From positions 5,994,001 to 6,058,000 of the forward strand of contig NC_080422.1 in assembly GCF_029873635.1 (NCBI RefSeq): 64,000 nt of DNA. The letters run 5' to 3'. A program made the translations under genes and the position numbers. Under the pieces are notes generated by a model. The model saw nothing but the letters and a program-made list of their open reading frames with translations. It searched no databases and was not told where the DNA came from. The DNA comes from Malania oleifera. Its lineage: Eukaryota; Streptophyta; Magnoliopsida; Santalales; Ximeniaceae. Shown one piece after another: positions 1-64,000 of the stretch. Each line of letters begins with the position of its first letter. Positions within the stretch are counted from its first letter, which is position 1.

Positions 1-814
1 CAAACCTTAAATCCAAATTTGGATGCATCTAAATAAAAATTAATATAATTTTATATTTTTTTTTATTCAAATCCAATACAAATCAAAATCAAAATCTTTC
101 TAGTTCCTCCAAACATAAAACAAAATAGTATTTGAGAACATAATTTTATATCTTAAATTTAAATTTGAGTAGACTTTAATAAATTTTAACATAATTTTAT
201 ATTATATATTATCCAAATTCAAATTGAAAGTCTGTCTGAACAAAAGAATATTCAGAAATAATTATCAGGAATATCCGAATAAATATAAATTTGACATTTT
301 CTAAAAAGGATACCAAAGACTATTTTAGGGATAGAGAAGATTCTCTTTCTTTTCCCCTTTTTCTTCTTCCCAAAAAAAAAACAAAAAAAACAAAAAAACA
401 AAACAAAATCTGAGATCCAAAAGAAATCAAGCTATATTCCTAGGGTTTGGGGAGGAATCACAATTCAAGAGAGAACATAAAATGAAATGCAAACAAATTC
501 AAGCATGGCCAATATAAAACCAATCCACACCACTGTATAACACTGTATATGCGTATATACATAAGCACAAAACAAGAAGGATAAACTCAGATGAGATCAT
601 CAATGTCCATGGATATCTCAATCTGATACAAAATTATTACACAAACAGCAATCTTCCCCCAACAACACAATGAGCTAGGAAGATGGCCTAGAACTATAGA
701 TCGATGGATCGATCGAGGTATGTACACAAACACATGGTGCATCCCCTCAAGATCTTATGCCAAAATTCCCAAACTTCTTTTTTTTTTTTTATGATCGTAA
801 TCTGAATCCATACC
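1..814. other. AT-rich 3' flank of the His-rich gene, no gene seen
   Basis: The stretch is AT-rich with A/C homopolymer-like runs near 370-405. It includes the presumed 3' UTR of the minus-strand gene that ends at 815. I see no coding region, RNA gene or clear element ends. Confidence 0.5.
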
Positions 815-1516
815 CTAAAATCGGTTGAAGATCTCCCGAATGCGATTCAGAAATCCACCTTCTTCCTCCTCCCTCCCCCTATCTTCTCTTTCCACCACTC
901 GAAACGGCCCCCTCCGGAACTTCCCCCACCCGAACGCCCCGTCCTCATCGTGGTGATGGTGGTGGTGGTGGTGGTGCGGGTGCGGAAATGCCGGCCTGCT
1001 ATGGGGGAACCTCACTCGCCTCGCCGGGATCCGTTGCCCGTTGTCGCCGCGATACTCCACGGGTTCAAATTCCTCTCCCGATGTCAACATGTCGTCGCCG
1101 TACGGCACCTCGCGGAAGACGGGGAATCTCGTCATGTGCGGGTTAAAGTGGTGGTGGCGGCAGCGGTGGCCGATGCGGAGCGGGTGGAACGGGCGGAACG
1201 GCATCGGTCGCATCGGGCGGCGGTTGATCGGACGGAAGTTGATCAGCGTCAACGGCACTGATGTGACGGTATCGGTCAAATCGGTCTCTGATTCCGGCAG
1301 ATCTTCGGCTGATTGCAGCGGTTTAGCGTCGTCGGCAGTGACGGCGTCGGGGTTCTCACTGGGAAGGAGGATTGTGGGCTTGGCGTCGGGGTCCGGGAAG
1401 GCGTTCTGCGTCTGACGACCGACGGCGTCATTCTCCAGGAAGTCGAAGGGCGTTCGGGCGTGCGAGACGGCGAAGAAGAAGAAGATAACGGCAACGGCAA
1501 AGGTGAGCCTGGCCAT
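815..1516 (-). CDS. Small secreted histidine-rich protein of unknown function
   Basis: The 233-residue product starts at the ATG at 1516-1514, in the context CACGATGGCC (purine at -3, G at +4). The frame is open 18 bases further upstream, but only a GTG lies there. Residues 1-20 form a signal peptide (MAR, then a hydrophobic core with FFFF, cleavage expected after AVSHA), so the protein probably enters the secretory pathway. The middle is Pro/Arg/His-rich, with INFRPINRRPMRPMPFRPF and a CRHHH cluster. A run of nine His lies at about 181-189, followed by Asp-Glu, and the basic/acidic tail ends in FLNRIREIFNRF. I recognise no catalytic domain. Metal binding is an inference from the His run only. 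The GC content is much higher than in the surroundings, as expected of a real gene. No intron is needed. A plus-strand open frame across the same stretch is a shadow. Confidence 0.75.
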   Translation of the reverse strand: MARLTFAVAVIFFFFAVSHARTPFDFLENDAVGRQTQNAFPDPDAKPTILLPSENPDAVTADDAKPLQSAEDLPESETDLTDTVTSVPLTLINFRPINRRPMRPMPFRPFHPLRIGHRCRHHHFNPHMTRFPVFREVPYGDDMLTSGEEFEPVEYRGDNGQRIPARRVRFPHSRPAFPHPHHHHHHHHHDEDGAFGWGKFRRGPFRVVEREDRGREEEEGGFLNRIREIFNRF

Positions 1517-1570
1517 CGTGAAATGAGAAGACACTATGATTAGGGTTTTGGTAAAAGAGAAGCAGCGCTG

Positions 1571-1579
1571 GATTTATAG
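1571..1579 (-). promoter_or_regulatory. TATA box of the His-rich gene, with upstream G-box
   Basis: The reverse complement reads CTATAAATC about 55 bases upstream of the chosen ATG, which predicts a 5' UTR of about 30 bases. A CACGTG G-box lies at 1683-1688, and a TGACGTG-type motif lies near 1790 (reverse strand). Both are common in stress- and light-responsive plant promoters. Their function here is inferred. Confidence 0.55.
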
Positions 1580-1799
1580 GGCGAAGTTGGGGTGGAGTGT
1601 TCGGGCAGGTCGGGCAGAGGGTTTTGAGGAAGAGGGAAGAGCGTGGAGAAAGGAACGGGCAGCGGGCAATGAGTACACCGACCACGTGCGAGGCAGGAGG
1701 CGAGAGGAGGTGCGGCGCCAACGTCGGAGCCGATATAGAAGGGAATGGGGTTAGCACCTAGCATTTTGATTCTGTGAGCCGTGGCTGTGCACGTCATTT

Positions 1800-3405
1800 C
1801 CACTATGTTGACTTTTAAATCGTTGACTGTTTTTTTTATTTATTAAATTCAATATCGATCCCAATATAATCTATTTGTCATATTGTGTATATATTTGTTT
1901 GCCCTTTTGAATGTTTGAAAGGAAGACTTTTAACATTAGACTTTAATTGTTGAAATATCTCCCATGATATTTTTTCTTTTTTGAGAGATTTTTTTTTCGG
2001 CGTATGCAATAAAAGATGATGACGAAAAGAAATGTGAAATATCAAATGTCTTAACTTTCATTGTATAGTTCAAACTTCAAACTCGTTTGCATTGATAAAT
2101 AAATAATAATAATAATAATAATATATTGACCATTGGTGATTTACCCTTTGAATTGCATAACCAACAAATGTCGGTCGAAAATTCATTAGACAAGTTAATA
2201 TTACTAAAAAAATGTATATTTGTTAAAAACCTATTTAATTTTAATTTATGTTGATAATTATGGGATTAGTAATTCAAAATAGTTTTTTGGTATTTAAATA
2301 TAGTAAGTAATTTATTCAATTTAATAATAGAGAGAAAAACAAATTGGTGCAAGGAATGTCATAAATAGAATGCTCCCTTATCGTTGTATAACAAAATTAA
2401 CTAATCATAATTTCAATAATTTTATAATGCAAATTTTCTTTAAAATTTTTTAATTATTTAAAAACCATAGATATGATGCTAATACATTAGTTTTAAAGAA
2501 TTTTTTTTTTAAATATAAGGTGCCTTTTGTTACTATAAAAAATAATTAAAGAAGTTTTTATGTGACTTTTAAAAGTCTTAAGAGGAATTTGCTACATGGT
2601 AAATATTTATTGGTATAAAAATTATATATATTTTTTTATATTTATCTGTAATTTTTTGTTTTAAATCAATTGTTTTATTATTTAATTTTTGGTATTTGTA
2701 TGAAAGTCAAAAAAATTTTGTACAAAAATTGAAAAACTTAAAAAAAAAAAAAAAAAAATAGGTGATTTTTTTGGTAATTTTTAAAAAATAAAAAATAATT
2801 ATTTTTCAAAACCAAGGAGATCCTATAAATGGCACAGGCTGACCTTGACCAATTATTATTATTATTTTAGTTGTTGTTGTTGTTGTTAAAATATATTTTT
2901 TAAGAGAAAACAAAAAAAAATCTAAAGCAAGAAAATAGAAAGTGGAAAATGCCAATTAGAAATAATCTTTAAGGGTCTGGTTAAGAATTTTATTGAAAAA
3001 TAAAAGCAAATAAAAATAAGGAAAATATTGTTTTCTACTATATTTTAACTTATATTAACATTATTGAAATTGTAGACACTCAATTTTGTTCGGGGCATTA
3101 AATAGCAAAACCTACAATCTTGGTTTTAGTTTTGATACCGTCTAGGGTCTTTACCCAGACACTATTTTTTTATTTTGCTCATTCTTACTATCCGATTCAA
3201 AAAATAAGACGAGGCAGTAGCAAAAAAGTAAAGGATAAAAGAAGACCTAAAATGTAGGCATCCCATATTTTTTATCTCATTTTAATGCATAATTTATTCT
3301 AGATGTTCTATTAATACTGAAACGCATGATTGGGCAAACTCTAGAATCAAAATAATTTGCAAAATTTTGATATGAGAATGGTTACTTCATAGGACTTAAT
3401 TTTGC
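1800..3405. other. AT-rich intergenic stretch, no gene seen
   Basis: It contains (AAT)n near 2105-2123, an A-run of about 18 near 2741-2758 and (TTG)n near 2870-2887. No coding frame of note, element ends or RNA gene could be supported. Confidence 0.5.
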
Positions 3406-3856
3406 AATTCATGGGTCCTTTAAAGGCTTAAAACTAGAACCTCAAAACATAATCCTTAAGTATCAAACTTCAAATTTCAAAATTCCCAAACATTGCCCCA
3501 AAATTTGGAGAAAATTTGAAAGAATTTGGGGAAGGAAGAAAGAAATAAAAACAAAAAAGAATATATATATATATATATATATATATATTGAAAAATAAAT
3601 AAATAAATGAAACACGTATCATCGTACGTACAGTGATAGGTGGTATCACTAGGATAGTAGGATTGCGCATTTGCGAGGCGATGTGGCGTGATCCTGACCA
3701 TCCAAACTATATTTTACGAGTCCTCTAAAGACTTAAATTCAGAACCTCAAAAATAGAATCCTTAAAGTCTTAAAATTCAAATCCTAAATTCTCCAAATAG
3801 AGTGCCAAAATTTAGAGAAAATTTGAAAGAATTTGGGGAAGGAAGAAAGAAATAAA

Positions 3857-3908
<52 letters not shown>
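3406..3908. repeat. Imperfect tandem duplication with (AT)n tracts, split by later insertions
   Basis: Unit 1 runs from about 3410 to 3715. Unit 2 starts near 3716, is cut at 3908 by the solo LTR and the 6011-14092 element, and resumes at 14093-14200. Both units contain GAATTTGGGGAAGGAAGAAA, followed by an (AT)n tract (3561-3589 and 3862-3909). The stretch 3605-3715, with CGCATTTG and a TGATCCTGACCAT-like segment, is matched by a related one at 14098-14195. Unit 2 therefore predates both insertions. Confidence 0.6.
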
Positions 3909-3912
<4 letters not shown>

Positions 3913-5936
3913 ACAACTTGCTTATTAAATTGATTTTTTTTTCCATATTATAATATTCTACATGCTCTGATACCATACTGAGGAGAAACTCATTTATAAA
4001 CCTAAGCAGTAAGAAACATAATTCATACAAACATATCCATAAACCATTATATACAATACAAAACCAATACCAGAGTACTACCATTTTTCCCAAAATATAC
4101 ACATATAACTGTTTTTCAAAAATTCCCTCAACTATATTGGAATATACAAAACACTCCTAAAAAATGATACTCACTCTCTGTCAGGGTACTACAGACGTCC
4201 CTCTATTTGCGAGCCTAATCTGCTCGCCTACTTGGATCACCTGAAAAATATTTCAACACTGGAATAAGCCAACGCTCAGTAAAAAGAAAAATGTTATTAC
4301 TAGTGCGTGACAAATGAGTTTTTATATGTCGTGAAATCTGTTTCATATAAACATAAATAATTGAGTACAAAAGTACAGCACAAATAATAAAGTACACCAC
4401 CCCTTTTCCCTATTACTTGACATATCAGTATTATGGTTATAATTCAAAATACTTCTAATGTATATAAGTAGGATCCCCGTTTCTGTAAATTAATACGTAA
4501 GTAATAGTAACTGAAACTGTTTCCTGTGGCTATTTGTGTCATAACATGCCCCTCATGATGAGGTTGTGCGACCCGTAGGCTGGATTTACCCTGGCTGGCC
4601 AACCAGGAATAAATCACTGAACTCCGTCGGTCGACCTGCCCACCTCAACCCATATCTGGATGGGGAGCCTAACCTCTTCAAGGGCCTAGGTGGTCAACCT
4701 TACCACGTATTATCGGAATAGGTGGTTGCACTAAATAAGTAACATAGTATCAGTAGCAATGGTACCGTGCTCTGTAGCTGTAAGTCCAACAGGGTCTGAT
4801 ATCATATAATATTTTTCTATACATATTTATCTAATTGACCATGATTCTAAAATAATCATAATAACCATGATGCTGCAAAACGTACTGAAATCTTAATAAT
4901 CATAACATGGAACTGCATATTCGTAATACTGGAATTCGTATAATCATGATACTGAGATTCGTATAATCATGGTACTAAAATCCGTAAAATCATGGTACTA
5001 AAGTTCACATCATCATAGTACTTAAGTCCGTAAAATCATGGTACTGAATTTCATAAAAATCATGAAACTACAATTCGTAAAACATATTCCCGTACTACAT
5101 GCATATTCACAAGCCACACCATACTTTAATACATAATTTTTGTAAATAAATACACTGTATAATATTTAGAATTTTCCTAACATAGCATATTTCCCTTACC
5201 TTAACTTTGAAAAGCCCCTACTGTACTCTAGTCCGATACCCGCAGGGCCTCCTTTACAATACCCTGAAAATAATATTTTCCATAACTAAACATCAGTATT
5301 TTTCTGCCTACTTCATTTTCTATAACTACCAAGAAGTCAAAAACTAGATAAAAATCCTTACCCTGAATTTGGGACGAAACCCAACTTCGTTTTCCTGACG
5401 ATCCGCTCCGGCAGTCTTGTAGAGAACTCCGTCAAGAGCGTCGTGGTAGCTTCGGATCGTCGATCCGACGACTGGTGAGGCCGGAATCGAAGAAAGAAGG
5501 GAGAGAGAATCGTAGGAGAGAGAGAGGCGCGGTGAAAATGAGAAATATCCCGATTTTTAGCTATTTATAGAGCCAGGTTCGTCGATGAGACACGTCACCT
5601 CGTTGACGAGCCCTTTACAAAATTCATCGACGAGACCCTGTGTTCGTCGACGAAATTCAGTGCAGCCCGAACCATCTCTCGGTATTTTCTGGTCGACGAA
5701 ACCTTGTGTTCGTCGACGAAATTCTGAAGACCTTTGTTGACGAGACCCTGTGTTCGTCGACGACTCGTCAACGAAGTTGGGCAATTTCCTGAATTTATGA
5801 TTATTTAATATTATCTCCAAAATGCAATGTCGTCGACGAACGCTCTGCGTTCGTCGACGAAGTCTACAACCTCCTTCTGTTTCTGTTTCTATTTTCTCTC
5901 CCTCTTTAATACTTAAAATGCTATTATTCTTCGAGT

Positions 5937-5977
<41 letters not shown>

Positions 5978-6008
5978 AAATTTAAAAAATAAAAATAAAA
6001 GTGGGACA
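3909..6008 (-). mobile_element. Solo LTR of a chromovirus-type Gypsy element
   Basis: Read on the minus strand it starts TGTCCCAC at 6008 and ends GTTGTTACA at 3909, so it has TG...CA ends and is about 2.1 kb long. It contains a TATAAATAG box (reverse complement at 5561-5570), a cluster of TCGTCGACGA palindromes (5578-5863), an (AT)n tract (5944-5975) and the R/U5 block near 4546-4606 that is shared with other LTRs in the window. No internal region adjoins it, so LTR-LTR recombination has probably removed the body. The target duplication is obscured by the (AT)n tract on one side. The family is related to the element at 27255-36237 but not the same. Confidence 0.75.
5578..5863 (-). promoter_or_regulatory. 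TCGTCGACGA palindrome cluster in the solo-LTR U3
   Basis: At least five exact TCGTCGACGA palindromes and several near copies (TCATCGACGA, GTTGACGAG) lie within 290 bases directly upstream of the LTR TATA box, in minus orientation. Their position suggests an enhancer-like array. No binding factor is known to me. Confidence 0.5.
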
Positions 6009-6334
6009 TATGTGATGACCCAAAAATATATAAAGTACAATAATAATAAAATAATAAAAATAGTCATTAAGTTAATATCAATACAGAAGTGTTTTTCTGT
6101 AGGATCCTTGATTCCATGTTTGATGCCTAAGAAAGACCTTGTCTTAGCGAGTGCTCAGAGACCATTGCGGCTCAGTCGCTCCCTGGAGGTCGGCCTGGTC
6201 AAAATGGAATTTCATAGGATAAACAGGATAGACATTGTTTGTACACGTAAATAAGTATATATACATAAAATAGTGTTTTGACAGACATAATTTGTAGAAA
6301 TACATAATAAGATGATAATAATATAGGTATCATA

Positions 6335-6656
6335 TGTGGGGCCCACAAGACTATGTGGGGTCCACATGAGTCCCGGAGCCACAAGACACTGTTTATATAC
6401 GTAAATAAGTACATAAAATAATGTTTTAACTGATATAATTTGTAGAAATATATGATAAAATAATAATAATGTAAGTATCATATGCGGGGCCCACAAGACT
6501 GTGTGGGGCCCACATGAGTCCCGAAGCCGTATGGAGGTTTACACGAGTCTCAAAGCTATTTAGAATGCATAAAATCGTATAAGAATTATTCGAGTTACGT
6601 AGGATCCATTCGGGTCTCGAAGTTGTGTGGGGCCCACAAGACCGTGTGGGGCCCAC
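6335..6656 (+). promoter_or_regulatory. Six GTGGGGCCCAC palindromes (TCP-type sites) in the U3
   Basis: Copies lie at 6336-6346, 6355-6365 (GTGGGGTCCAC), 6484-6494 (GCGGGGCCCAC), 6503-6513, 6627-6637 and 6646-6656. They form three pairs spaced about 19 bases start to start, and each pair reads CCCACAAGAC between its members. The sequence fits both class I (GGNCCCAC) and class II (GTGGNCCC) TCP transcription-factor sites. The same cluster recurs in the 3' LTR at 11858-12179. Regulation by TCP factors is an inference. Confidence 0.6.
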
Positions 6657-7007
6657 ATGAGTTTTTAAAATTCAAATTTAATTCTTATTCAAAAATAAAT
6701 AATAAAATAAATGATTACTAAAAATAGTTTAAAAGTAATAATAATAAGAATAATAATGATAATAATGATAAAGAAAAATAATAAAATAATAAAATAATTA
6801 ATTAACTAATTGATTAATTAATTAGGTAAGTAATAAATTAAGAATTTATTTAATGGGAATGGTGGCAAGCACTCCCACATGGCCTCCATCCCCATCCCAT
6901 ACTCAACCCATACCTTGCCCATCCTTTGCCCATTCTTAAATTTTCAAAATTATAATTTCACCCATCTCCCCACACTTTTATAAATTCTATTTCTTCCCCA
7001 AAATTTT

Positions 7008-7020
7008 CCTATAAATAGGG
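7008..7020 (+). promoter_or_regulatory. LTR TATA box
   Basis: CCTATAAATAGGG lies about 1 kb into the LTR and about 350 bases after the palindrome cluster. It predicts a transcript start near 7040-7050, and so the U3/R border. Confidence 0.65.
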
Positions 7021-8571
7021 AGCTCTCAACCTTCATTTTTCACAACAATTTTCCAAGGAAGAGAAGGATTAGTGAGTGAAAGAATTTGTGGTGGAGAGAG
7101 AATTTTTGAATAAATTCTCAATCACCCACTTTTTCCGATCTCATTTCTTAAAGATAACTATTGTGTTCGTAGCACACGGTAAAAGAAGAAGGTAAGTAAA
7201 TTTGATTATGTTAGTATTTTTATTCAAAATTTATACCCGAGTTTATTTGTAAGTAAATTTTGATTATGTTAGTTCCTTTTTATTTTAAATTCATACCCGA
7301 GTTTATTTTGTACGTAAATTTTAATTATGTTACTTAGTTCCACAAAATTTCCATGAGTTTATTTTTACGCATATTTAATTATACCAGTTCTATTTTAATA
7401 TACTTGCATCTATTTTTGGGTTAAGAAATGTTCCAATCCCCTCGGGTAAATTTTCAGCATTTCTTTCTATTCAAAAATAAAATTATATATATTTTTAACA
7501 CAAAAATTGTGTGGCATGAGTTTATTTATATGTTGCATTTTTAAGAAAATATAAGTAAAGATGAGATTTTCACGATATTATTTTTAAATTTGCATAAATT
7601 ATAATAAGATGATTTTAAAACCCCTTATGGCAACGGAAGTTCAAAGTTACAGATGCTCGGTACCGCAGCTTAAAGTTTATACGGATCAGAGTGCACCCAC
7701 ACTGTTTACAGAGTGGTTATTTATGTTAGTGGATTTCTCCTGAGTGCACACCTGGTTTAAGTCCAGGACTTAATAAGGAAAATCTCACTTAAAGTTTACG
7801 TACGTTGATTTAGTTTGGTCGGCCAGCCAGCTAAGTCCAGTCTTCGGACCGCACAACCCAGTCATGGGGGTAAACATGACTTACGGTAAACAGGCCTAAG
7901 GGTGGATTTTTATAATATATGTTTATACATATTTAATTACGTGTACAAAGTTACTGATGATTTGAAGGAAAAGTGTAAGTTTACGTGAAAATGATCATTT
8001 TGGTACTTAAATGACGATCTAAGGAACACGTATAAGGAAAAGTATATGTATGTTTATCATTAAATATTTTTACAGTTTTAAAGTTAAAAGTTTAATTTAG
8101 CAGTTATAGTATATGATTGTAAAAATTTACTGTCGAAATTGATGACAAAAGTTTTATGCAGAAATCTTTAAATTTATGTTTATTCTAAAAGAAATCTTGA
8201 AATTATAGTATTAAATATTATTTTACGAAATTCTTTAAAAGCTCATTTTGGCCACACACTAATAATAATCTTATTTACTTACTGAGCGTCGTCTCACCCC
8301 AATCATATTTTATTTCAGATAACTCTGAAGGACATGTCGGAAATCAGGCTTAGCAAGCATGCGGGTGGGGATTAGAAAAATAAAGATTAATTAGAAATAT
8401 AGTATGATTTCAGATATTTACGTCTGTGTAATTTTCTTCTTTTGAAATAAGTGATTGTAACATGAATAATTAGCGCTCTGGTTTAATAAAAATTGAGTTT
8501 ATTTTGCTTCCGCTGTAAATCAGAAGTAAAAAGTTAATATCCCAGGCCCCTCGGGGTCGGGGTGTTACATT

Positions 8572-8583
8572 TGGTATCAGAGC
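8572..8583 (+). other. Primer-binding site, initiator-Met tRNA
   Basis: TGGTATCAGAGC lies 2 bases after the end of the 5' LTR and matches the 3' end of plant initiator-Met tRNA, the usual primer of this class of element. Confidence 0.85.
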
Positions 8584-9390
8584 AATAGGTTATAGGTTCT
8601 GTAGACTTTAAAGAAATAATTTTACCAGAGCATAGGATATAGGTTCTGTATAATCTAATATATAAATTTTATCAGAGCATAGGTATAAAATATGATTTGG
8701 GTAGGATTGGGTAGTTTAGAATATTTATTTTAGTTTGTTATATTATTATACGCTAATAATAGATTTATGATTTTAAAATAACATTTGATCATTATTTAAA
8801 AATGGATCCTAAAGATAGTAGCATTGGAGGAAATGAGATTTACGTGAAGGCTCCCAAGGATAGGTAATAATTATAAATTCTCTAAGAAAAATAGTAGTAT
8901 TATTGAAGACACGTTAATTAATTTAAATATGTTATTTATGTTTGTAGAAACACATACCCATATTAATGATTTATAATTAATTGTCAAATGTATTAATAAT
9001 TTAAATTTTTTATATATGAATATAATAATAATATATGAGATTTAATTATTTTCACTGTTGTTATTTTCACTAAATATATAAGAAATAACCCATTAGACCC
9101 TACTGAATTTAGAAGTGCTACACATACAAATAGAAATGAGTAAACGGTCTATTATGAAATCTGAATTTACCCAAATTTTCTTTACATGTATAAGTTGGAT
9201 ATGAATATGTATTTTTTTTTTTACATCACATATTCAGTTATCAACAGAACATTCAAACTTAATTTAGGAAAATATATTTTAGCAAAATCTTTAATTTTAA
9301 TTTTGTATTAATTTATAAGGAATTAAATATAATTTAAATATTATATATATTTAAATTCAATATATATATAATCCCTTAGCATGTGTAAGT

Positions 9391-9392
<2 letters not shown>

Positions 9393-9434
<42 letters not shown>

Positions 9435-9718
9435 TTTCATTACATATTCAATTTCCATCAAGTATCCAAGTTTAATTTAGGAGTACAAATTTTGATGAAA
9501 CCTTTAATTTTGTATAAATTTATAAAAGTTAATACAACTTAAAATTTTCTATATATAAAAAAAAAAAAATTTATATATATATATTTTTTAATGAAAGCAA
9601 TATAAAAATTTACTAATTTCCTTCAAATAACTAACCAATGTCAAATCATCAATCGGCTAAACATGCCCAATATTTATTTGATCTAATAATAATAATAATA
9701 ATAATACTAATGTTAATG

Positions 9719-9768
<50 letters not shown>
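9393..9768. repeat. (AT)n and (AAT)n microsatellites in the element interior
   Basis: AT tracts lie at 9393-9431 and 9720-9768, with a short (AAT)n at about 9686-9704. They lie in AT-rich non-coding sequence between the leader and the SINE. Confidence 0.8.
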
Positions 9769-9772
<4 letters not shown>

Positions 9773-9789
9773 GGTACTCTTGTAGTTAT

Positions 9790-9951
9790 AAAAAAAAAAA
9801 AGGGGGCCTCATGGGTGGAAATCATCGGCTATAGCTCACTTACCCCCGAAGCAAGGTCAGGGCATGAGACCACTTGGGCGTAGTGGGGACTCGAACCCGC
9901 GATCACATGGATGCACGGCCGGTTCCTTACCACTAGGCCACCCACCCAAGT
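9790..9951 (-). mobile_element. tRNA-headed SINE (Au-like), antisense to the host element
   Basis: On the minus strand the head carries an A-box-like TGGCCTAGTGGT (9940-9929) and a perfect B-box core GGTTCGAGTCCC (9897-9886), with a spacing of about 31 bases. The unit runs on about 90 bases and ends in a T-run (A-run 9790-9801 on the plus strand). A T-ending tail and this length are typical of the plant Au SINE group. I could not find a clear target duplication. It interrupts the interior of the retrotransposon, so it came in after that interior was formed. Confidence 0.65.
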
Positions 9952-10027
9952 GGTGATCTAAGGATGAAATTAATTATAGTTAAAGCATTAATAAAGATGT
10001 AAAAACATAAAAAGAACCTAGAGTTTG

Positions 10028-10392
10028 CAAATTTTGCAATACGTGTCACTCGCTCAATTTCCGCGACACATGTCGCTATCTCTCGATTTGTGCAAAATGC
10101 GTTGCTCAATATCTGTGACATGCGTCGCTCTCTCTCGATTCTTGTGACACACGTCGTTCTCCCTCGATTTGTGCAAAACGCGTTAAACGATATCTGTGAC
10201 ACGCGTCACCCCCTCTCGGTTCTCACGACACACATCGTTATCCCTCGATTTGTGCAAAATGCGTTGATTGATATCCATGACACGCGTCGCCCTCTCTTGA
10301 TTCTCGTGACACATATCGTTCTCTCTCGATTTATGCAAAATGCGTTGCTCGATATCCGTGACACACGTCGCTCTCTCTCGATTTCCACAACA
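10028..10392 (+). repeat. 81-bp tandem repeat directly upstream of the WOX TATA box
   Basis: The marker GTGCAAAA recurs near 10090, 10171, 10252 and (as ATGCAAAA) 10333, exactly 81 bases apart, giving about four and a half copies. Each unit holds subrepeats of about 27 bases with CTCTCTCGATT and GTGACACACGTCG, rich in ACGCGT/ACACGTCG-type motifs. Because 81 is a multiple of 3, open frames run through both strands of the array by chance. The array ends 12 bases before the TATA box, so it forms the proximal promoter. Confidence 0.85.
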
Positions 10393-10404
10393 CGCGGTCA
10401 TCCC

Positions 10405-10415
10405 CTTATAAAAAG
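10405..10415 (+). promoter_or_regulatory. TATA box of the internal WOX gene
   Basis: CTTATAAAAAG lies about 118 bases before the ATG at 10533. It predicts a start near 10440 and a 5' UTR of about 90 bases. The gene therefore appears to have its own promoter, separate from the LTR. Confidence 0.6.
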
Positions 10416-10532
10416 GGTACGCCCTCCTCGAACTCTAAGCATCACAGTTTTCTATCATCTTGAACAATCACATTTCGGTTTGTAGTGATTAGCTCTTCCC
10501 AACTTGTCTCTTAGTTGTCTCATTACTCGAAA

Positions 10533-11225
10533 ATGTTGCCAAATCACCCAACTCCCGAAGTTGCTGAGAGCAGCACTAGATCGTTGATTCAAAGATGGAA
10601 ACCCGGTAAGGCACAGCTGGAGATTCTAGAGGAGGTCTTCCACAACAGTCAAGGGGAACTCCCTTCAGTGGAGCAGACTATCTTGCTTGCAGCACAACTC
10701 CGACGGTATGGTCCAATCGAGCCGAAAAATATACGCTTTTGGTTTGAGAATCGTAGGCGTAGGCGGGGATCAGTTGGAGAAGCCACTATCTCAACTACTG
10801 CCCCAACAATTCTCCATATTACCTCCTCCGCCACTACCGACCCAAGTAGTGCCCCTGCCATTCTTCCAACCCTCTTCCCTATCGAGAATATTCCGGCTGT
10901 GAAACTTACAACTAATATCTCACCAATGAGCCATATCCCTTACAATGGCAATATCGCAGTCACCACACTAAGGGTTTCGGATAATGCTGGCCTACTTCAC
11001 CATTTCAAGCAAACCCGATTCGCAATGAGACTCATATATGGGCCACCAATAACTCGGGAAGAGAGCAGCTCTTCCTCCTTCGCCGAACAAATGGGCGTCC
11101 TCTCCCTTTTTCCAACCCAAGCCGGCGACATTATAAGAGGTCAACTCTGCCAAGAAAGAACACAAGCGGTTAGCAGTGACACCGCTAGTACTGCGATAGA
11201 TGTTGACGTTGATCTAAGGCTCTAA
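10533..11225 (+). CDS. WUSCHEL-related (WOX-like) homeodomain transcription factor inside the LTR element
   Basis: The 230-residue product starts at the first ATG (10533); the frame is open 18 bases upstream but has no ATG there. Residues about 19-79 form a homeodomain of the WOX type: QRWKPGKAQLEILEEVF, an extended loop (NSQGELPSVEQ), AAQLRRYG, then IEPKNIRFWFENRRRRRG in helix 3. The order RW.P...Q..IL.E, YG.IE.KN, WF.N matches WUSCHEL-clade proteins. At 190-194 LSLFP (in GVLSLFPTQAGD) resembles the WUS box, and the C-terminus DVDVDLRL resembles an EAR repression motif. WUS-family proteins bind DNA in the nucleus and control stem-cell identity. Odd points: Glu72 replaces the usual Gln of WFQN (homeodomain position 50), the Arg run is long, and there is no intron. 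It lies between the two LTRs in the sense direction. The frame is intact, which suggests youth or selection. Confidence 0.82.
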   Translation: MLPNHPTPEVAESSTRSLIQRWKPGKAQLEILEEVFHNSQGELPSVEQTILLAAQLRRYGPIEPKNIRFWFENRRRRRGSVGEATISTTAPTILHITSSATTDPSSAPAILPTLFPIENIPAVKLTTNISPMSHIPYNGNIAVTTLRVSDNAGLLHHFKQTRFAMRLIYGPPITREESSSSSFAEQMGVLSLFPTQAGDIIRGQLCQERTQAVSSDTASTAIDVDVDLRL

Positions 11226-11518
11226 AGGCCAGATCTCGTATATTTTTTATTTATTTATAGGACATGTATAATATATGTACATATATATAATTATCCTTTT
11301 CCACATCTTCTGAATTTTTTTTTTTTTTTTTTTTCCATTTCAACCACTATTAGACCGACGATTCACACTTCAATTCCCAAAATAAAATACTTAGTCAAAT
11401 TGACCCTCAATCTATTCTAAGACTTAATTAAATCATTAATCAATTTACTCTTTCTAATAGCGCAAACCAATTATACAGTACTCATCTTAAATTTGCAAAT
11501 TTCGAGGACGAAATTTTT

Positions 11519-11533
11519 TTAAGGAGGGGAGAT
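11519..11533 (+). other. Polypurine tract of the WOX-carrying element
   Basis: AAGGAGGGGAGAT lies immediately before the 3' LTR. Just upstream, TTTCGAGGACGAAATTT matches the sequence that usually precedes this tract in chromovirus-type Gypsy elements. Confidence 0.8.
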
Positions 11534-14092
11534 TGTGATGACCCAAAAATATATAAAGTACAATAATAATAAAATAATAAAAATAGTCATTAAGTTAATA
11601 TCAATACAGAAGTGTTTTTCTGTAGGATCCTTGATTCCATGTTTGATGCCTAAGAAAGACCTTGTCTTAGCGAGTGCTCAGAGACCATTGCGGCTCAGTC
11701 GCTCCCTGGAGGTCGGCCTGGTCAAAATGGAATTTCATAGGATAAACAGGATAGACATTGTTTGTACACGTAAATAAGTATATATACATAAAATAGTGTT
11801 TTGACAGACATAATTTGTAGAAATACATAATAAGATGATAATAATATAGGTATCATATGTGGGGCCCACAAGACTATGTGGGGTCCACATGAGTCCCGGA
11901 GCCACAAGACACTGTTTATATACGTAAATAAGTACATAAAATAATGTTTTAACTGATATAATTTGTAGAAATATATGATAAAATAATAATAATGTAAGTA
12001 TCATATGCGGGGCCCACAAGACTGTGTGGGGCCCACATGAGTCCCGAAGCCGTATGGAGGTTTACACGAGTCTCAAAGCTATTTAGAATGCATAAAATCG
12101 TATAAGAATTATTCGAGTTACGTAGGATCCATTCGGGTCTCGAAGTTGTGTGGGGCCCACAAGACCGTGTGGGGCCCACATGAGTTTTTAAAATTCAAAT
12201 TTAATTCTTATTCAAAAATAAATAATAAAATAAATGATTACTAAAAATAGTTTAAAAGTAATAATAATAAGAATAATAATGATAATAATGATAAAGAAAA
12301 ATAATAAAATAATAAAATAATTAATTAACTAATTGATTAATTAATTAGGTAAGTAATAAATTAAGAATTTATTTAATGGGAATGGTGGCAAGCACTCCCA
12401 CATGGCCTCCATCCCCATCCCATACTCAACCCATACCTTGCCCATCCTTTGCCCATTCTTAAATTTTCAAAATTATAATTTCACCCATCTCCCCACACTT
12501 TTATAAATTCTATTTCTTCCCCAAAATTTTCCTATAAATAGGGAGCTCTCAACCTTCATTTTTCACAACAATTTTCCAAGGAAGAGAAGGATTAGTGAGT
12601 GAAAGAATTTGTGGTGGAGAGAGAATTTTTGAATAAATTCTCAATCACCCACTTTTTCCGATCTCATTTCTTAAAGATAACTATTGTGTTCGTAGCACAC
12701 GGTAAAAGAAGAAGGTAAGTAAATTTGATTATGTTAGTATTTTTATTCAAAATTTATACCCGAGTTTATTTGTAAGTAAATTTTGATTATGTTAGTTCCT
12801 TTTTATTTTAAATTCATACCCGAGTTTATTTTGTACGTAAATTTTAATTATGTTACTTAGTTCCACAAAATTTCCATGAGTTTATTTTTACGCATATTTA
12901 ATTATACCAGTTCTATTTTAATATACTTGCATCTATTTTTGGGTTAAGAAATGTTCCAATCCCCTCGGGTAAATTTTCAGCATTTCTTTCTATTCAAAAA
13001 TAAAATTATATATATTTTTAACACAAAAATTGTGTGGCATGAGTTTATTTATATGTTGCATTTTTAAGAAAATATAAGTAAAGATGAGATTTTCACGATA
13101 TTATTTTTAAATTTGCATAAATTATAATAAGATGATTTTAAAACCCCTTATGGCAACGGAAGTTCAAAGTTACAGATGCTCGGTACCGCAGCTTAAAGTT
13201 TATACGGATCAGAGTGCACCCACACTGTTTACAGAGTGGTTATTTATGTTAGTGGATTTCTCCTGAGTGCACACCTGGTTTAAGTCCAGGACTTAATAAG
13301 GAAAATCTCACTTAAAGTTTACGTACGTTGATTTAGTTTGGTCGGCCAGCCAGCTAAGTCCAGTCTTCGGACCGCACAACCCAGTCATGGGGGTAAACAT
13401 GACTTACGGTAAACAGGCCTAAGGGTGGATTTTTATAATATATGTTTATACATATTTAATTACGTGTACAAAGTTACTGATGATTTGAAGGAAAAGTGTA
13501 AGTTTACGTGAAAATGATCATTTTGGTACTTAAATGACGATCTAAGGAACACGTATAAGGAAAAGTATATGTATGTTTATCATTAAATATTTTTACAGTT
13601 TTAAAGTTAAAAGTTTAATTTAGCAGTTATAGTATATGATTGTAAAAATTTACTGTCGAAATTGATGACAAAAGTTTTATGCAGAAATCTTTAAATTTAT
13701 GTTTATTCTAAAAGAAATCTTGAAATTATAGTATTAAATATTATTTTACGAAATTCTTTAAAAGCTCATTTTGGCCACACACTAATAATAATCTTATTTA
13801 CTTACTGAGCGTCGTCTCACCCCAATCATATTTTATTTCAGATAACTCTGAAGGACATGTCGGAAATCAGGCTTAGCAAGCATGCGGGTGGGGATTAGAA
13901 AAATAAAGATTAATTAGAAATATAGTATGATTTCAGATATTTACGTCTGTGTAATTTTCTTCTTTTGAAATAAGTGATTGTAACATGAATAATTAGCGCT
14001 CTGGTTTAATAAAAATTGAGTTTATTTTGCTTCCGCTGTAAATCAGAAGTAAAAAGTTAATATCCCAGGCCCCTCGGGGTCGGGGTGTTACA
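11534..14092 (+). repeat. 3' LTR of the WOX-carrying element
   Basis: It matches the 5' LTR base for base wherever I compared them, with no net length change. It repeats the GTGGGGCCCAC cluster, the TATA box and the conserved R/U5 block. Confidence 0.92.
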
Positions 14093-14454
14093 ACATATGT
14101 CACCGTACAGACGGTAACATCTGACATCACCAAGACCACGCATTTGGGGAGTAATGCGGCTTGATCCTAACTATTCAAATTGTGTTTTCTCTAGACGATG
14201 AGATTATTGTCATGTCAGCAATCTGTTTTCAATTTCCCGTGCCTATCACTCCCTACCATGTGGCGGGTGACATCACCCTGCCTCGTGTTGACTCATCAAT
14301 TTTTTAAAAATATAGAAAAATAAAAAATAAAAAATAAAAAAAATACTGTCTATAGCCTCATTGCCACGGATGGCTAACACGTGGCCGCCTAGTCCCGTTT
14401 CCCACCTTCTCCTTCCCTAAACTGAGTTAGGCCGATTTGACCAAAGTCAACTCA
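14093..14454. other. Resumed second unit of the 3.4-kb duplication, then AT-rich sequence
   Basis: It begins with the ACATA target copy. From 14098 to about 14200 it resembles 3605-3715, which shows where the pre-insertion sequence continues. The rest includes TAAAAAATAAAAAAT-type sequence and a GTTGACC segment. No gene is seen. Confidence 0.55.
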
Positions 14455-16021
14455 CGTTGACCTGATTCAAATCGATTGAATTAGTTAGACTTCCCTAGAT
14501 TACACTGTTTTTTTTTTTTTATTAAGTTATTTTTAATTCATTTTTAGATACTGTTTGTAGAATTTGTGTATAACGAATGCTAATACCTTCTTCTCGTGTT
14601 ATTATATTCTCGATCCCAACTTTGGTAAAAGTAGATTAAGCTTACTGGTTCATTGACCTTAAGATTAGTAGAGAAATCAATCAACAAGTAGTAATTAGGT
14701 GAACTAATTGTACCTAAGAAAATAACAGGTTAGTAGCGACTTTATTAAACCATCAATATTTATATCATTCATTGTCATTTCAAACCCCTTCTCCGGATGT
14801 TGCAAAGAAAATATTTTTTAGTTTACTAATTTTTTAAAAAAAAATGTATGTTAGTATTGTCTAAAATCATTTTATTCATTGATTTGAATTTTTTTTAAAA
14901 TTTTTTTTATTTGGATTATAAGAATTAAAATTAATTAAATAATTAGCAATACAACTGTCTTCCTTTAAAAAGTTAAAATTTCGTATTAAGTATTGTGAAT
15001 ATTTTTAAGGAGAGTTCACATTTTGTAACATTTTAATTAACTAAATGATTAGCAATATAATTCAATATCTTATACTAAAGTTCACAATTTGTATTCGAAA
15101 GACTATGAATGTTTCCAAATAGAGCCACAATTTAATTCTTTCCCACATACAGCCAATAATACTTTTGAATTCCTTTTGAATATTAATGTTTAAGTTCTTT
15201 TTTTCCTTCTTAATCTTTTGGCCAAGAGCAAATCCTTAAAAATGTTTACACTTGGGTAATATATTATTAAATTGCATAGATTTTTTTCATTGATTATTGA
15301 ATAGATAAGTTATTTGAATCGTATGCAATTCAAATATGATATTTATCATTTAAACGAATTGTGGGTTATTGGATGAGATTTATACGTTACCCAAATTTAT
15401 TGGTTCTAAAATAATTTGATCTCCTTCCATTTTTGACTACGTCTTAAAATGATTTGTAGTAAAAATAAAAAATCAAGGCAGGATTGTTATGTCAATAAAT
15501 TTATAATCTAAATATTTTTTTAGCAGTTCATCAAAAAAATTAGAGAGTTAATTGGTAGTTATTAAAAATTTAGGGATGTAATATTATATTTTGAAAATTC
15601 AAGAGTGTTTTTGAAATTTAGATATAATAAGTGATTATTAGACCATTTTTTTTTTGGGTGTCCCGAAACTCTAAACTATACAATCCCTTCAAGCTCCCTG
15701 GGCAGCATGAAATTGGGAAATGAAAACATTATCTCCCGTCCATAAAGTCACTATTTAACATTATGTCACAATAAAAAATATATATATAATTGTTATCTAA
15801 AATGTGATAAGACTATCTAACCTATTAAATCTTTTTCGTATGGAACCCACCTTCCTTCTAAGGCTCCATAACATTTATGATCCCTAATCTTAATATAGTC
15901 ATGACAGAAAAATTTTAATTGCACAACTTATTATAGATGGCTAAAGAAGCTAAATTGTCATAAATTCAAAAGCCACAAGGATTTAAATGGAATAATCTTT
16001 AAGTTGACCTAATGCACATAT
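14455..16021. repeat. Non-coding tandem duplication, copy A
   Basis: It shares an ordered series of blocks with 16029-17995, for example AACTTTGGTAAAAGTAGATT, ATCAATATTTATATCATTCA and AGGAGAGTTCACATTTTGTA. It lacks about 230 bases present in copy B near 16115-16350 and two smaller segments. No coding capacity or element ends were found. Confidence 0.7.
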
Positions 16022-16028
16022 AACTTGG

Positions 16029-17995
16029 GTTGACCCGATTCAAGCTAGATGAATCACTTAGACTTTCCTAGACTGCCCTTTTTTTTAAAGAAAATTATTA
16101 TTTTATTTTTAATTCATTTTTAATTAAAAAACTAGAAAAATAGTAAAAAAAAAATTAGGGAAAAATAGAGAAAAATTCTTTGAGTCATCGTTGACTCGAG
16201 AAACAAAAAAATAAAAAAGGGGTAAAATTCATTAAAATATTACGAAATTGTAGAAAAATATTTAAAAATTCTTGAATTTTTTTTGAAAACTTGGGAATGT
16301 TTTGAAGTTTTTTTTTTCTTGGATTTGATGCATGCATGGTCATTTTTGCATGTTTAATATTTGTAGAATGAGTGTATAGGGAATGCTAATACATTTCTCT
16401 CGAATAACTATACTCCTGATCCCAACTTTGGTAAAAGTAGATTAAGTCAACAAATTCCTTAACCTGAACATTATTATAGAAATCAATAAACAAATAGTAA
16501 TTAGGTAAACTAACTGTACCTAGGAAAATAACAGGTTAGAAGAGACTTTATCGAACCATCAATATTTATATCATTCATTGCCATTTCGGACCCCTTCTTT
16601 GGGACGTTGTGAAAAAATTATTTTAAAATTTACTAATTTTTTTTAAAAAAAATATGTTAATAATGTCTAAAATCAATTTTATTCATTGATTTGACTTTTT
16701 TTTTTTACTTGGCTTAAAGGAATTAATAACAATTAAATAATTAGCAATACAATTGTCTTCCTTTAAAAAGTTAAAAAATTTTGTATTAAGAATTGTGAAT
16801 GTTTTTAAGGAGAGTTCACATTTTGTACTATTTTAATTAACTAAATGATTAGCAATATAATTCAATATCTTATAATAAAGTTCACAATTTGTATACGAAA
16901 GACTATGAATGTTTCTAAATAGAGCCACACTTTAATTTTTTCCCACATACAGTCAATGGACGGAAGACTTTCACCCCTGAATTTAGTGTCACACCATAGT
17001 GTTCAAAGTGACGCGATGGTGGCTGGAGTTCCCGGGTTATCAAATAATAATAATAATAATAATAATACTTTTGAATTCCTTTTGAATATTAATGGTTAAG
17101 TTCTTTTTTTCCTTGTTAATCTTTTGGCCAAGAGCAGAATCCTTAAAAATGTTTACACTTGGGTTACATATAATTAAATTGCCTAGATTTTTTTCATCGG
17201 TTATTGAATAGATAAATCATTTGAATCATATGCAATTCAAATATGATATTGATCGATTAAATGAAATGTAAATTATTGGATGAGATTTATACGTTACCCA
17301 AAACTTGTTAAGTTGTTTAATTACGTTACATATTTATCAATTAAAATTTAGTAGGACAAAATTAAGAGACAACCCACGCTTATTTTGAATATAATAATGA
17401 ACTCCTTCCGTTTTTGACAACCTCTTAAAATGATTTGTAGCAAAAATAAAAAATCGAAGGAGGATTGTTATGTCAATAAAGTTATAATCTCAATATTTTT
17501 TTATCAGTTCTTAAAAAAAAATTAGAGTTATTTAATAGTTATTAAAAATTTAGGGATGTAATATTATATTTTGAAAATTCAAGAGTGTCTTTGAAATTTA
17601 GATATGATAAGTGATTATTAGATAGCTTTTTTTTGGGTGACCCGAAACTCTAAACTAGGCTACCCCTTCAAACTCCTCAGGCAGTACGAAATCGAAAAAT
17701 GAAACCATTATTTCCCGTCTATCTTACACTATTTAACATTATGTCACAATAAAAAATATATATAATTATTATCTAAAATGTGATAAGACTTTCTAATCTA
17801 TTAATTCTTTTTCGTATCGAATCCACCTTCCTTCTAAGAGTCCATAATATTTATGGTTCCTAAGCTGTCATGACAGAAAAATTTTGATTGCATGACTTAT
17901 TAGATAGCCAAAGAAGCTAATTTGTCATAAATTCAAAAGCCACATAGGATTTAAATGGAATAATCTCTAAGTTGACGTAATGCACATATATACAT
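16029..17995. repeat. Non-coding tandem duplication, copy B
   Basis: It is the longer partner of copy A. It carries an extra 105-base insert with an (AAT)n tail (about 16958-17063) and about 75 extra bases near 17310-17390. Many point differences separate the copies, so the duplication is not recent. Confidence 0.7.
16958..17063 (+). mobile_element. Short retroposon tail, possibly RTE-type LINE 3' end
   Basis: The insert reads ...GGAGTTCCCGGGTTATCAA followed by (AAT)n and is absent from the matching point in copy A (CAGCCAATAATACTTT), which acts as the empty site. A GGGTTATCAA end followed by a simple A-rich repeat resembles plant RTE LINE 3' ends; this family call is tentative. The repeat AAT makes the exact borders uncertain. 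Confidence 0.45.
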
Positions 17996-19261
17996 GGGCA
18001 TACTTTTCTATGTTACGTGCTCAATTAAACTTCTCGGATAACAAGTTAATTTTTATATCTTTCTATTAAATACTGGGATTTAATCTTAATTGAAAACTAA
18101 CACTCGAATCCTTAAGTCTAATCAAACAAAATTAACTCTATATTTGTTACTTGAATTTTAAACTTTTAATTTAAATTTGTGTCAACTTGAATAAAATAAA
18201 GTACAAAATTATACTGATTTTTTTTATAAAGTTATACAAAATTAAATTAAGAACAAAATTCATATAAACTTTAAAAATAATTTAAATTGTATAATTTTTT
18301 AAAAATATTATAAAAAAAGTATATAATTTAAATCTCATTTTGTTTAAATTTAACTACTTATAAGTTATAAGCGCATAAAGGGCAAAATTTTGGTAATCTT
18401 GAGGTGACATAATTGAAATACCAATTTTACCCTTTATATTTTAGTTAATTAAAATTAAATTCCTTCAATATCCTAAAACCTAAAATGAATCCCCAATCGC
18501 TCACTTGTCCTCTCCTTTCTTCTCGGCGATTGATTTATCTACCCACATGGCTATTCAATTATTGTTATTTTTCACACAACGGCTCATTTACTTTTGGGTG
18601 TCATGTTTCGATTTTTTTTATTCCTCTGTCAATTGATCTTCTCATGGCTTTTCAATTTATGTTTACTGTTATAGCTAAATATCTTTTTTGTCAAAACCTC
18701 CCTATCATAATCCCAATTGTTTTCATTTAGTGTCTGATAACCTTCTATGGTCGTGTATTCCTAGCTTTTTCCTCATATAGATTCTCCCCAAATAGTGATC
18801 ATCCCACACATAAGTTCCACCCACAAAGAAAGTTTACGATTTCCCTCCTGCACACCAAATATGCAAAGCGTGTTAGTTCAATTCAAGTTTCCATCCATTC
18901 AAATTCAAATGCATTTACTAAAATTTTGACGAGACATTAAATACTAGGTTTGTTCTTGGTTTTACAAAAATTACAGCTATACATGGTATAATTTCTTATA
19001 TTATTTTGTATGTTTTATCGATAACAAAACAAACTACTATTCATAACTTGTTGTACTCCATTACAAAACATATCTTTGTTATCAGTTAGATAAAGTTTAT
19101 CTTTCTCTTCAAATGGATTGTAAAGGGACACAAAAGTATTATTGAATTGGATTGTATTTCTTTCATGTCTTTGCTCATATCCTCAATTACTTTTATTAAG
19201 TTAGTTCAAAGTTTTATTTGTCTTTTAGTCTTTTTCTATATAATATATCATATATCATTTT
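17996..19261. other. AT-rich stretch, no gene seen
   Basis: One 81-codon frame (18485-18730) has no recognisable domain and an unusual hydrophobic composition. I do not call it a gene. Nothing else could be supported. Confidence 0.4.
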
Positions 19262-20444
19262 TGTTAGGGATTTATACTGAAAGATATGATTTATGTAATC
19301 GGATTTAGTATTTATTAATAACTTTAGTCATTCCGTTTTAATGAAAATCTTTGTGAGTAATGTTTGCATGACATTATTTATTTAATGATTATGCATGTAT
19401 GTCTTTTATTCTATATAGTAGGTGATCTAATGTGTAGAATATGACTTATACACAGAAAATTAGATCATCAGTTCTCATAAAATATAAGTTTATTGTTCGC
19501 AGTCTTAAATGATGTTGAACACACCATTGGTAGGACTGTAGTACAAGATTTTAATAGGTTTGTATTGACTGTTGGAAATGGTACAGTTCCAACTCCTTGT
19601 ACTAGTACACTTTGTGTGTATTGAATAAGTCCATCTTGAGGTAATTGTTTTTATACTGATTATATAAAACAATTAATACCTCATAGTTATTATGAGTGTT
19701 TATGCTCTTAATCTTGATATAATTATTGGACACGTGCATATGATTATTCAGTGAGTTGGGTGATGACATTATGTGTATGGTGAACATTAATTATTGATGG
19801 AATCCATGTCTCGGAATTGGGATTGATGATACTCCTTTGAGAAAGTTTATAAGTTTTGATTATGGCAAACCCTACAGGTAGATTTTGAATCCGGAACATC
19901 AAATAAGTTAAGTGGAAAGCCTCAGGAAATTAATATGTCAATTAATTAAATTATCAGTAATTTAATTTAGTTGACCGCTATCTGTAATCTTTACGTGGGG
20001 AGATAAATAAGCATTTAATAATAGGAGTTTGAAATTTAATTTCGAATATGACAGGGAGTGCAATTATAATTTTTTAGTGGTATGAATTATAATTAATGTA
20101 ATTAAGGATGAATTCAGATTGAATTAAGAATTCTTAATTATGTGAGAAGCCCTAGTCATGTTTGCCCAAAGGTCCCTGTTGTAGCCTATATGCACATGCT
20201 CCATTTAGTAGCTAGGAGAGACAAAAAAACTCTCACAAAGGCAGATGTTTTCGTGAAAGAAGAAAACCCTAGCAGCCGTTTATGAGCCCACTCTCTCAAG
20301 AGTAAGGCGTGTTCAAGGAATACAGTAAAAGATTCTTGGTCGTCTTCAAGAGCTCATTTTCGTACTTACAGGTTTGGGATCAAACCAGATAGATCTCGTA
20401 GGTATAATACTAATCACGTAATTAGGGATTGCATGATCTGATCA
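19262..20444 (+). mobile_element. Possible solo LTR of a Copia-type element (tentative)
   Basis: The stretch starts TGTTAGGGATT and could end TGATCA at 20444. It lies between T-rich flanks (ATTTT and TTTTT), so a target duplication cannot be judged. The density of short AT-rich blocks and a leader-like end (GTTTGGGATCAAACCAGA, then ATCTCGTAGGTATAA) resemble LTRs. No primer site or internal region follows. Confidence 0.25.
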
Positions 20445-23229
20445 TTTTTTTTTTGTTATTCGTATGCACTAAAACCAAATCTTAGGGTTATTCGACAAGT
20501 CCCTTCAATTTTAAGGTATATGGTATTCCATAGATGTGTTAGCCTTTGTGGAGCCTAATTGTGTCTAATCCAAATGATATCCTAACCAGAAATAATATTG
20601 CGTGGTTTTTTAATGGGAGATTCTTTTTATGAGGCCTAGTCCATGGAGCAGAAGCTTGGGCGATATTTTTTGGCCCGTTTTATAACCCATTGTGAATCCT
20701 GTGTGTAGGATATAAAAACTGTTGTTTTAGTGATTTGGGTTCATGCATTGAAACTGTGCGGCCACACTCTATATTTTATTCCTGATAATAGTGAAATCCT
20801 TACAATTCCGTGGATGTGCAAAATTTCCGAACCTCGTAAATACTGTCTTGTGGGTGTGATTATTTTTTCTTAATGTGTGTTTTTTCTCTATTTTGTTTCT
20901 CACAAGTTTTTGAGGAATTTTGTGATAATTTCCTTGCAATATGACCTCTAATAAATCCTGTAAAATTGTAATCATCAGCATGAGCAACCTAGGCATAAAG
21001 ACTAGATCCTATGTCTTTATTAAATTTCATCACAACACTTCCTAAATAACTCCTATAACCCCTCTTAATAATGAAAAAATATATGATATTAGTTAAGTTA
21101 TTTGTCCTATTGATGTTATGATGACATTTTCATTGCTTGCAGTTTACTTGTCCTCAACTTTGTCTTGCAATGGAGGTTGAACAAATACTAGCGTCCTTAC
21201 GTGTTCGCCTAATCCTCGCCTCGTGTCATTTGCTAGAAGCTAAATATGAATATGCTTCTATAACTAATAGCAGAGTTGCATTTTTATTATTTTGGTTTAA
21301 TTGAATGTTCATAAATTGCATCAAATTAGTTATCAAAGATACTTTCTACTATTATTGTGGAAATAATTATATTTGAGCTTTGACTTGGTGAATAGTCTTA
21401 TCACTATTTGGAGAATTTTATTTCATTCTTAAAAATGTCTTACCACAATCGAAGCCACTACTTCAAGCATTACATAAATATTAAGACCCATTTACAATTA
21501 CAAGTGCATATTTCAAGCATTACATGAACATTTGTCCTATATTAAAATTCTGTAATTACAAATCTAAATTTGAGTTGTGGTTTTTAGACACGGAGCTTAA
21601 ACAAACCTTTATGTTGATTTGATCCACCAATTTACTTTGTAGACTTTGTTGTTTGTGGTAATGGATTTCATATATCGAAAAGATATTTTTCTTATTACTT
21701 AGCCTTCTCGTTATAACCATTGTCATGGCCCCAATAGCTTTCTATAAACCAAATAAATAAATAAATAAAACGGTATATACTTTAATTCAAATGTGTGTGC
21801 ATTTTAAAGTTATGTAAGGTAGTATTTGGGAGCATGAATCTCAGGATTTGAAATATGTGGATTTTGAAGAAATTCAATATAATTTCATACTAAATACCTT
21901 AAAAGTTTAAAATTTTCATAGAGTTGGTTTACACTTGGCTATTGCCAAAATTTATATACTTATTTTATCTTTAGATCAAGTCAAAAGATGTAAAAGTTGA
22001 CTTATATATATATTCTTGTGAAGTAAACATATGTAATAGTTTAATCGGTTAGAGATGTTCAGATTATATTTGGTGTCCATAGTGTTCGATTATCACCACA
22101 ATTTTTATATTTTTATGTAACTTCTAAAACTACCACTTTAATCTGTATGCAATGTGAACTGCTATTTATTATAATATAAATATATTTTTTATTCTTTAAA
22201 AATAGATTTCAATCACCTTGATGTCGGCTACAAGGTCGTGTAGTCCATAATAATTTTTTCACTAACTAATTTTTTAACTTTTTAAAAAATTAAAATTATT
22301 TACTTTTTCGTCCCTATTCAAAGTATTATTTAAAAAAGACATGTTAATTATTTTAAAAAACAAATTTGATGAAAGTAATAACATAAAAATGATAGAAGGA
22401 AGACCAGTCTGTTTAGTTCTATTTCAATTTACCAAAGTTACTTGGTCACTTTTAACCAGCAATTGTACCAAATATAAGCCCAAGTGTTTATACCCTACTC
22501 TATCATACCTTATTATAATAAGGTATGCGCACGTGCCCCTAATTACATTCCAAGCTCTTGTTTGGTACATGGATATGCTTTATCCAATTGGGTTCCAAAT
22601 TAACTTTGATTGTTGGGTTTTTACTTCTGTTCAACTTACCCATATGCATGAGGCCCACTGGAATTCCTGGGGCCAGGTGGGCTAGATTACCCCGCTTGGG
22701 CAGTCTGGAAATAGTTGATAGGGCTGGGCTTATTGTGGGCCCGTAGCCCACAGTTGAGCCTGTAAGGACTTGGGCCTCGAGGCCCTCGACCGCCCTACTT
22801 GACTTCTCCCACTATGGATTCTTTACAAATGATAAGGATAGAGTTAGGTAATAGGTTATGCTCAACAAATGACTCGTAATTCTTTTATTTAAGTTAAGTT
22901 TGGATTTAACGTATGATAACTTGTTTATAATCGAGCATAACTCTCCCAACTCACCCCAAATTTATTCCCATAAATTACAATTTATGAGTATGATTCATAA
23001 TTATCAAGCATGTATTTTGGAGCGTAGACTCTGGTTATGTGTAGACTCTTGTATGGTATGTTGTATGTATTAGAAAGAACATTTCCACTGTGTATGTGAT
23101 GTGTATGTGAATGTGTATAGGGTATACGTGTATCCCATGGGGTCGGACCCTCATTTAGTATAGTATCATATATGTTTTAATTGATACAGAGACAGGTTGG
23201 GTTACTAAATTCACACCTGGAGCCCATCC
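20445..23229. other. AT-rich stretch with a GC-richer island, no gene seen
   Basis: The part at about 22490-22800 is GC-richer, with GGGCCC-containing segments such as TTGTGGGCCCGTAGCCCACA, but I recognise no domain or element ends. The 114-codon frame at 22341-22685 has no recognisable domain. Confidence 0.35.
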
Positions 23230-24934
23230 GCGGGTTCGGGACATGACACATAAACATAATCTTACTATATCATAATGAATTATCGTATCATTTAAATCAT
23301 CTGTTAAATCTTTATATCATTGGAATTTTACCCTGGATGTAAATCTGTATATTATGATTTCACCCCACATGATCCGAGTTGTGTGGCTCGCAGGCTGGAC
23401 TTAATGTTGGCTGGCCTACCAGGTTAAGTCAAACATAACATAAATACGCACGATTGCCCACCTATCCTGGCTTGCCCATCTTACTACACTGTCAAACCTC
23501 TAACGGGTCAATAACACAGTGGGTATCCTACTACACCGTCTACACTTCTAGGCTAATTAGCCCCTAACTTACACTTCCTGAATAGTGTGGTTGTATTGTC
23601 AGCTATACACCAATTTGGTCTGCTCAGCCTACTCTCTAACAACCTCTGGGGGTCGGCACACAATGGGTATCCTCTCTCTCCGATCGATTTAACTAGCTAC
23701 GGTACCGTGCTCTTAACATACATAATCGTATGGGTTCTATTACTATATAATATATTTCACATAATATATTTTTCTTCATAAATAACATTTTCATATTTCT
23801 AAAATAAACTCTAACTTTTACATATTTCTGAATAAAAGTTGTCATTTCATAAAATATGAATAAATTGTCATATTAAAATCTGGCTTTCACTGATCACGAC
23901 ATCTGTGTCGACTATCATTACTCGGCATCTGCGTCGGCTGTCATATCATATTATATTATAAATATCTTAGCTTCTATACTGTTTATGTTCTTTCTAAAAA
24001 TTACTGTAAAATCATATTTATTCTATGAAATAATTACATATTCTAACATGCTGATATAACATTAAATATATACTCATGCCACACGAGTGAGTTTTACTCT
24101 ATATTATACTATAACATGCTATAAAATATGTTTTGTCTATTCAACACCAATATTCCCAAAAACTACATTAATTCATAAATAAATTTATGAAGCATATACT
24201 ATATAATAAATATTAAATATTTTAAAAATACCTGACTTAATCTATTCTCTAACCTGATTCTTGTTGAATCTACTGGAACTTTAAATCTACGTCCCACGGC
24301 GTTCGAAGCTTAGAACCCTGAAATTATATTTTTCCCAAATTAATCAACTCAATCACCAAAATATTATCATTTAATATTCCCTAGGCCCCAAATACTCCAA
24401 TTTAACCATTAAAACTAATATTTAACACTCTTACCTCAGTTTTGGAGTGGTTCCCTGGAACCCCAAACTGAAAATCTGCTCCGCCTACGTTACAGAGAAT
24501 TTTCCTAAAAACCCAGTGGTGGTTCCTAATCATCAATCCAAGCTTAAACGGAGCCAGAATCAAAGGAAAAATGAAGGTAGGTCTGTAGGGTTTGTTGTGT
24601 GTGTGTGTGTGTGTGTGTGAGTGAGTGAGAGAGAGAGAGAGAGAGAGAAAGTATTTTGTTTTTAATTTACATATGAAGCTCTCGATTCTTTATATCCTCG
24701 ACACTATCAACCAAAACCGTCGATCGTTTTATCTGGCTCCTAGAAAACCATCGCCGGTTTTATATTTAACCGACCCAAAAATTACCGTTTTCCTATACTG
24801 TCCCATGGTAAAACCCCATAACCGTCGACGATTTTCCTTTCACTTTAGAAAACCGTCGCCGGTTTTCTCCTCTCCTAGCCAAAAATCCAATTTTCCCCAA
24901 TTTCTTCTATTATTATATTTTCTGGGTCTCTACA
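23230..24934 (-). mobile_element. LTR of a truncated Gypsy fossil (outer element)
   Basis: On the minus strand it begins TGTAGAGACCC at 24934, just after a purine tract (24935-24948). It contains CCGTCGACGATT/CCGTCGCCGGTTTT-type palindromic sequence (24712-24868), a (GT)n-(GA)n microsatellite and the conserved R/U5 block near 23362-23437. The far end is not resolved: the block that other LTRs carry near their ends is missing, so the left border at about 23230 is a guess. Confidence 0.6.
24597..24648. repeat. (GT)n-(GAGT)n-(GA)n microsatellite
   Basis: A compound simple repeat about 50 bases long inside the LTR of the outer Gypsy fossil. Confidence 0.85.
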
Positions 24935-27254
24935 TTCTCTCCTCCTTTTAAAAATTTCGTCCTCGAAATTTGTTGACTATACATATACTAACCTCTAAAG
25001 GAAAAATTCGTTGTACTTTTATTAATTACCCTCAGTTACAGTAGAGGAATACCGTGGTTATATATACCGTTCTGGGAGATTACAATAACTAACCAAAATT
25101 CTCCCAAAACCTACTATATCTTATAAACCAAAACATAATTTATACATATATTACCCTGCATTGCATAAAATAAAATCAAAACAATACTTACCTTACCTGA
25201 ACTGCTACTTTTCTTTTTCTAACTAATGCTGATCCCGCCAAACAGATGTGGGTACTTCTATCGTATCCCATTCCTCTAGCTCTCACGAAACTTCTTCCAC
25301 TGCATGATTCCTCCACAGTATCTTCACTAGTGAAATTTTCTTGGTGTGTAACTCCTATTCCTTCCACTGCATTGGTATTTCTTCATAAGCTAAAGTATCA
25401 TTACGCTCCAACTCCTCATAACTGGTCACGTGGGAGGAATTTGAGACGTATTTTCTCAGCATAGAAACATGGAATACGTCATGAATCATGGATAATAATG
25501 ATGGTAAAGCTAATTTGTAGGCAACTGGACCCACTCTCTCAAGTATTTTAAATGGGCCAATGTACCTAGGGTTCAGCTTACCCTTCCTCTCAAACCTTAT
25601 CACTCCTTTCATCGGTGCCACTTTCAAAAACACATGGTCTCCTTCATCAAGCTCTAATTTTTGGCGGCGAGTATCTGCGTAGCTTTTCTACCGACTCTGA
25701 GCTGCACTAATTTTGTCTTTAATAAGCCGAATTCTATCATATGCCTGCAGCAGCAACTTTGGCCCCAAAGCTCATCTTTCACCCACTTCATCCCAGTATA
25801 GCAGAGAGCGACATCTCATACCATATAATGCCTCATAAGGTGTCATTCCAATGCTGGCTTGGTAACTGTTATTATACGCGAATTCAACTAGTGACATATA
25901 TTGAGTCCAACTACCCCTGAAGTCTAGTACACATGCTCGAAGCATATGTATCTAGATCGTTCTCTCCATTTGTCCATCCGTTTGAGAATGAAATTCTATG
26001 CTGAATGTTAGCTGAGACCCCAAAGCCTCCTGCAAACTTTTCCAAAACTGTGACATGAATCATGGGTCTCAGTTTGAAACTATAGATACCGACACACCAT
26101 GGGGTCGAACTATCTCTTGAATATATAATTCTGTCAGCCTGCCCATGGAATAGTTAACTTTAATAGGGAGAAAATTAGCAGTCTTTGTCAGTTGGTCTAC
26201 AATCACCTATGTGGCGTTCTGCCCATGTAATGCCGGTGGTAACCCTGTAACAAAATCTATAGAGATATGATCCCATTTCCACTCAGGAATGCGGAGTGGA
26301 TGCAACTGTCCCTCCATTCTCTGGTGCTCAGCCTTTACCTTCTGGCACATCAAATACTACTCCACAAACTCGACTATTTCCCTCTTTATACCACTCCACC
26401 AAAATGACTCCCAAAGGTCCTGATACATTTTAGTGCTTCCAGGATGTACTGTGTAAAGGGATTTGTGTGCTTCCTTCGGGATAGTCTTCTTAATTTTAGC
26501 ATCTGCAAGTACGTACAGTCTAGTACAGAACCTTAGAGCTCCATCATTTGAAATATTAAACTCCCCCCCCCTATTCGTTATGCATTTTCTCTATGAGCTC
26601 CACTAACTTTGCATCATTCCTTTGAGCCGCTTTAATTCTTTCTTGCAGGGTGGGTTGTAGTACCAAGTTAGCAATAAATTCCTGGTGCTCAACCTCTACT
26701 AACTTCACACTGAGCCTCTCCATCTTAACTGAATGATGAATCTCCACTGCTGATAGTGTTGCTCCCACTAATTTTCGGCTCAACGCATCAGCCACCACGT
26801 TTGCTTTCCCCGAGTGGTAATTGATGGTGCAGTCATAATCCTTAATAAGCTCCAACCATTTTCTCTGCCTCACATTTAATTCTTTTTGCTTGAAGAAATA
26901 CTTTTGACTCTTATGGTCAGTAAAAATTTCACACCTACCCCCATAGAGATAGTGTCTCCAAATTTTCAGTGCGTAAACCACCACTGCTAATTCCAGATCA
27001 TGGGTAGGGTAATTCTTTTCATACTCCTTAAGTTGCTGAGACGCGTATGCAATAACCCTCTCATGCTATATAAACACACAATCGAGTCCCTTCTAGGACG
27101 TGTCACTGTATATAATAAATCCATCCTCTCTTAATGGAATAGATAACACTGGTGCAGAGATAAGTCGTTGTTTCAACTTTTGGAAACTCTATTCACACTC
27201 GTTGGTCCATTCAAACTTTACATTTTTCCTTGTGAACCGTGTCATTGGACCCGA
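24935..27254 (-). mobile_element. Outer Gypsy fossil, 3' part of pol
   Basis: Minus-strand similarity covers the integrase C-terminal region near 25350-25640 (PRYIGPFKILERVGPVAYKL-like), the integrase core upstream of it, and RNase H around 26571-27080 ([20 protein letters not shown]). It belongs to the Tekay/Del-like chromovirus group by sequence style. The coding region is broken in many places. It stops at 27254, where the inner Gypsy element is inserted, and resumes at 36243. Confidence 0.8.
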
Positions 27255-29219
27255 TGTAATAACCCGAAGAATAATAGTATTTAAATAATAATAATAATAA
27301 AAAAAAAGGGTAAATGGGAAATAGTAATAGAAGGAGGGCGTTCGTCGACGACGTTGCATACTGGGCTCGTCGACGAAGGTGTGCCTCGTCGACGAGAAGA
27401 TATCGAGAGGATGTTCTAGGTGACTCTAAATTTCATCGACGAAAGGGAGAGTTCGTCGACGAATTTCCTCTTGATCTCGTTGATGAGCCAGGTCACCTCG
27501 TCGACGAATCCCATAGTATAAATAGCTCAAACTCAGATTTTACGCAAAAAATTTCAGCAGGAAAAAAACCCTCTCTCTCTCCTCTACAATTCCTCCCTCC
27601 TCTCTCTTCAATTTCGGCTCCATCATTCACCAAATCGATGATCTGAGGCCACCACGATGCTTCTGGGGAAGTTCTCTCCAAGTCTGCTGGAGCGGATCAT
27701 CGGTGGGGCTGAATTGAATTTCATCCCAAATTTAGGGTAAGGCTTTTTAAATTTTTTTTTTTCAAAATTAGGCTTTCCACCAGTTGTAGGAAATGTAGTA
27801 GACATAGAGATAATGATATTTTATTTTGAGAAATGTTGCTTTTAGGGTGTTGAGTGGGGATCCCTGGGGGTGTAGGGCCCATCACAATAGGGAATTATTG
27901 CAGGAATCAGGTAAGAGAGATATGTTATGCTAGGCAATTTTATGATTTAGTACAAATCATATGTTTATAGCAAATTATTATTCAGACCATATATACAGTT
28001 TTCAGAGCCTGATAATATTGATATTTAAGTTGTGTGGCATGAGTTTAATATTCGATCAGTATATGGTTTATATAACTTTCAGAATACCATGATTTATAGT
28101 ATACGTACAGAAACTTGTATTTTACAGTATTTTCAGAATACTATGTTAAACAAACCTTAGAACCATAACATTCAGCTACTACAGTCAATTAGATATTTCA
28201 GTTATTCAGTTATGCAAACATCTTAAATATTCAGTTATTACAGTTTATTCAGATTAGTTTATATAATGTTATGGTTATTTCATTTGTTACAAAATCATGG
28301 TAAAAGCAGTATTTTAAAAATATTAGTTATTTATATATATAGTATCAGACCCTAATGGACCATATTCAGTCAGTAGAGCACGGTACCGTACCTATATTCA
28401 GTTCAGAGTGCAACCACTACTCAGATAGTATGTGGTATTCAGAAGTCGATCGTGCCTATGTTGTGGACAGACTCCCCATCAGATATGGGTTAAGGGGACC
28501 GATTTGACTGTCGGAGTTCAGTTGACTTACCTTGGTCGGCCAGTCAGGTTAGGTCCCGCCTTCGGGCCGCACAACCCTGTCATGAGGGGTTAAATCATGA
28601 CTCTCAGTTATCCATCCAGGGAACCTTTTCATTTATTATATAAATGTATGATCAGATTTACAGAAAGTAGTCATACCTATAGATGTTAGAAGTATTATGA
28701 GTAAATATTCAAGAAAATCAATTTATGTTAAGCAACATAGGTATGATTTATATTGCAACAGGTATACAGATTTGACTCAGCTTTGTTAGTTAAGGTATTT
28801 TCCTAGTTAGAATTTGCAAGCATGTAGCTCACTTGCTACGCATTAGCGAGATCATATTTCATTTTACTGAGCGTTGACTCACCCTATTATTTTAACATTT
28901 TTCAAGTGAGCTAGTTAGGCGAACGGATCGGGCCTATAGGTAGAGGGTCTACTGTATTGCCTTATCAATAGGGTGAGTGTTTTTGGGAGATTATTTTGTA
29001 TAGCACCAGTTTCAGTTGAGGGTATTTTTTAGAATAGTTTATATGTATATTTTGGGAGCATTTTAGCACTCTGATATTGTATATTTGTGTTTTTGGTTAT
29101 ATCTTGCTGCATAGGTTGATAGTTATATATATATATGGGAAGGTATCAGATTAGTGGAATTTCATAGTATTTATTATTGGAAAGTTATAAAATATCATAA
29201 AGTATAGCAGGTCGTTTCA
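27255..29219 (+). repeat. 5' LTR of the Tekay-type element
   Basis: It begins TGTAATAACCCG. U3 carries TCGTCGACGA-type palindromes (27341-27510) that end 7 bases before the TATAAATAG box (27518-27526). The conserved R/U5 block lies at 28534-28590. Confidence 0.9.
27341..27510 (+). promoter_or_regulatory. TCGTCGACGA palindrome cluster in the Tekay-type U3
   Basis: Several exact or near copies of TCGTCGACGA lie within 170 bases and end just before the TATA box. The same cluster recurs in the 3' LTR at about 34314-34480, less regular there. It resembles the cluster in the solo LTR at 5578-5863. Confidence 0.55.
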
Positions 29220-32200
29220 ATTTGGTATCAGAGCCTAGGTTGCTAGATTTTGTAGACTTTAGAATGCAGTGAAAGCAATACCAGAGTATAGGAAAGGATT
29301 TGATGATTGTTTTGTAGTCTTGGTACAGGATTTCCATGGTGGTTTCTGTGTTTTTCCTAGGAGGACGATTTCATAAAAACCATAATAAACTATTATCGGG
29401 TTGTGTGTCTAGGTTGTAGAACTGGATTTTGAATTAAGATTAGGGAAGGTAGTTAATTATATTCTTTGTTTTTCATGATGGACCTAGGAGGTAGTGGCAT
29501 GAATGCTGGGGAGGACAGGCTAGGACCTTCCAGCATAGGAGGTGCAGATACTAATGTCGTACTGCGCAGCGTCACGTAGCAGGTGATGGTTGAGATGGCT
29601 AGGAGCTCTGGGGAGCGTAGCTACATGATAGAGCAGTTTACGTGGATGAAGCCCCCATCTTTTGTTGGAGGAGATGACCCGATTGTAGCTGAAAATTTGG
29701 TCTAGGACATTAAGGAGACGCTGGTTGTGCTTCCATGTACAGAAGAACAGGAAGTGGTATTTGTGGCATTTAAACTGATAGGGGAGGCAAAGCGCTGGTG
29801 GAGATCAGTGCGTCTGATTGAGGAGCAGAGGCCGATTCCAGTGTCGGTGACGTGGGACCGATTCAAGGAGTTGTTCTTCGAGCGATATTTCCCTACTATC
29901 GTTTGGAGCGCGAAGGCAGCAGAATCTATGTACCCGGTACAAGGACAGATGACAGTATCTCAATACGCAGCTCGATTTATCTAGTTGTCGCGATTTGCCC
30001 CACATCTAGCACCAGATGAAGAGAAAAAGGAAAGGAAGTTTGAAGAGGGTCCGCGGTAGAATTTGTTTAAGCAGGTGATTGGTTTCAGGGCTCAGACATT
30101 TGCAGAGGTTGCAGACAAACTTGCTATTATCAAGAGTGGTATACAGAGAGGTATAACAGCCCAGAGTGAGAGGAAGAGACCTGCGCCTCAGAGTTTTTAG
30201 GCTGGTTCTAACAGGGGCCCATGGAGAGGAGGTCGTGACAGGGGAGATCAGAGGCAGATGATAGGATCTCATTAGAATCAGGGTATATAGACCTTCCTAG
30301 TATGTCAGACATGCGGGAGACGACACTTGGGGGAGTGCTAGGTAGGGAGAGATGTTTGTTATAGTTGTGGGAGACCCGGCCACATGGCACGTGCGTGCCC
30401 AGGACCGCCAGACCAGGTTCCAGCTCCTAGGCCTTATCAGGGAGGATATCAGGCGCCTCGTGGAGGCTAGCAGAGGAATGTAGCTTCGACGAGGGTTTAC
30501 GCTTTGACACCGGGTGATGCGGAGGCTGCCACGGATGTGGTGACAAGAACTTTTATTGTTTTATTATATCCAATTATTGTCTTATTTGATTCACGTGCTA
30601 CTCACTCTTTTTTCTCTGCATCCTATATTAAATTATTTAAGAGTGAGACCCAGTCATTAGATATAGAATTGTCAGTAGCTACACCGTTAGGGTTAGTGAT
30701 GAGATGTCAAAAGGTATTCAGAGGCTATCCAATAGAAATTCAGGGGAGAGTGCTACCAGTTGACCTAATCGTGTTAGATATGTGTGGATTTGATGTAATA
30801 GTGGGTATCAACTAGTTGGTAGTAAATCGCGCTAGTATTGATTGTTATTAGAAAGAAGTGATTTTCAGACTCTCTAGCGAGCAGGAATTTAGATTCGTCG
30901 GTTCATGTGTACGTGCTCTGTCGTAGTTGGTGTCAGCTATGCAGGCAAGCAAATTGCTCATGGACGGAAGTCAGGGGTTTATGGCTTTTGTAAAAGAGGC
31001 GATAGAAAATGAATCAAAAATTGATAGTACCTCACTGGTAAGAGAATTTCCAGATGTTTTTTCGGAGGAGCTACCTAGGTTGCCTTCTGAGCGTGAGGTG
31101 GATTTTCCTATAGATTTGCCTTCAAGGACAGGGCCGATCTCTAAGGTTCCCTACCGTATGGATCTAGCTGAATTGGGAGAATTAAAGGATCAGTTGTAAG
31201 ATTTGTTGGATAAGGGATTTATACGACCCAGTGTATCGCTGTGGGGAGCTCTAGTGTTGTTCGTAAAGAAGAAGGACGGGACTATGAGGATGTGTATTGA
31301 TTACAGGGAGATAAACAAGGTCACTATTAAGAATAAATATCCTCTACCCCGTATAGATGATTTGTTTGGTCAGCTTTAGGATACATGGGTGTATTCCAAG
31401 ATTGACCTCAGATAAGATTATCATCAATTGAGGGTAAAAGTAGAGGACGTTGCAAATACAACTTTCATGACTAGGTATGGGCACTACGAATTCCTCGTTA
31501 TGCCGTTTGGTCTGACGAACGTCCCAGCTGTGTTCATGGACTTAATGAATAGAGTTTTCCACCAGTATCTATATCAGTTTGTAGTGGTTTTATTGATGAT
31601 ATACTGGTGTGCTCGAGGAGTTTTGAGGATCATAAGGTGCATTTGAGACGAATACTATAGACGCTCAGGGAGAAAAAGCTTTATGCTAAATTTAGTAAAT
31701 GTGAGTTCTAGCTTGAAAATGTTGCATTTTTGGGCCATGTAATCTCAGGAGAGGGTATTTCAGTAGATCCCAGTAAGATTGATGCAGTGGTGAATTGGGT
31801 CAGGCCGAAGAACGTGTAGGAAGTCAGAAGTTTCTTGGGACTGGCTGGTTATTATCATCGATTTGTCGAGGGATTTTCTACTTTATCAAGGCCTCTCACA
31901 CGTTTAACTAGGAAAAATGCTAGATTTGTGTGGGATGAAGAATACGAGCAAAGTTTTTAGGAATTAAAGTAGCGGCTCGTAACTGCACCAGTACCGACGA
32001 TTCCATTAGGAGGGGATGGTTATGTAATTTACAGTGATACATCCTTGAAAGGGCTCGGTTGTGTACTGATGCAGCATGGTAGAGTGATAGCATATGCTTC
32101 TAGGCAATTTAAAGAATACGAAAAGAACTACCCTACTCACGATCTGGAATTGGCTGCAGTGGTACACGCACTAAAGATTTGGAGACATTACTTATATGGT

Positions 32201-34194
32201 GAAAGATATGAAATATTTTTTTATCATAAAAGTCTAAAGTACTTCTTTACGCAAAAAAGAGTTGAACATGCAACATAGGAGATGGTTAGAACTCATCAAA
32301 GATTACGATTGCGCCATCAGCTACCACCTAGGTAAAGAAAATGTGGTGGCTGATGCATTGAGCCGTAAGTCTAAGGACATAGTGCAGTTAGTAGTAACAA
32401 TTCCGCATTCAATTCAGATGGACTTGGAAAGGCTTGGTGTGGAGTTAGTTGAAGATGATCCTTAAGCGTTTATTTCCAGTTTGGTTGTACAACCTACACT
32501 ATATGAAAGGATTAAAGCTGCACAAGGAGATGATCCAAAATTAGTAGAAGTAATAGTCAGAATATAGGATGGTCAAGGAGAGGAATTCAACATTTCTGAC
32601 AATGGGGCTTTGAGATTTCACACCATATTGTGCGTACCTACGGATGATAGCATTAGGAGAACCATTCTTGAAGAGGCTCGCAGATCTCTATACACTGTTC
32701 ACCTTGACAGTACGAAAATGTATAGGGATCTGCGAGAATATTTCTGGTGGAGTAGCATGAAAAAGGAGATTGTAAAATTTGTACAGCAGTGTTTGATATG
32801 CCAGCAGGTTAAGGCTGAGCACTAGAGGCCGACTGGGCAGTTGCAGCCACTTTTCATTCCCGAGTGGAAATAGGACCACGTATCCTTGATTTTGTTACTG
32901 GGTTACCGATGACAATGCATGGTCAGAATGCCATTTGGGTGATTGTTAATAGGCTGACAAATGCGGCTCATTTTCTACCCATTAAAATTAGCTATCCTAT
33001 GAACAAGTTGGCAGAGATCTACATTCAGGAGATTGTTCGACCCCATGGAGTGCCGATATCTATAGTTTTATACCGTGATCCACGCTTTACATCGCGGTTC
33101 TGGAAGAGCTCGCAAGAGGCTTTGAGAACTCAGTTGGCATTCAGCATCGCTTTCCCTCCTCAGTCAGACGATCAGACAGAGAGAACAATCCAGGTACTTG
33201 AGGATATGCTGCGAGCATGAGTGTTAGATTTTGGGGGTAGTTGGACCCAGTATTTGCCGTTGGTGGAATTTGCTTACAACAACAGCTATCAGGCTAGCAT
33301 AGGCATGACACCTTATGAAGAGCTTTATGGTAGGAGGTGTCGTTCTCCTTTATACTAGAATGAGTTAGGTGAGAGGCGAGTTTTGGGGCCAGAGATAGTA
33401 CAGCAGGCGTACGATAAAGTTTGGCTTATTCGAGATAGAATTAGTGCAACACAGAGTCGGCAAAAAATCTACGCAGACACTCGCCACCGGGAATTGAAGT
33501 TTGAGGTGGGAGATCATGTATTTTTGAAAATAGTACCACTGAAAAGAATCATGAGGTTTGGGAAGGAGGGTACGTTGAGCCCTAGATTCATTGGCCCATT
33601 TGAGATACTTGAGAAGATTGGGTCAGTTGCCTATCGACTAGCTTTACCACCATCTCTATTCAAAATTCATGACATATTTCATGTTTCTATGTTAAGGAAA
33701 TACACCCCAGATCCTTCCCATATTATCAGCTATGTAGAATTGGAACTCAGTGGTGATCTAGCATATGAGGAAGCTCCAGTGCAGATCTTTGATAGAAAAG
33801 AACAGGAGTTGCGCAGTAAAAAGATACCGCTAGTAAAAGTCCTGTGGAGGAATCACGCGATAGAAGAAACTTCTTGAGAGCTTGAAGATGAAATTAGACA
33901 GAAGTACCCCCACATGTTTAGTGAATTACAACAATAATGTATAAGTTAAACTAATAATAATTTCATTTTTTTTAGTACAATGCAATTGTAATGTAGAATA
34001 TAGGATAGGTAGTATTTTGGTTTTGGGAGAATTTTCTTTTGTATATGTAATCTCCCAGGATTCAGAATGTAACCACGATATTCCTCCACCATAAATGAGG
34101 GTAAGTAATAAAATAAGTAGACCGTTTTGTCTTAAGGGAAGATGAATTATATGAATAGTAAATTTCGAGAACGAAATTTATAAGGAGAGGAGAA

Positions 34195-34219
34195 TGTAAT
34201 GACTCGAAGAATAATAGTC

Positions 34220-34266
<47 letters not shown>

Positions 34267-36098
34267 GGGGTAAATTGGAAACAGTAACAGAAGGAGGTAG
34301 TAGGTTTTGCGTTCGTCGACGATGTTGCATATTGGGCTCATTGACGAAGGTGTGCCTCGTCGACGAGAAGATACCGAGAGGATGTTCTTGGTGACTCTAA
34401 ATTTCATTGACGAAGGGGAGAGTTCGTCGAAAAATTTCCTCTTGACCTTGTCAACGAGGTGACGTGGCTCGTCGACGAATCCCATAGTATAAATAGTTCA
34501 AACTCGAATTTTACGCAGAAATTTTCAGCAAAAAAACCCTCTCTCTCTCTCCTTTGCTATTCCTCCCTTCTCTCTCTTTGATTTCGGCTCCATCGTTCTT
34601 CGAATCGATGATCTGAGGCCACCACGACGCTCTTGGGGAAGTTCTCTCCAAGTCTGCCGGGGCGGATCGTCAGTGGGGTTGAGTTGAATTTCATCCCAAA
34701 TTTAGAGTAAGGTTTTTTAATTTTTTTTTTCAAAATTAGGCTTTCCACCAGTTGTAGGAAATGTAGTAGACGTAGAGACAATGATATTTTGTTCTGGAAA
34801 ATGTTGCTTTTAGAGTGTTAAGTGGGGATCCCTGCAGGTGTAGGGCCCATCACAGTAGGGAATTTTAGCAGGAATCAGATAAGAGAGATATGCTATGCTA
34901 GGAAATTTTATGATTTAGTACAAATCATATGTTTATAGCAAATTATTATTCAGACCATATATACAGTTTTCAGAGCCTACTAATATTGATATCTAAGTTG
35001 TGTGGCATGAGTTTAATATTAGATCAGTATATGGTTTATATAACTTTCAAAATACCATGATTTATAGTACGTATAGAAACTTGTATTTTATAGTATTTTC
35101 AGAATACTATGTCAAACAAACCTTAGAACCATAACATTCAGCTACTACAGTTAATTAGATATTTCAATTATTCAGTTATGCAGACATCTCAGATATTCAG
35201 TTATTACAGTTTATTCAGATTAGTTTATATAATGTTATGGTTATTTCAGTTGTTACAAAATCATGGTAAAAGCAGTATTTTAAAAATATCAGTTATTTAT
35301 ATATATAGTATCAGACCCTGATGGACCATATTCAGTCAGTAGAGCACGGTACCATAGCTATATTCAGTTCAGAGTGCAACCACTACTCAGATAGTATGTG
35401 GTATTCAGAAGTCGATCGTGCCTATGTTGTGGACAGACTCCCCATCAGATATGGGTTGAGGGGACCGATTTGACTGTCGGAGTTCAGTTGACTTACCTTG
35501 GTCGGCCAGTCAGGTTAGGTCCCGCCTTCGGGCCGCACAAACCTGTCATGAGGGGTTAAATCATGACTCTCAGTTATCCATCCAGGGAACCTTTTCAGTT
35601 ATTATATAAATGTATGATCAGATTTACAGAAAGTAGTCATACCTATAGATGTTAGAAGTATTATGAGTAAATATTCAAGAAAATCAATTTATGTTAAGCA
35701 ACATAGGTATGATTTATTGCAACAGGTATACAGATTTGACTCAGCTTTGTTAGTTAAGGTATTTTCCTAGTTAGAATTTGCAAGCATGTACCTCACTTGC
35801 CACACACTAGAGATAGCATATTTCATTTTATTAAGCGTTGACTCACCCCATTATTTTAACATTTTTTTAAGTAAGCCAGTTAGGTGAGCAGATCAAGCTC
35901 GCAGGTAGAGGGGCTACTGTACTGCCCTATCAGTAGGGCGAGTATTTTTGGGAGATTATTTTTTATAGCCTCATTTTCAGTTGAGGGTATTTTTGAGAAT
36001 GGTTTATATGTATATTTTGGGAGCATTTTAGCACTCTGGTATTGTATATTTATGTTTTTGGTTATATGAATTCAGCTTCCCGTTGCATAGGTTGATAG

Positions 36099-36156
<58 letters not shown>

Positions 36157-36237
36157 GAAGGTATCAGATTAGTGGAATTTCATAGTATTTATTATTGGAA
36201 AGTTATAAAATATTATAAAGTATAGCAGGTCGTTAGA
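34195..36237 (+). repeat. 3' LTR of the Tekay-type element
   Basis: It begins TGTAATGACTCG. It is longer than its partner chiefly because of an (AAT)n tract at 34207-34263 and an (AT)n tract at 36101-36154. The conserved R/U5 block lies at 35500-35556. Confidence 0.9.
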
Positions 36238-37305
36238 CCCGACAACCTGGAAAAACCATCCACAAAACGCCGATAGTATCCTGCTAGACCTAGGAAACTT
36301 CAAATCTCTTAAACATTTCCTGGTCTTACCCAATTCACCACCACTGCTATCTTGCTTGGATCTATTGATATGCCATCCCCGGAAATCACATGTCCGAGGA
36401 AAGTGACCTATCTCAACCAAAACTCACATTTCTTGAACTTAGCATATAACTTCTTTTCTCTCAGTACCTGTAATACTAATCTCAAATGATCTTCATGTTT
36501 TTCAAAACTCTTTGAGTAGACTAGTATATCATCAATAAAGACAATGACAAACTGATCTAAGTACTGATGGAATACCCGATTCATCAAATCCATAAATGCT
36601 GCGGGTGCATTAGTCAGATCAAATGACATAACTAGAATTTCATAGTAGCCATATCTAGTCCTGAATGCTGTTTTCGGAATATCCTCTGCTTTAACTTTCA
36701 CTTGATGGTATCCTGACCAAAGATCAATTTTGGAATAGACTTAAGTTCCCTGTAACTGATCAAATAAGTCATCAATTCTAAGAAGAGGATACTTATTCTT
36801 GATTGTCACTTTATTTATCTCCCTATAATCGATGCACATCCTTAACGTTCCATCCTTCTTCTTTACAAACGACACTGGCGCTCCTTAGGGTGACACACTA
36901 GGTTTGATAAACCCTTTATCTAACAATTTTCGCAGCTGGTCTTTCAACTTCTTTAACTTAGTTGGGGCCATTTTGTAAGGTGCCTTAGATATCATTGCTG
37001 TTCTTGGAAGTAAATCCACGACAAACTCAATCTCCCAATCTGGTGGTAAACTAGGTAACTCTTCTGAAAATACATTTGAAAATTCATTGACTACCGGAAT
37101 ATCAGCAAGTTTCAATTCTTTCTCTGACTTCTCTTTTTATATAAGCTACATACCCCTGACAACTATCTTGGAGTAGCCTCTTGGCCTGAATGGCTGACAC
37201 AAACTGTGGCGAGACGCGCATACGCGATCCCACAAACCTAAATTCCTGCTCTCTCAGGGGTCTGAAGATCACCTCTCTGCGATGTCAATCGATGCTGGCA
37301 TAGTT
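36238..37305 (-). mobile_element. Outer Gypsy fossil, resumed: reverse-transcriptase part
   Basis: It continues the minus-strand pol interrupted at 27254. Reverse-transcriptase similarity covers about 36250-37115, including YVDD-like [11 protein letters not shown] near 36500-36530 and the [16 protein letters not shown] segment, then the region between protease and RT. Similarity stops near 37305, so gag, most of protease and the other LTR are absent. It is broken and truncated. Confidence 0.8.
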
Positions 37306-38535
37306 ATCCGGATATATATTGCATGCTTTCTTTGTAGCTATATTTTTCTTATTAATTTTTGCATGAACAATTAAAATTAAGCACCCCTTTAGCTGTGAAA
37401 ATTATTTTTTATTTAAAATGTTTAGATAATTAAAAAAATGTTAACTTATTTTTAAAATTTTTTAAGATTCTCAAAAGGTATGCTAAAAATAAAGTTAATT
37501 CATTTAATTGTGCAAAATAAATTTTCATCTTTTATTTTTAAGATTAAAAATAGTTACAAAAAATGATAACTTATTTTTTTATTTTCAAAAAAATAAAATT
37601 ATATAAGGTAGTAGGCCATTTCATATGTATGCATGATACCCAAGTAGCCTCTCTCTCTCTCTCTCTATGAATCGCAGACGAGGGAGTGAGAGAGTGAGAG
37701 TGAGGGTGAGAGTGAGAGTGAGAGTGAGAGACGACGATAGACGGCTAGCAGGCTAGCAGTAGCAATAGTAGGGGGCGGGGGAATCGCAGTCCGCAGACGA
37801 GAGAGTGAGACTGTGAGAGTGAGAGACGACGCTGGACGCAGGCCGCAAGGACAGAGAGAAGAAGAGAAATGAGGAACTGGAGTATGGACGGCGGAGTGAA
37901 AGTGATTCGAGTCCCTAAATCCCTACCTATAATGTGTCTTTACACTACTACGTATATAATTGATTTGCAAGTTGAAACAGATGATGATATATGTGTACAT
38001 ATATAACACTACTTTTTTTTTTCAATGTATAGTTAATATTATTAATGATGATCATGATCAAGTGGTGGAATGTCCTTCACTTGTGGATCAATTCAATATG
38101 CCAACCTCACGGGGATTATAGTTGGTTACACCCACACTCCATCCCCCCAGTAGCCACGCAGCAGTACAACACGCTGAATCTGCCTCTCTGTCTCTCCGTC
38201 TATCGTCGTCTCTCACTCTCGCATCTCGAATCTAATCTTAGGCTCAGCTAGGTCTCTCTTCGTCCGATCGTCTCTTTCACTTCGACTCTGCCTCTCTCAA
38301 GATCTCAGTCTCTCTGGAACTTAGCATTCGAGCTGCACCAGCAGGTCCAATACCGTCAAACTGTAAAGGTTATTATTATTTTTTATATTAGTTAAAAACC
38401 AAAAAATCGTAACCAAACCGCCAAATTTTTGGTTCGGAAGAGCAAATTCGGTCCAGTTTTGGTTTTGGTTTCGGTTCGAAAATTTCAAAATCGACATTTT
38501 CGGTTCTACCAAAACCGAACCGCACCAAACCTACA
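37306..38535. other. Upstream flank of the PPR gene: AT-rich, GAGTGA repeats, transposon-like end
   Basis: A purine minisatellite of (GAGAGT)n and (GAGTGA)n type lies at about 37676-37732. A roughly 130-base block with GCAGACGAG...GAGAGTGAGAGACGACG is repeated once (about 37670 and 37790). At 38380-38535 there are repeated TTGGTTTCGGTTCG and ACCGAACCGCACC segments like those near the ends of some plant hAT transposons. I found no paired ends, so this is only a resemblance. Confidence 0.4.
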
Positions 38536-38841
38536 TGACTCACTAAACCCTTCTTCAACCTCTGCACCGCCTCCGAAACAAACTCTCATTCATCATCTTC
38601 TCATCAATCTGCCTGCGCTTGTATCACCGCATGACACTTTCAATTGCTCTCCCTTGGGTCACTTGCATTCTCTTTCCCACCCTCTCGCTTCTGTCTCTTC
38701 ATGCGATGTGGTTCTATGCTGCACTTCAATTTTCTTCACCTGGGTCACTTCGATTTCAATGGTTTCTCAACTTTCGTCATCTGGGTTCATAGCATTTTTC
38801 GCTCTTCTTTCGGTGCCAACTATGTTGACAATCACCCCCAA

Positions 38842-41800
38842 ATGTCCACTGCCCTGTTTATGAATTCGCTAGTCAGAACGATGAAGGCGGCGAGGCCTAG
38901 TCCACATTCCCTCTTCTCCAGAACGAGAAGAAAACACTCGACTTTCCCTCTTCCTCTAGACCCTCCCCCTGCACCTGCCGATGATCACATAACCCTTTGC
39001 CTCTCCTTGACCGAGCAGCTTCTTCAGCGCCGCTTATTATCATCCGCTCAGCAAGTGATTCAACGGATCATTGCGCAAAGTTCTTCAATTGCCGACCTAG
39101 TCTCCGCCGTTGATTTTGCTGCCTTCCGAGGAATGGAACTTGATATGTGTAGTTACGAATTCCTTATTCGGAAATTTACGAGTTCTGGTCAACCCCAATT
39201 GGCTGAGGCTATTTATTATGATGTCGTTATTGGTAGAGGTATTGATCCAAGCTCGTCTTTGTTGAACTCTATGGTGATTTGCTTTTGTTGTCTGGGAAAT
39301 TTGGATAAAGCGAGGACCCATTTTGATAGGATTCTTGCTGCAAATTCTGCCCCATGTATTACTGCGTGCAATTTGCTTCTCCGAGAGCTATGTTCCCGAG
39401 ACAGAGTTTTGGAGGCATTTGATTACTTTATTAAAATTGACGAGGCTGGTGGTATTGTGGGTTTTTGGTGTTTCAATATGTTGATTGACGAGTTTTGCTT
39501 TAGAAGGCACTTGGATGAAGCACTTCAAGTGTTTGATATAATGTCCATGAGAACTGGATCTCCTTGCACTGCTGGCCCATACAAATCACTAGTTTATGGG
39601 CTGTGTAAAGGAGGGCGTGTTTTGGAGGCAGAATATCTATGTAGAGATATGGAGTCTCACGGTCTCTTCATAGACAAGATCATGTACACTTCTCTTATAC
39701 GGGAATATTGCAAGAACAAGAAGATGAAAATGGCGATGCGGCTTTTCTTTAGAATGCTTAAGATGGGTTGTGATCCAGATGTTTATACTTACAATACGTT
39801 AATTCATGGGTTTTTTAGGTTGGGCTTGGTTGATATGGGATGGGTTTTACACAACCAGATGGTGGAGAGGGGGATGCGGCCTAATGTGGTAACTTATCAC
39901 CTTTTGATTAGTGAATATTGTAGGGAACATAAAGTTGACTGTGCTTTGACACTTTTCAATAGCATAAATGATTCTGGTTTAGCTCCCACTGTGCGTTTTT
40001 ATACAGTTTTGATTGCTGCGCTTTTTAAGGAGAATAGATTAATGGAAGTGGAAGTATTGTGCCAAAAAATGCTGGATAGTGGAGTTATTCCTGACCATGT
40101 ATTGTATTTTACCCTTATGATGGCGTGCCCGAAAGGGAATGAGCTTCAACTTGCTCTCACGGTGTTGCAGGATGTTGCTAGGAATGGCTGTGGCTTAGAC
40201 CCTTCCCCGTGTTTAAGCTCTGTTACTTCAAATATTAAAAGGGATTTGGTGCAAGAAATTGAGTGTCTTCTTGGGGAAATTCTGAGAAGCAACTTCGATT
40301 TAGCTAATGTGGCTTTCAGTATTTTTATTTGTGCATTGTGTGCTGCTGGAAAAACTGATGCTGCTTTACTTTGCATGGAAAAGATGATGACACTTGGATG
40401 TAGGCCTTCTCTTTCCACTTACAACTCCTTCATCAAGTGTCTTTGTCAGGAGGGGCGTCTTGAGGATGCTAAGTCCCTAATTGTCCGAATGCAAGATCAA
40501 GGTGTGGTTTCAAATGTAGCAACTTATTTGGTAATTGTACATGAACTCTGTAAGCAGGGAGACTTGGCTTCTGCCTTTGATATCTTGGACCAAATGGATG
40601 AGAGTAGATTGAAACCCCATGTTGCTATTTATGACACAATTATTGGTCATCTAAGCAGAGCGAAAAGAATTTTGGAGGCAGAAAATGTGTTCAAGCGGAT
40701 GCTTGAGACTGGTGTCCATCCCGATGAGACGATTTATGTCACCATGATTAATGGTTATTCCAAGAATGGGAGAGCCATTGAAGCCCATGAACTGTTTGAA
40801 AAAATGATAGAGCATGGCATTGAGTCAACATGCCGTGCTTACACTGCATTGATAAATGGATTAGTCAAGAAAAACATGATCAGGAAGGGGTGCTTTTATC
40901 TTGATAGAATGCTAGCAAATGGTTTTGTGCCAAATACCGTGCTTTATACTGCTCTTATTAAGCAGTTTTTGTGGAAAGGGGAGTTTGAATTTGCATTGAG
41001 ATTGGTTGATTTGATGGAAATTTGTGAGATTGAACGTGACATGATTACAAACGTTGTGTTGGTCACTGGTGCTGGGCGAAATATCCCTTCTAGAGAAATA
41101 AAATGGCAATTTGTTAATAGAATATCTGAAAGGGAAAGAGAAATACTGCTCTGTTTGCTCAGACAAAAAACTCTTATGCCAAAGGGAAATAATTTAAGAT
41201 TTTTGACTATGTCTTCTGAAGCAATAGAATGTGTTGCATTGAAGCTTATCCAGAAAATTAATGACACAACATTTGTGCCAAACTTGCACCTTTATAATGC
41301 CACTATCTTTGGACTATGCAGGGCAGATAAGATCCAGGATGCATATGCTTATGTCAAATTGAAGCAAAGCGATGGTCTACATCCCAATCAGGTTACTTTA
41401 ACCATTCTTATGAATGGTCATATAAGAAAAAATGAGATGGATCATGCTATAAAGTTGTTCAATAAGATGAATGCAGATGGTTGTGCTCCAGATAGAATTG
41501 CATACAACACTTTAATAAGTGGCCTTTGCAAGTCTGGAAGGCTATTGGATGCTTTATCACTCTCGCAAACAATGTACAAGAGAGGGCTTTTTCCTAGTAT
41601 GTTTTCATATGAAAATTTACTCAATTGCCTTTGTGCACGTGGTTTGAGCATTCAAGCCTTCAAGTTATTTGAAGAAATGCTGGACCATGATTATGTACCA
41701 TGTCGGTATAACCGTAACCTGTTGCTTTTTACCCTTTGCAAAGAAAGCAAATTGCATGAAGCTTATACAGCACTTGATATAATGCTGAAGAGAGGAAAAT

Positions 41801-41865
41801 CCCCAGATGAGGTAACTAGGAGGCTGTTCGTAGAAGCATGTCATAGACAAAGAGAACTTTCTTAG
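38842..41865 (+). CDS. P-class pentatricopeptide-repeat protein, probably mitochondrial
   Basis: The 1007-residue product from the ATG at 38842 lies in one unbroken exon. The frame is open further upstream with in-frame ATGs at 38701 and 38716. I prefer 38842 (or 38860/38881) because the N-terminus then reads as an organelle presequence rich in Arg and Ser (MKAARPSPHSLFSRTRRKHS) with no acidic residue. From about residue 140 to the end there are roughly twenty 35-residue repeats of the form TYNTLIHGFFRLG, ending in P-type repeats with no E or DYW tail. A non-repeat spacer at about residues 735-800 splits the array into two blocks. Such proteins bind organellar RNA and affect its stability, splicing or translation. 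Overall plan and length resemble Arabidopsis At5g62370, from memory only. Confidence 0.9.
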   Translation: MSTALFMNSLVRTMKAARPSPHSLFSRTRRKHSTFPLPLDPPPAPADDHITLCLSLTEQLLQRRLLSSAQQVIQRIIAQSSSIADLVSAVDFAAFRGMELDMCSYEFLIRKFTSSGQPQLAEAIYYDVVIGRGIDPSSSLLNSMVICFCCLGNLDKARTHFDRILAANSAPCITACNLLLRELCSRDRVLEAFDYFIKIDEAGGIVGFWCFNMLIDEFCFRRHLDEALQVFDIMSMRTGSPCTAGPYKSLVYGLCKGGRVLEAEYLCRDMESHGLFIDKIMYTSLIREYCKNKKMKMAMRLFFRMLKMGCDPDVYTYNTLIHGFFRLGLVDMGWVLHNQMVERGMRPNVVTYHLLISEYCREHKVDCALTLFNSINDSGLAPTVRFYTVLIAALFKENRLMEVEVLCQKMLDSGVIPDHVLYFTLMMACPKGNELQLALTVLQDVARNGCGLDPSPCLSSVTSNIKRDLVQEIECLLGEILRSNFDLANVAFSIFICALCAAGKTDAALLCMEKMMTLGCRPSLSTYNSFIKCLCQEGRLEDAKSLIVRMQDQGVVSNVATYLVIVHELCKQGDLASAFDILDQMDESRLKPHVAIYDTIIGHLSRAKRILEAENVFKRMLETGVHPDETIYVTMINGYSKNGRAIEAHELFEKMIEHGIESTCRAYTALINGLVKKNMIRKGCFYLDRMLANGFVPNTVLYTALIKQFLWKGEFEFALRLVDLMEICEIERDMITNVVLVTGAGRNIPSREIKWQFVNRISEREREILLCLLRQKTLMPKGNNLRFLTMSSEAIECVALKLIQKINDTTFVPNLHLYNATIFGLCRADKIQDAYAYVKLKQSDGLHPNQVTLTILMNGHIRKNEMDHAIKLFNKMNADGCAPDRIAYNTLISGLCKSGRLLDALSLSQTMYKRGLFPSMFSYENLLNCLCARGLSIQAFKLFEEMLDHDYVPCRYNRNLLLFTLCKESKLHEAYTALDIMLKRGKSPDEVTRRLFVEACHRQRELS

Positions 41866-43609
41866 CTTTGATTGTTGATGATTATATCTCTGTGCTTGAC
41901 AGACACCAATTCTTCCTGAGGTTGCTTAGTTGGATTTACCCGTGGTAGCCCTTTATTTTTCAAATCATCCAACTTTGTTTTTCTATTCCTGTTGTTGTTC
42001 CAAAGGCAGGTGTTTGTGGCTAATTCTTTGGGTACCTTTTTTAGGGAATGATAGAGCTTGTGCTTCCTTTACTGGCTGTTTCCCAAAAGAAGTTCTCTGT
42101 ATGCAGCAGACAGCCATCAGGTAGTTTCCAATCTATAATGGAACTTGTTTGTTTTTTTGTTTATTGTTTTTTTTTTTTTTAACAAAAAAATGCTGTAGGT
42201 ATGATAATAGAAAAACAGGCAGCCTGCTCCTATGAAAGTTGGTTTTGGGGAGGGGGTCAGATGTACATAGCACTACCCTTGTGTGAGGAGAGGCTGTTTT
42301 CAGTCTGAACACAGGATGCCTTGGTCAAAATGGAGCGATCCTATTGCACACCTAGAGTAAAAGATAAATGAGATTTTTTGTTGATCAATAATTGAATTTA
42401 AACTAATCTCAGATCAACTAAGTCTTGATCTCAGCATTTTTTTTGGCATGGGAGATCTAAATATGAATAAAAAAAGGGCGTCCCTGGAGGTTTATTTAAA
42501 TTCATGGTATACGAATAATGCTTCTTTAGTGATAATGTGTTTCCATGATTGTAGTATGTGGAAACTTTTTATTCTTCTCAATTTATTTTTTGAGAAGATA
42601 TGGTAGAGATCATGGTTACATGTTTGGAAGTTTTTGCCTTTTCAGGGAGGCCCACTAGGTTGTGGGCTGGTTTAGTTTATGTGGCTTGGAATTATGTGAG
42701 ACTGGAAATGATTGGATTGTTGGAAATTTACTGTGAATCTTATGAACTGAGTCAGAGAGTGACTGGTAAACACTGAATTCAGGCTGAATTTCAAGGTTGT
42801 TGCCCCCTCCCCCCTCTTTTTTTCCTTTGGGTACTACTAAATTTAAGAGACCAAAAAAAAAAAGAAGTAAAAAAGCAATAATGGATTCAAATGAGGAAAA
42901 AACAATGCATTATAGATCTAAACGCGCATCTTATCAAGTTTTTGGGATATTGGCAGGACCATTCATTTGGGTTTAAGGCTTAGTTGAGTTGAGCTGGATG
43001 CATGTCACTTCCTATTGTGTTGTCAAGGCCATCTAGCTGGGATCATGTCTAAGTTGACTTGAACTTTGCGTGTGTCTACACACTGACCACCTCCCATTAA
43101 CCCCCAAAACTGCCATTATTGCATAAAATTTTTGTAGATGAATGAAGTAATTAATTGTGGTCTAGAAATTGGCTAATGTGCTTGATAAATACTGACACGC
43201 TCAACAGCATCTGCTTTTGTGTTGTTGTTATGTGGTTCACATGGATTGGTGGTTCCAAAAGCCATGAAGACTACTAATGATGTAAATTATGAGTGCAAAC
43301 AACGACGCTGATAAGAGGTGCATGCAAGCACCATGGTGCTCCCATTAACAAGGAGCCCAAAGGTAACAAAGGAGGGCAAATTGCTTAATCTCCTCCTAGC
43401 GTCTGTCAACCTTCTCTCTCTCTATTGTCTCCCTTGATTAGTCCATGGCCAAACTCTTTTGCCTTCTCCCTAGCTTTCTCTCTCCTCGTTGGTCTCTATC
43501 TTAGTCATGAAAAATTTAACCCTCCTTTTCCTCCATTTCTGAGTCTTTCTCTTCTTGCTATCTCTTTTCTTTTCCTCGATATGCATCCCAATCATTTACC
43601 AGGTTTCAT
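41866..43609. other. 3' flank of the PPR gene, no further gene seen
   Basis: It probably contains the PPR 3' UTR. CATCAG followed by GTAGTT near 42120 could be a splice donor in the UTR. The rest has homopolymers (T-run near 42170) and no supported coding region. Confidence 0.4.
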
Positions 43610-43624
43610 TGGAAACTGTGTTTA
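43610..43624 (+). repeat. Target duplication, left side of the LINE
   Basis: TGGAAACTGTGTTTA matches 14 of 15 bases of TGGAAACTGTATTTA at 47733-47747, right after the A-run of the LINE. The length is typical of L1 insertion. Confidence 0.8.
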
Positions 43625-46600
43625 GGATGCGGCCATACTCTCTCCAGACTCTTTCTCTCTACACGCTACACTCTACACTTCACCTTCTCTTCTCCCTTCG
43701 GCCTCCCACAATTCCACTCCACACTTCTTCAGCATTCGCAGATCGCTACGCAGCCTTTGTCTTGCGCGACCACGAAGATAGGGCGCAATGCTGCTCGAAG
43801 GCGAACTCCCTGGCTGACTACCCTTAGTACTTCCCTTCGTTGTCTCCCTTCGCTATCAATAATGGAGGTTCTCTGCTCGTGGTTTGTTTTGAATTGGAGA
43901 ACCCTTTCGACCTCGACTCCCCTCTCGCTCGAACGCAACTCCTCTCTCGCTGGATCTTGATTCCTCTCCTGCTCGACCTCGACTCCCCTCTCACTCGAGC
44001 AATCCTCTCCTTATTTTTCTTGCTGCAAGCCTTAGTCCTCTCCTTATACTCTTTGGTGTTGTTCGTCACGTTTGGCCACCACTCCCCTCACGGTCGAGTA
44101 GTTATCTCCCTTCCATAAACCTAGTTCGAGCAGTCCTTTGTCTTTGTCTCATTCTAGGCCTTCCTTTTTGACCTTTCTCTTTGGTTTTTTGGTGCTCGCT
44201 TGCTTCCCACTAGTCAACTTTGTGACTGGTTCGCAAGTTTCTCATTACTCCTTAGTTTTGCAAGCTCTTGTAAGAATAAGATAGGATAATGCTGCAGTCC
44301 TGAAAATGTTTCAAGGCACATTACAATGTCGTTTTCCTTAAAACGTTATTTGTCCCCACCAGATTGGTGTGTATTGAGTCAGCAAATACGTTTCTAAGAT
44401 ACAATAAAACCTAGAATATGATTTGATATTAGTTTGCATTATACACAAATGAAAACTGATCACAAACACCCTTAGAATAATCTGAACAAATTTTCTAGAG
44501 TTCCATCTCTACAGAAAATAGAATTCAGATTTGAAAAAGATATAATTTGTGGAAGCTTTTTGTAAGAAAGAGAAGGAGAGAATGATGAATTTTCTATATG
44601 TTTCGTGGAGTTAATTCTGTCTTTAAATAGACAGAATTATGCATTTTCTTAAAGATTGCATCTGTTCAAATCGCGAAGCAGATTCGACTTGGTCACACCA
44701 GGCGTCAAACTAGTCGCACTAGGTGTCGACCTGGTTGCACCAGACATTGACCTGGTCGAGACTCTTAGAAATTCATGTTCAGTTGATGGTACTGTCGACC
44801 AGGTCGCACCTGGTCTTCTGATTGTGCCCCTTGGTCGCACCACTTGATCTTAAAAAATATTAGATTAAGTTTAGTGAAAATGGGGAAGGCTAGTTTTGTG
44901 CTTGTCTCAAAGTTGAAAGGAATACAAGAAAAGCTAAGGATATGGAACAGAAACACCTTTGGTAATGTCCAAGTGAAGAAGATTGTTATCCTTAATGACA
45001 TCAAAGAGATTGATGAGCAAGAATTAATCCAAGGTCTTAATGATGAACATAGAGCCAAAATAGCTATGCTTAAGAAGGAATTAAATGAGGTTATTAATCT
45101 AGAAGAGATATCTTGGAGGTAGAAATCCAGAGCTTTGTGGCTCAAAAAGGGGACTGTAATACAAAATTATTTGATCGGATAGCAAACGCTCACCACAGAA
45201 GTAACACCTTATGTAGCATTGAAATTGGGGAAATCACCTTAACTAGGGAAGAGGATTTTAGGAAAGGTATTTGTGATTTTTATAAAGACCTCTACTCTAA
45301 ACTCGAGGCTTGAAGACCTACACTGGATGGCATAAATTTGAGATCTCTCAATTCTTTCACTGCAGGGTGGCTTGAGAGAGCTTTTAAAGAAGCATAAGTC
45401 CTCCAAACTATTAAAAATTGCAATGGAGATAGAGCGCCTATACCGGATGGTTTCTCATTGGCTTTCTTTCAGACTAACTGGAGTCTCCTCTAACATGACT
45501 TGTTAAACGTGTTTGAGGAGTTCCATAAATCAAGAAAATTCATTAGTTGAATAAATATCACCTTTGTCACTTTTGTTCCAGAGAAAGTTGGGGCTGCTAT
45601 CATCAAGGATTTTTGCTCCATTAGCTTGATGGGGAAGCATTTATAAAATCATTACCAAGGCACTTGCTGAGAGGTTAAAAAAAGCAATACCTAAAGTCTT
45701 TGATTGATATAAACAATGCTTTTGCGGTTGGAAGACAAATTATGGATGCTGCGCTTATTGCTAATGAAGTGGTGGATGCCTATCTGAAGGAGGGAAAAAG
45801 GGGAATAGTGTGCAAACTGGATATGGAGAAAGCATTCGATCATGTCAACTGGAACTTCCTTCTTTATCTCCTTATGTAAATGGGCTCTAGGGAGCTTTGG
45901 TGTAGTTGGATTGCTCAATGCATCAAAACCCCAAGCTTCTCATTGCTCATAAATGGCTACCCTTTGATTCCTTTTGCTCCTTGAGAGGCTTGAGACAAAG
46001 AGATCCCTTCTCTTTTTTGTTTATTTTAGTCATGGAGATGCTTAGGCACATGCTGATGAAATCTACTAAAGGAGGGATATTTAGGGGTCTCAAGTTGGGC
46101 ATAAATGGAAGTCTTACTAAAGTTTCTCATTTTCTTTTCGCAAACATAGTATTATTTTTGGTGAAGATTATACCCTTTATATCCTCAACCTCTTATGCAT
46201 TTTGTTAGGGTTTGAGGTCATCTTAGGCCTAAAAGTGAACCTTGGCAAAAGTGAGCTTATTCCAATTAAGGAGAACACAAGGGGACTTTCCCTATTGGTT
46301 TTTTTGTGCAAGATGGGAACCTTTCCCACCTTGGTGTCCCCCTCAAAGCCAAATCCAAAGATAAAGGATTCTAGGGCTCTATTATTGAAAAGTTTGAAAG
46401 GAGATTGGCAGGATGGAAAAGAAATTTCTTATCAAAAGGAGGCAGATTCACTCTTATCAAGAGAACTTTGACGAATCTTCCAATTTACTTCATCTCTCCT
46501 TCCCCTATCGGCCTCAGTAGCTAGGTGGTTGGGGGGAATTTAGAGAAGATATCTTTGGGGAAGCTCAAGGGAGGAGTTTAAATATCACCTTTTAGATGGG

Positions 46601-47732
46601 GAGTGGTCAAGCAACCCATTTGTTCGAGAGATTTGGGGTTGAAATCCCCCCTCACTTTCAATTAAGCTCTCCTTGGGAAGCAGTTATGGAGGTTCAAGAA
46701 GGAGAAACACAATGATTGGACAACTCACAATAGAAGAGGTCTCTATGTGAGTATGGAAATTCATCAGGAAAAGATGGGATGATTTTTTTCCAATTTGTGA
46801 CATTTCAAGTGGGGAATGGAGTCAATTTTTACTTTTAGCATGATGTGTGGTGTGAGAAGTGAGAACCGTAATCTTAGAGCTGCATTTCCTTCCATCAATA
46901 GCTTGACTAGTGACAGAAATGCCCTTATCAGTCATCATCTCCGAATTACTCATCAGGAAATTTTCTAGGACAGGCCTTCTACAAGGAACATGGCAGATTG
47001 GGAACTTCACACACTCTGATTTCTACAGATTTCTTTACAAATTTCTGTCACCAACACATCCCCAACGAGCCAAAATAGGCTTTGGACAAAAATGGCGTTT
47101 TCACTGTTAAATCTTTATCTAGGAATCTCTCACAATTGGGAACAAAGTGCAGTAACTCCCCTTGGATTCACATTTGGAGAACAGCAGCCCCTTCAAAGAT
47201 TGCCTTTTTGCTTGGGAGTCTGTAAATGGAAATATTTTAACCCTCGACAACCTGCAGAAAAGAGGGCTTACAGTCACAAATTGGTGTTTTCTCTGTATGG
47301 CTGATGCAAAATCAGTCAGCCATATTCTTCTCCACTGCCCCTGGACAAGAAACTTGTGGAATTTGGCTCTTTCCTTGGCTGGGCAGCAGTGGGTTAAGGC
47401 AGATTCAGTTGGAGGGGATATTTGGGCTTTGAAAGGCATCGGATCCACAAAGGAGAAGCGAAAGGCTTTGAACCTCATCCCTCTCGCCATCTTTTGGTGT
47501 GCTTGGAAAGAAAGAAATAAGAGACCTTCAAAGATTAATCTACGAGGCTTCTGACCTGCAAAGCCCAATGGAGTACTGCTGTCTTCAGCTGGCTTAGTGG
47601 GAAATTTGTTAATGATCATTTTGTTGCCCTTGATGTTTGCTGACACTCTTTAGAATGGTTGATGTTTTGTACCACGGCTTGGCATCCCCTTGATGCCTTG
47701 CTAATATATTTCTTTTTGCTGATAAAAAAAAA
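43625..47732 (+). mobile_element. L1-type LINE, broken, with an unusual 5' part
   Basis: It is bounded by a 15-base target duplication and ends in a short A-run (about 47724-47732). From about 44850 it matches plant L1 ORF2: KLKGIQEKLRIWNRNTFGNV, then ISWR and CNTKLF (about 45110-45165), reverse transcriptase near 45430-46200 ([31 protein letters not shown]) and a zf-RVT end (WCFLCMADAKSVSHILLHCP, about 47285-47345). Stops and frameshifts break it throughout: one follows the SWR motif near 45121, and the YADD region near 46140 reads FANIVLFL instead of FADD. The first 1.2 kb (43625-44840) shows no ORF1 or endonuclease and instead holds CT-rich sequence and a 21-bp minisatellite. Confidence 0.85.
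44689..44763 (+). repeat. 21-bp minisatellite
   Basis: About three and a half units of the form ACCTGGTCGCACCAGGYGTCG lie in the 5' part of the LINE insertion. The first is ACTTGGTCACACCAGGCGTCA. Each unit is nearly palindromic around CCTGGTCGCACCAGG, and further single copies of GGTCGCACC lie at about 44803 and 44831. Confidence 0.7.
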
Positions 47733-47747
47733 TGGAAACTGTATTTA

Positions 47748-48708
47748 AAATTATTTTGTTCCAATTTCCTGTTATTTGTTAAAATTTCCTGAAATCACCA
47801 TTTCCCTTCTCCCAAGTTTTTAGCCTGATTTTTTAAATGTGTCATGCATCTGTGTTTTCAGAAACCTTTTTCCCCTTCTTCTCAAGAGCTTCTTAGTCTC
47901 CCTGTCCATAGATGCTTGCAACACTCAATAGATGCTTGTGCCAACAATTAATTTCCCATTAGATGCTTGCTACATTATATTCTGGCAATGAATTTATATG
48001 ATTCTTCTTTCTTTTGTCTCATTCATTTTGTTCTTTGCTTTCTTTTTTTTTTTGGCTCCCTCTAAGCAACATTTGTATTGTTTTTTGCAGCATTTGATAC
48101 GTATTTCCTCACAAGATCAGCTTTATGCTGTCTTCATGTACAGCATTGAACTTCAGAAAAGTTCCACTATACAATTTGGTACTTTCTCTTTCCCCTTCCC
48201 TTTCTCTCTGCATTTGATCTTTATACATTTAACCCAGAAAAAAAAATTTAGATTTTGTAATCCTGTAGCTTCTCAAGTAGATTATAGTTGGCTGTGTTTT
48301 AATCTATGGATTATAAAGTGATGCATTTAGAATTTTGGTTGAAATGTTCACAGATTGTACTAGATTATATAGGAAAGTCACCCATTTTTTCAACATTTAA
48401 GTTACTCATAATCCTATCTCAAGCAATCGGCTATTTTTATTTTATTTTATAAATCAACGTATAATTTGGTTAGATCTATTTTCCTCTTCTGTTTCATCCT
48501 GTTTGATTTTAAACTTGAAAATTGGCAATTCACTGGAAGTGAAATGCTTTAAGAAGAGACTATGTATTCTGTTAAGTCTTAAAGGTTTGTTCTATTGTAA
48601 AGATCTCCAATGATTTTCTTTTTTTTAAAAGTTGGTAATATATGTTTTCTGCAGCCTATTTATTGAATTTTTGCTGATGTTACAATCGTTGTGTTCCTCC
48701 TAAACATT
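47748..48708. other. Flank between LINE and retroposed insert, with one possible exon
   Basis: The stretch 48091-48178 is preceded by a pyrimidine tract with TTTTTTGCAG and followed by GGTACT, so it looks like an 88-base internal exon, perhaps of a spliced 3' UTR. It has no recognisable coding content. The rest is AT-rich. Confidence 0.3.
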
Positions 48709-48726
48709 AGTAGCAAGTATTTTATT

Positions 48727-49443
48727 TTATTTTTTTCATGGCAAAAGAAAATTTATTAAGAAAGAGAATGTACAATCATATTGAGGATACTGCATGCTCA
48801 AATAAATAAATAAATAAAAGGAAAAAAATGAAAGCAAAACAAAAGAAACTGCTAATATCAACCCAGAAACCCGCTCTTCAATCCCTTCCCGTCATAGTTC
48901 ACTGAATACTTCAAATTGGCTTTTACCTTTGATTTTCCAGCTGTCAAGCCTAACTTCATTTCCTCCTTGATCAGAGAAGTTGAGGTCCAATTCATCCAAC
49001 AAACACTGTGTTTCAATGTCTTTTCTAGAGATTTCTTGGACTGGAGTAGGTAGAATTCCATCCTTAACCTTTTGTTCAACTTTATTAACCTCATCATCAA
49101 ACATATTAATTCCCTTCAAAAAATTCGAAAGGAGGCGGCAAATAAGATAAATCCCCTAGGCGATCAATGGAAGAATCATAGGAACATCCATACTGCTCCT
49201 GAATATGATCCAAAAGTAATCCTTTTTTGCATTCAAAATCGCTACTCCCTGCATTATCCTCATCCGTAACATCTCCCCAACTCATACTATTCTTGCACCA
49301 TTTGGCCGTCTCATCAACTCTCTCCTCCACAATACTTTGAACACCTTTGGAGTCTCTCTTGATAATTTTATGTGTTTTTTCACCTGACAAGTCTCGCATT
49401 TCTCCATTAAGTTTCCTCCCTTCAACACCAGTTTACAATACTT
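48727..49443 (-). mobile_element. Retroposed insert (5'-truncated LINE or processed copy), minus strand
   Basis: An 18-base target duplication, AGTAGCAAGTATTTTATT (48709-48726) and AGTGGCAAGTATTTTATT (49444-49461), flanks 717 bases. On the minus strand the insert ends in an A-rich tail after TTTTGCCATG, like plant L1 3' ends. It holds broken reading frames with acidic, hydrophilic text (SMSWGDVTDEDNAGSSDFEC; DRLGDLSYLPPPFEFFEG; LLDELDLNFSDQGGNEVRLD). I do not recognise the protein. It could be an L1 segment or a processed copy of another transcript. Confidence 0.65.
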
Positions 49444-49461
49444 AGTGGCAAGTATTTTATT

Positions 49462-49795
49462 CAAATTTGGTTGTTGAAATTTTGCTTTGGTTATTTCTGA
49501 TTTTTGTGGTTGGGTGCCATTTGCAGCATTAATGATTGAAATACAATTGATTTTACTTGTAATGAAATTCTTCTTAGAAGATTTACCATCTTCAGTTTTA
49601 TGTGCCAGTGACAATCTAGTAAACCTATTTGCCTGCAAAGTGTACTTTTTGACAATTGTGTCTTATTTTTATCGACATTTATTGGGTTGCTAGTTCGGCA
49701 TCCCTTCTGCCTGTGGTTAGATGTTGCTGTTTGCCTGAAATGTCCTTCAAAGAATTTAATTTCAGACTTAAATGCTGAATGAGAATGTACTGCAT
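49462..49795. other. Short flank between retroposed insert and Copia element
   Basis: This is the continuation of the sequence left of 48727. No gene is seen. Confidence 0.4.
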
Positions 49796-50048
49796 TGAAG
49801 TTAATTTACGTTTTCCAGAAACTCTTCAGTTTTCTAGTTTACTATTATTAGTGTTTGCTATTGTTAGCTGTTTTTAGGAAGTTGTATTTCAATCAATGAA
49901 TTTGTGAGTCTCAATGTAATAGTATAAGTCTGTGATTAAAGTGAAATGAAAAGGCAGAACCATAAAATCAATCCGTTAACAATTGGGTTCAGGTTTCTCA
50001 AGAATTTCCTCTGTTTTTCTCTGCTTGCTTCTTTGTTTAAAACCAACA
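49796..50048 (+). repeat. 5' LTR of the Copia element
   Basis: It begins TGAAGTTAAT and ends ACCAACA. It aligns end to end with 54744-54996. Confidence 0.88.
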
Positions 50049-52641
50049 ATTGGTATCAGAGCACCCAGGTTCATATGAGGGTCGAAAACGGCTACCTTTG
50101 GAGCAACAACATCAGTTCCTATTTTCAGTAGTGAAAACTACAATTATTGGAGCATTTAAATGAAGACCCTTTTCCTATCTCAAGATCTATGGGATGTTGT
50201 GGGAAAAGGAGTGACAATACCAGCAAAAGGAGTCTCAGATTCAACTCAAAGCAAGCAAGAAAGCACCAAGGATGCAAGAGCTTTATTCATCCTACAGCAG
50301 GCGGTCTCTGAATCAATCTTTCCAAGATTGATGAGGTCTAATACTTCAAAGGGAGCATGGGAGATTCTGCGGTCAGAATTTCAAGGAAATGCTAAGGTAA
50401 AACTCATCAAACTTCAAAGTTTAAGGAGAGAGTTTGAAAATTTAAAAATGAAAGACTGAAGAAATAAAAGAGTATTGTTCTAGATTAATAGAAATTGTCA
50501 ATCAAATGCGTGCTCATGGTGAAGAGTTGACTGATCAAAGGATGGTTCAAAAAATTTTGATTAGCTTACCCAAGAAGTATGATCATATGGTAGCAGCCAT
50601 TGAAGAGTCTAAAGACCTGCAAACACTTTCAGTTACTGAATTAATGGGATCTCTCCAAGCCCTTGAACAAAGATTGGCTAGAAGGAATGATGGTTCCTTG
50701 GAGCATGCATTTCAATCTAAAGTGAATCTGAAAAACAGAAAAGTAAAAGATTACAAAAAGAAGCCTCAAAAGGATTACAAGAATTCTGATCATGTTCAAA
50801 AAGAAAGCAAGATGAAAGGTAAGATGGGTGAATTTCCTCCCTGTGGTATCTACAAGAAGACAAACCACTTAGAAAAAAAATTGTTATCATGCCGGGAAGC
50901 CACAATGTTGGAATTGTAAAAAATTTGGGCACATAAAAAAGGATTGCAGATATAAGAACAATCAGCAAGCAAATTATTCAGAAGAAAAAGAGGAAAATTT
51001 CTTTGCATGTCAAGCACTCAACTGAGATAAACTCTGGTTTATAGACAGTGGATGTAGCAATCATATGGCATCTGATGAAGCTATTTGTTCCAGTTTGGAT
51101 ACTTCTGTCAAAGCAAAGGTAAAGATGGGAAATGGTACCTTGTTGAAGCTAAAGTCAAAGGGACAGTGGCCATCTCTACCAAGAAAGGTACTAAGTTTAT
51201 CAAAGATGTGTTGTTAGTTCCTTCTCTTGATCAAAACTTATTGTGTAGGCCAAATGATGGAAAATGGTTACTCCTTGAGTTTTGAAAATAGCTTATGCAG
51301 ATTTTATGATGAGAAAAATAAGGTGGAGCTAGCTGAAATAAAAATGGGGAGAAGTAGGAACTTTCCTATTCAATGGAATTTTCCTAAAGCCATGGTGGCA
51401 ACTGTGGATGAAACCAGATTGTGGCATCAAAGATTTGGCCACTACAATCTTAACTCACTGAGATTAATGCATCAAAAGGAAATGATAACAGACCTACCTC
51501 TCTTAGAAAAGGAGACACCAGTCTGAAGGATGCATGGTTGGAAAACAGCATAAACATCCATTTCCATCAGAGAGCAGCTGGAGAGCCAAGGAAAAGCTGC
51601 AACTAGTCCATACTGATGTATGTGGACCAATGTGGACTTCAACTCACAATCACAGCAGGTATTTCATTCTTTTCATAGATGATTTTACTAGAATGATTTT
51701 TGTTTATTTCCTTTGAGAAAAATCTGGAGTCTTTGGAACCTTTAAGAAGGTCAAACTGTTAGTTGAAAAACAGTCAGGCTATAAGATTAAAACAATAAGA
51801 AGTGATCAAGGCAGTGAGTATAACTCAAGATAATTTAAAAAAAATTGTGAATCGGAAGGCATAGAACATCAGTTGTCTGTGGCATACTTACCTCAACAGA
51901 ATGGAGTATCTGAGAGAAAAAATACAACTGTAATGGAAATGGCTAGAAGCATGTTGCATGAGAAGAAGCTACCCAAGGAATTTTGGGGTGAAGCAGTAAA
52001 CACTGCTGTGTTTCTACTGAATAGATTACCAACTAAAGCTGTGGAGAAACAGACTCCTTATGAAGCTTGGAGTGGAATAAAACCCTCTGCAAGTTTCTTA
52101 AGGGTGTTTGGGTGTATATTTTATGTTCGATTCCATCCCAGAAAAGAACCAAGCTAGAGGAGAAAGCTGAAAAGGGTGTATTTGTGGGTTATAGTTCAGT
52201 TTCAAAGGGTTTTCGAACTTACAATTTGGAAACTAGAAAACTGATTGTTAGAAGAGATGTAAAGTTCAATGAAGATGCATTTTGGGACTGGGAAGTTGAG
52301 AAGGTTGTTCAACAAAGTGTCGAGATATCAGTTCAACCATTAACTGAGATAGAAGAAGAGGAAGCTGAAACTGAAGCAAGTAATACTCAGCAAACTCACA
52401 CAGAAAGTCCTAGAGCTACTCGAGTGTTTCCTGATGACAGTGAGGAAGAGTCAAGTCTTGAATCACCAATAAGAAGAACAAGAATTCTTAGTGAAGTCTA
52501 TGAGCATTGTAATTATGCTACACTTGAACCAAACAGTTTTGCAGCAGCTTCAAAGGAGGAAGCCTGGCAGAAAGCTATGAGAGAAGAAATCAGAATGATT
52601 GAGAAAAATGAAACCTTGGAGTTGGTTTCTTTACCTGCAAA

Positions 52642-53310
52642 CATGGTCTTAAATTTCCACGAAATTTTCGATTTCTGTCACCCTCGAAATCAAAATGGTT
52701 GTCGATTTCCGTCTTGCATAATTTCCGTCGAAATCTCAACGAATCATCCGAAATTTATAGAAATCTCAAAATTTTTAGCGAAACTTGTCAAAACTTTAAC
52801 TATTCGATGAAATTTTATCAGAATTCAAATGAGAAATTTAGGAGTGAAGTGAAATTTCTATCATAATTTATTTTATTTTATTACAAGTGCTTTTGAAATT
52901 GTATGAAAAAATAAACTTACAGTAACAGTCTATTTAACCATTCATGTCTATATTATCATTATTTGTACAATAAATAATATTTAAATGATTTATGAATTTC
53001 ATTTGTATTAACTGAATATATTTAATGTACATTATCTTACAAATATGTTTGATACACATTCTATTTTACAACTTTTCCACCTCATACAAAACATAGATGT
53101 ATTTAATTTGTAATATATTAGTCCTAAAACTTATATTATTATGTTTGTTAACCATTTCTAAAGTTTCACAAAGAATTCCATGCTTTATTACAAATTTCCG
53201 TTATTTTTTCAAATCGAAATTGAAATCAACATCGAAATCGAAATTTCCGTCAAAATTTCTGTAGTTTTGGAGCTTCAAAATTTAAGTCGAAATCGAAATT
53301 TAAGACCTTG
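52642..53310. mobile_element. hAT-type MITE inside the Copia pol
   Basis: The terminal inverted repeats are CATGGTCTTAAATTTC on the left and, read inward on the other strand, CAAGGTCTTAAATTTC on the right. A perfect 8-bp target duplication, CCTGCAAA (52634-52641 and 53311-53318), fits hAT transposition. The 669-base body is AT-rich and holds GAAATCGAAAT-type repeats at both ends. It has no transposase frame. Confidence 0.88.
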
Positions 53311-54743
53311 CCTGCAAATAAAGATGTTATTGGAGTAAAATGGATTTATAAGACTAAACTAAATCCTGATGGCTCTATCTTGAACCATAAAGCAAGGTTG
53401 GTTGTTAAGGGGTATGTGCAGCAACATGGAATAGATTACAATGAAACTTTTGCTCCTGTTGCAAGGATGGACACCATTAGAGCTTTGGTTTCACTTGCTG
53501 CTCAAAAAGGTTGGAAAGTTATGCAATTAGATGTGAAGTCAGCCTTCCTAAATGGGGTGTGTTGGAAGAAGAGGTCTTTGTGGATCAACCCAAGGGGTTT
53601 GAAAAGGAAGAAGGCAAAGTCTATAAACTGAAAAAGGCTTTGTATGGATTAAAACAGGCACCAAGGGCCTGGTATGGGAGAATTGATCAATATTTCTTTG
53701 AGCAAGGCTTCAAGAGGAGGAAAAGTGAGCCTACACTGTACATAAAGTCTCAAGACAGTGGTGATCTAGTCATTGTATCCCTTTATGTAGATGATATGGT
53801 TTTTACAGGAAGTAACATTGAAATGATTGAAAAATTTAAAAGGGACATGATGGCAAGTTTTGAGATGATTGACTTAGGAAATATGCATTATTTCCTAGGC
53901 ATGGAAGTGAGTCAAGAGGCTGAGGGAATTTTCTGTTCTCAGAGGAAGTACACTGGAGATCTTTTAAGAAGATTCAACATGGCAGGTTGCAAATCAGTGG
54001 CTATTCCATTAATTCCTAATGAGAAATTGAAAAAGGATGATGGTGGAAAGAAAGTGGATGCATCGATCTATAGAAGTCTTGTGGGAAGCTTGTTGTATCT
54101 GTGTAATACCAGACCAGATATCCTGTATGCCACTAGTTTACTTTCAAGATTTATGCAATGTCCTAGTCAAATTCATCTTAGAACAGCCAAGAGAATTCTG
54201 AGGTATCTACAAGGAACTATCAGCTTTGTTATTTGGTATAAGAAAACATCAAATACAAAACTGGTGGGATTTACAGACAGTAATTGGGCAGGTTCATGTG
54301 ATGATTTAAGGAGCACTTCAGGCTATTGTTTCAGCCTAGGATCTGCTTTGTTTTCCTGGAGTTTGAGAAAGCAAAGTAATGTGGCACAATCTACTGCTGA
54401 AGCCGACTTTGTAGCAGCTGCAGGTTGTGCTAACCAAGCCATTTGGTTGAGAAGGATACTTGAAGATAAGGGGGAAAAACAATTGGGATCTACTGAAGTT
54501 TTCTGTGATAATAAATCAGCTATAGCAATTGCCAAAAATCCTGTCCAGCATAGTAGAACTAAACATAGTGCAATCAAATATCATTTCTTGCGTGAAGTGG
54601 AATCGAATGGAGAAATTGCATTGAAGTTCTGCAAATCAGAGGAACAACTTGCTGATATATTTACAAAAGCACTCCCTCGTGACAAGTTTCAATTCTTCAG
54701 ATCAATGCTTGGAGTTGCTGAAAAACAAATTAAGGAGGAGTAT

Positions 54744-54996
54744 TGAAGTTAATTTATGTTTTCCAGAAACTCTTCAGTTTTCTAGTTTACTATTATTAGT
54801 GTTTGCTATTGTTAGCTGTTTTTGGGAAGTTGTATTTCAATCAATGAATTTGTGAGTCTCAATGTAATAGTATAAGTATGTGATTAAAGTGAAATGAAAA
54901 GGCATAAATATAAAATCAATCCTTGAACAATTGGGTTGAGGTTTCTCAAGAATTTCCTCTGTTTTTCTCTGCTTGCTTCTTTGTTTACAACCAACA
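54744..54996 (+). repeat. 3' LTR of the Copia element
   Basis: It has the same length and ends as the 5' LTR and follows the purine tract directly. Confidence 0.88.
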
Positions 54997-56293
54997 TACG
55001 GTCCCTAGTTTACATATGCTATTTGTATTTGTAGTGTTATTGTTATCTCTTTCCCTTATTTCCCTTTTTTCTTTTATTTAAATAAATCCTTGTGCTTTCA
55101 TTAGGCTGTAAGCATGGGTAGTGCATATTCAGTGAGTGGATCTACTTTTTTTTTGCGTACACATGGCTGTGAACTAGAGCTACTATGGGGTTGGTCATTT
55201 ATCTTAATGCAGCATCTTGTTTCACTATATTATTGTGATCTCACACTCTCTTTATATTTTCTTTTTGCTAATTTTTTCAACTGTCTTGAAAAGAATAGGC
55301 TTCATTTAAATTGTTAAGCTTGACTGAACATTTCCAATGCTATACCGTACATGGTCTTGCTATCAATAGGTGAAATTCTGCTTTGGTTAGCTATGGTTGT
55401 TTTGGTTCTGTACCATTTCCATTACTTAAAATTGGGTCTGAACTGAAAATAGTATCATGTTCACAATTATATTACTGATTTGGATTTTTTTTTGTTAAAA
55501 CAGTGATTATGTGACATTATTTTTTTTTTTTCCAAACTGAAATGAATGGCAAATTTGGGGTAACAATTATGTTTTCAGTTTTGTTGTTACAACCACTCTT
55601 GCTTTTCTTCCGAAGTAAGAAATTTGGACACTGATGTTGAAAATCAACAAAAGGTTTCTGCAAGTTTATTCTGATTAGCTGATTTCAAGGGCTTGATTCC
55701 CATGGTAATTGCAAGGGACTTGCAGTTGACCCCCTGGAGCAGATCTAGGTGAAATTTGATCATTTTTGTATTGTTTGCTATATTATTCATTAATTTTTTA
55801 ATTTCATTTCATTTCCAATATCTTCCACTATATGAATCAAATGTGGTTTTAAACCTCCTTTTCAAAAAATCCCATTGAATAGCAATGTTTTTATACTTAT
55901 ATTAATTTTTTTGTTTCCATATTTTTGGAGACATTAACATGTAATTTGTTTAAATACTGTGTGCTATGTAAATTAAAAGTTGCTTCTATCATAAGTTTTA
56001 TATGGCCGAGTAATAATTGTTACTTCTTTGTGCATATAGCTTATTATACTTTAGATAATTAAGCAGTGCCTACTGCCCAGCAAAGAGCAATGCATGACAG
56101 AAGAAAATCAATCATCACAAAAAATTTTCAGAAGTGATGTGTGAAATTTCATCAATTGCCTAAATTAGTTTACTTTTTCATACTCAACAATTAAATCCCA
56201 TAGAGCCTTAGCTGTTGAAATCCTTCTAGCATTAGGTAATGAAACAACAAATAACAATTAGTCAATCTCTTGGATGGATGGCTGATTGATTAG
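54997..56293. other. AT-rich stretch before the endoglucanase remnant
   Basis: I looked here for the missing first exon of the family-9 glucanase and did not find it. No other gene was seen. Confidence 0.4.
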
Positions 56294-56995
56294 GTTGATC
56301 TGGTGGGCAGACGCTACGATGCTGGCGATAACGTGAAGTTCAATTTTCCAATGGCATTTACTACGACGATGCTTGCATGGAGTGTACTAGAATTCGGGCA
56401 GTTCAGGGGAACAGATCTGCAACATGCTATGGGGGCCATCAAGTGGGCAACCGATTGCTTCCTTAAGGCCACCAGCCACCCCGGTCAGGTCTACGTCCAA
56501 GTCGGCGAACCTTACAGTGACCACAACTGTTGGGAAAGGTGGGAGGACATGGACACCTTCCGCACCTCCTACTTTGTCAACCAGCAACGCCTTGGCTCTG
56601 AAGTCTCTGCTGAGATCGCCGCCGCTCTAGCTGCTCTTTCATGGTCTTCAAGCGCTACAATTCCACCTATGCTGCCTTGCTTCAAAAGAGGGTTGCCTCA
56701 GTATGTACTTGCTTAGGAATTCCATCAAATATGAAACTAAAACTTTAAGGATCAAATTATATTCTAATTAAGGATTTGTTTTGAAGTACATTAATTCAAT
56801 AGAGCTTAAGGGACGTGTGGTGCAATTTATTTAAATAAATTACATATTATGACCACCGCAAGGAATTATATTTTTAATTGTATTATTATATTTTTGAGTC
56901 CGCAGATAAGTTCAGGGGTTCTTATAGTGATGGTAGTCTGCGTCCAGCAGTGTGCCCATTTTACTGTGATTTCAATGGCTACTGGGTATAATATT

Positions 56996-57051
<56 letters not shown>

Positions 57052-57230
57052 ACAATGTAATTTGTATTTATTAAACTTATGAGAAGTACGTTCATGGTAC
57101 AATGTGTGCATGCAGGATGAATTGGTTTGGGCAGCATTATGGTTGTACAGGACAACCAAAGTTCCATCCTATTGGAATTATGTCTTAGGGAACATCCATA
57201 CATTGGAAAATCCAAATATTGTGAAAAATC
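56294..57230 (+). pseudogene. Family-9 endoglucanase (GH9), broken internal fragment
   Basis: Three exons are readable. The first (56294-56700, after acceptor GATTAG) holds [15 protein letters not shown] with the two catalytic-pair Asp of DAGD, then [16 protein letters not shown] and [16 protein letters not shown]. The second (about 56893-56985) holds [20 protein letters not shown] and CDFNGYW. The third (57116 to about 57230) starts DELVWAALWLYRTTKVPSYW. Donors at 56701 (GTATGT) and 56986 (GTATAA) fit, and exons two and three join in phase. A one-base loss near 56640 shifts the frame (ALS, then [17 protein letters not shown] in the next frame). The signal-peptide exon and the C-terminal half with the His and Asp/Glu signatures are absent. 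Similarity ends where the gag fossil begins. Intact relatives cleave beta-1,4-glucans in the cell wall. Confidence 0.85.
57001..57051. repeat. (AC)n(AT)n microsatellite in a glucanase intron
   Basis: About 15 AC units are followed by about 10 AT units, within the intron 56986-57115. Confidence 0.9.
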
Positions 57231-57239
57231 TAAATGGCT

Positions 57240-58192
57240 GTGTAAGGGGATGGCAATGTAAAGTTCTTCGAACTCTAAGCGTTTGTGATAGAATTGTCAA
57301 GAGAGAGAGAGAGGCGTGCCAATAGAGCTTGAGGCTGCCCGAGAGAACACTAGAGGAACCCTTTATAATGTATCTGAGCTTGAGATGAGAATTGTGGAAC
57401 TTGAGAAATTCATTCCACTTATAAAATTCCTGGAGAAAAGACCAATAGAGCTTGAGGTCTTCCAGAGGAACATTAAGTAATTGGAAGCCTTTGAGAATAG
57501 GTTGAAACAAATTGAGGGTATTATGCCATTTCTTACATCCCAAGGGGGAGAGCTAATAGAGTTTGAAGCCTCCCTATGGGAATTAACTGATGATTTCTAT
57601 GTGCTTGCAGATAATGTCAAAGAATCTATTAGCACCATGAAAGAGGATTTGAAGGAGGTGGGTAATCTTCAAAACATAATGAATCAATTTCAGAATGACT
57701 TACGAGAGGTGAGTACTAAGCTAAATGCAGTGACCTAGATGTCTCGAAGGCCCATAACCGATACTTTTGCGGGAACTCGGATTAAGGTGCCAAAACCTAA
57801 ATGTTTTAAGGGTGCTCGAGATGTAAAGGAGTTAGATAACTTTGTCTTGGATCTGGAACACTACTTAAAGTGCTCAAGAATTGACATAGAGGAGGACCGA
57901 GTTAATATTGCAAGAGTATATCTTACTGAGGATGCTAAATTATGGTGGAGAACCAAATGTGAAGAAATGCAAAACAATCGGTATACCATCAATACGTGGG
58001 AAGAGTTGAAACATGCCTTGAAAGAACAATTTTACCTGGGGAATACATAGTATATGGCACGTTGCAAGCTATTTGAATTATAGTAGACATGCTCGATAGG
58101 GAGGCATGTATGGGAGTTCCAAGCCCTAATGCTTGACATAAAGGATATGGAGGATTCTGACAAAGTCTTTCATTTCCTTCAAGGACTCAAAT
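57240..58192 (+). mobile_element. Gag fossil of a Gypsy element (Reina-like chromovirus)
   Basis: A charged, probably coiled-coil segment (about 57310-57735) precedes a gag core at about 57739-58190 with FKGARDVKELDNFVLDLEHY, AKLWWRTKCEEM and a TWEELKHALKEQFY stretch typical of Gypsy gag. No LTR or pol of the same element is visible here. It is broken, and it is cut at 58193 by the LTR of another element. Confidence 0.75.
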
Positions 58193-59186
58193 TGTCACGC
58201 CCCAACCCGCCACGTGGGCTCAGGGTGCTACTTTAGTCACGTTTGTGTACCTGATACCATATTTATTATAATAAATGCAGCGAAAATAATGAAACACTCT
58301 CCAAACATACATTACCAGAGTTATAAGTTTCTTTCATACATAAAAGGTTTCCATATATCCCTACTACAATTCATAATACAAAACAAAACCCGTCTCAGTC
58401 TTATATAACCATATTACATAATCAAGGCTTCAAACCCAACGTAAATACAATAGAGTTCCTATTGACACTTACAAAAATCTATCCAACTATCAACCTGCCC
58501 CGGAGCTCGCTAACCTCAACCTCGATATGGACTTGAAAAGATTATTTGTATATTGGGGTGAGACACTTCTTAGTAAAGATGATCAAGTTAATATCAGTGT
58601 GTGGGTAGCATGCATTTAGTCCTTACATAAAACATCCATTCTTCATTTAACCGAAAATAGTTACTTTACATTGTACGTACTTATACAGTCGGAAATACAC
58701 GTTCATATTCCTGATATAAACAGTTTATTAATTACATAACATCATTTACATAAATCTACAGATATGCATAAAAGACAATCCCTAGGACTAAATGACATGT
58801 CTAAACCCCCGTGCTCGGGATTGTGCGACTCGAAGGCTGGACAAAGCCTGGGGTGATCAACCCAGACCAAGTCAAACATACATCTGCATCTAACTTTGAC
58901 TATGTAGGCATCCGCAACTTGCTTGCGTGGTTCCGATTGTTCTACCACATCCTGAAAGTCTGGGCTTCCAAGGAAGATACACTCTCTACTAAGGCTAATT
59001 GGTTGAAACCACCCACACCACTCTCGCAGTACAGTGTGGGCACACACGACCACATAAAAAACCTCTACCAATGGTACCGTGCCCATAACATAAGGGTCTT
59101 TAAGGTTCCTAAAGCATATCATGCAATTTAAGTAATATAAAACCACATTTCAACTCATTTCATATAAAACCTGTCATAGTATAAAA

Positions 59187-59295
59187 CTCGGCCCTTGCGG
59201 CCATCATATATATAACTCGGCACTCGCGGCTATCATATAAAGCTCGGCCCTTGTGGCCATCATACATAGAGCTCGGCCCTCGCGGCCATCATACA
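59187..59295. repeat. Short tandem repeat CTCGGCCCTTGCGGCCATCA
   Basis: Four to five units of about 27-31 bases, each with CTCGGC..TCGCGGC(C/T)ATCATA, lie inside the LTR. A possible relative is the CTCGGCATCTGCGTCGGCTG segment in the outer Gypsy LTR near 23925. Confidence 0.6.
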
Positions 59296-59501
59296 TATAA
59301 AACTCCTTGCATTTTCACAAACAGTTCCAGTATTTCACAAACTTTCGTCATTTCGGTTATAAAATAATACATACATATCATTCACCTGTCACACAATTTC
59401 TCATATTTTAAAACATAGCCCGTAGGCAACCAAGAGAAAAATAGCATCGTCGGTTTAGAAGATAAACCAAACTTCCTACCGTTTGTTTTTACTGAAAATA
59501 C

Positions 59502-60165
59502 TGTTGAGAATTTCACTTGTAAGCTTGTCCCACATTGGAAAATTAGAGTGGATGATGGGTGCTTATATATATGGTTGGACCCAAGACCCAATAGGTTTAA
59601 GCTTTTGGGTCAAGTTGGTGTTCACCCATGTGTATCAAATCCACCCATTGGCGCGTCCGGTGTTAACAAGTGGTATCAGAGCCGACGGTTCGTAACTCTA
59701 GGTAAGCGACATTATAAAAGTCGAGACATGAAGTTAATTCTCCTAACGTGCTAATAGTTGGAGGACCAAGTGTGTGACCGAGGCCAATAAGGATCATCTA
59801 GCCTTGGGATGGATCCGAATAGGGTCAAGACGTGGGAGGTAGGATTGGTTCGAAGGCACGTGGAATGCAATCCGAGGCACGTAAAACGTCAGTGGTAAGA
59901 CCCACTTAAGCATCTATTGGGGAATTGAGTTTACTCCCAAAAGGGAGACGGTTTCCGTTCAAAGGGGAGCAGCTGGAACTCACAAGTGAGGAGGAGATTG
60001 TTGAGAATTCCACTTGTGAGTTTGTCCCATATTGGAAAATTAGAGTGGATGATGGGTGCTTATATACGTGGTTGGACCCAAGACCTAATAGGCTTAGGCT
60101 TTTGAGTCAAGTTGGTGTTTACTCACGTGTATCGAGCGCACCAATAGGCTCCTTCGGTGTTAACA
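59502..60165 (+). mobile_element. TRIM element inside the LTR of the last Gypsy element
   Basis: Two 167-base terminal direct repeats (59502-59668 and 59999-60165) start TGTTGAGAATT and end GGTGTTAACA. A primer site TGGTATCAGAGCC (59671-59683) follows the first, and a purine tract GTGAGGAGGAGAT (59986-59998) precedes the second. The flanks AATAC and ATTAC agree at 4 of 5 bases. The repeats differ at about 20 or more positions, so this is an old copy. The interior is only about 330 bases with no coding capacity, which fits the TRIM class. Confidence 0.88.
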
Positions 60166-63100
60166 ATTACCATAACATATATCCTAGGTTTGAAAATGGG
60201 TCTTTTGAACGATTGGTTTTTGAAACATCAATTGAAAACATAAATATACTTACTCCAAAAACATTTCATACGGTTCAAATTAATTAAAAAGCTGACTTAA
60301 CTTAATCTCCTTACTTGATTCTGAAAAAAAAATCGAAACAGATGAAAAAAATTGAAACTAGCTTTTCGAACCGGTGGAAACACGAGATCCTATGAGCCAT
60401 GAAGAAAGAGAGTGATCCAGGAGTAAGAGAGATCCCGTAGGAGCCTTTTAGTGAAAACTAATCGAACCCTAGTAGAGTTCCAAAAGAGGAAAATTTGAGA
60501 TTCCTTAAAAAAATGAGCTCACTTCTATTTATAGGTAAGTAGGCTTGGGAGAAAATCGGCGTCGATTTCCCTTGTTCCCATAAAACCGTCGCCGATTTTG
60601 TGGTTGACTCGCCCGATTGACCCAAAACTGGCGACGATTTTTCTCTACTCTCAAAAATCGTCTACGGTTTTGGTCCTACCAACTGAATTTCTTCCTTTTT
60701 CTTTTGTTTTCCTTTATCTCTCTCTTTTATATTTATTTTCTTTTATTTTTCGGATTTGAGTTTCTACAATCTCCCCTCCTTATAAAAATTTCATCCTCAA
60801 AATTTGCTAACTGATACTAATTACTTCCTAGACTCACGATCTATCTTTACCGAAGAGTCGGTAGTCACCCACATAGCAGCCCCGTCCCAAGTTTATTAGA
60901 TACCCTCACTTATGGCGAAAGAATATCGTGGTTACACATAATGTCTCGAGAGTTCAAAATACCATACATAATTCTCCCAGAGACTATCCATACATAAACT
61001 CATAAATAACTGACAAACTAAACATACTTACCTTACCTGACCTGCATATAAGACTAACCCTTACCTGTTCAACTGCATCGATATGTCTATCACTGATCCT
61101 CTCTAAAAAGCTGTGGGTATTTCTAGCGTATCTCTGTCTCTAACTCCCAAGAAGCCTCCTCTGCTATGTGGTTCTGCCACAACACTTTCATTAATGGTAT
61201 TTCCTTAGTATGCAACTTCTGTACTGATCTAGAATCTGAACCGGTACCTCCTCGTATGCTAATGCATCCCCGATCTCTAGAGGTTCATAACTTAGCACGT
61301 GCGAAGGGTCTGACACATACTTCCTTAGCACTGATACGTGGAAGATGTTATGAACTCTAGACAATGCTGGGGTAAGGCCACTCGATAAGCAATTGGACCA
61401 ATCCTTTCTAGGATCTCAAACGGTCTAATGTACCGAGGGTTCAACTTGCCTTTCTTTCCGAACCTCATCACTCCCTTCATCGGAGCAATCCTAAAAAATA
61501 CAATATCCCCAATCTCGAACTCTAGCTCCTGTCGGCGAGTATATGCATAGCTCTTCTGCCGACTCTGTGCTGCTTCTATCTTTTCACTGATAAGTTTGTC
61601 CTTTGCAGAGGTCTGCTAAACTAATTCTGGGCCCAACACCTGTCGCTGACCTACCTCATCCCAGTATAACGGAGATCGGCACCAGCGACCATATAGACTC
61701 CCATAAGGTGTCATCTCAATACTTGTATGATAATTATTGTTACATGCGAACTTGACTAACGATAGGTATTTGATCCAACTACCACCAAAATCCACTGCAC
61801 ACGCTTGCAGCATATCTTCCAGAATTTGAATAGTCCTCTCGGATTGTCCATCCGTCTGCTGGTGAAAGACGGTACTGAAGGTGAGTTGAGATCCTAAGGC
61901 ATCCTAGAAACTCTTCCAGAAACGAGAGGTGAATTTTGGATCTCGATCTGAAACTATAGAAACCGGGACGCCATGAAGTCGTACTATCTCCTGCACATAA
62001 GGCTCTGTCAGCTTATCCATGGAGTAACTGAGTTTAATCGAAACGAAGTGCGTAGTCTTCGTCAGTTGATCCTCAATAACCTAGATAGCATTTTGCCCAC
62101 ACACCGCCACAAAGTCCATCGAGATATGCTCCCACTTCCACTTGGGGCTGTCAAGTGGCTATAGTGGTCTTGCTAGCCTCTGGTGCTTGGCCTTTACCTG
62201 CTGACACGTCAGACACTGCTCTACAAAATGAGCGATCTCTCTTTTCATGTTAGACCATCAAAAAGAACCTCGTAGATCCTTGTACATCTTTTTGCTCCTT
62301 AGATGTACCGTATATAAGGAGTAATGTGCCTCTTCCAAGATGGTTCGTTTAATCTCGTCATCATTTAGTACGCAGATTTGGGTGTGAAATCTCAACACCC
62401 TGTCATCAGAGACATTAAAATATGCATTCATCCCATCCTGTATTCCACTTACAATCTCTGCAAGCTCTACATTTTTCTTTTGAGCTGATCTGATCCTCTC
62501 CTATAAGGTTGGTTGCACTACCAGGCCAGCAATGAATGCCTGGTGATTTCCTTCTACTAACTCTACCCCCAACCTTTCCAGGTCCATCCTGATCTCATGC
62601 TGAATCCTGATTGTCGAGACTAATGCAAGCGCTGACTTTTGACTCAAAGCATCAACTACCATATTAGTTTTCCTTGGGTGATAACTAATAGTACAATCAT
62701 AGTCTTTAATCAATTAAAGTCACATGTGTTGCCTCATATTCAACTCCTTCTGGGTGAAGAAGTATTTGAGACTCTTATGATTAGTAAAGATCTCGCACTT
62801 TTCACCATATAAATAGTGCAGCTAGATCTTTAGTGCAAAAACCACTACTGCTAGCTCTAAGTCGTGCGTAGGGTAGTTCTTCTTGTACTCCTTGAGTTGG
62901 GCAGAAGCATAAGCGATAACCTTTCCCTGTTGCATCAAAACACACCCGAGCCCTTTCTTGGATGCGTCACTGTAGATCACGAAACCACCTTCCCCTGATG
63001 GAATGGTCAACACTAAGGCTATGACTAGACGTTACTTCAACTCTTGAAAGCTCTGTTCACACTCACTAGTCTAGTCAAACCTACTATTCTTTTTCGTAAG

Positions 63101-64000
63101 TTGTGTCAAAGGACTTGATAGCCTAGAAAAACCCTTGATGAATCGGCGATAGTACCTTGCCAGACCCAAGAAACTTCTGATCTCATGTATGTTCTGGTCT
63201 CGCTTAGTTTACTACTGCCTCTGCTTTGCCCCGGTCTACTGTTGTTCCTTCTTTAGACACTACATGTCCTAGAAATGCAATTTGTTCTAGTCAAAACTTA
63301 CATTTTTTAAATTTAGCAAACAATCTCTTCTCTGTGAGTACCTGAAGTGTTAGCCTCAAATAAGCTTTGTGCTCTGTAGGATTCCTCGAATAAATCAGGA
63401 TGTCATCAATGAATACCACCACGAATTAATTTAAGTACGTGTGGAACACCCTATTCATCAAATCCATGAATGCTGTAGATGCGTTCGTCAAACCAAACGA
63501 CATAACCAAAAATTCATAATGACCATACCGGGTTCGTAAGGCCGTCTTTGATGCATCCTCTGACTTCACCTTCAAATGGTGATACCCGGATCGTAGATCG
63601 ATCTTAGAGAAAACCTAAGTGCCCTTTAGTTGGTCAAACAGGTCGTCAATACGTGATAACGTGTATTTATTCTTCACTGTCACCTTGTTAATTTCTCTAT
63701 GGTCGATACACATCCTCATCGACTTTTTCTTCTTTTTCACGAATAACATCGGCGCTCCCCAAGGTGATATGCGCAGTCTGATGAAACCACTAACTAGAAG
63801 TTCCTGTAGTTGCTCCTTTAGCTCCTTTAGATTTGAAGCCATTCGATATGGAGTCTTAGAAATTGGCGCCGTCCCTGGAGTCAATTCTATGGCAAATTCC
63901 ACCTCATGATCAGGTGGTAATCCCGATAAGTCCTCCGGAAACACATCCGAGAACTCCCTTATCACTGGGATATCCTCCAGCTTCAGTCCTTCATTTGGTG

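Follow-up and report, generated by a model that had tools for sequence, protein, structure and literature searches.

A WOX-type homeobox gene in place of gag-pol in an LTR retrotransposon family of Malania oleifera, with signs of constraint between subfamilies

Results

Structure of the element

The window analysed here, a stretch of 64,000 nucleotides from Malania oleifera, contains an LTR retrotransposon that carries a WOX-type homeobox gene. Its two LTRs (6011–8569 and 11534–14092, + strand) are 2559 bp each, have TG...CA ends and are identical, with 0 mismatches. On either side lies one copy of the 5-bp target site duplication (TSD) ACATA, at 6006–6010 and 14093–14097. Directly 3' of the 5' LTR is the primer binding site (PBS) TTTGGTATCAGAGC (8570–8583, +), which we take to be of the initiator-Met-tRNA type, and the retrotransposon 3' end before the 3' LTR (11492–11533, +) holds the polypurine tract AAGGAGGGGAGA; 36–42 bp of this end match three other places in the window, including a 27-kb element. 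These structural hallmarks of an LTR retrotransposon (paired direct LTRs, TG...CA ends, TSD, PBS and polypurine tract) are present, and the initial annotation had described the LTR pair, the TSD, the primer site, the purine tract and the intact WOX-type reading frame correctly.

The internal part between the LTRs measures 2964 bp. It begins with a leader (8584–8867, +) whose short reading frame MDPKDSSIGGNEIYVKAPKDR, at 8802–8867, is possibly a gag stump; the subfamily C copy L102 has the same leader. There follow an AT-rich non-coding segment with TA runs (8868–9790, +), an antisense repeat (9791–9957, − strand, limits approximate) and 3.9 copies of an 81-bp tandem repeat (10065–10383, +). 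The antisense repeat was recognised by eye and is presumably SINE-like, being tRNA-derived in appearance; Rfam (at gathering thresholds) and ARAGORN gave no match to it, and its region aligns almost gap-free in 19 copies (the internal alignment was made without L016 and L026). A TATA box at 10407–10413 (+), 126 bp 5' of the ATG, is a candidate promoter on sequence grounds, and TATAAAA occurs at the equivalent position in 27 of 28 copies, the window copy counted. The WOX-type gene itself (10533–11225, +) is a single exon encoding 230 amino acids, identified from Pfam, relatives with solved structure and genomic matches, and is followed by a 3' non-coding part (11226–11491, +). No gag-pol of its own was found: the longest internal frame besides WOX has 160 codons, and in Pfam searches 4 of the 32 listed internal frames matched neither gag nor pol and yielded nothing beyond weak matches below the cut-off.

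The WOX protein and its class

An open frame of this length (231 codons including the stop) is rarely matched in shuffled sequence. One of 5000 dinucleotide shuffles of the coding sequence (CDS) left 229 or more consecutive codons open in one or another of the six frames, and when the whole internal part was shuffled, 0 of 1000 reached 230 codons. The homeodomain (aa 20–78; 10590–10766, +), with recognition helix NIRFWFENRRRRR, matches Pfam PF00046 with an E-value of 1e-8. The best relatives with solved structure are WUSCHEL (2.3e-10) and STENOFOLIA (2.7e-10), and the homeodomain is of the WOX type, with 22 of 59 residues identical to WUSCHEL. Single-exon WOX genes are also represented by AtWOX7 and a tomato WOX3 (PMC5977200).

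Membership of the WUS clade, as proposed in the initial annotation, was borne out in part. The protein has a WUS-box-like VLSLFP (aa 189–194; 11097–11114, +), which differs from the WUS-box TLxLFP in the first residue, and an EAR-like C terminus, DVDVDLRL (aa 223–230; 11199–11222, +), in which VDVDL fits [LVI]x[LVI]x[LVI]. The pattern LxLFP arises in 0.27% of tail shuffles, and the EAR-like motif is reported from all three WOX clades (PMC9968055). Against membership, the clade marker FYWFQNH (marker and EAR-like motif as defined in PMC9968055) is absent: the window reads RFWFENR, and the older copies L091, L095 and L099 read FWFENH. In a homeodomain tree built without L068, the element WOXs stand next to WOX1/STF-type sequences, with 54–72% support and on a long stem.

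Copies in the genome

The host genome (1.49 Gb, 13 chromosome-size contigs) contains 300 sites that match the 41-nt homeodomain core, the recognition-helix segment, within three mismatches, compared with 0 for the control. A first look gave 1030 candidates; the best 150 of them all encode a nearly full-length protein with 85–100% identity, and 122 of these 150 best-scored matches have no internal stop. Twenty copies, all drawn from ranks 9–63 of this best-150 protein-match list, were fetched with flanks. The order LTR–gene–LTR, with sequence of the same LTR family, was found in all 20, and an automatic test detected an own 5-bp TSD in nine. Copies at several different target sites, which the initial annotation had proposed to look for, are therefore present. 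Because the nine have their own TSDs, and no cross match was seen among their flanks and those of the window, an assembly artefact, which the initial annotation had named as a possible objection, is unlikely. Intact coding sequences were found in 58 of 85 copies examined; the 27 that were excluded comprise 15 with stops, 10 shortened and 2 with altered ends, removed by hand (L089, L092).

The LTR–PBS junction is common to 412 genomic sites. Among the first 100 listed (exact) sites, 73 have an already identified WOX downstream. Three of the other 27 were sampled, and two of them carry gag or protease pieces: a protease in L104 (RVP_2, 8e-11) and a zinc knuckle in L105 (zf-CCHC, 5e-7), each read over 801 bp, in which only gag-region and protease pieces are visible. 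Relatives that have gag-pol sequence and share the LTR/PBS junction thus exist, and would be the suppliers of enzymes in trans. Since two of the three sampled relatives carry such pieces, the WOX element looks non-autonomous. It is probable that the window element is one of several hundred non-autonomous Ty3-type copies that carry a WOX-type transcription factor as their sole evident gene. No relatives were found in the viral_contigs and genome_contigs collections.

Age of the insertion and of the capture

At 1.3e-8 changes per site per year, one difference between the two LTRs is expected per 15,030 years, so the earlier arithmetic was right and the insertion is very young. Zero differences give an age bound of ∼45,000 years (95%), or 147,000 years at 4e-9. 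The LTR age is at most 0.6 My in 18 of the 20 copies.

The initial annotation had also supposed that a present-day multi-exon WOX gene of the host was captured very recently. The identical LTRs agree with this, as does the reading frame: in five host genes (L069, L077–L080) the homeodomain and the TLxLFP match do not share a frame or have a stop between them, whereas in the element the homeodomain and the WUS-box-like motif share one frame. However, the homeodomains of the host WOX genes found are only 27–44% identical to that of the element, the element WOXs group in a single clade whose stem measures 1.2–1.3 changes per site, and dS between the copies and the window reaches 0.31. A recent capture is therefore already contradicted unless the source lies outside the searched data, and we consider it extremely improbable. 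Judged from the low identity of the host homeodomains and the single clade on its long stem, the capture of WOX by the element is old.

Selection on the protein

Subfamily C differs from the window by a dS of 0.234–0.243 and a dN of 0.057–0.062; if a rate of 1.3e-8 per site per year is applied, a dS of 0.24 places the subfamilies ∼9 My apart. For subfamilies A and C together, omega was 0.337, and an omega of 1 was rejected (lnL −1277.53, versus −1287.15 at omega 1). Adding subfamily B gave an omega of 0.455 (lnL −1418.75 versus −1425.13). In neutral simulations with a kappa of 6.7, NG86 omega fell to 0.26 or below in 1 of 30,000 runs, both with 66 and with 72 substitutions, and in none of the stop-free runs. 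Purifying selection thus seems to have kept the WOX protein intact in the propagating lineages, supported by the comparisons between amplifying subfamilies.

The comparison of synonymous and non-synonymous change suggested in the initial annotation therefore indicates constraint for A and C, but not uniformly. Across the 54 distinct intact copies omega was 0.733 (lnL −4647.85 versus −4654.66 at omega 1), and across 12 representatives 0.741 (lnL −3033.5 versus −3037.4). Five older intact copies retain the homeodomain, the LSLF-type box and the D-V-D-type end. The tails of five older copies chosen by homeodomain have an NG86 omega of 0.37–0.87 against the window and 0.38–0.93 among themselves, for a neutral median of 0.71, and the older copies appear close to neutrality. 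In 19 copies picked by protein score, codon position 2 shows half the variation of positions 1 and 3. Most copies were recruited by protein similarity, which favours a low dN.

LTR-captured genes are often regarded as passive and short-lived. It could be that an old captured WOX segment merely hitchhikes, its reading frame looking intact since most sampled copies are young. The tree-wide omega of 0.73, only mildly below 1, is what this would lead one to expect, as are the near-neutral older tails, the 27 broken or shortened coding sequences and the low LTR ages. What it explains poorly is the omega of 0.34 between amplifying subfamilies millions of years apart, the retention of the homeodomain, WUS-box-like and EAR-like parts, and the reduced variation at codon position 2. 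On balance we regard passive carriage as unlikely, though it is the strongest competitor to a selected gene.

Constraint might instead arise at the level of the host, if some copies work as ordinary WOX regulators; WOX genes do regulate development, and constraint is indicated. However, the constraint joins young multi-copy subfamilies, and no LTR-free WOX of the element type was recognised among 20 copies read with both flanks, nor in 7 more copies and parts of two others covered on the 3' side. Host-level selection is accordingly given little credence.

A conserved coding sequence within diverged LTRs was rejected as proof of selection. Copies L002 and L003 have identical coding sequences and 0 of 296 differences in their 3' non-coding parts, while their LTRs show 72 differences in 1005 aligned sites, and identical gene modules were found in LTRs up to 8% apart. 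Such identity shows module exchange, and for this reason the contrast between coding sequence and LTR does not by itself prove selection. Binding of the WOX protein to its own LTR was likewise unsupported: the WUS-type site TTAATGG at 6850 is shared by no more than 7 of the 20 LTRs aligned, and lies in their most variable part (LTR positions 541–960).

Discussion

The explanation we favour is that a foreign segment, probably from the host and consisting of non-coding DNA, a TATA box and the WOX gene, took the place of gag-pol long ago. Relatives with gag-pol and the same junction would copy and insert the element RNA in trans. Had the captured gene contained introns, its sense orientation would have let splicing of the element RNA remove them. 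The WOX protein, expressed either from the gene's own TATA promoter or from the LTR, would be active as a WOX-type regulator in the meristem, where it may maintain or enlarge the undifferentiated pool that gives rise to germ cells, or sustain expression of the element there. Elements with a working WOX would thereby leave more inherited copies. For this explanation as a whole, with a WOX kept by selection and acting in meristems, we estimate a probability of roughly 65%. Since the protein has apparently stayed intact over millions of years, the gene may be serving the element itself. More tentatively, we suggest that a retrotransposon lineage keeps WOX as a selected accessory gene for its own spread while borrowing enzymes, and that this may recur, in Vigna and perhaps in Rosa.

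A report from 2023 already described amplification of LTR-borne WOX genes in Vigna marina and V. riukiuensis (Naito, PMC10714607), so that the capture of a complete stem-cell regulator is not, as had been thought, undescribed. As in M. oleifera, WOX copies are numerous (V. riukiuensis has >1000) and for the most part lie between identical LTRs with TSDs, whereas most Vigna have 2n=22 and 500–600 Mb rather than 13 chromosome-size contigs and 1.49 Gb (PMC10714607). Section 7 of that report gives neither sequence, selection test nor partner (PMC10714607), and the likeness to the M. oleifera elements is one of description. Among the open-licensed PMC papers searched, in which Vigna was the only directly relevant case, no report of selection on LTR-borne WOX was found. 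What is new here is another genome, an old residence, partner relatives and signs of selection.

Other captured genes resemble this one less closely. Retroduplicated NLR genes of pepper and other plants have fewer introns than their parents and have spread inside LTR elements; the total of genes of any kind lying within LTR elements runs from 1398 in rice to 3898 in potato (PMC5664825). Those NLR genes encode immune receptors, whereas the large element family described here has a transcription factor as its sole evident gene. Bs1 of maize and the LTR-captured genes of rice, sorghum and maize are also LTR elements with host gene parts, but the Bs1 segments lack full-length ORFs (PMC13317346, PMC3726574). 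The word 'homeobox' is absent from both main texts, and 'WOX' from that of PMC13317346.

A WOX transcription-factor gene thus stands in the place of gag-pol at hundreds of sites, apparently constrained over a dS of ∼0.24. Should it serve the element, a selfish developmental regulator would be present in plants, and transposon manipulation of the meristem that feeds the germline would become a directly testable question. If the pattern is repeated in Vigna, M. oleifera and perhaps Rosa, WOX would be a recurrent tool of plant LTR elements.

Rosa resembles M. oleifera in its numbers: R. chinensis has 381 WOX genes, of which 364 fall into rose-only clades, R. multiflora has 170 and R. rugosa 105, with no collinear genes within rose (PMC11405225). 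The printed rose motifs TLPLFPMHGED and WFQNLKA are unlike those of the element, the string 'transpos' is absent from the main text, and its authors state that the expansion needs further evidence (PMC11405225). That LTR elements lie behind it is our guess, by analogy. Annotations with hundreds of 'WOX genes' may be counting mobile elements.

Structure and age of the WOX element

The LTR retrotransposon at window positions 6011–14092 encloses an interior of 2964 bp between two LTRs (6011–8569 and 11534–14092) of 2559 bp each, which do not differ at a single position. It is flanked by the target site duplication (TSD) ACATA and has a primer binding site (PBS) and a purine tract, so that re-measurement bears out the element described in the initial annotation, with its paired identical LTRs and open WOX gene. 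The very young insertion proposed there also stands, since zero LTR differences give an age below ∼45,000 years at 1.3e-8. The sole gene detected (10533–11225) is open over 230 aa, with a TATA box 126 bp upstream of its ATG. Its WOX-type homeodomain is identical to Arabidopsis WUSCHEL at 22 of 59 residues, a WUS-box-like VLSLFP lies at aa 189–194, and an EAR-like DVDVDLRL forms the C-terminal end; LxLFP arises in 0.27% of shuffled WOX tails. The longest other internal frame, of 160 codons (10003–10485), lies upstream of the gene across 81-bp repeats (81 = 27 codons), where further frames are also open; it is probably non-coding. Pfam detected no gag or pol in the four frames scanned of 32 listed internal frames. 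A short way downstream of the element, a block of ∼1.8 kb is tandemly duplicated (14554–17998; 86–92% identical in three pieces).

An old family with hundreds of copies

WOX-carrying non-autonomous LTR elements are a real and old family, hundreds strong. The genome (1,494,336,490 bases, with 13 large contigs of 86–157 Mb each), in which the window occupies G000:C6:5994001–6058000, gave 1030 first-look candidates with the WOX protein as query. The best 150 of the 1030 were scored; all 150 match over nearly the full length of the protein at 85–100% identity, 122 are free of internal stops, and eight, including that of the window, encode an identical protein. A 41-nt pattern from the recognition-helix region has 300 genomic matches within three mismatches (reversed control, 0). 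With the 3′ non-coding part as query there were 565 candidates; 40 of them were scored, and 32 of these adjoin a WOX from the protein-search list.

Twenty copies, drawn from ranks 9–63 of that list, were read with their flanks. They are LTR-gene-LTR copies at different sites: in all 20, the gene lies between two stretches of LTR-family sequence that point the same way. A 5-bp TSD was detected automatically in nine, and comparison of their flanks with each other and with those of the window's element gave no cross match. The two LTRs of a copy are at least 96.5% identical in 18 of the 20; the figure is 95.0% for L019, and for L026 the match is poor (361 bp at 77%). The L018 pair aligned over 436 bp only. 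LTR mismatches date 18 of the 20 to 0–0.6 My at 1.3e-8, ages which are rough because some alignments extend beyond the LTR. A copy of WOX subfamily C (L101, L102) has the same leader, PBS, polypurine tract (PPT) and LTR start as the window's element, and the older copy L091 has the same LTR start at 90% identity (L103).

Some copies are spaced ∼5.3–5.8 kb apart (for example C1:68242943 and C1:68248578), which suggests tandem arrays with LTRs shared through recombination; such sharing would explain some of the missing TSDs. Apparent LTR-WOX-LTR-WOX-LTR arrays with this spacing were seen at L001, L011, G000:C6:84.607–84.624 Mb and G000:C7:96.28 Mb.

Relatives with gag-pol pieces and module exchange

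The 37-nt LTR-PBS junction has 412 genomic matches within three mismatches (control, 0). Among the first 100 listed, all exact matches, a known WOX lies 1.2–3.2 kb downstream in 73. Short pieces were read at three of the other 27. L104 has frames with a protease (RVP_2, 8e-11), the gag-like frame upstream of it having no Pfam gag match; a zinc knuckle (zf-CCHC, 5e-7) is present in L105; and L106 consists of sequence of the kind that lies upstream of the WOX gene, matching window 9120–9962 at 86.6% identity. Therefore, relatives with gag-pol pieces have the same LTR-PBS junction, and these may act in trans on the WOX element. The window holds another Ty3-type LTR element (27267–36234), with 89.6% identity between its LTRs and pieces of gag, RVP_2, RNase H and SH3_Tf2. 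What it has in common with the WOX element is confined to the PBS and PPT regions and ∼80 bp of LTR.

Five copies (L002, L003, L005, L006 and L008) have identical coding sequences and 3′ non-coding parts (0/296), whereas their 3′ LTRs, compared over the initial 1.2 kb, are up to 7.9% apart (L002 versus L003, 72/1005). Identical gene modules in diverged LTRs indicate that the module has passed from one LTR lineage to another, an exchange of the sort expected from template switching between co-packaged RNAs.

Origin of the captured gene

A WUSCHEL homeodomain query gave 640 candidates, and 150 of these were scored. Among these, 12 WUS-type host loci (L069–L080) are 63–85% identical to the query, three host WOXs of other types, assigned by eye (L081, L082 and L090), rank below them, and element-type WOXs match at 33–44%, also below the WUS-type loci. 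Seven of the 12 (L070–L076; G000:C1:44.656–44.686 Mb, C13:48.3 Mb and C435) are WUS-like and duplicate the host's WUS gene, which lies nearby at C1:43.74 Mb; their homeodomains are 71–78% identical to Arabidopsis WUS, and three (L072, L074 and L076) have a stop in the homeodomain stretch.

The other five host genes (L069, L077–L080) have a TLxLFP match 0.4–1.5 kb downstream of the homeodomain, in a different frame from it or, in L080, beyond a stop; they therefore look multi-exon. In the element WOX, homeodomain and WUS-box-like motif share one frame. The initial annotation had envisaged recent capture from a multi-exon parent. Host WOXs that look multi-exon do exist. Three element homeodomains are only 27–44% identical to host ones (27–45% to any host or reference homeodomain compared), and nine element rows form one clade (support 100/100) on a stem of 1.2–1.3 changes per site, placed weakly next to the WOX1/STF type. 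From this low identity and single long-stemmed clade we infer that the capture is old or that the source lies outside the searched sequences. WUS-clade gene pairs printed for Brassica napus have 2–5 exons (PMC6482515). One exon alone is no proof of retroposition, because AtWOX7 and a tomato WOX3 are given as single-exon (PMC5977200).

Probable constraint on the WOX protein

Element coding sequences are intact in 58 of 85 examined. Five subfamily C copies (L060, L061, L064, L065 and L067) differ from the window's gene by dS 0.234–0.243 and dN 0.057–0.062; copies were mostly selected by protein score, which favours low dN. Their NG86 omega is 0.23–0.26, with 62–65 counted changes. Neutral simulations at kappa 6.7 gave a median NG86 omega of 0.71, with values of 0.26 or less in 1/30000 runs at 66 substitutions and 1/30000 runs at 72, none stop-free.

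Codon models (GY+F3X4, kappa 6.5–6.7; the omega = 1 alternative took the best of ten kappas) gave omega 0.337 for nine copies of subfamilies A and C (lnL −1277.53, against −1287.15 with omega fixed at 1), 0.455 for 13 copies of A, B and C (−1418.75, against −1425.13), 0.733 for 54 distinct intact copies (−4647.85, against −4654.66) and 0.741 for 12 representatives (−3033.5, against −3037.4). The tails of five older intact copies, chosen by homeodomain, gave omega 0.37–0.87 against the window, singly indistinguishable from neutral. Across 19 aligned copies, pi is 0.010 at codon position 2, and 0.021 and 0.022 at positions 1 and 3. Constraint on WOX in propagating lineages is thus likely, though not proven, judging from these substitution patterns.

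Function and known systems

We favour action in meristems as the putative benefit of WOX to the element. A conserved WUS site was looked for in the family's aligned LTRs and not found. Capture of genes by plant LTR elements is in general well known (PMC13317346, PMC3726574, PMC5664825); our WOX motif definitions follow PMC9968055 and PMC5977200. LTR capture of a complete WOX regulator had been thought undescribed, a claim overtaken by a short 2023 meeting report (PMC10714607): like the genome studied here, Vigna marina and V. riukiuensis are described there as having many WOX copies (>1000 in V. riukiuensis), mostly between identical LTRs with TSDs. The kind of element is thus already known from one short report; another genome, the gag-pol relatives, the module exchange, the old divergence and the evidence of constraint are new. 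For comparison, PMC11405225 gives 105–381 WOX genes for Rosa genomes, with 364 of the 381 in Rosa chinensis in rose-only clades, without collinearity or a settled explanation, and its authors want more evidence on the expansion. Our guess would be LTR amplification.

Elsewhere in the window lie a PPR protein gene, a single exon open over 1073 aa (38644–41865), and the remains of a Copia element (49794–54996), with an RVT_2 piece (53511–54746) between 255-bp repeats 96% identical.
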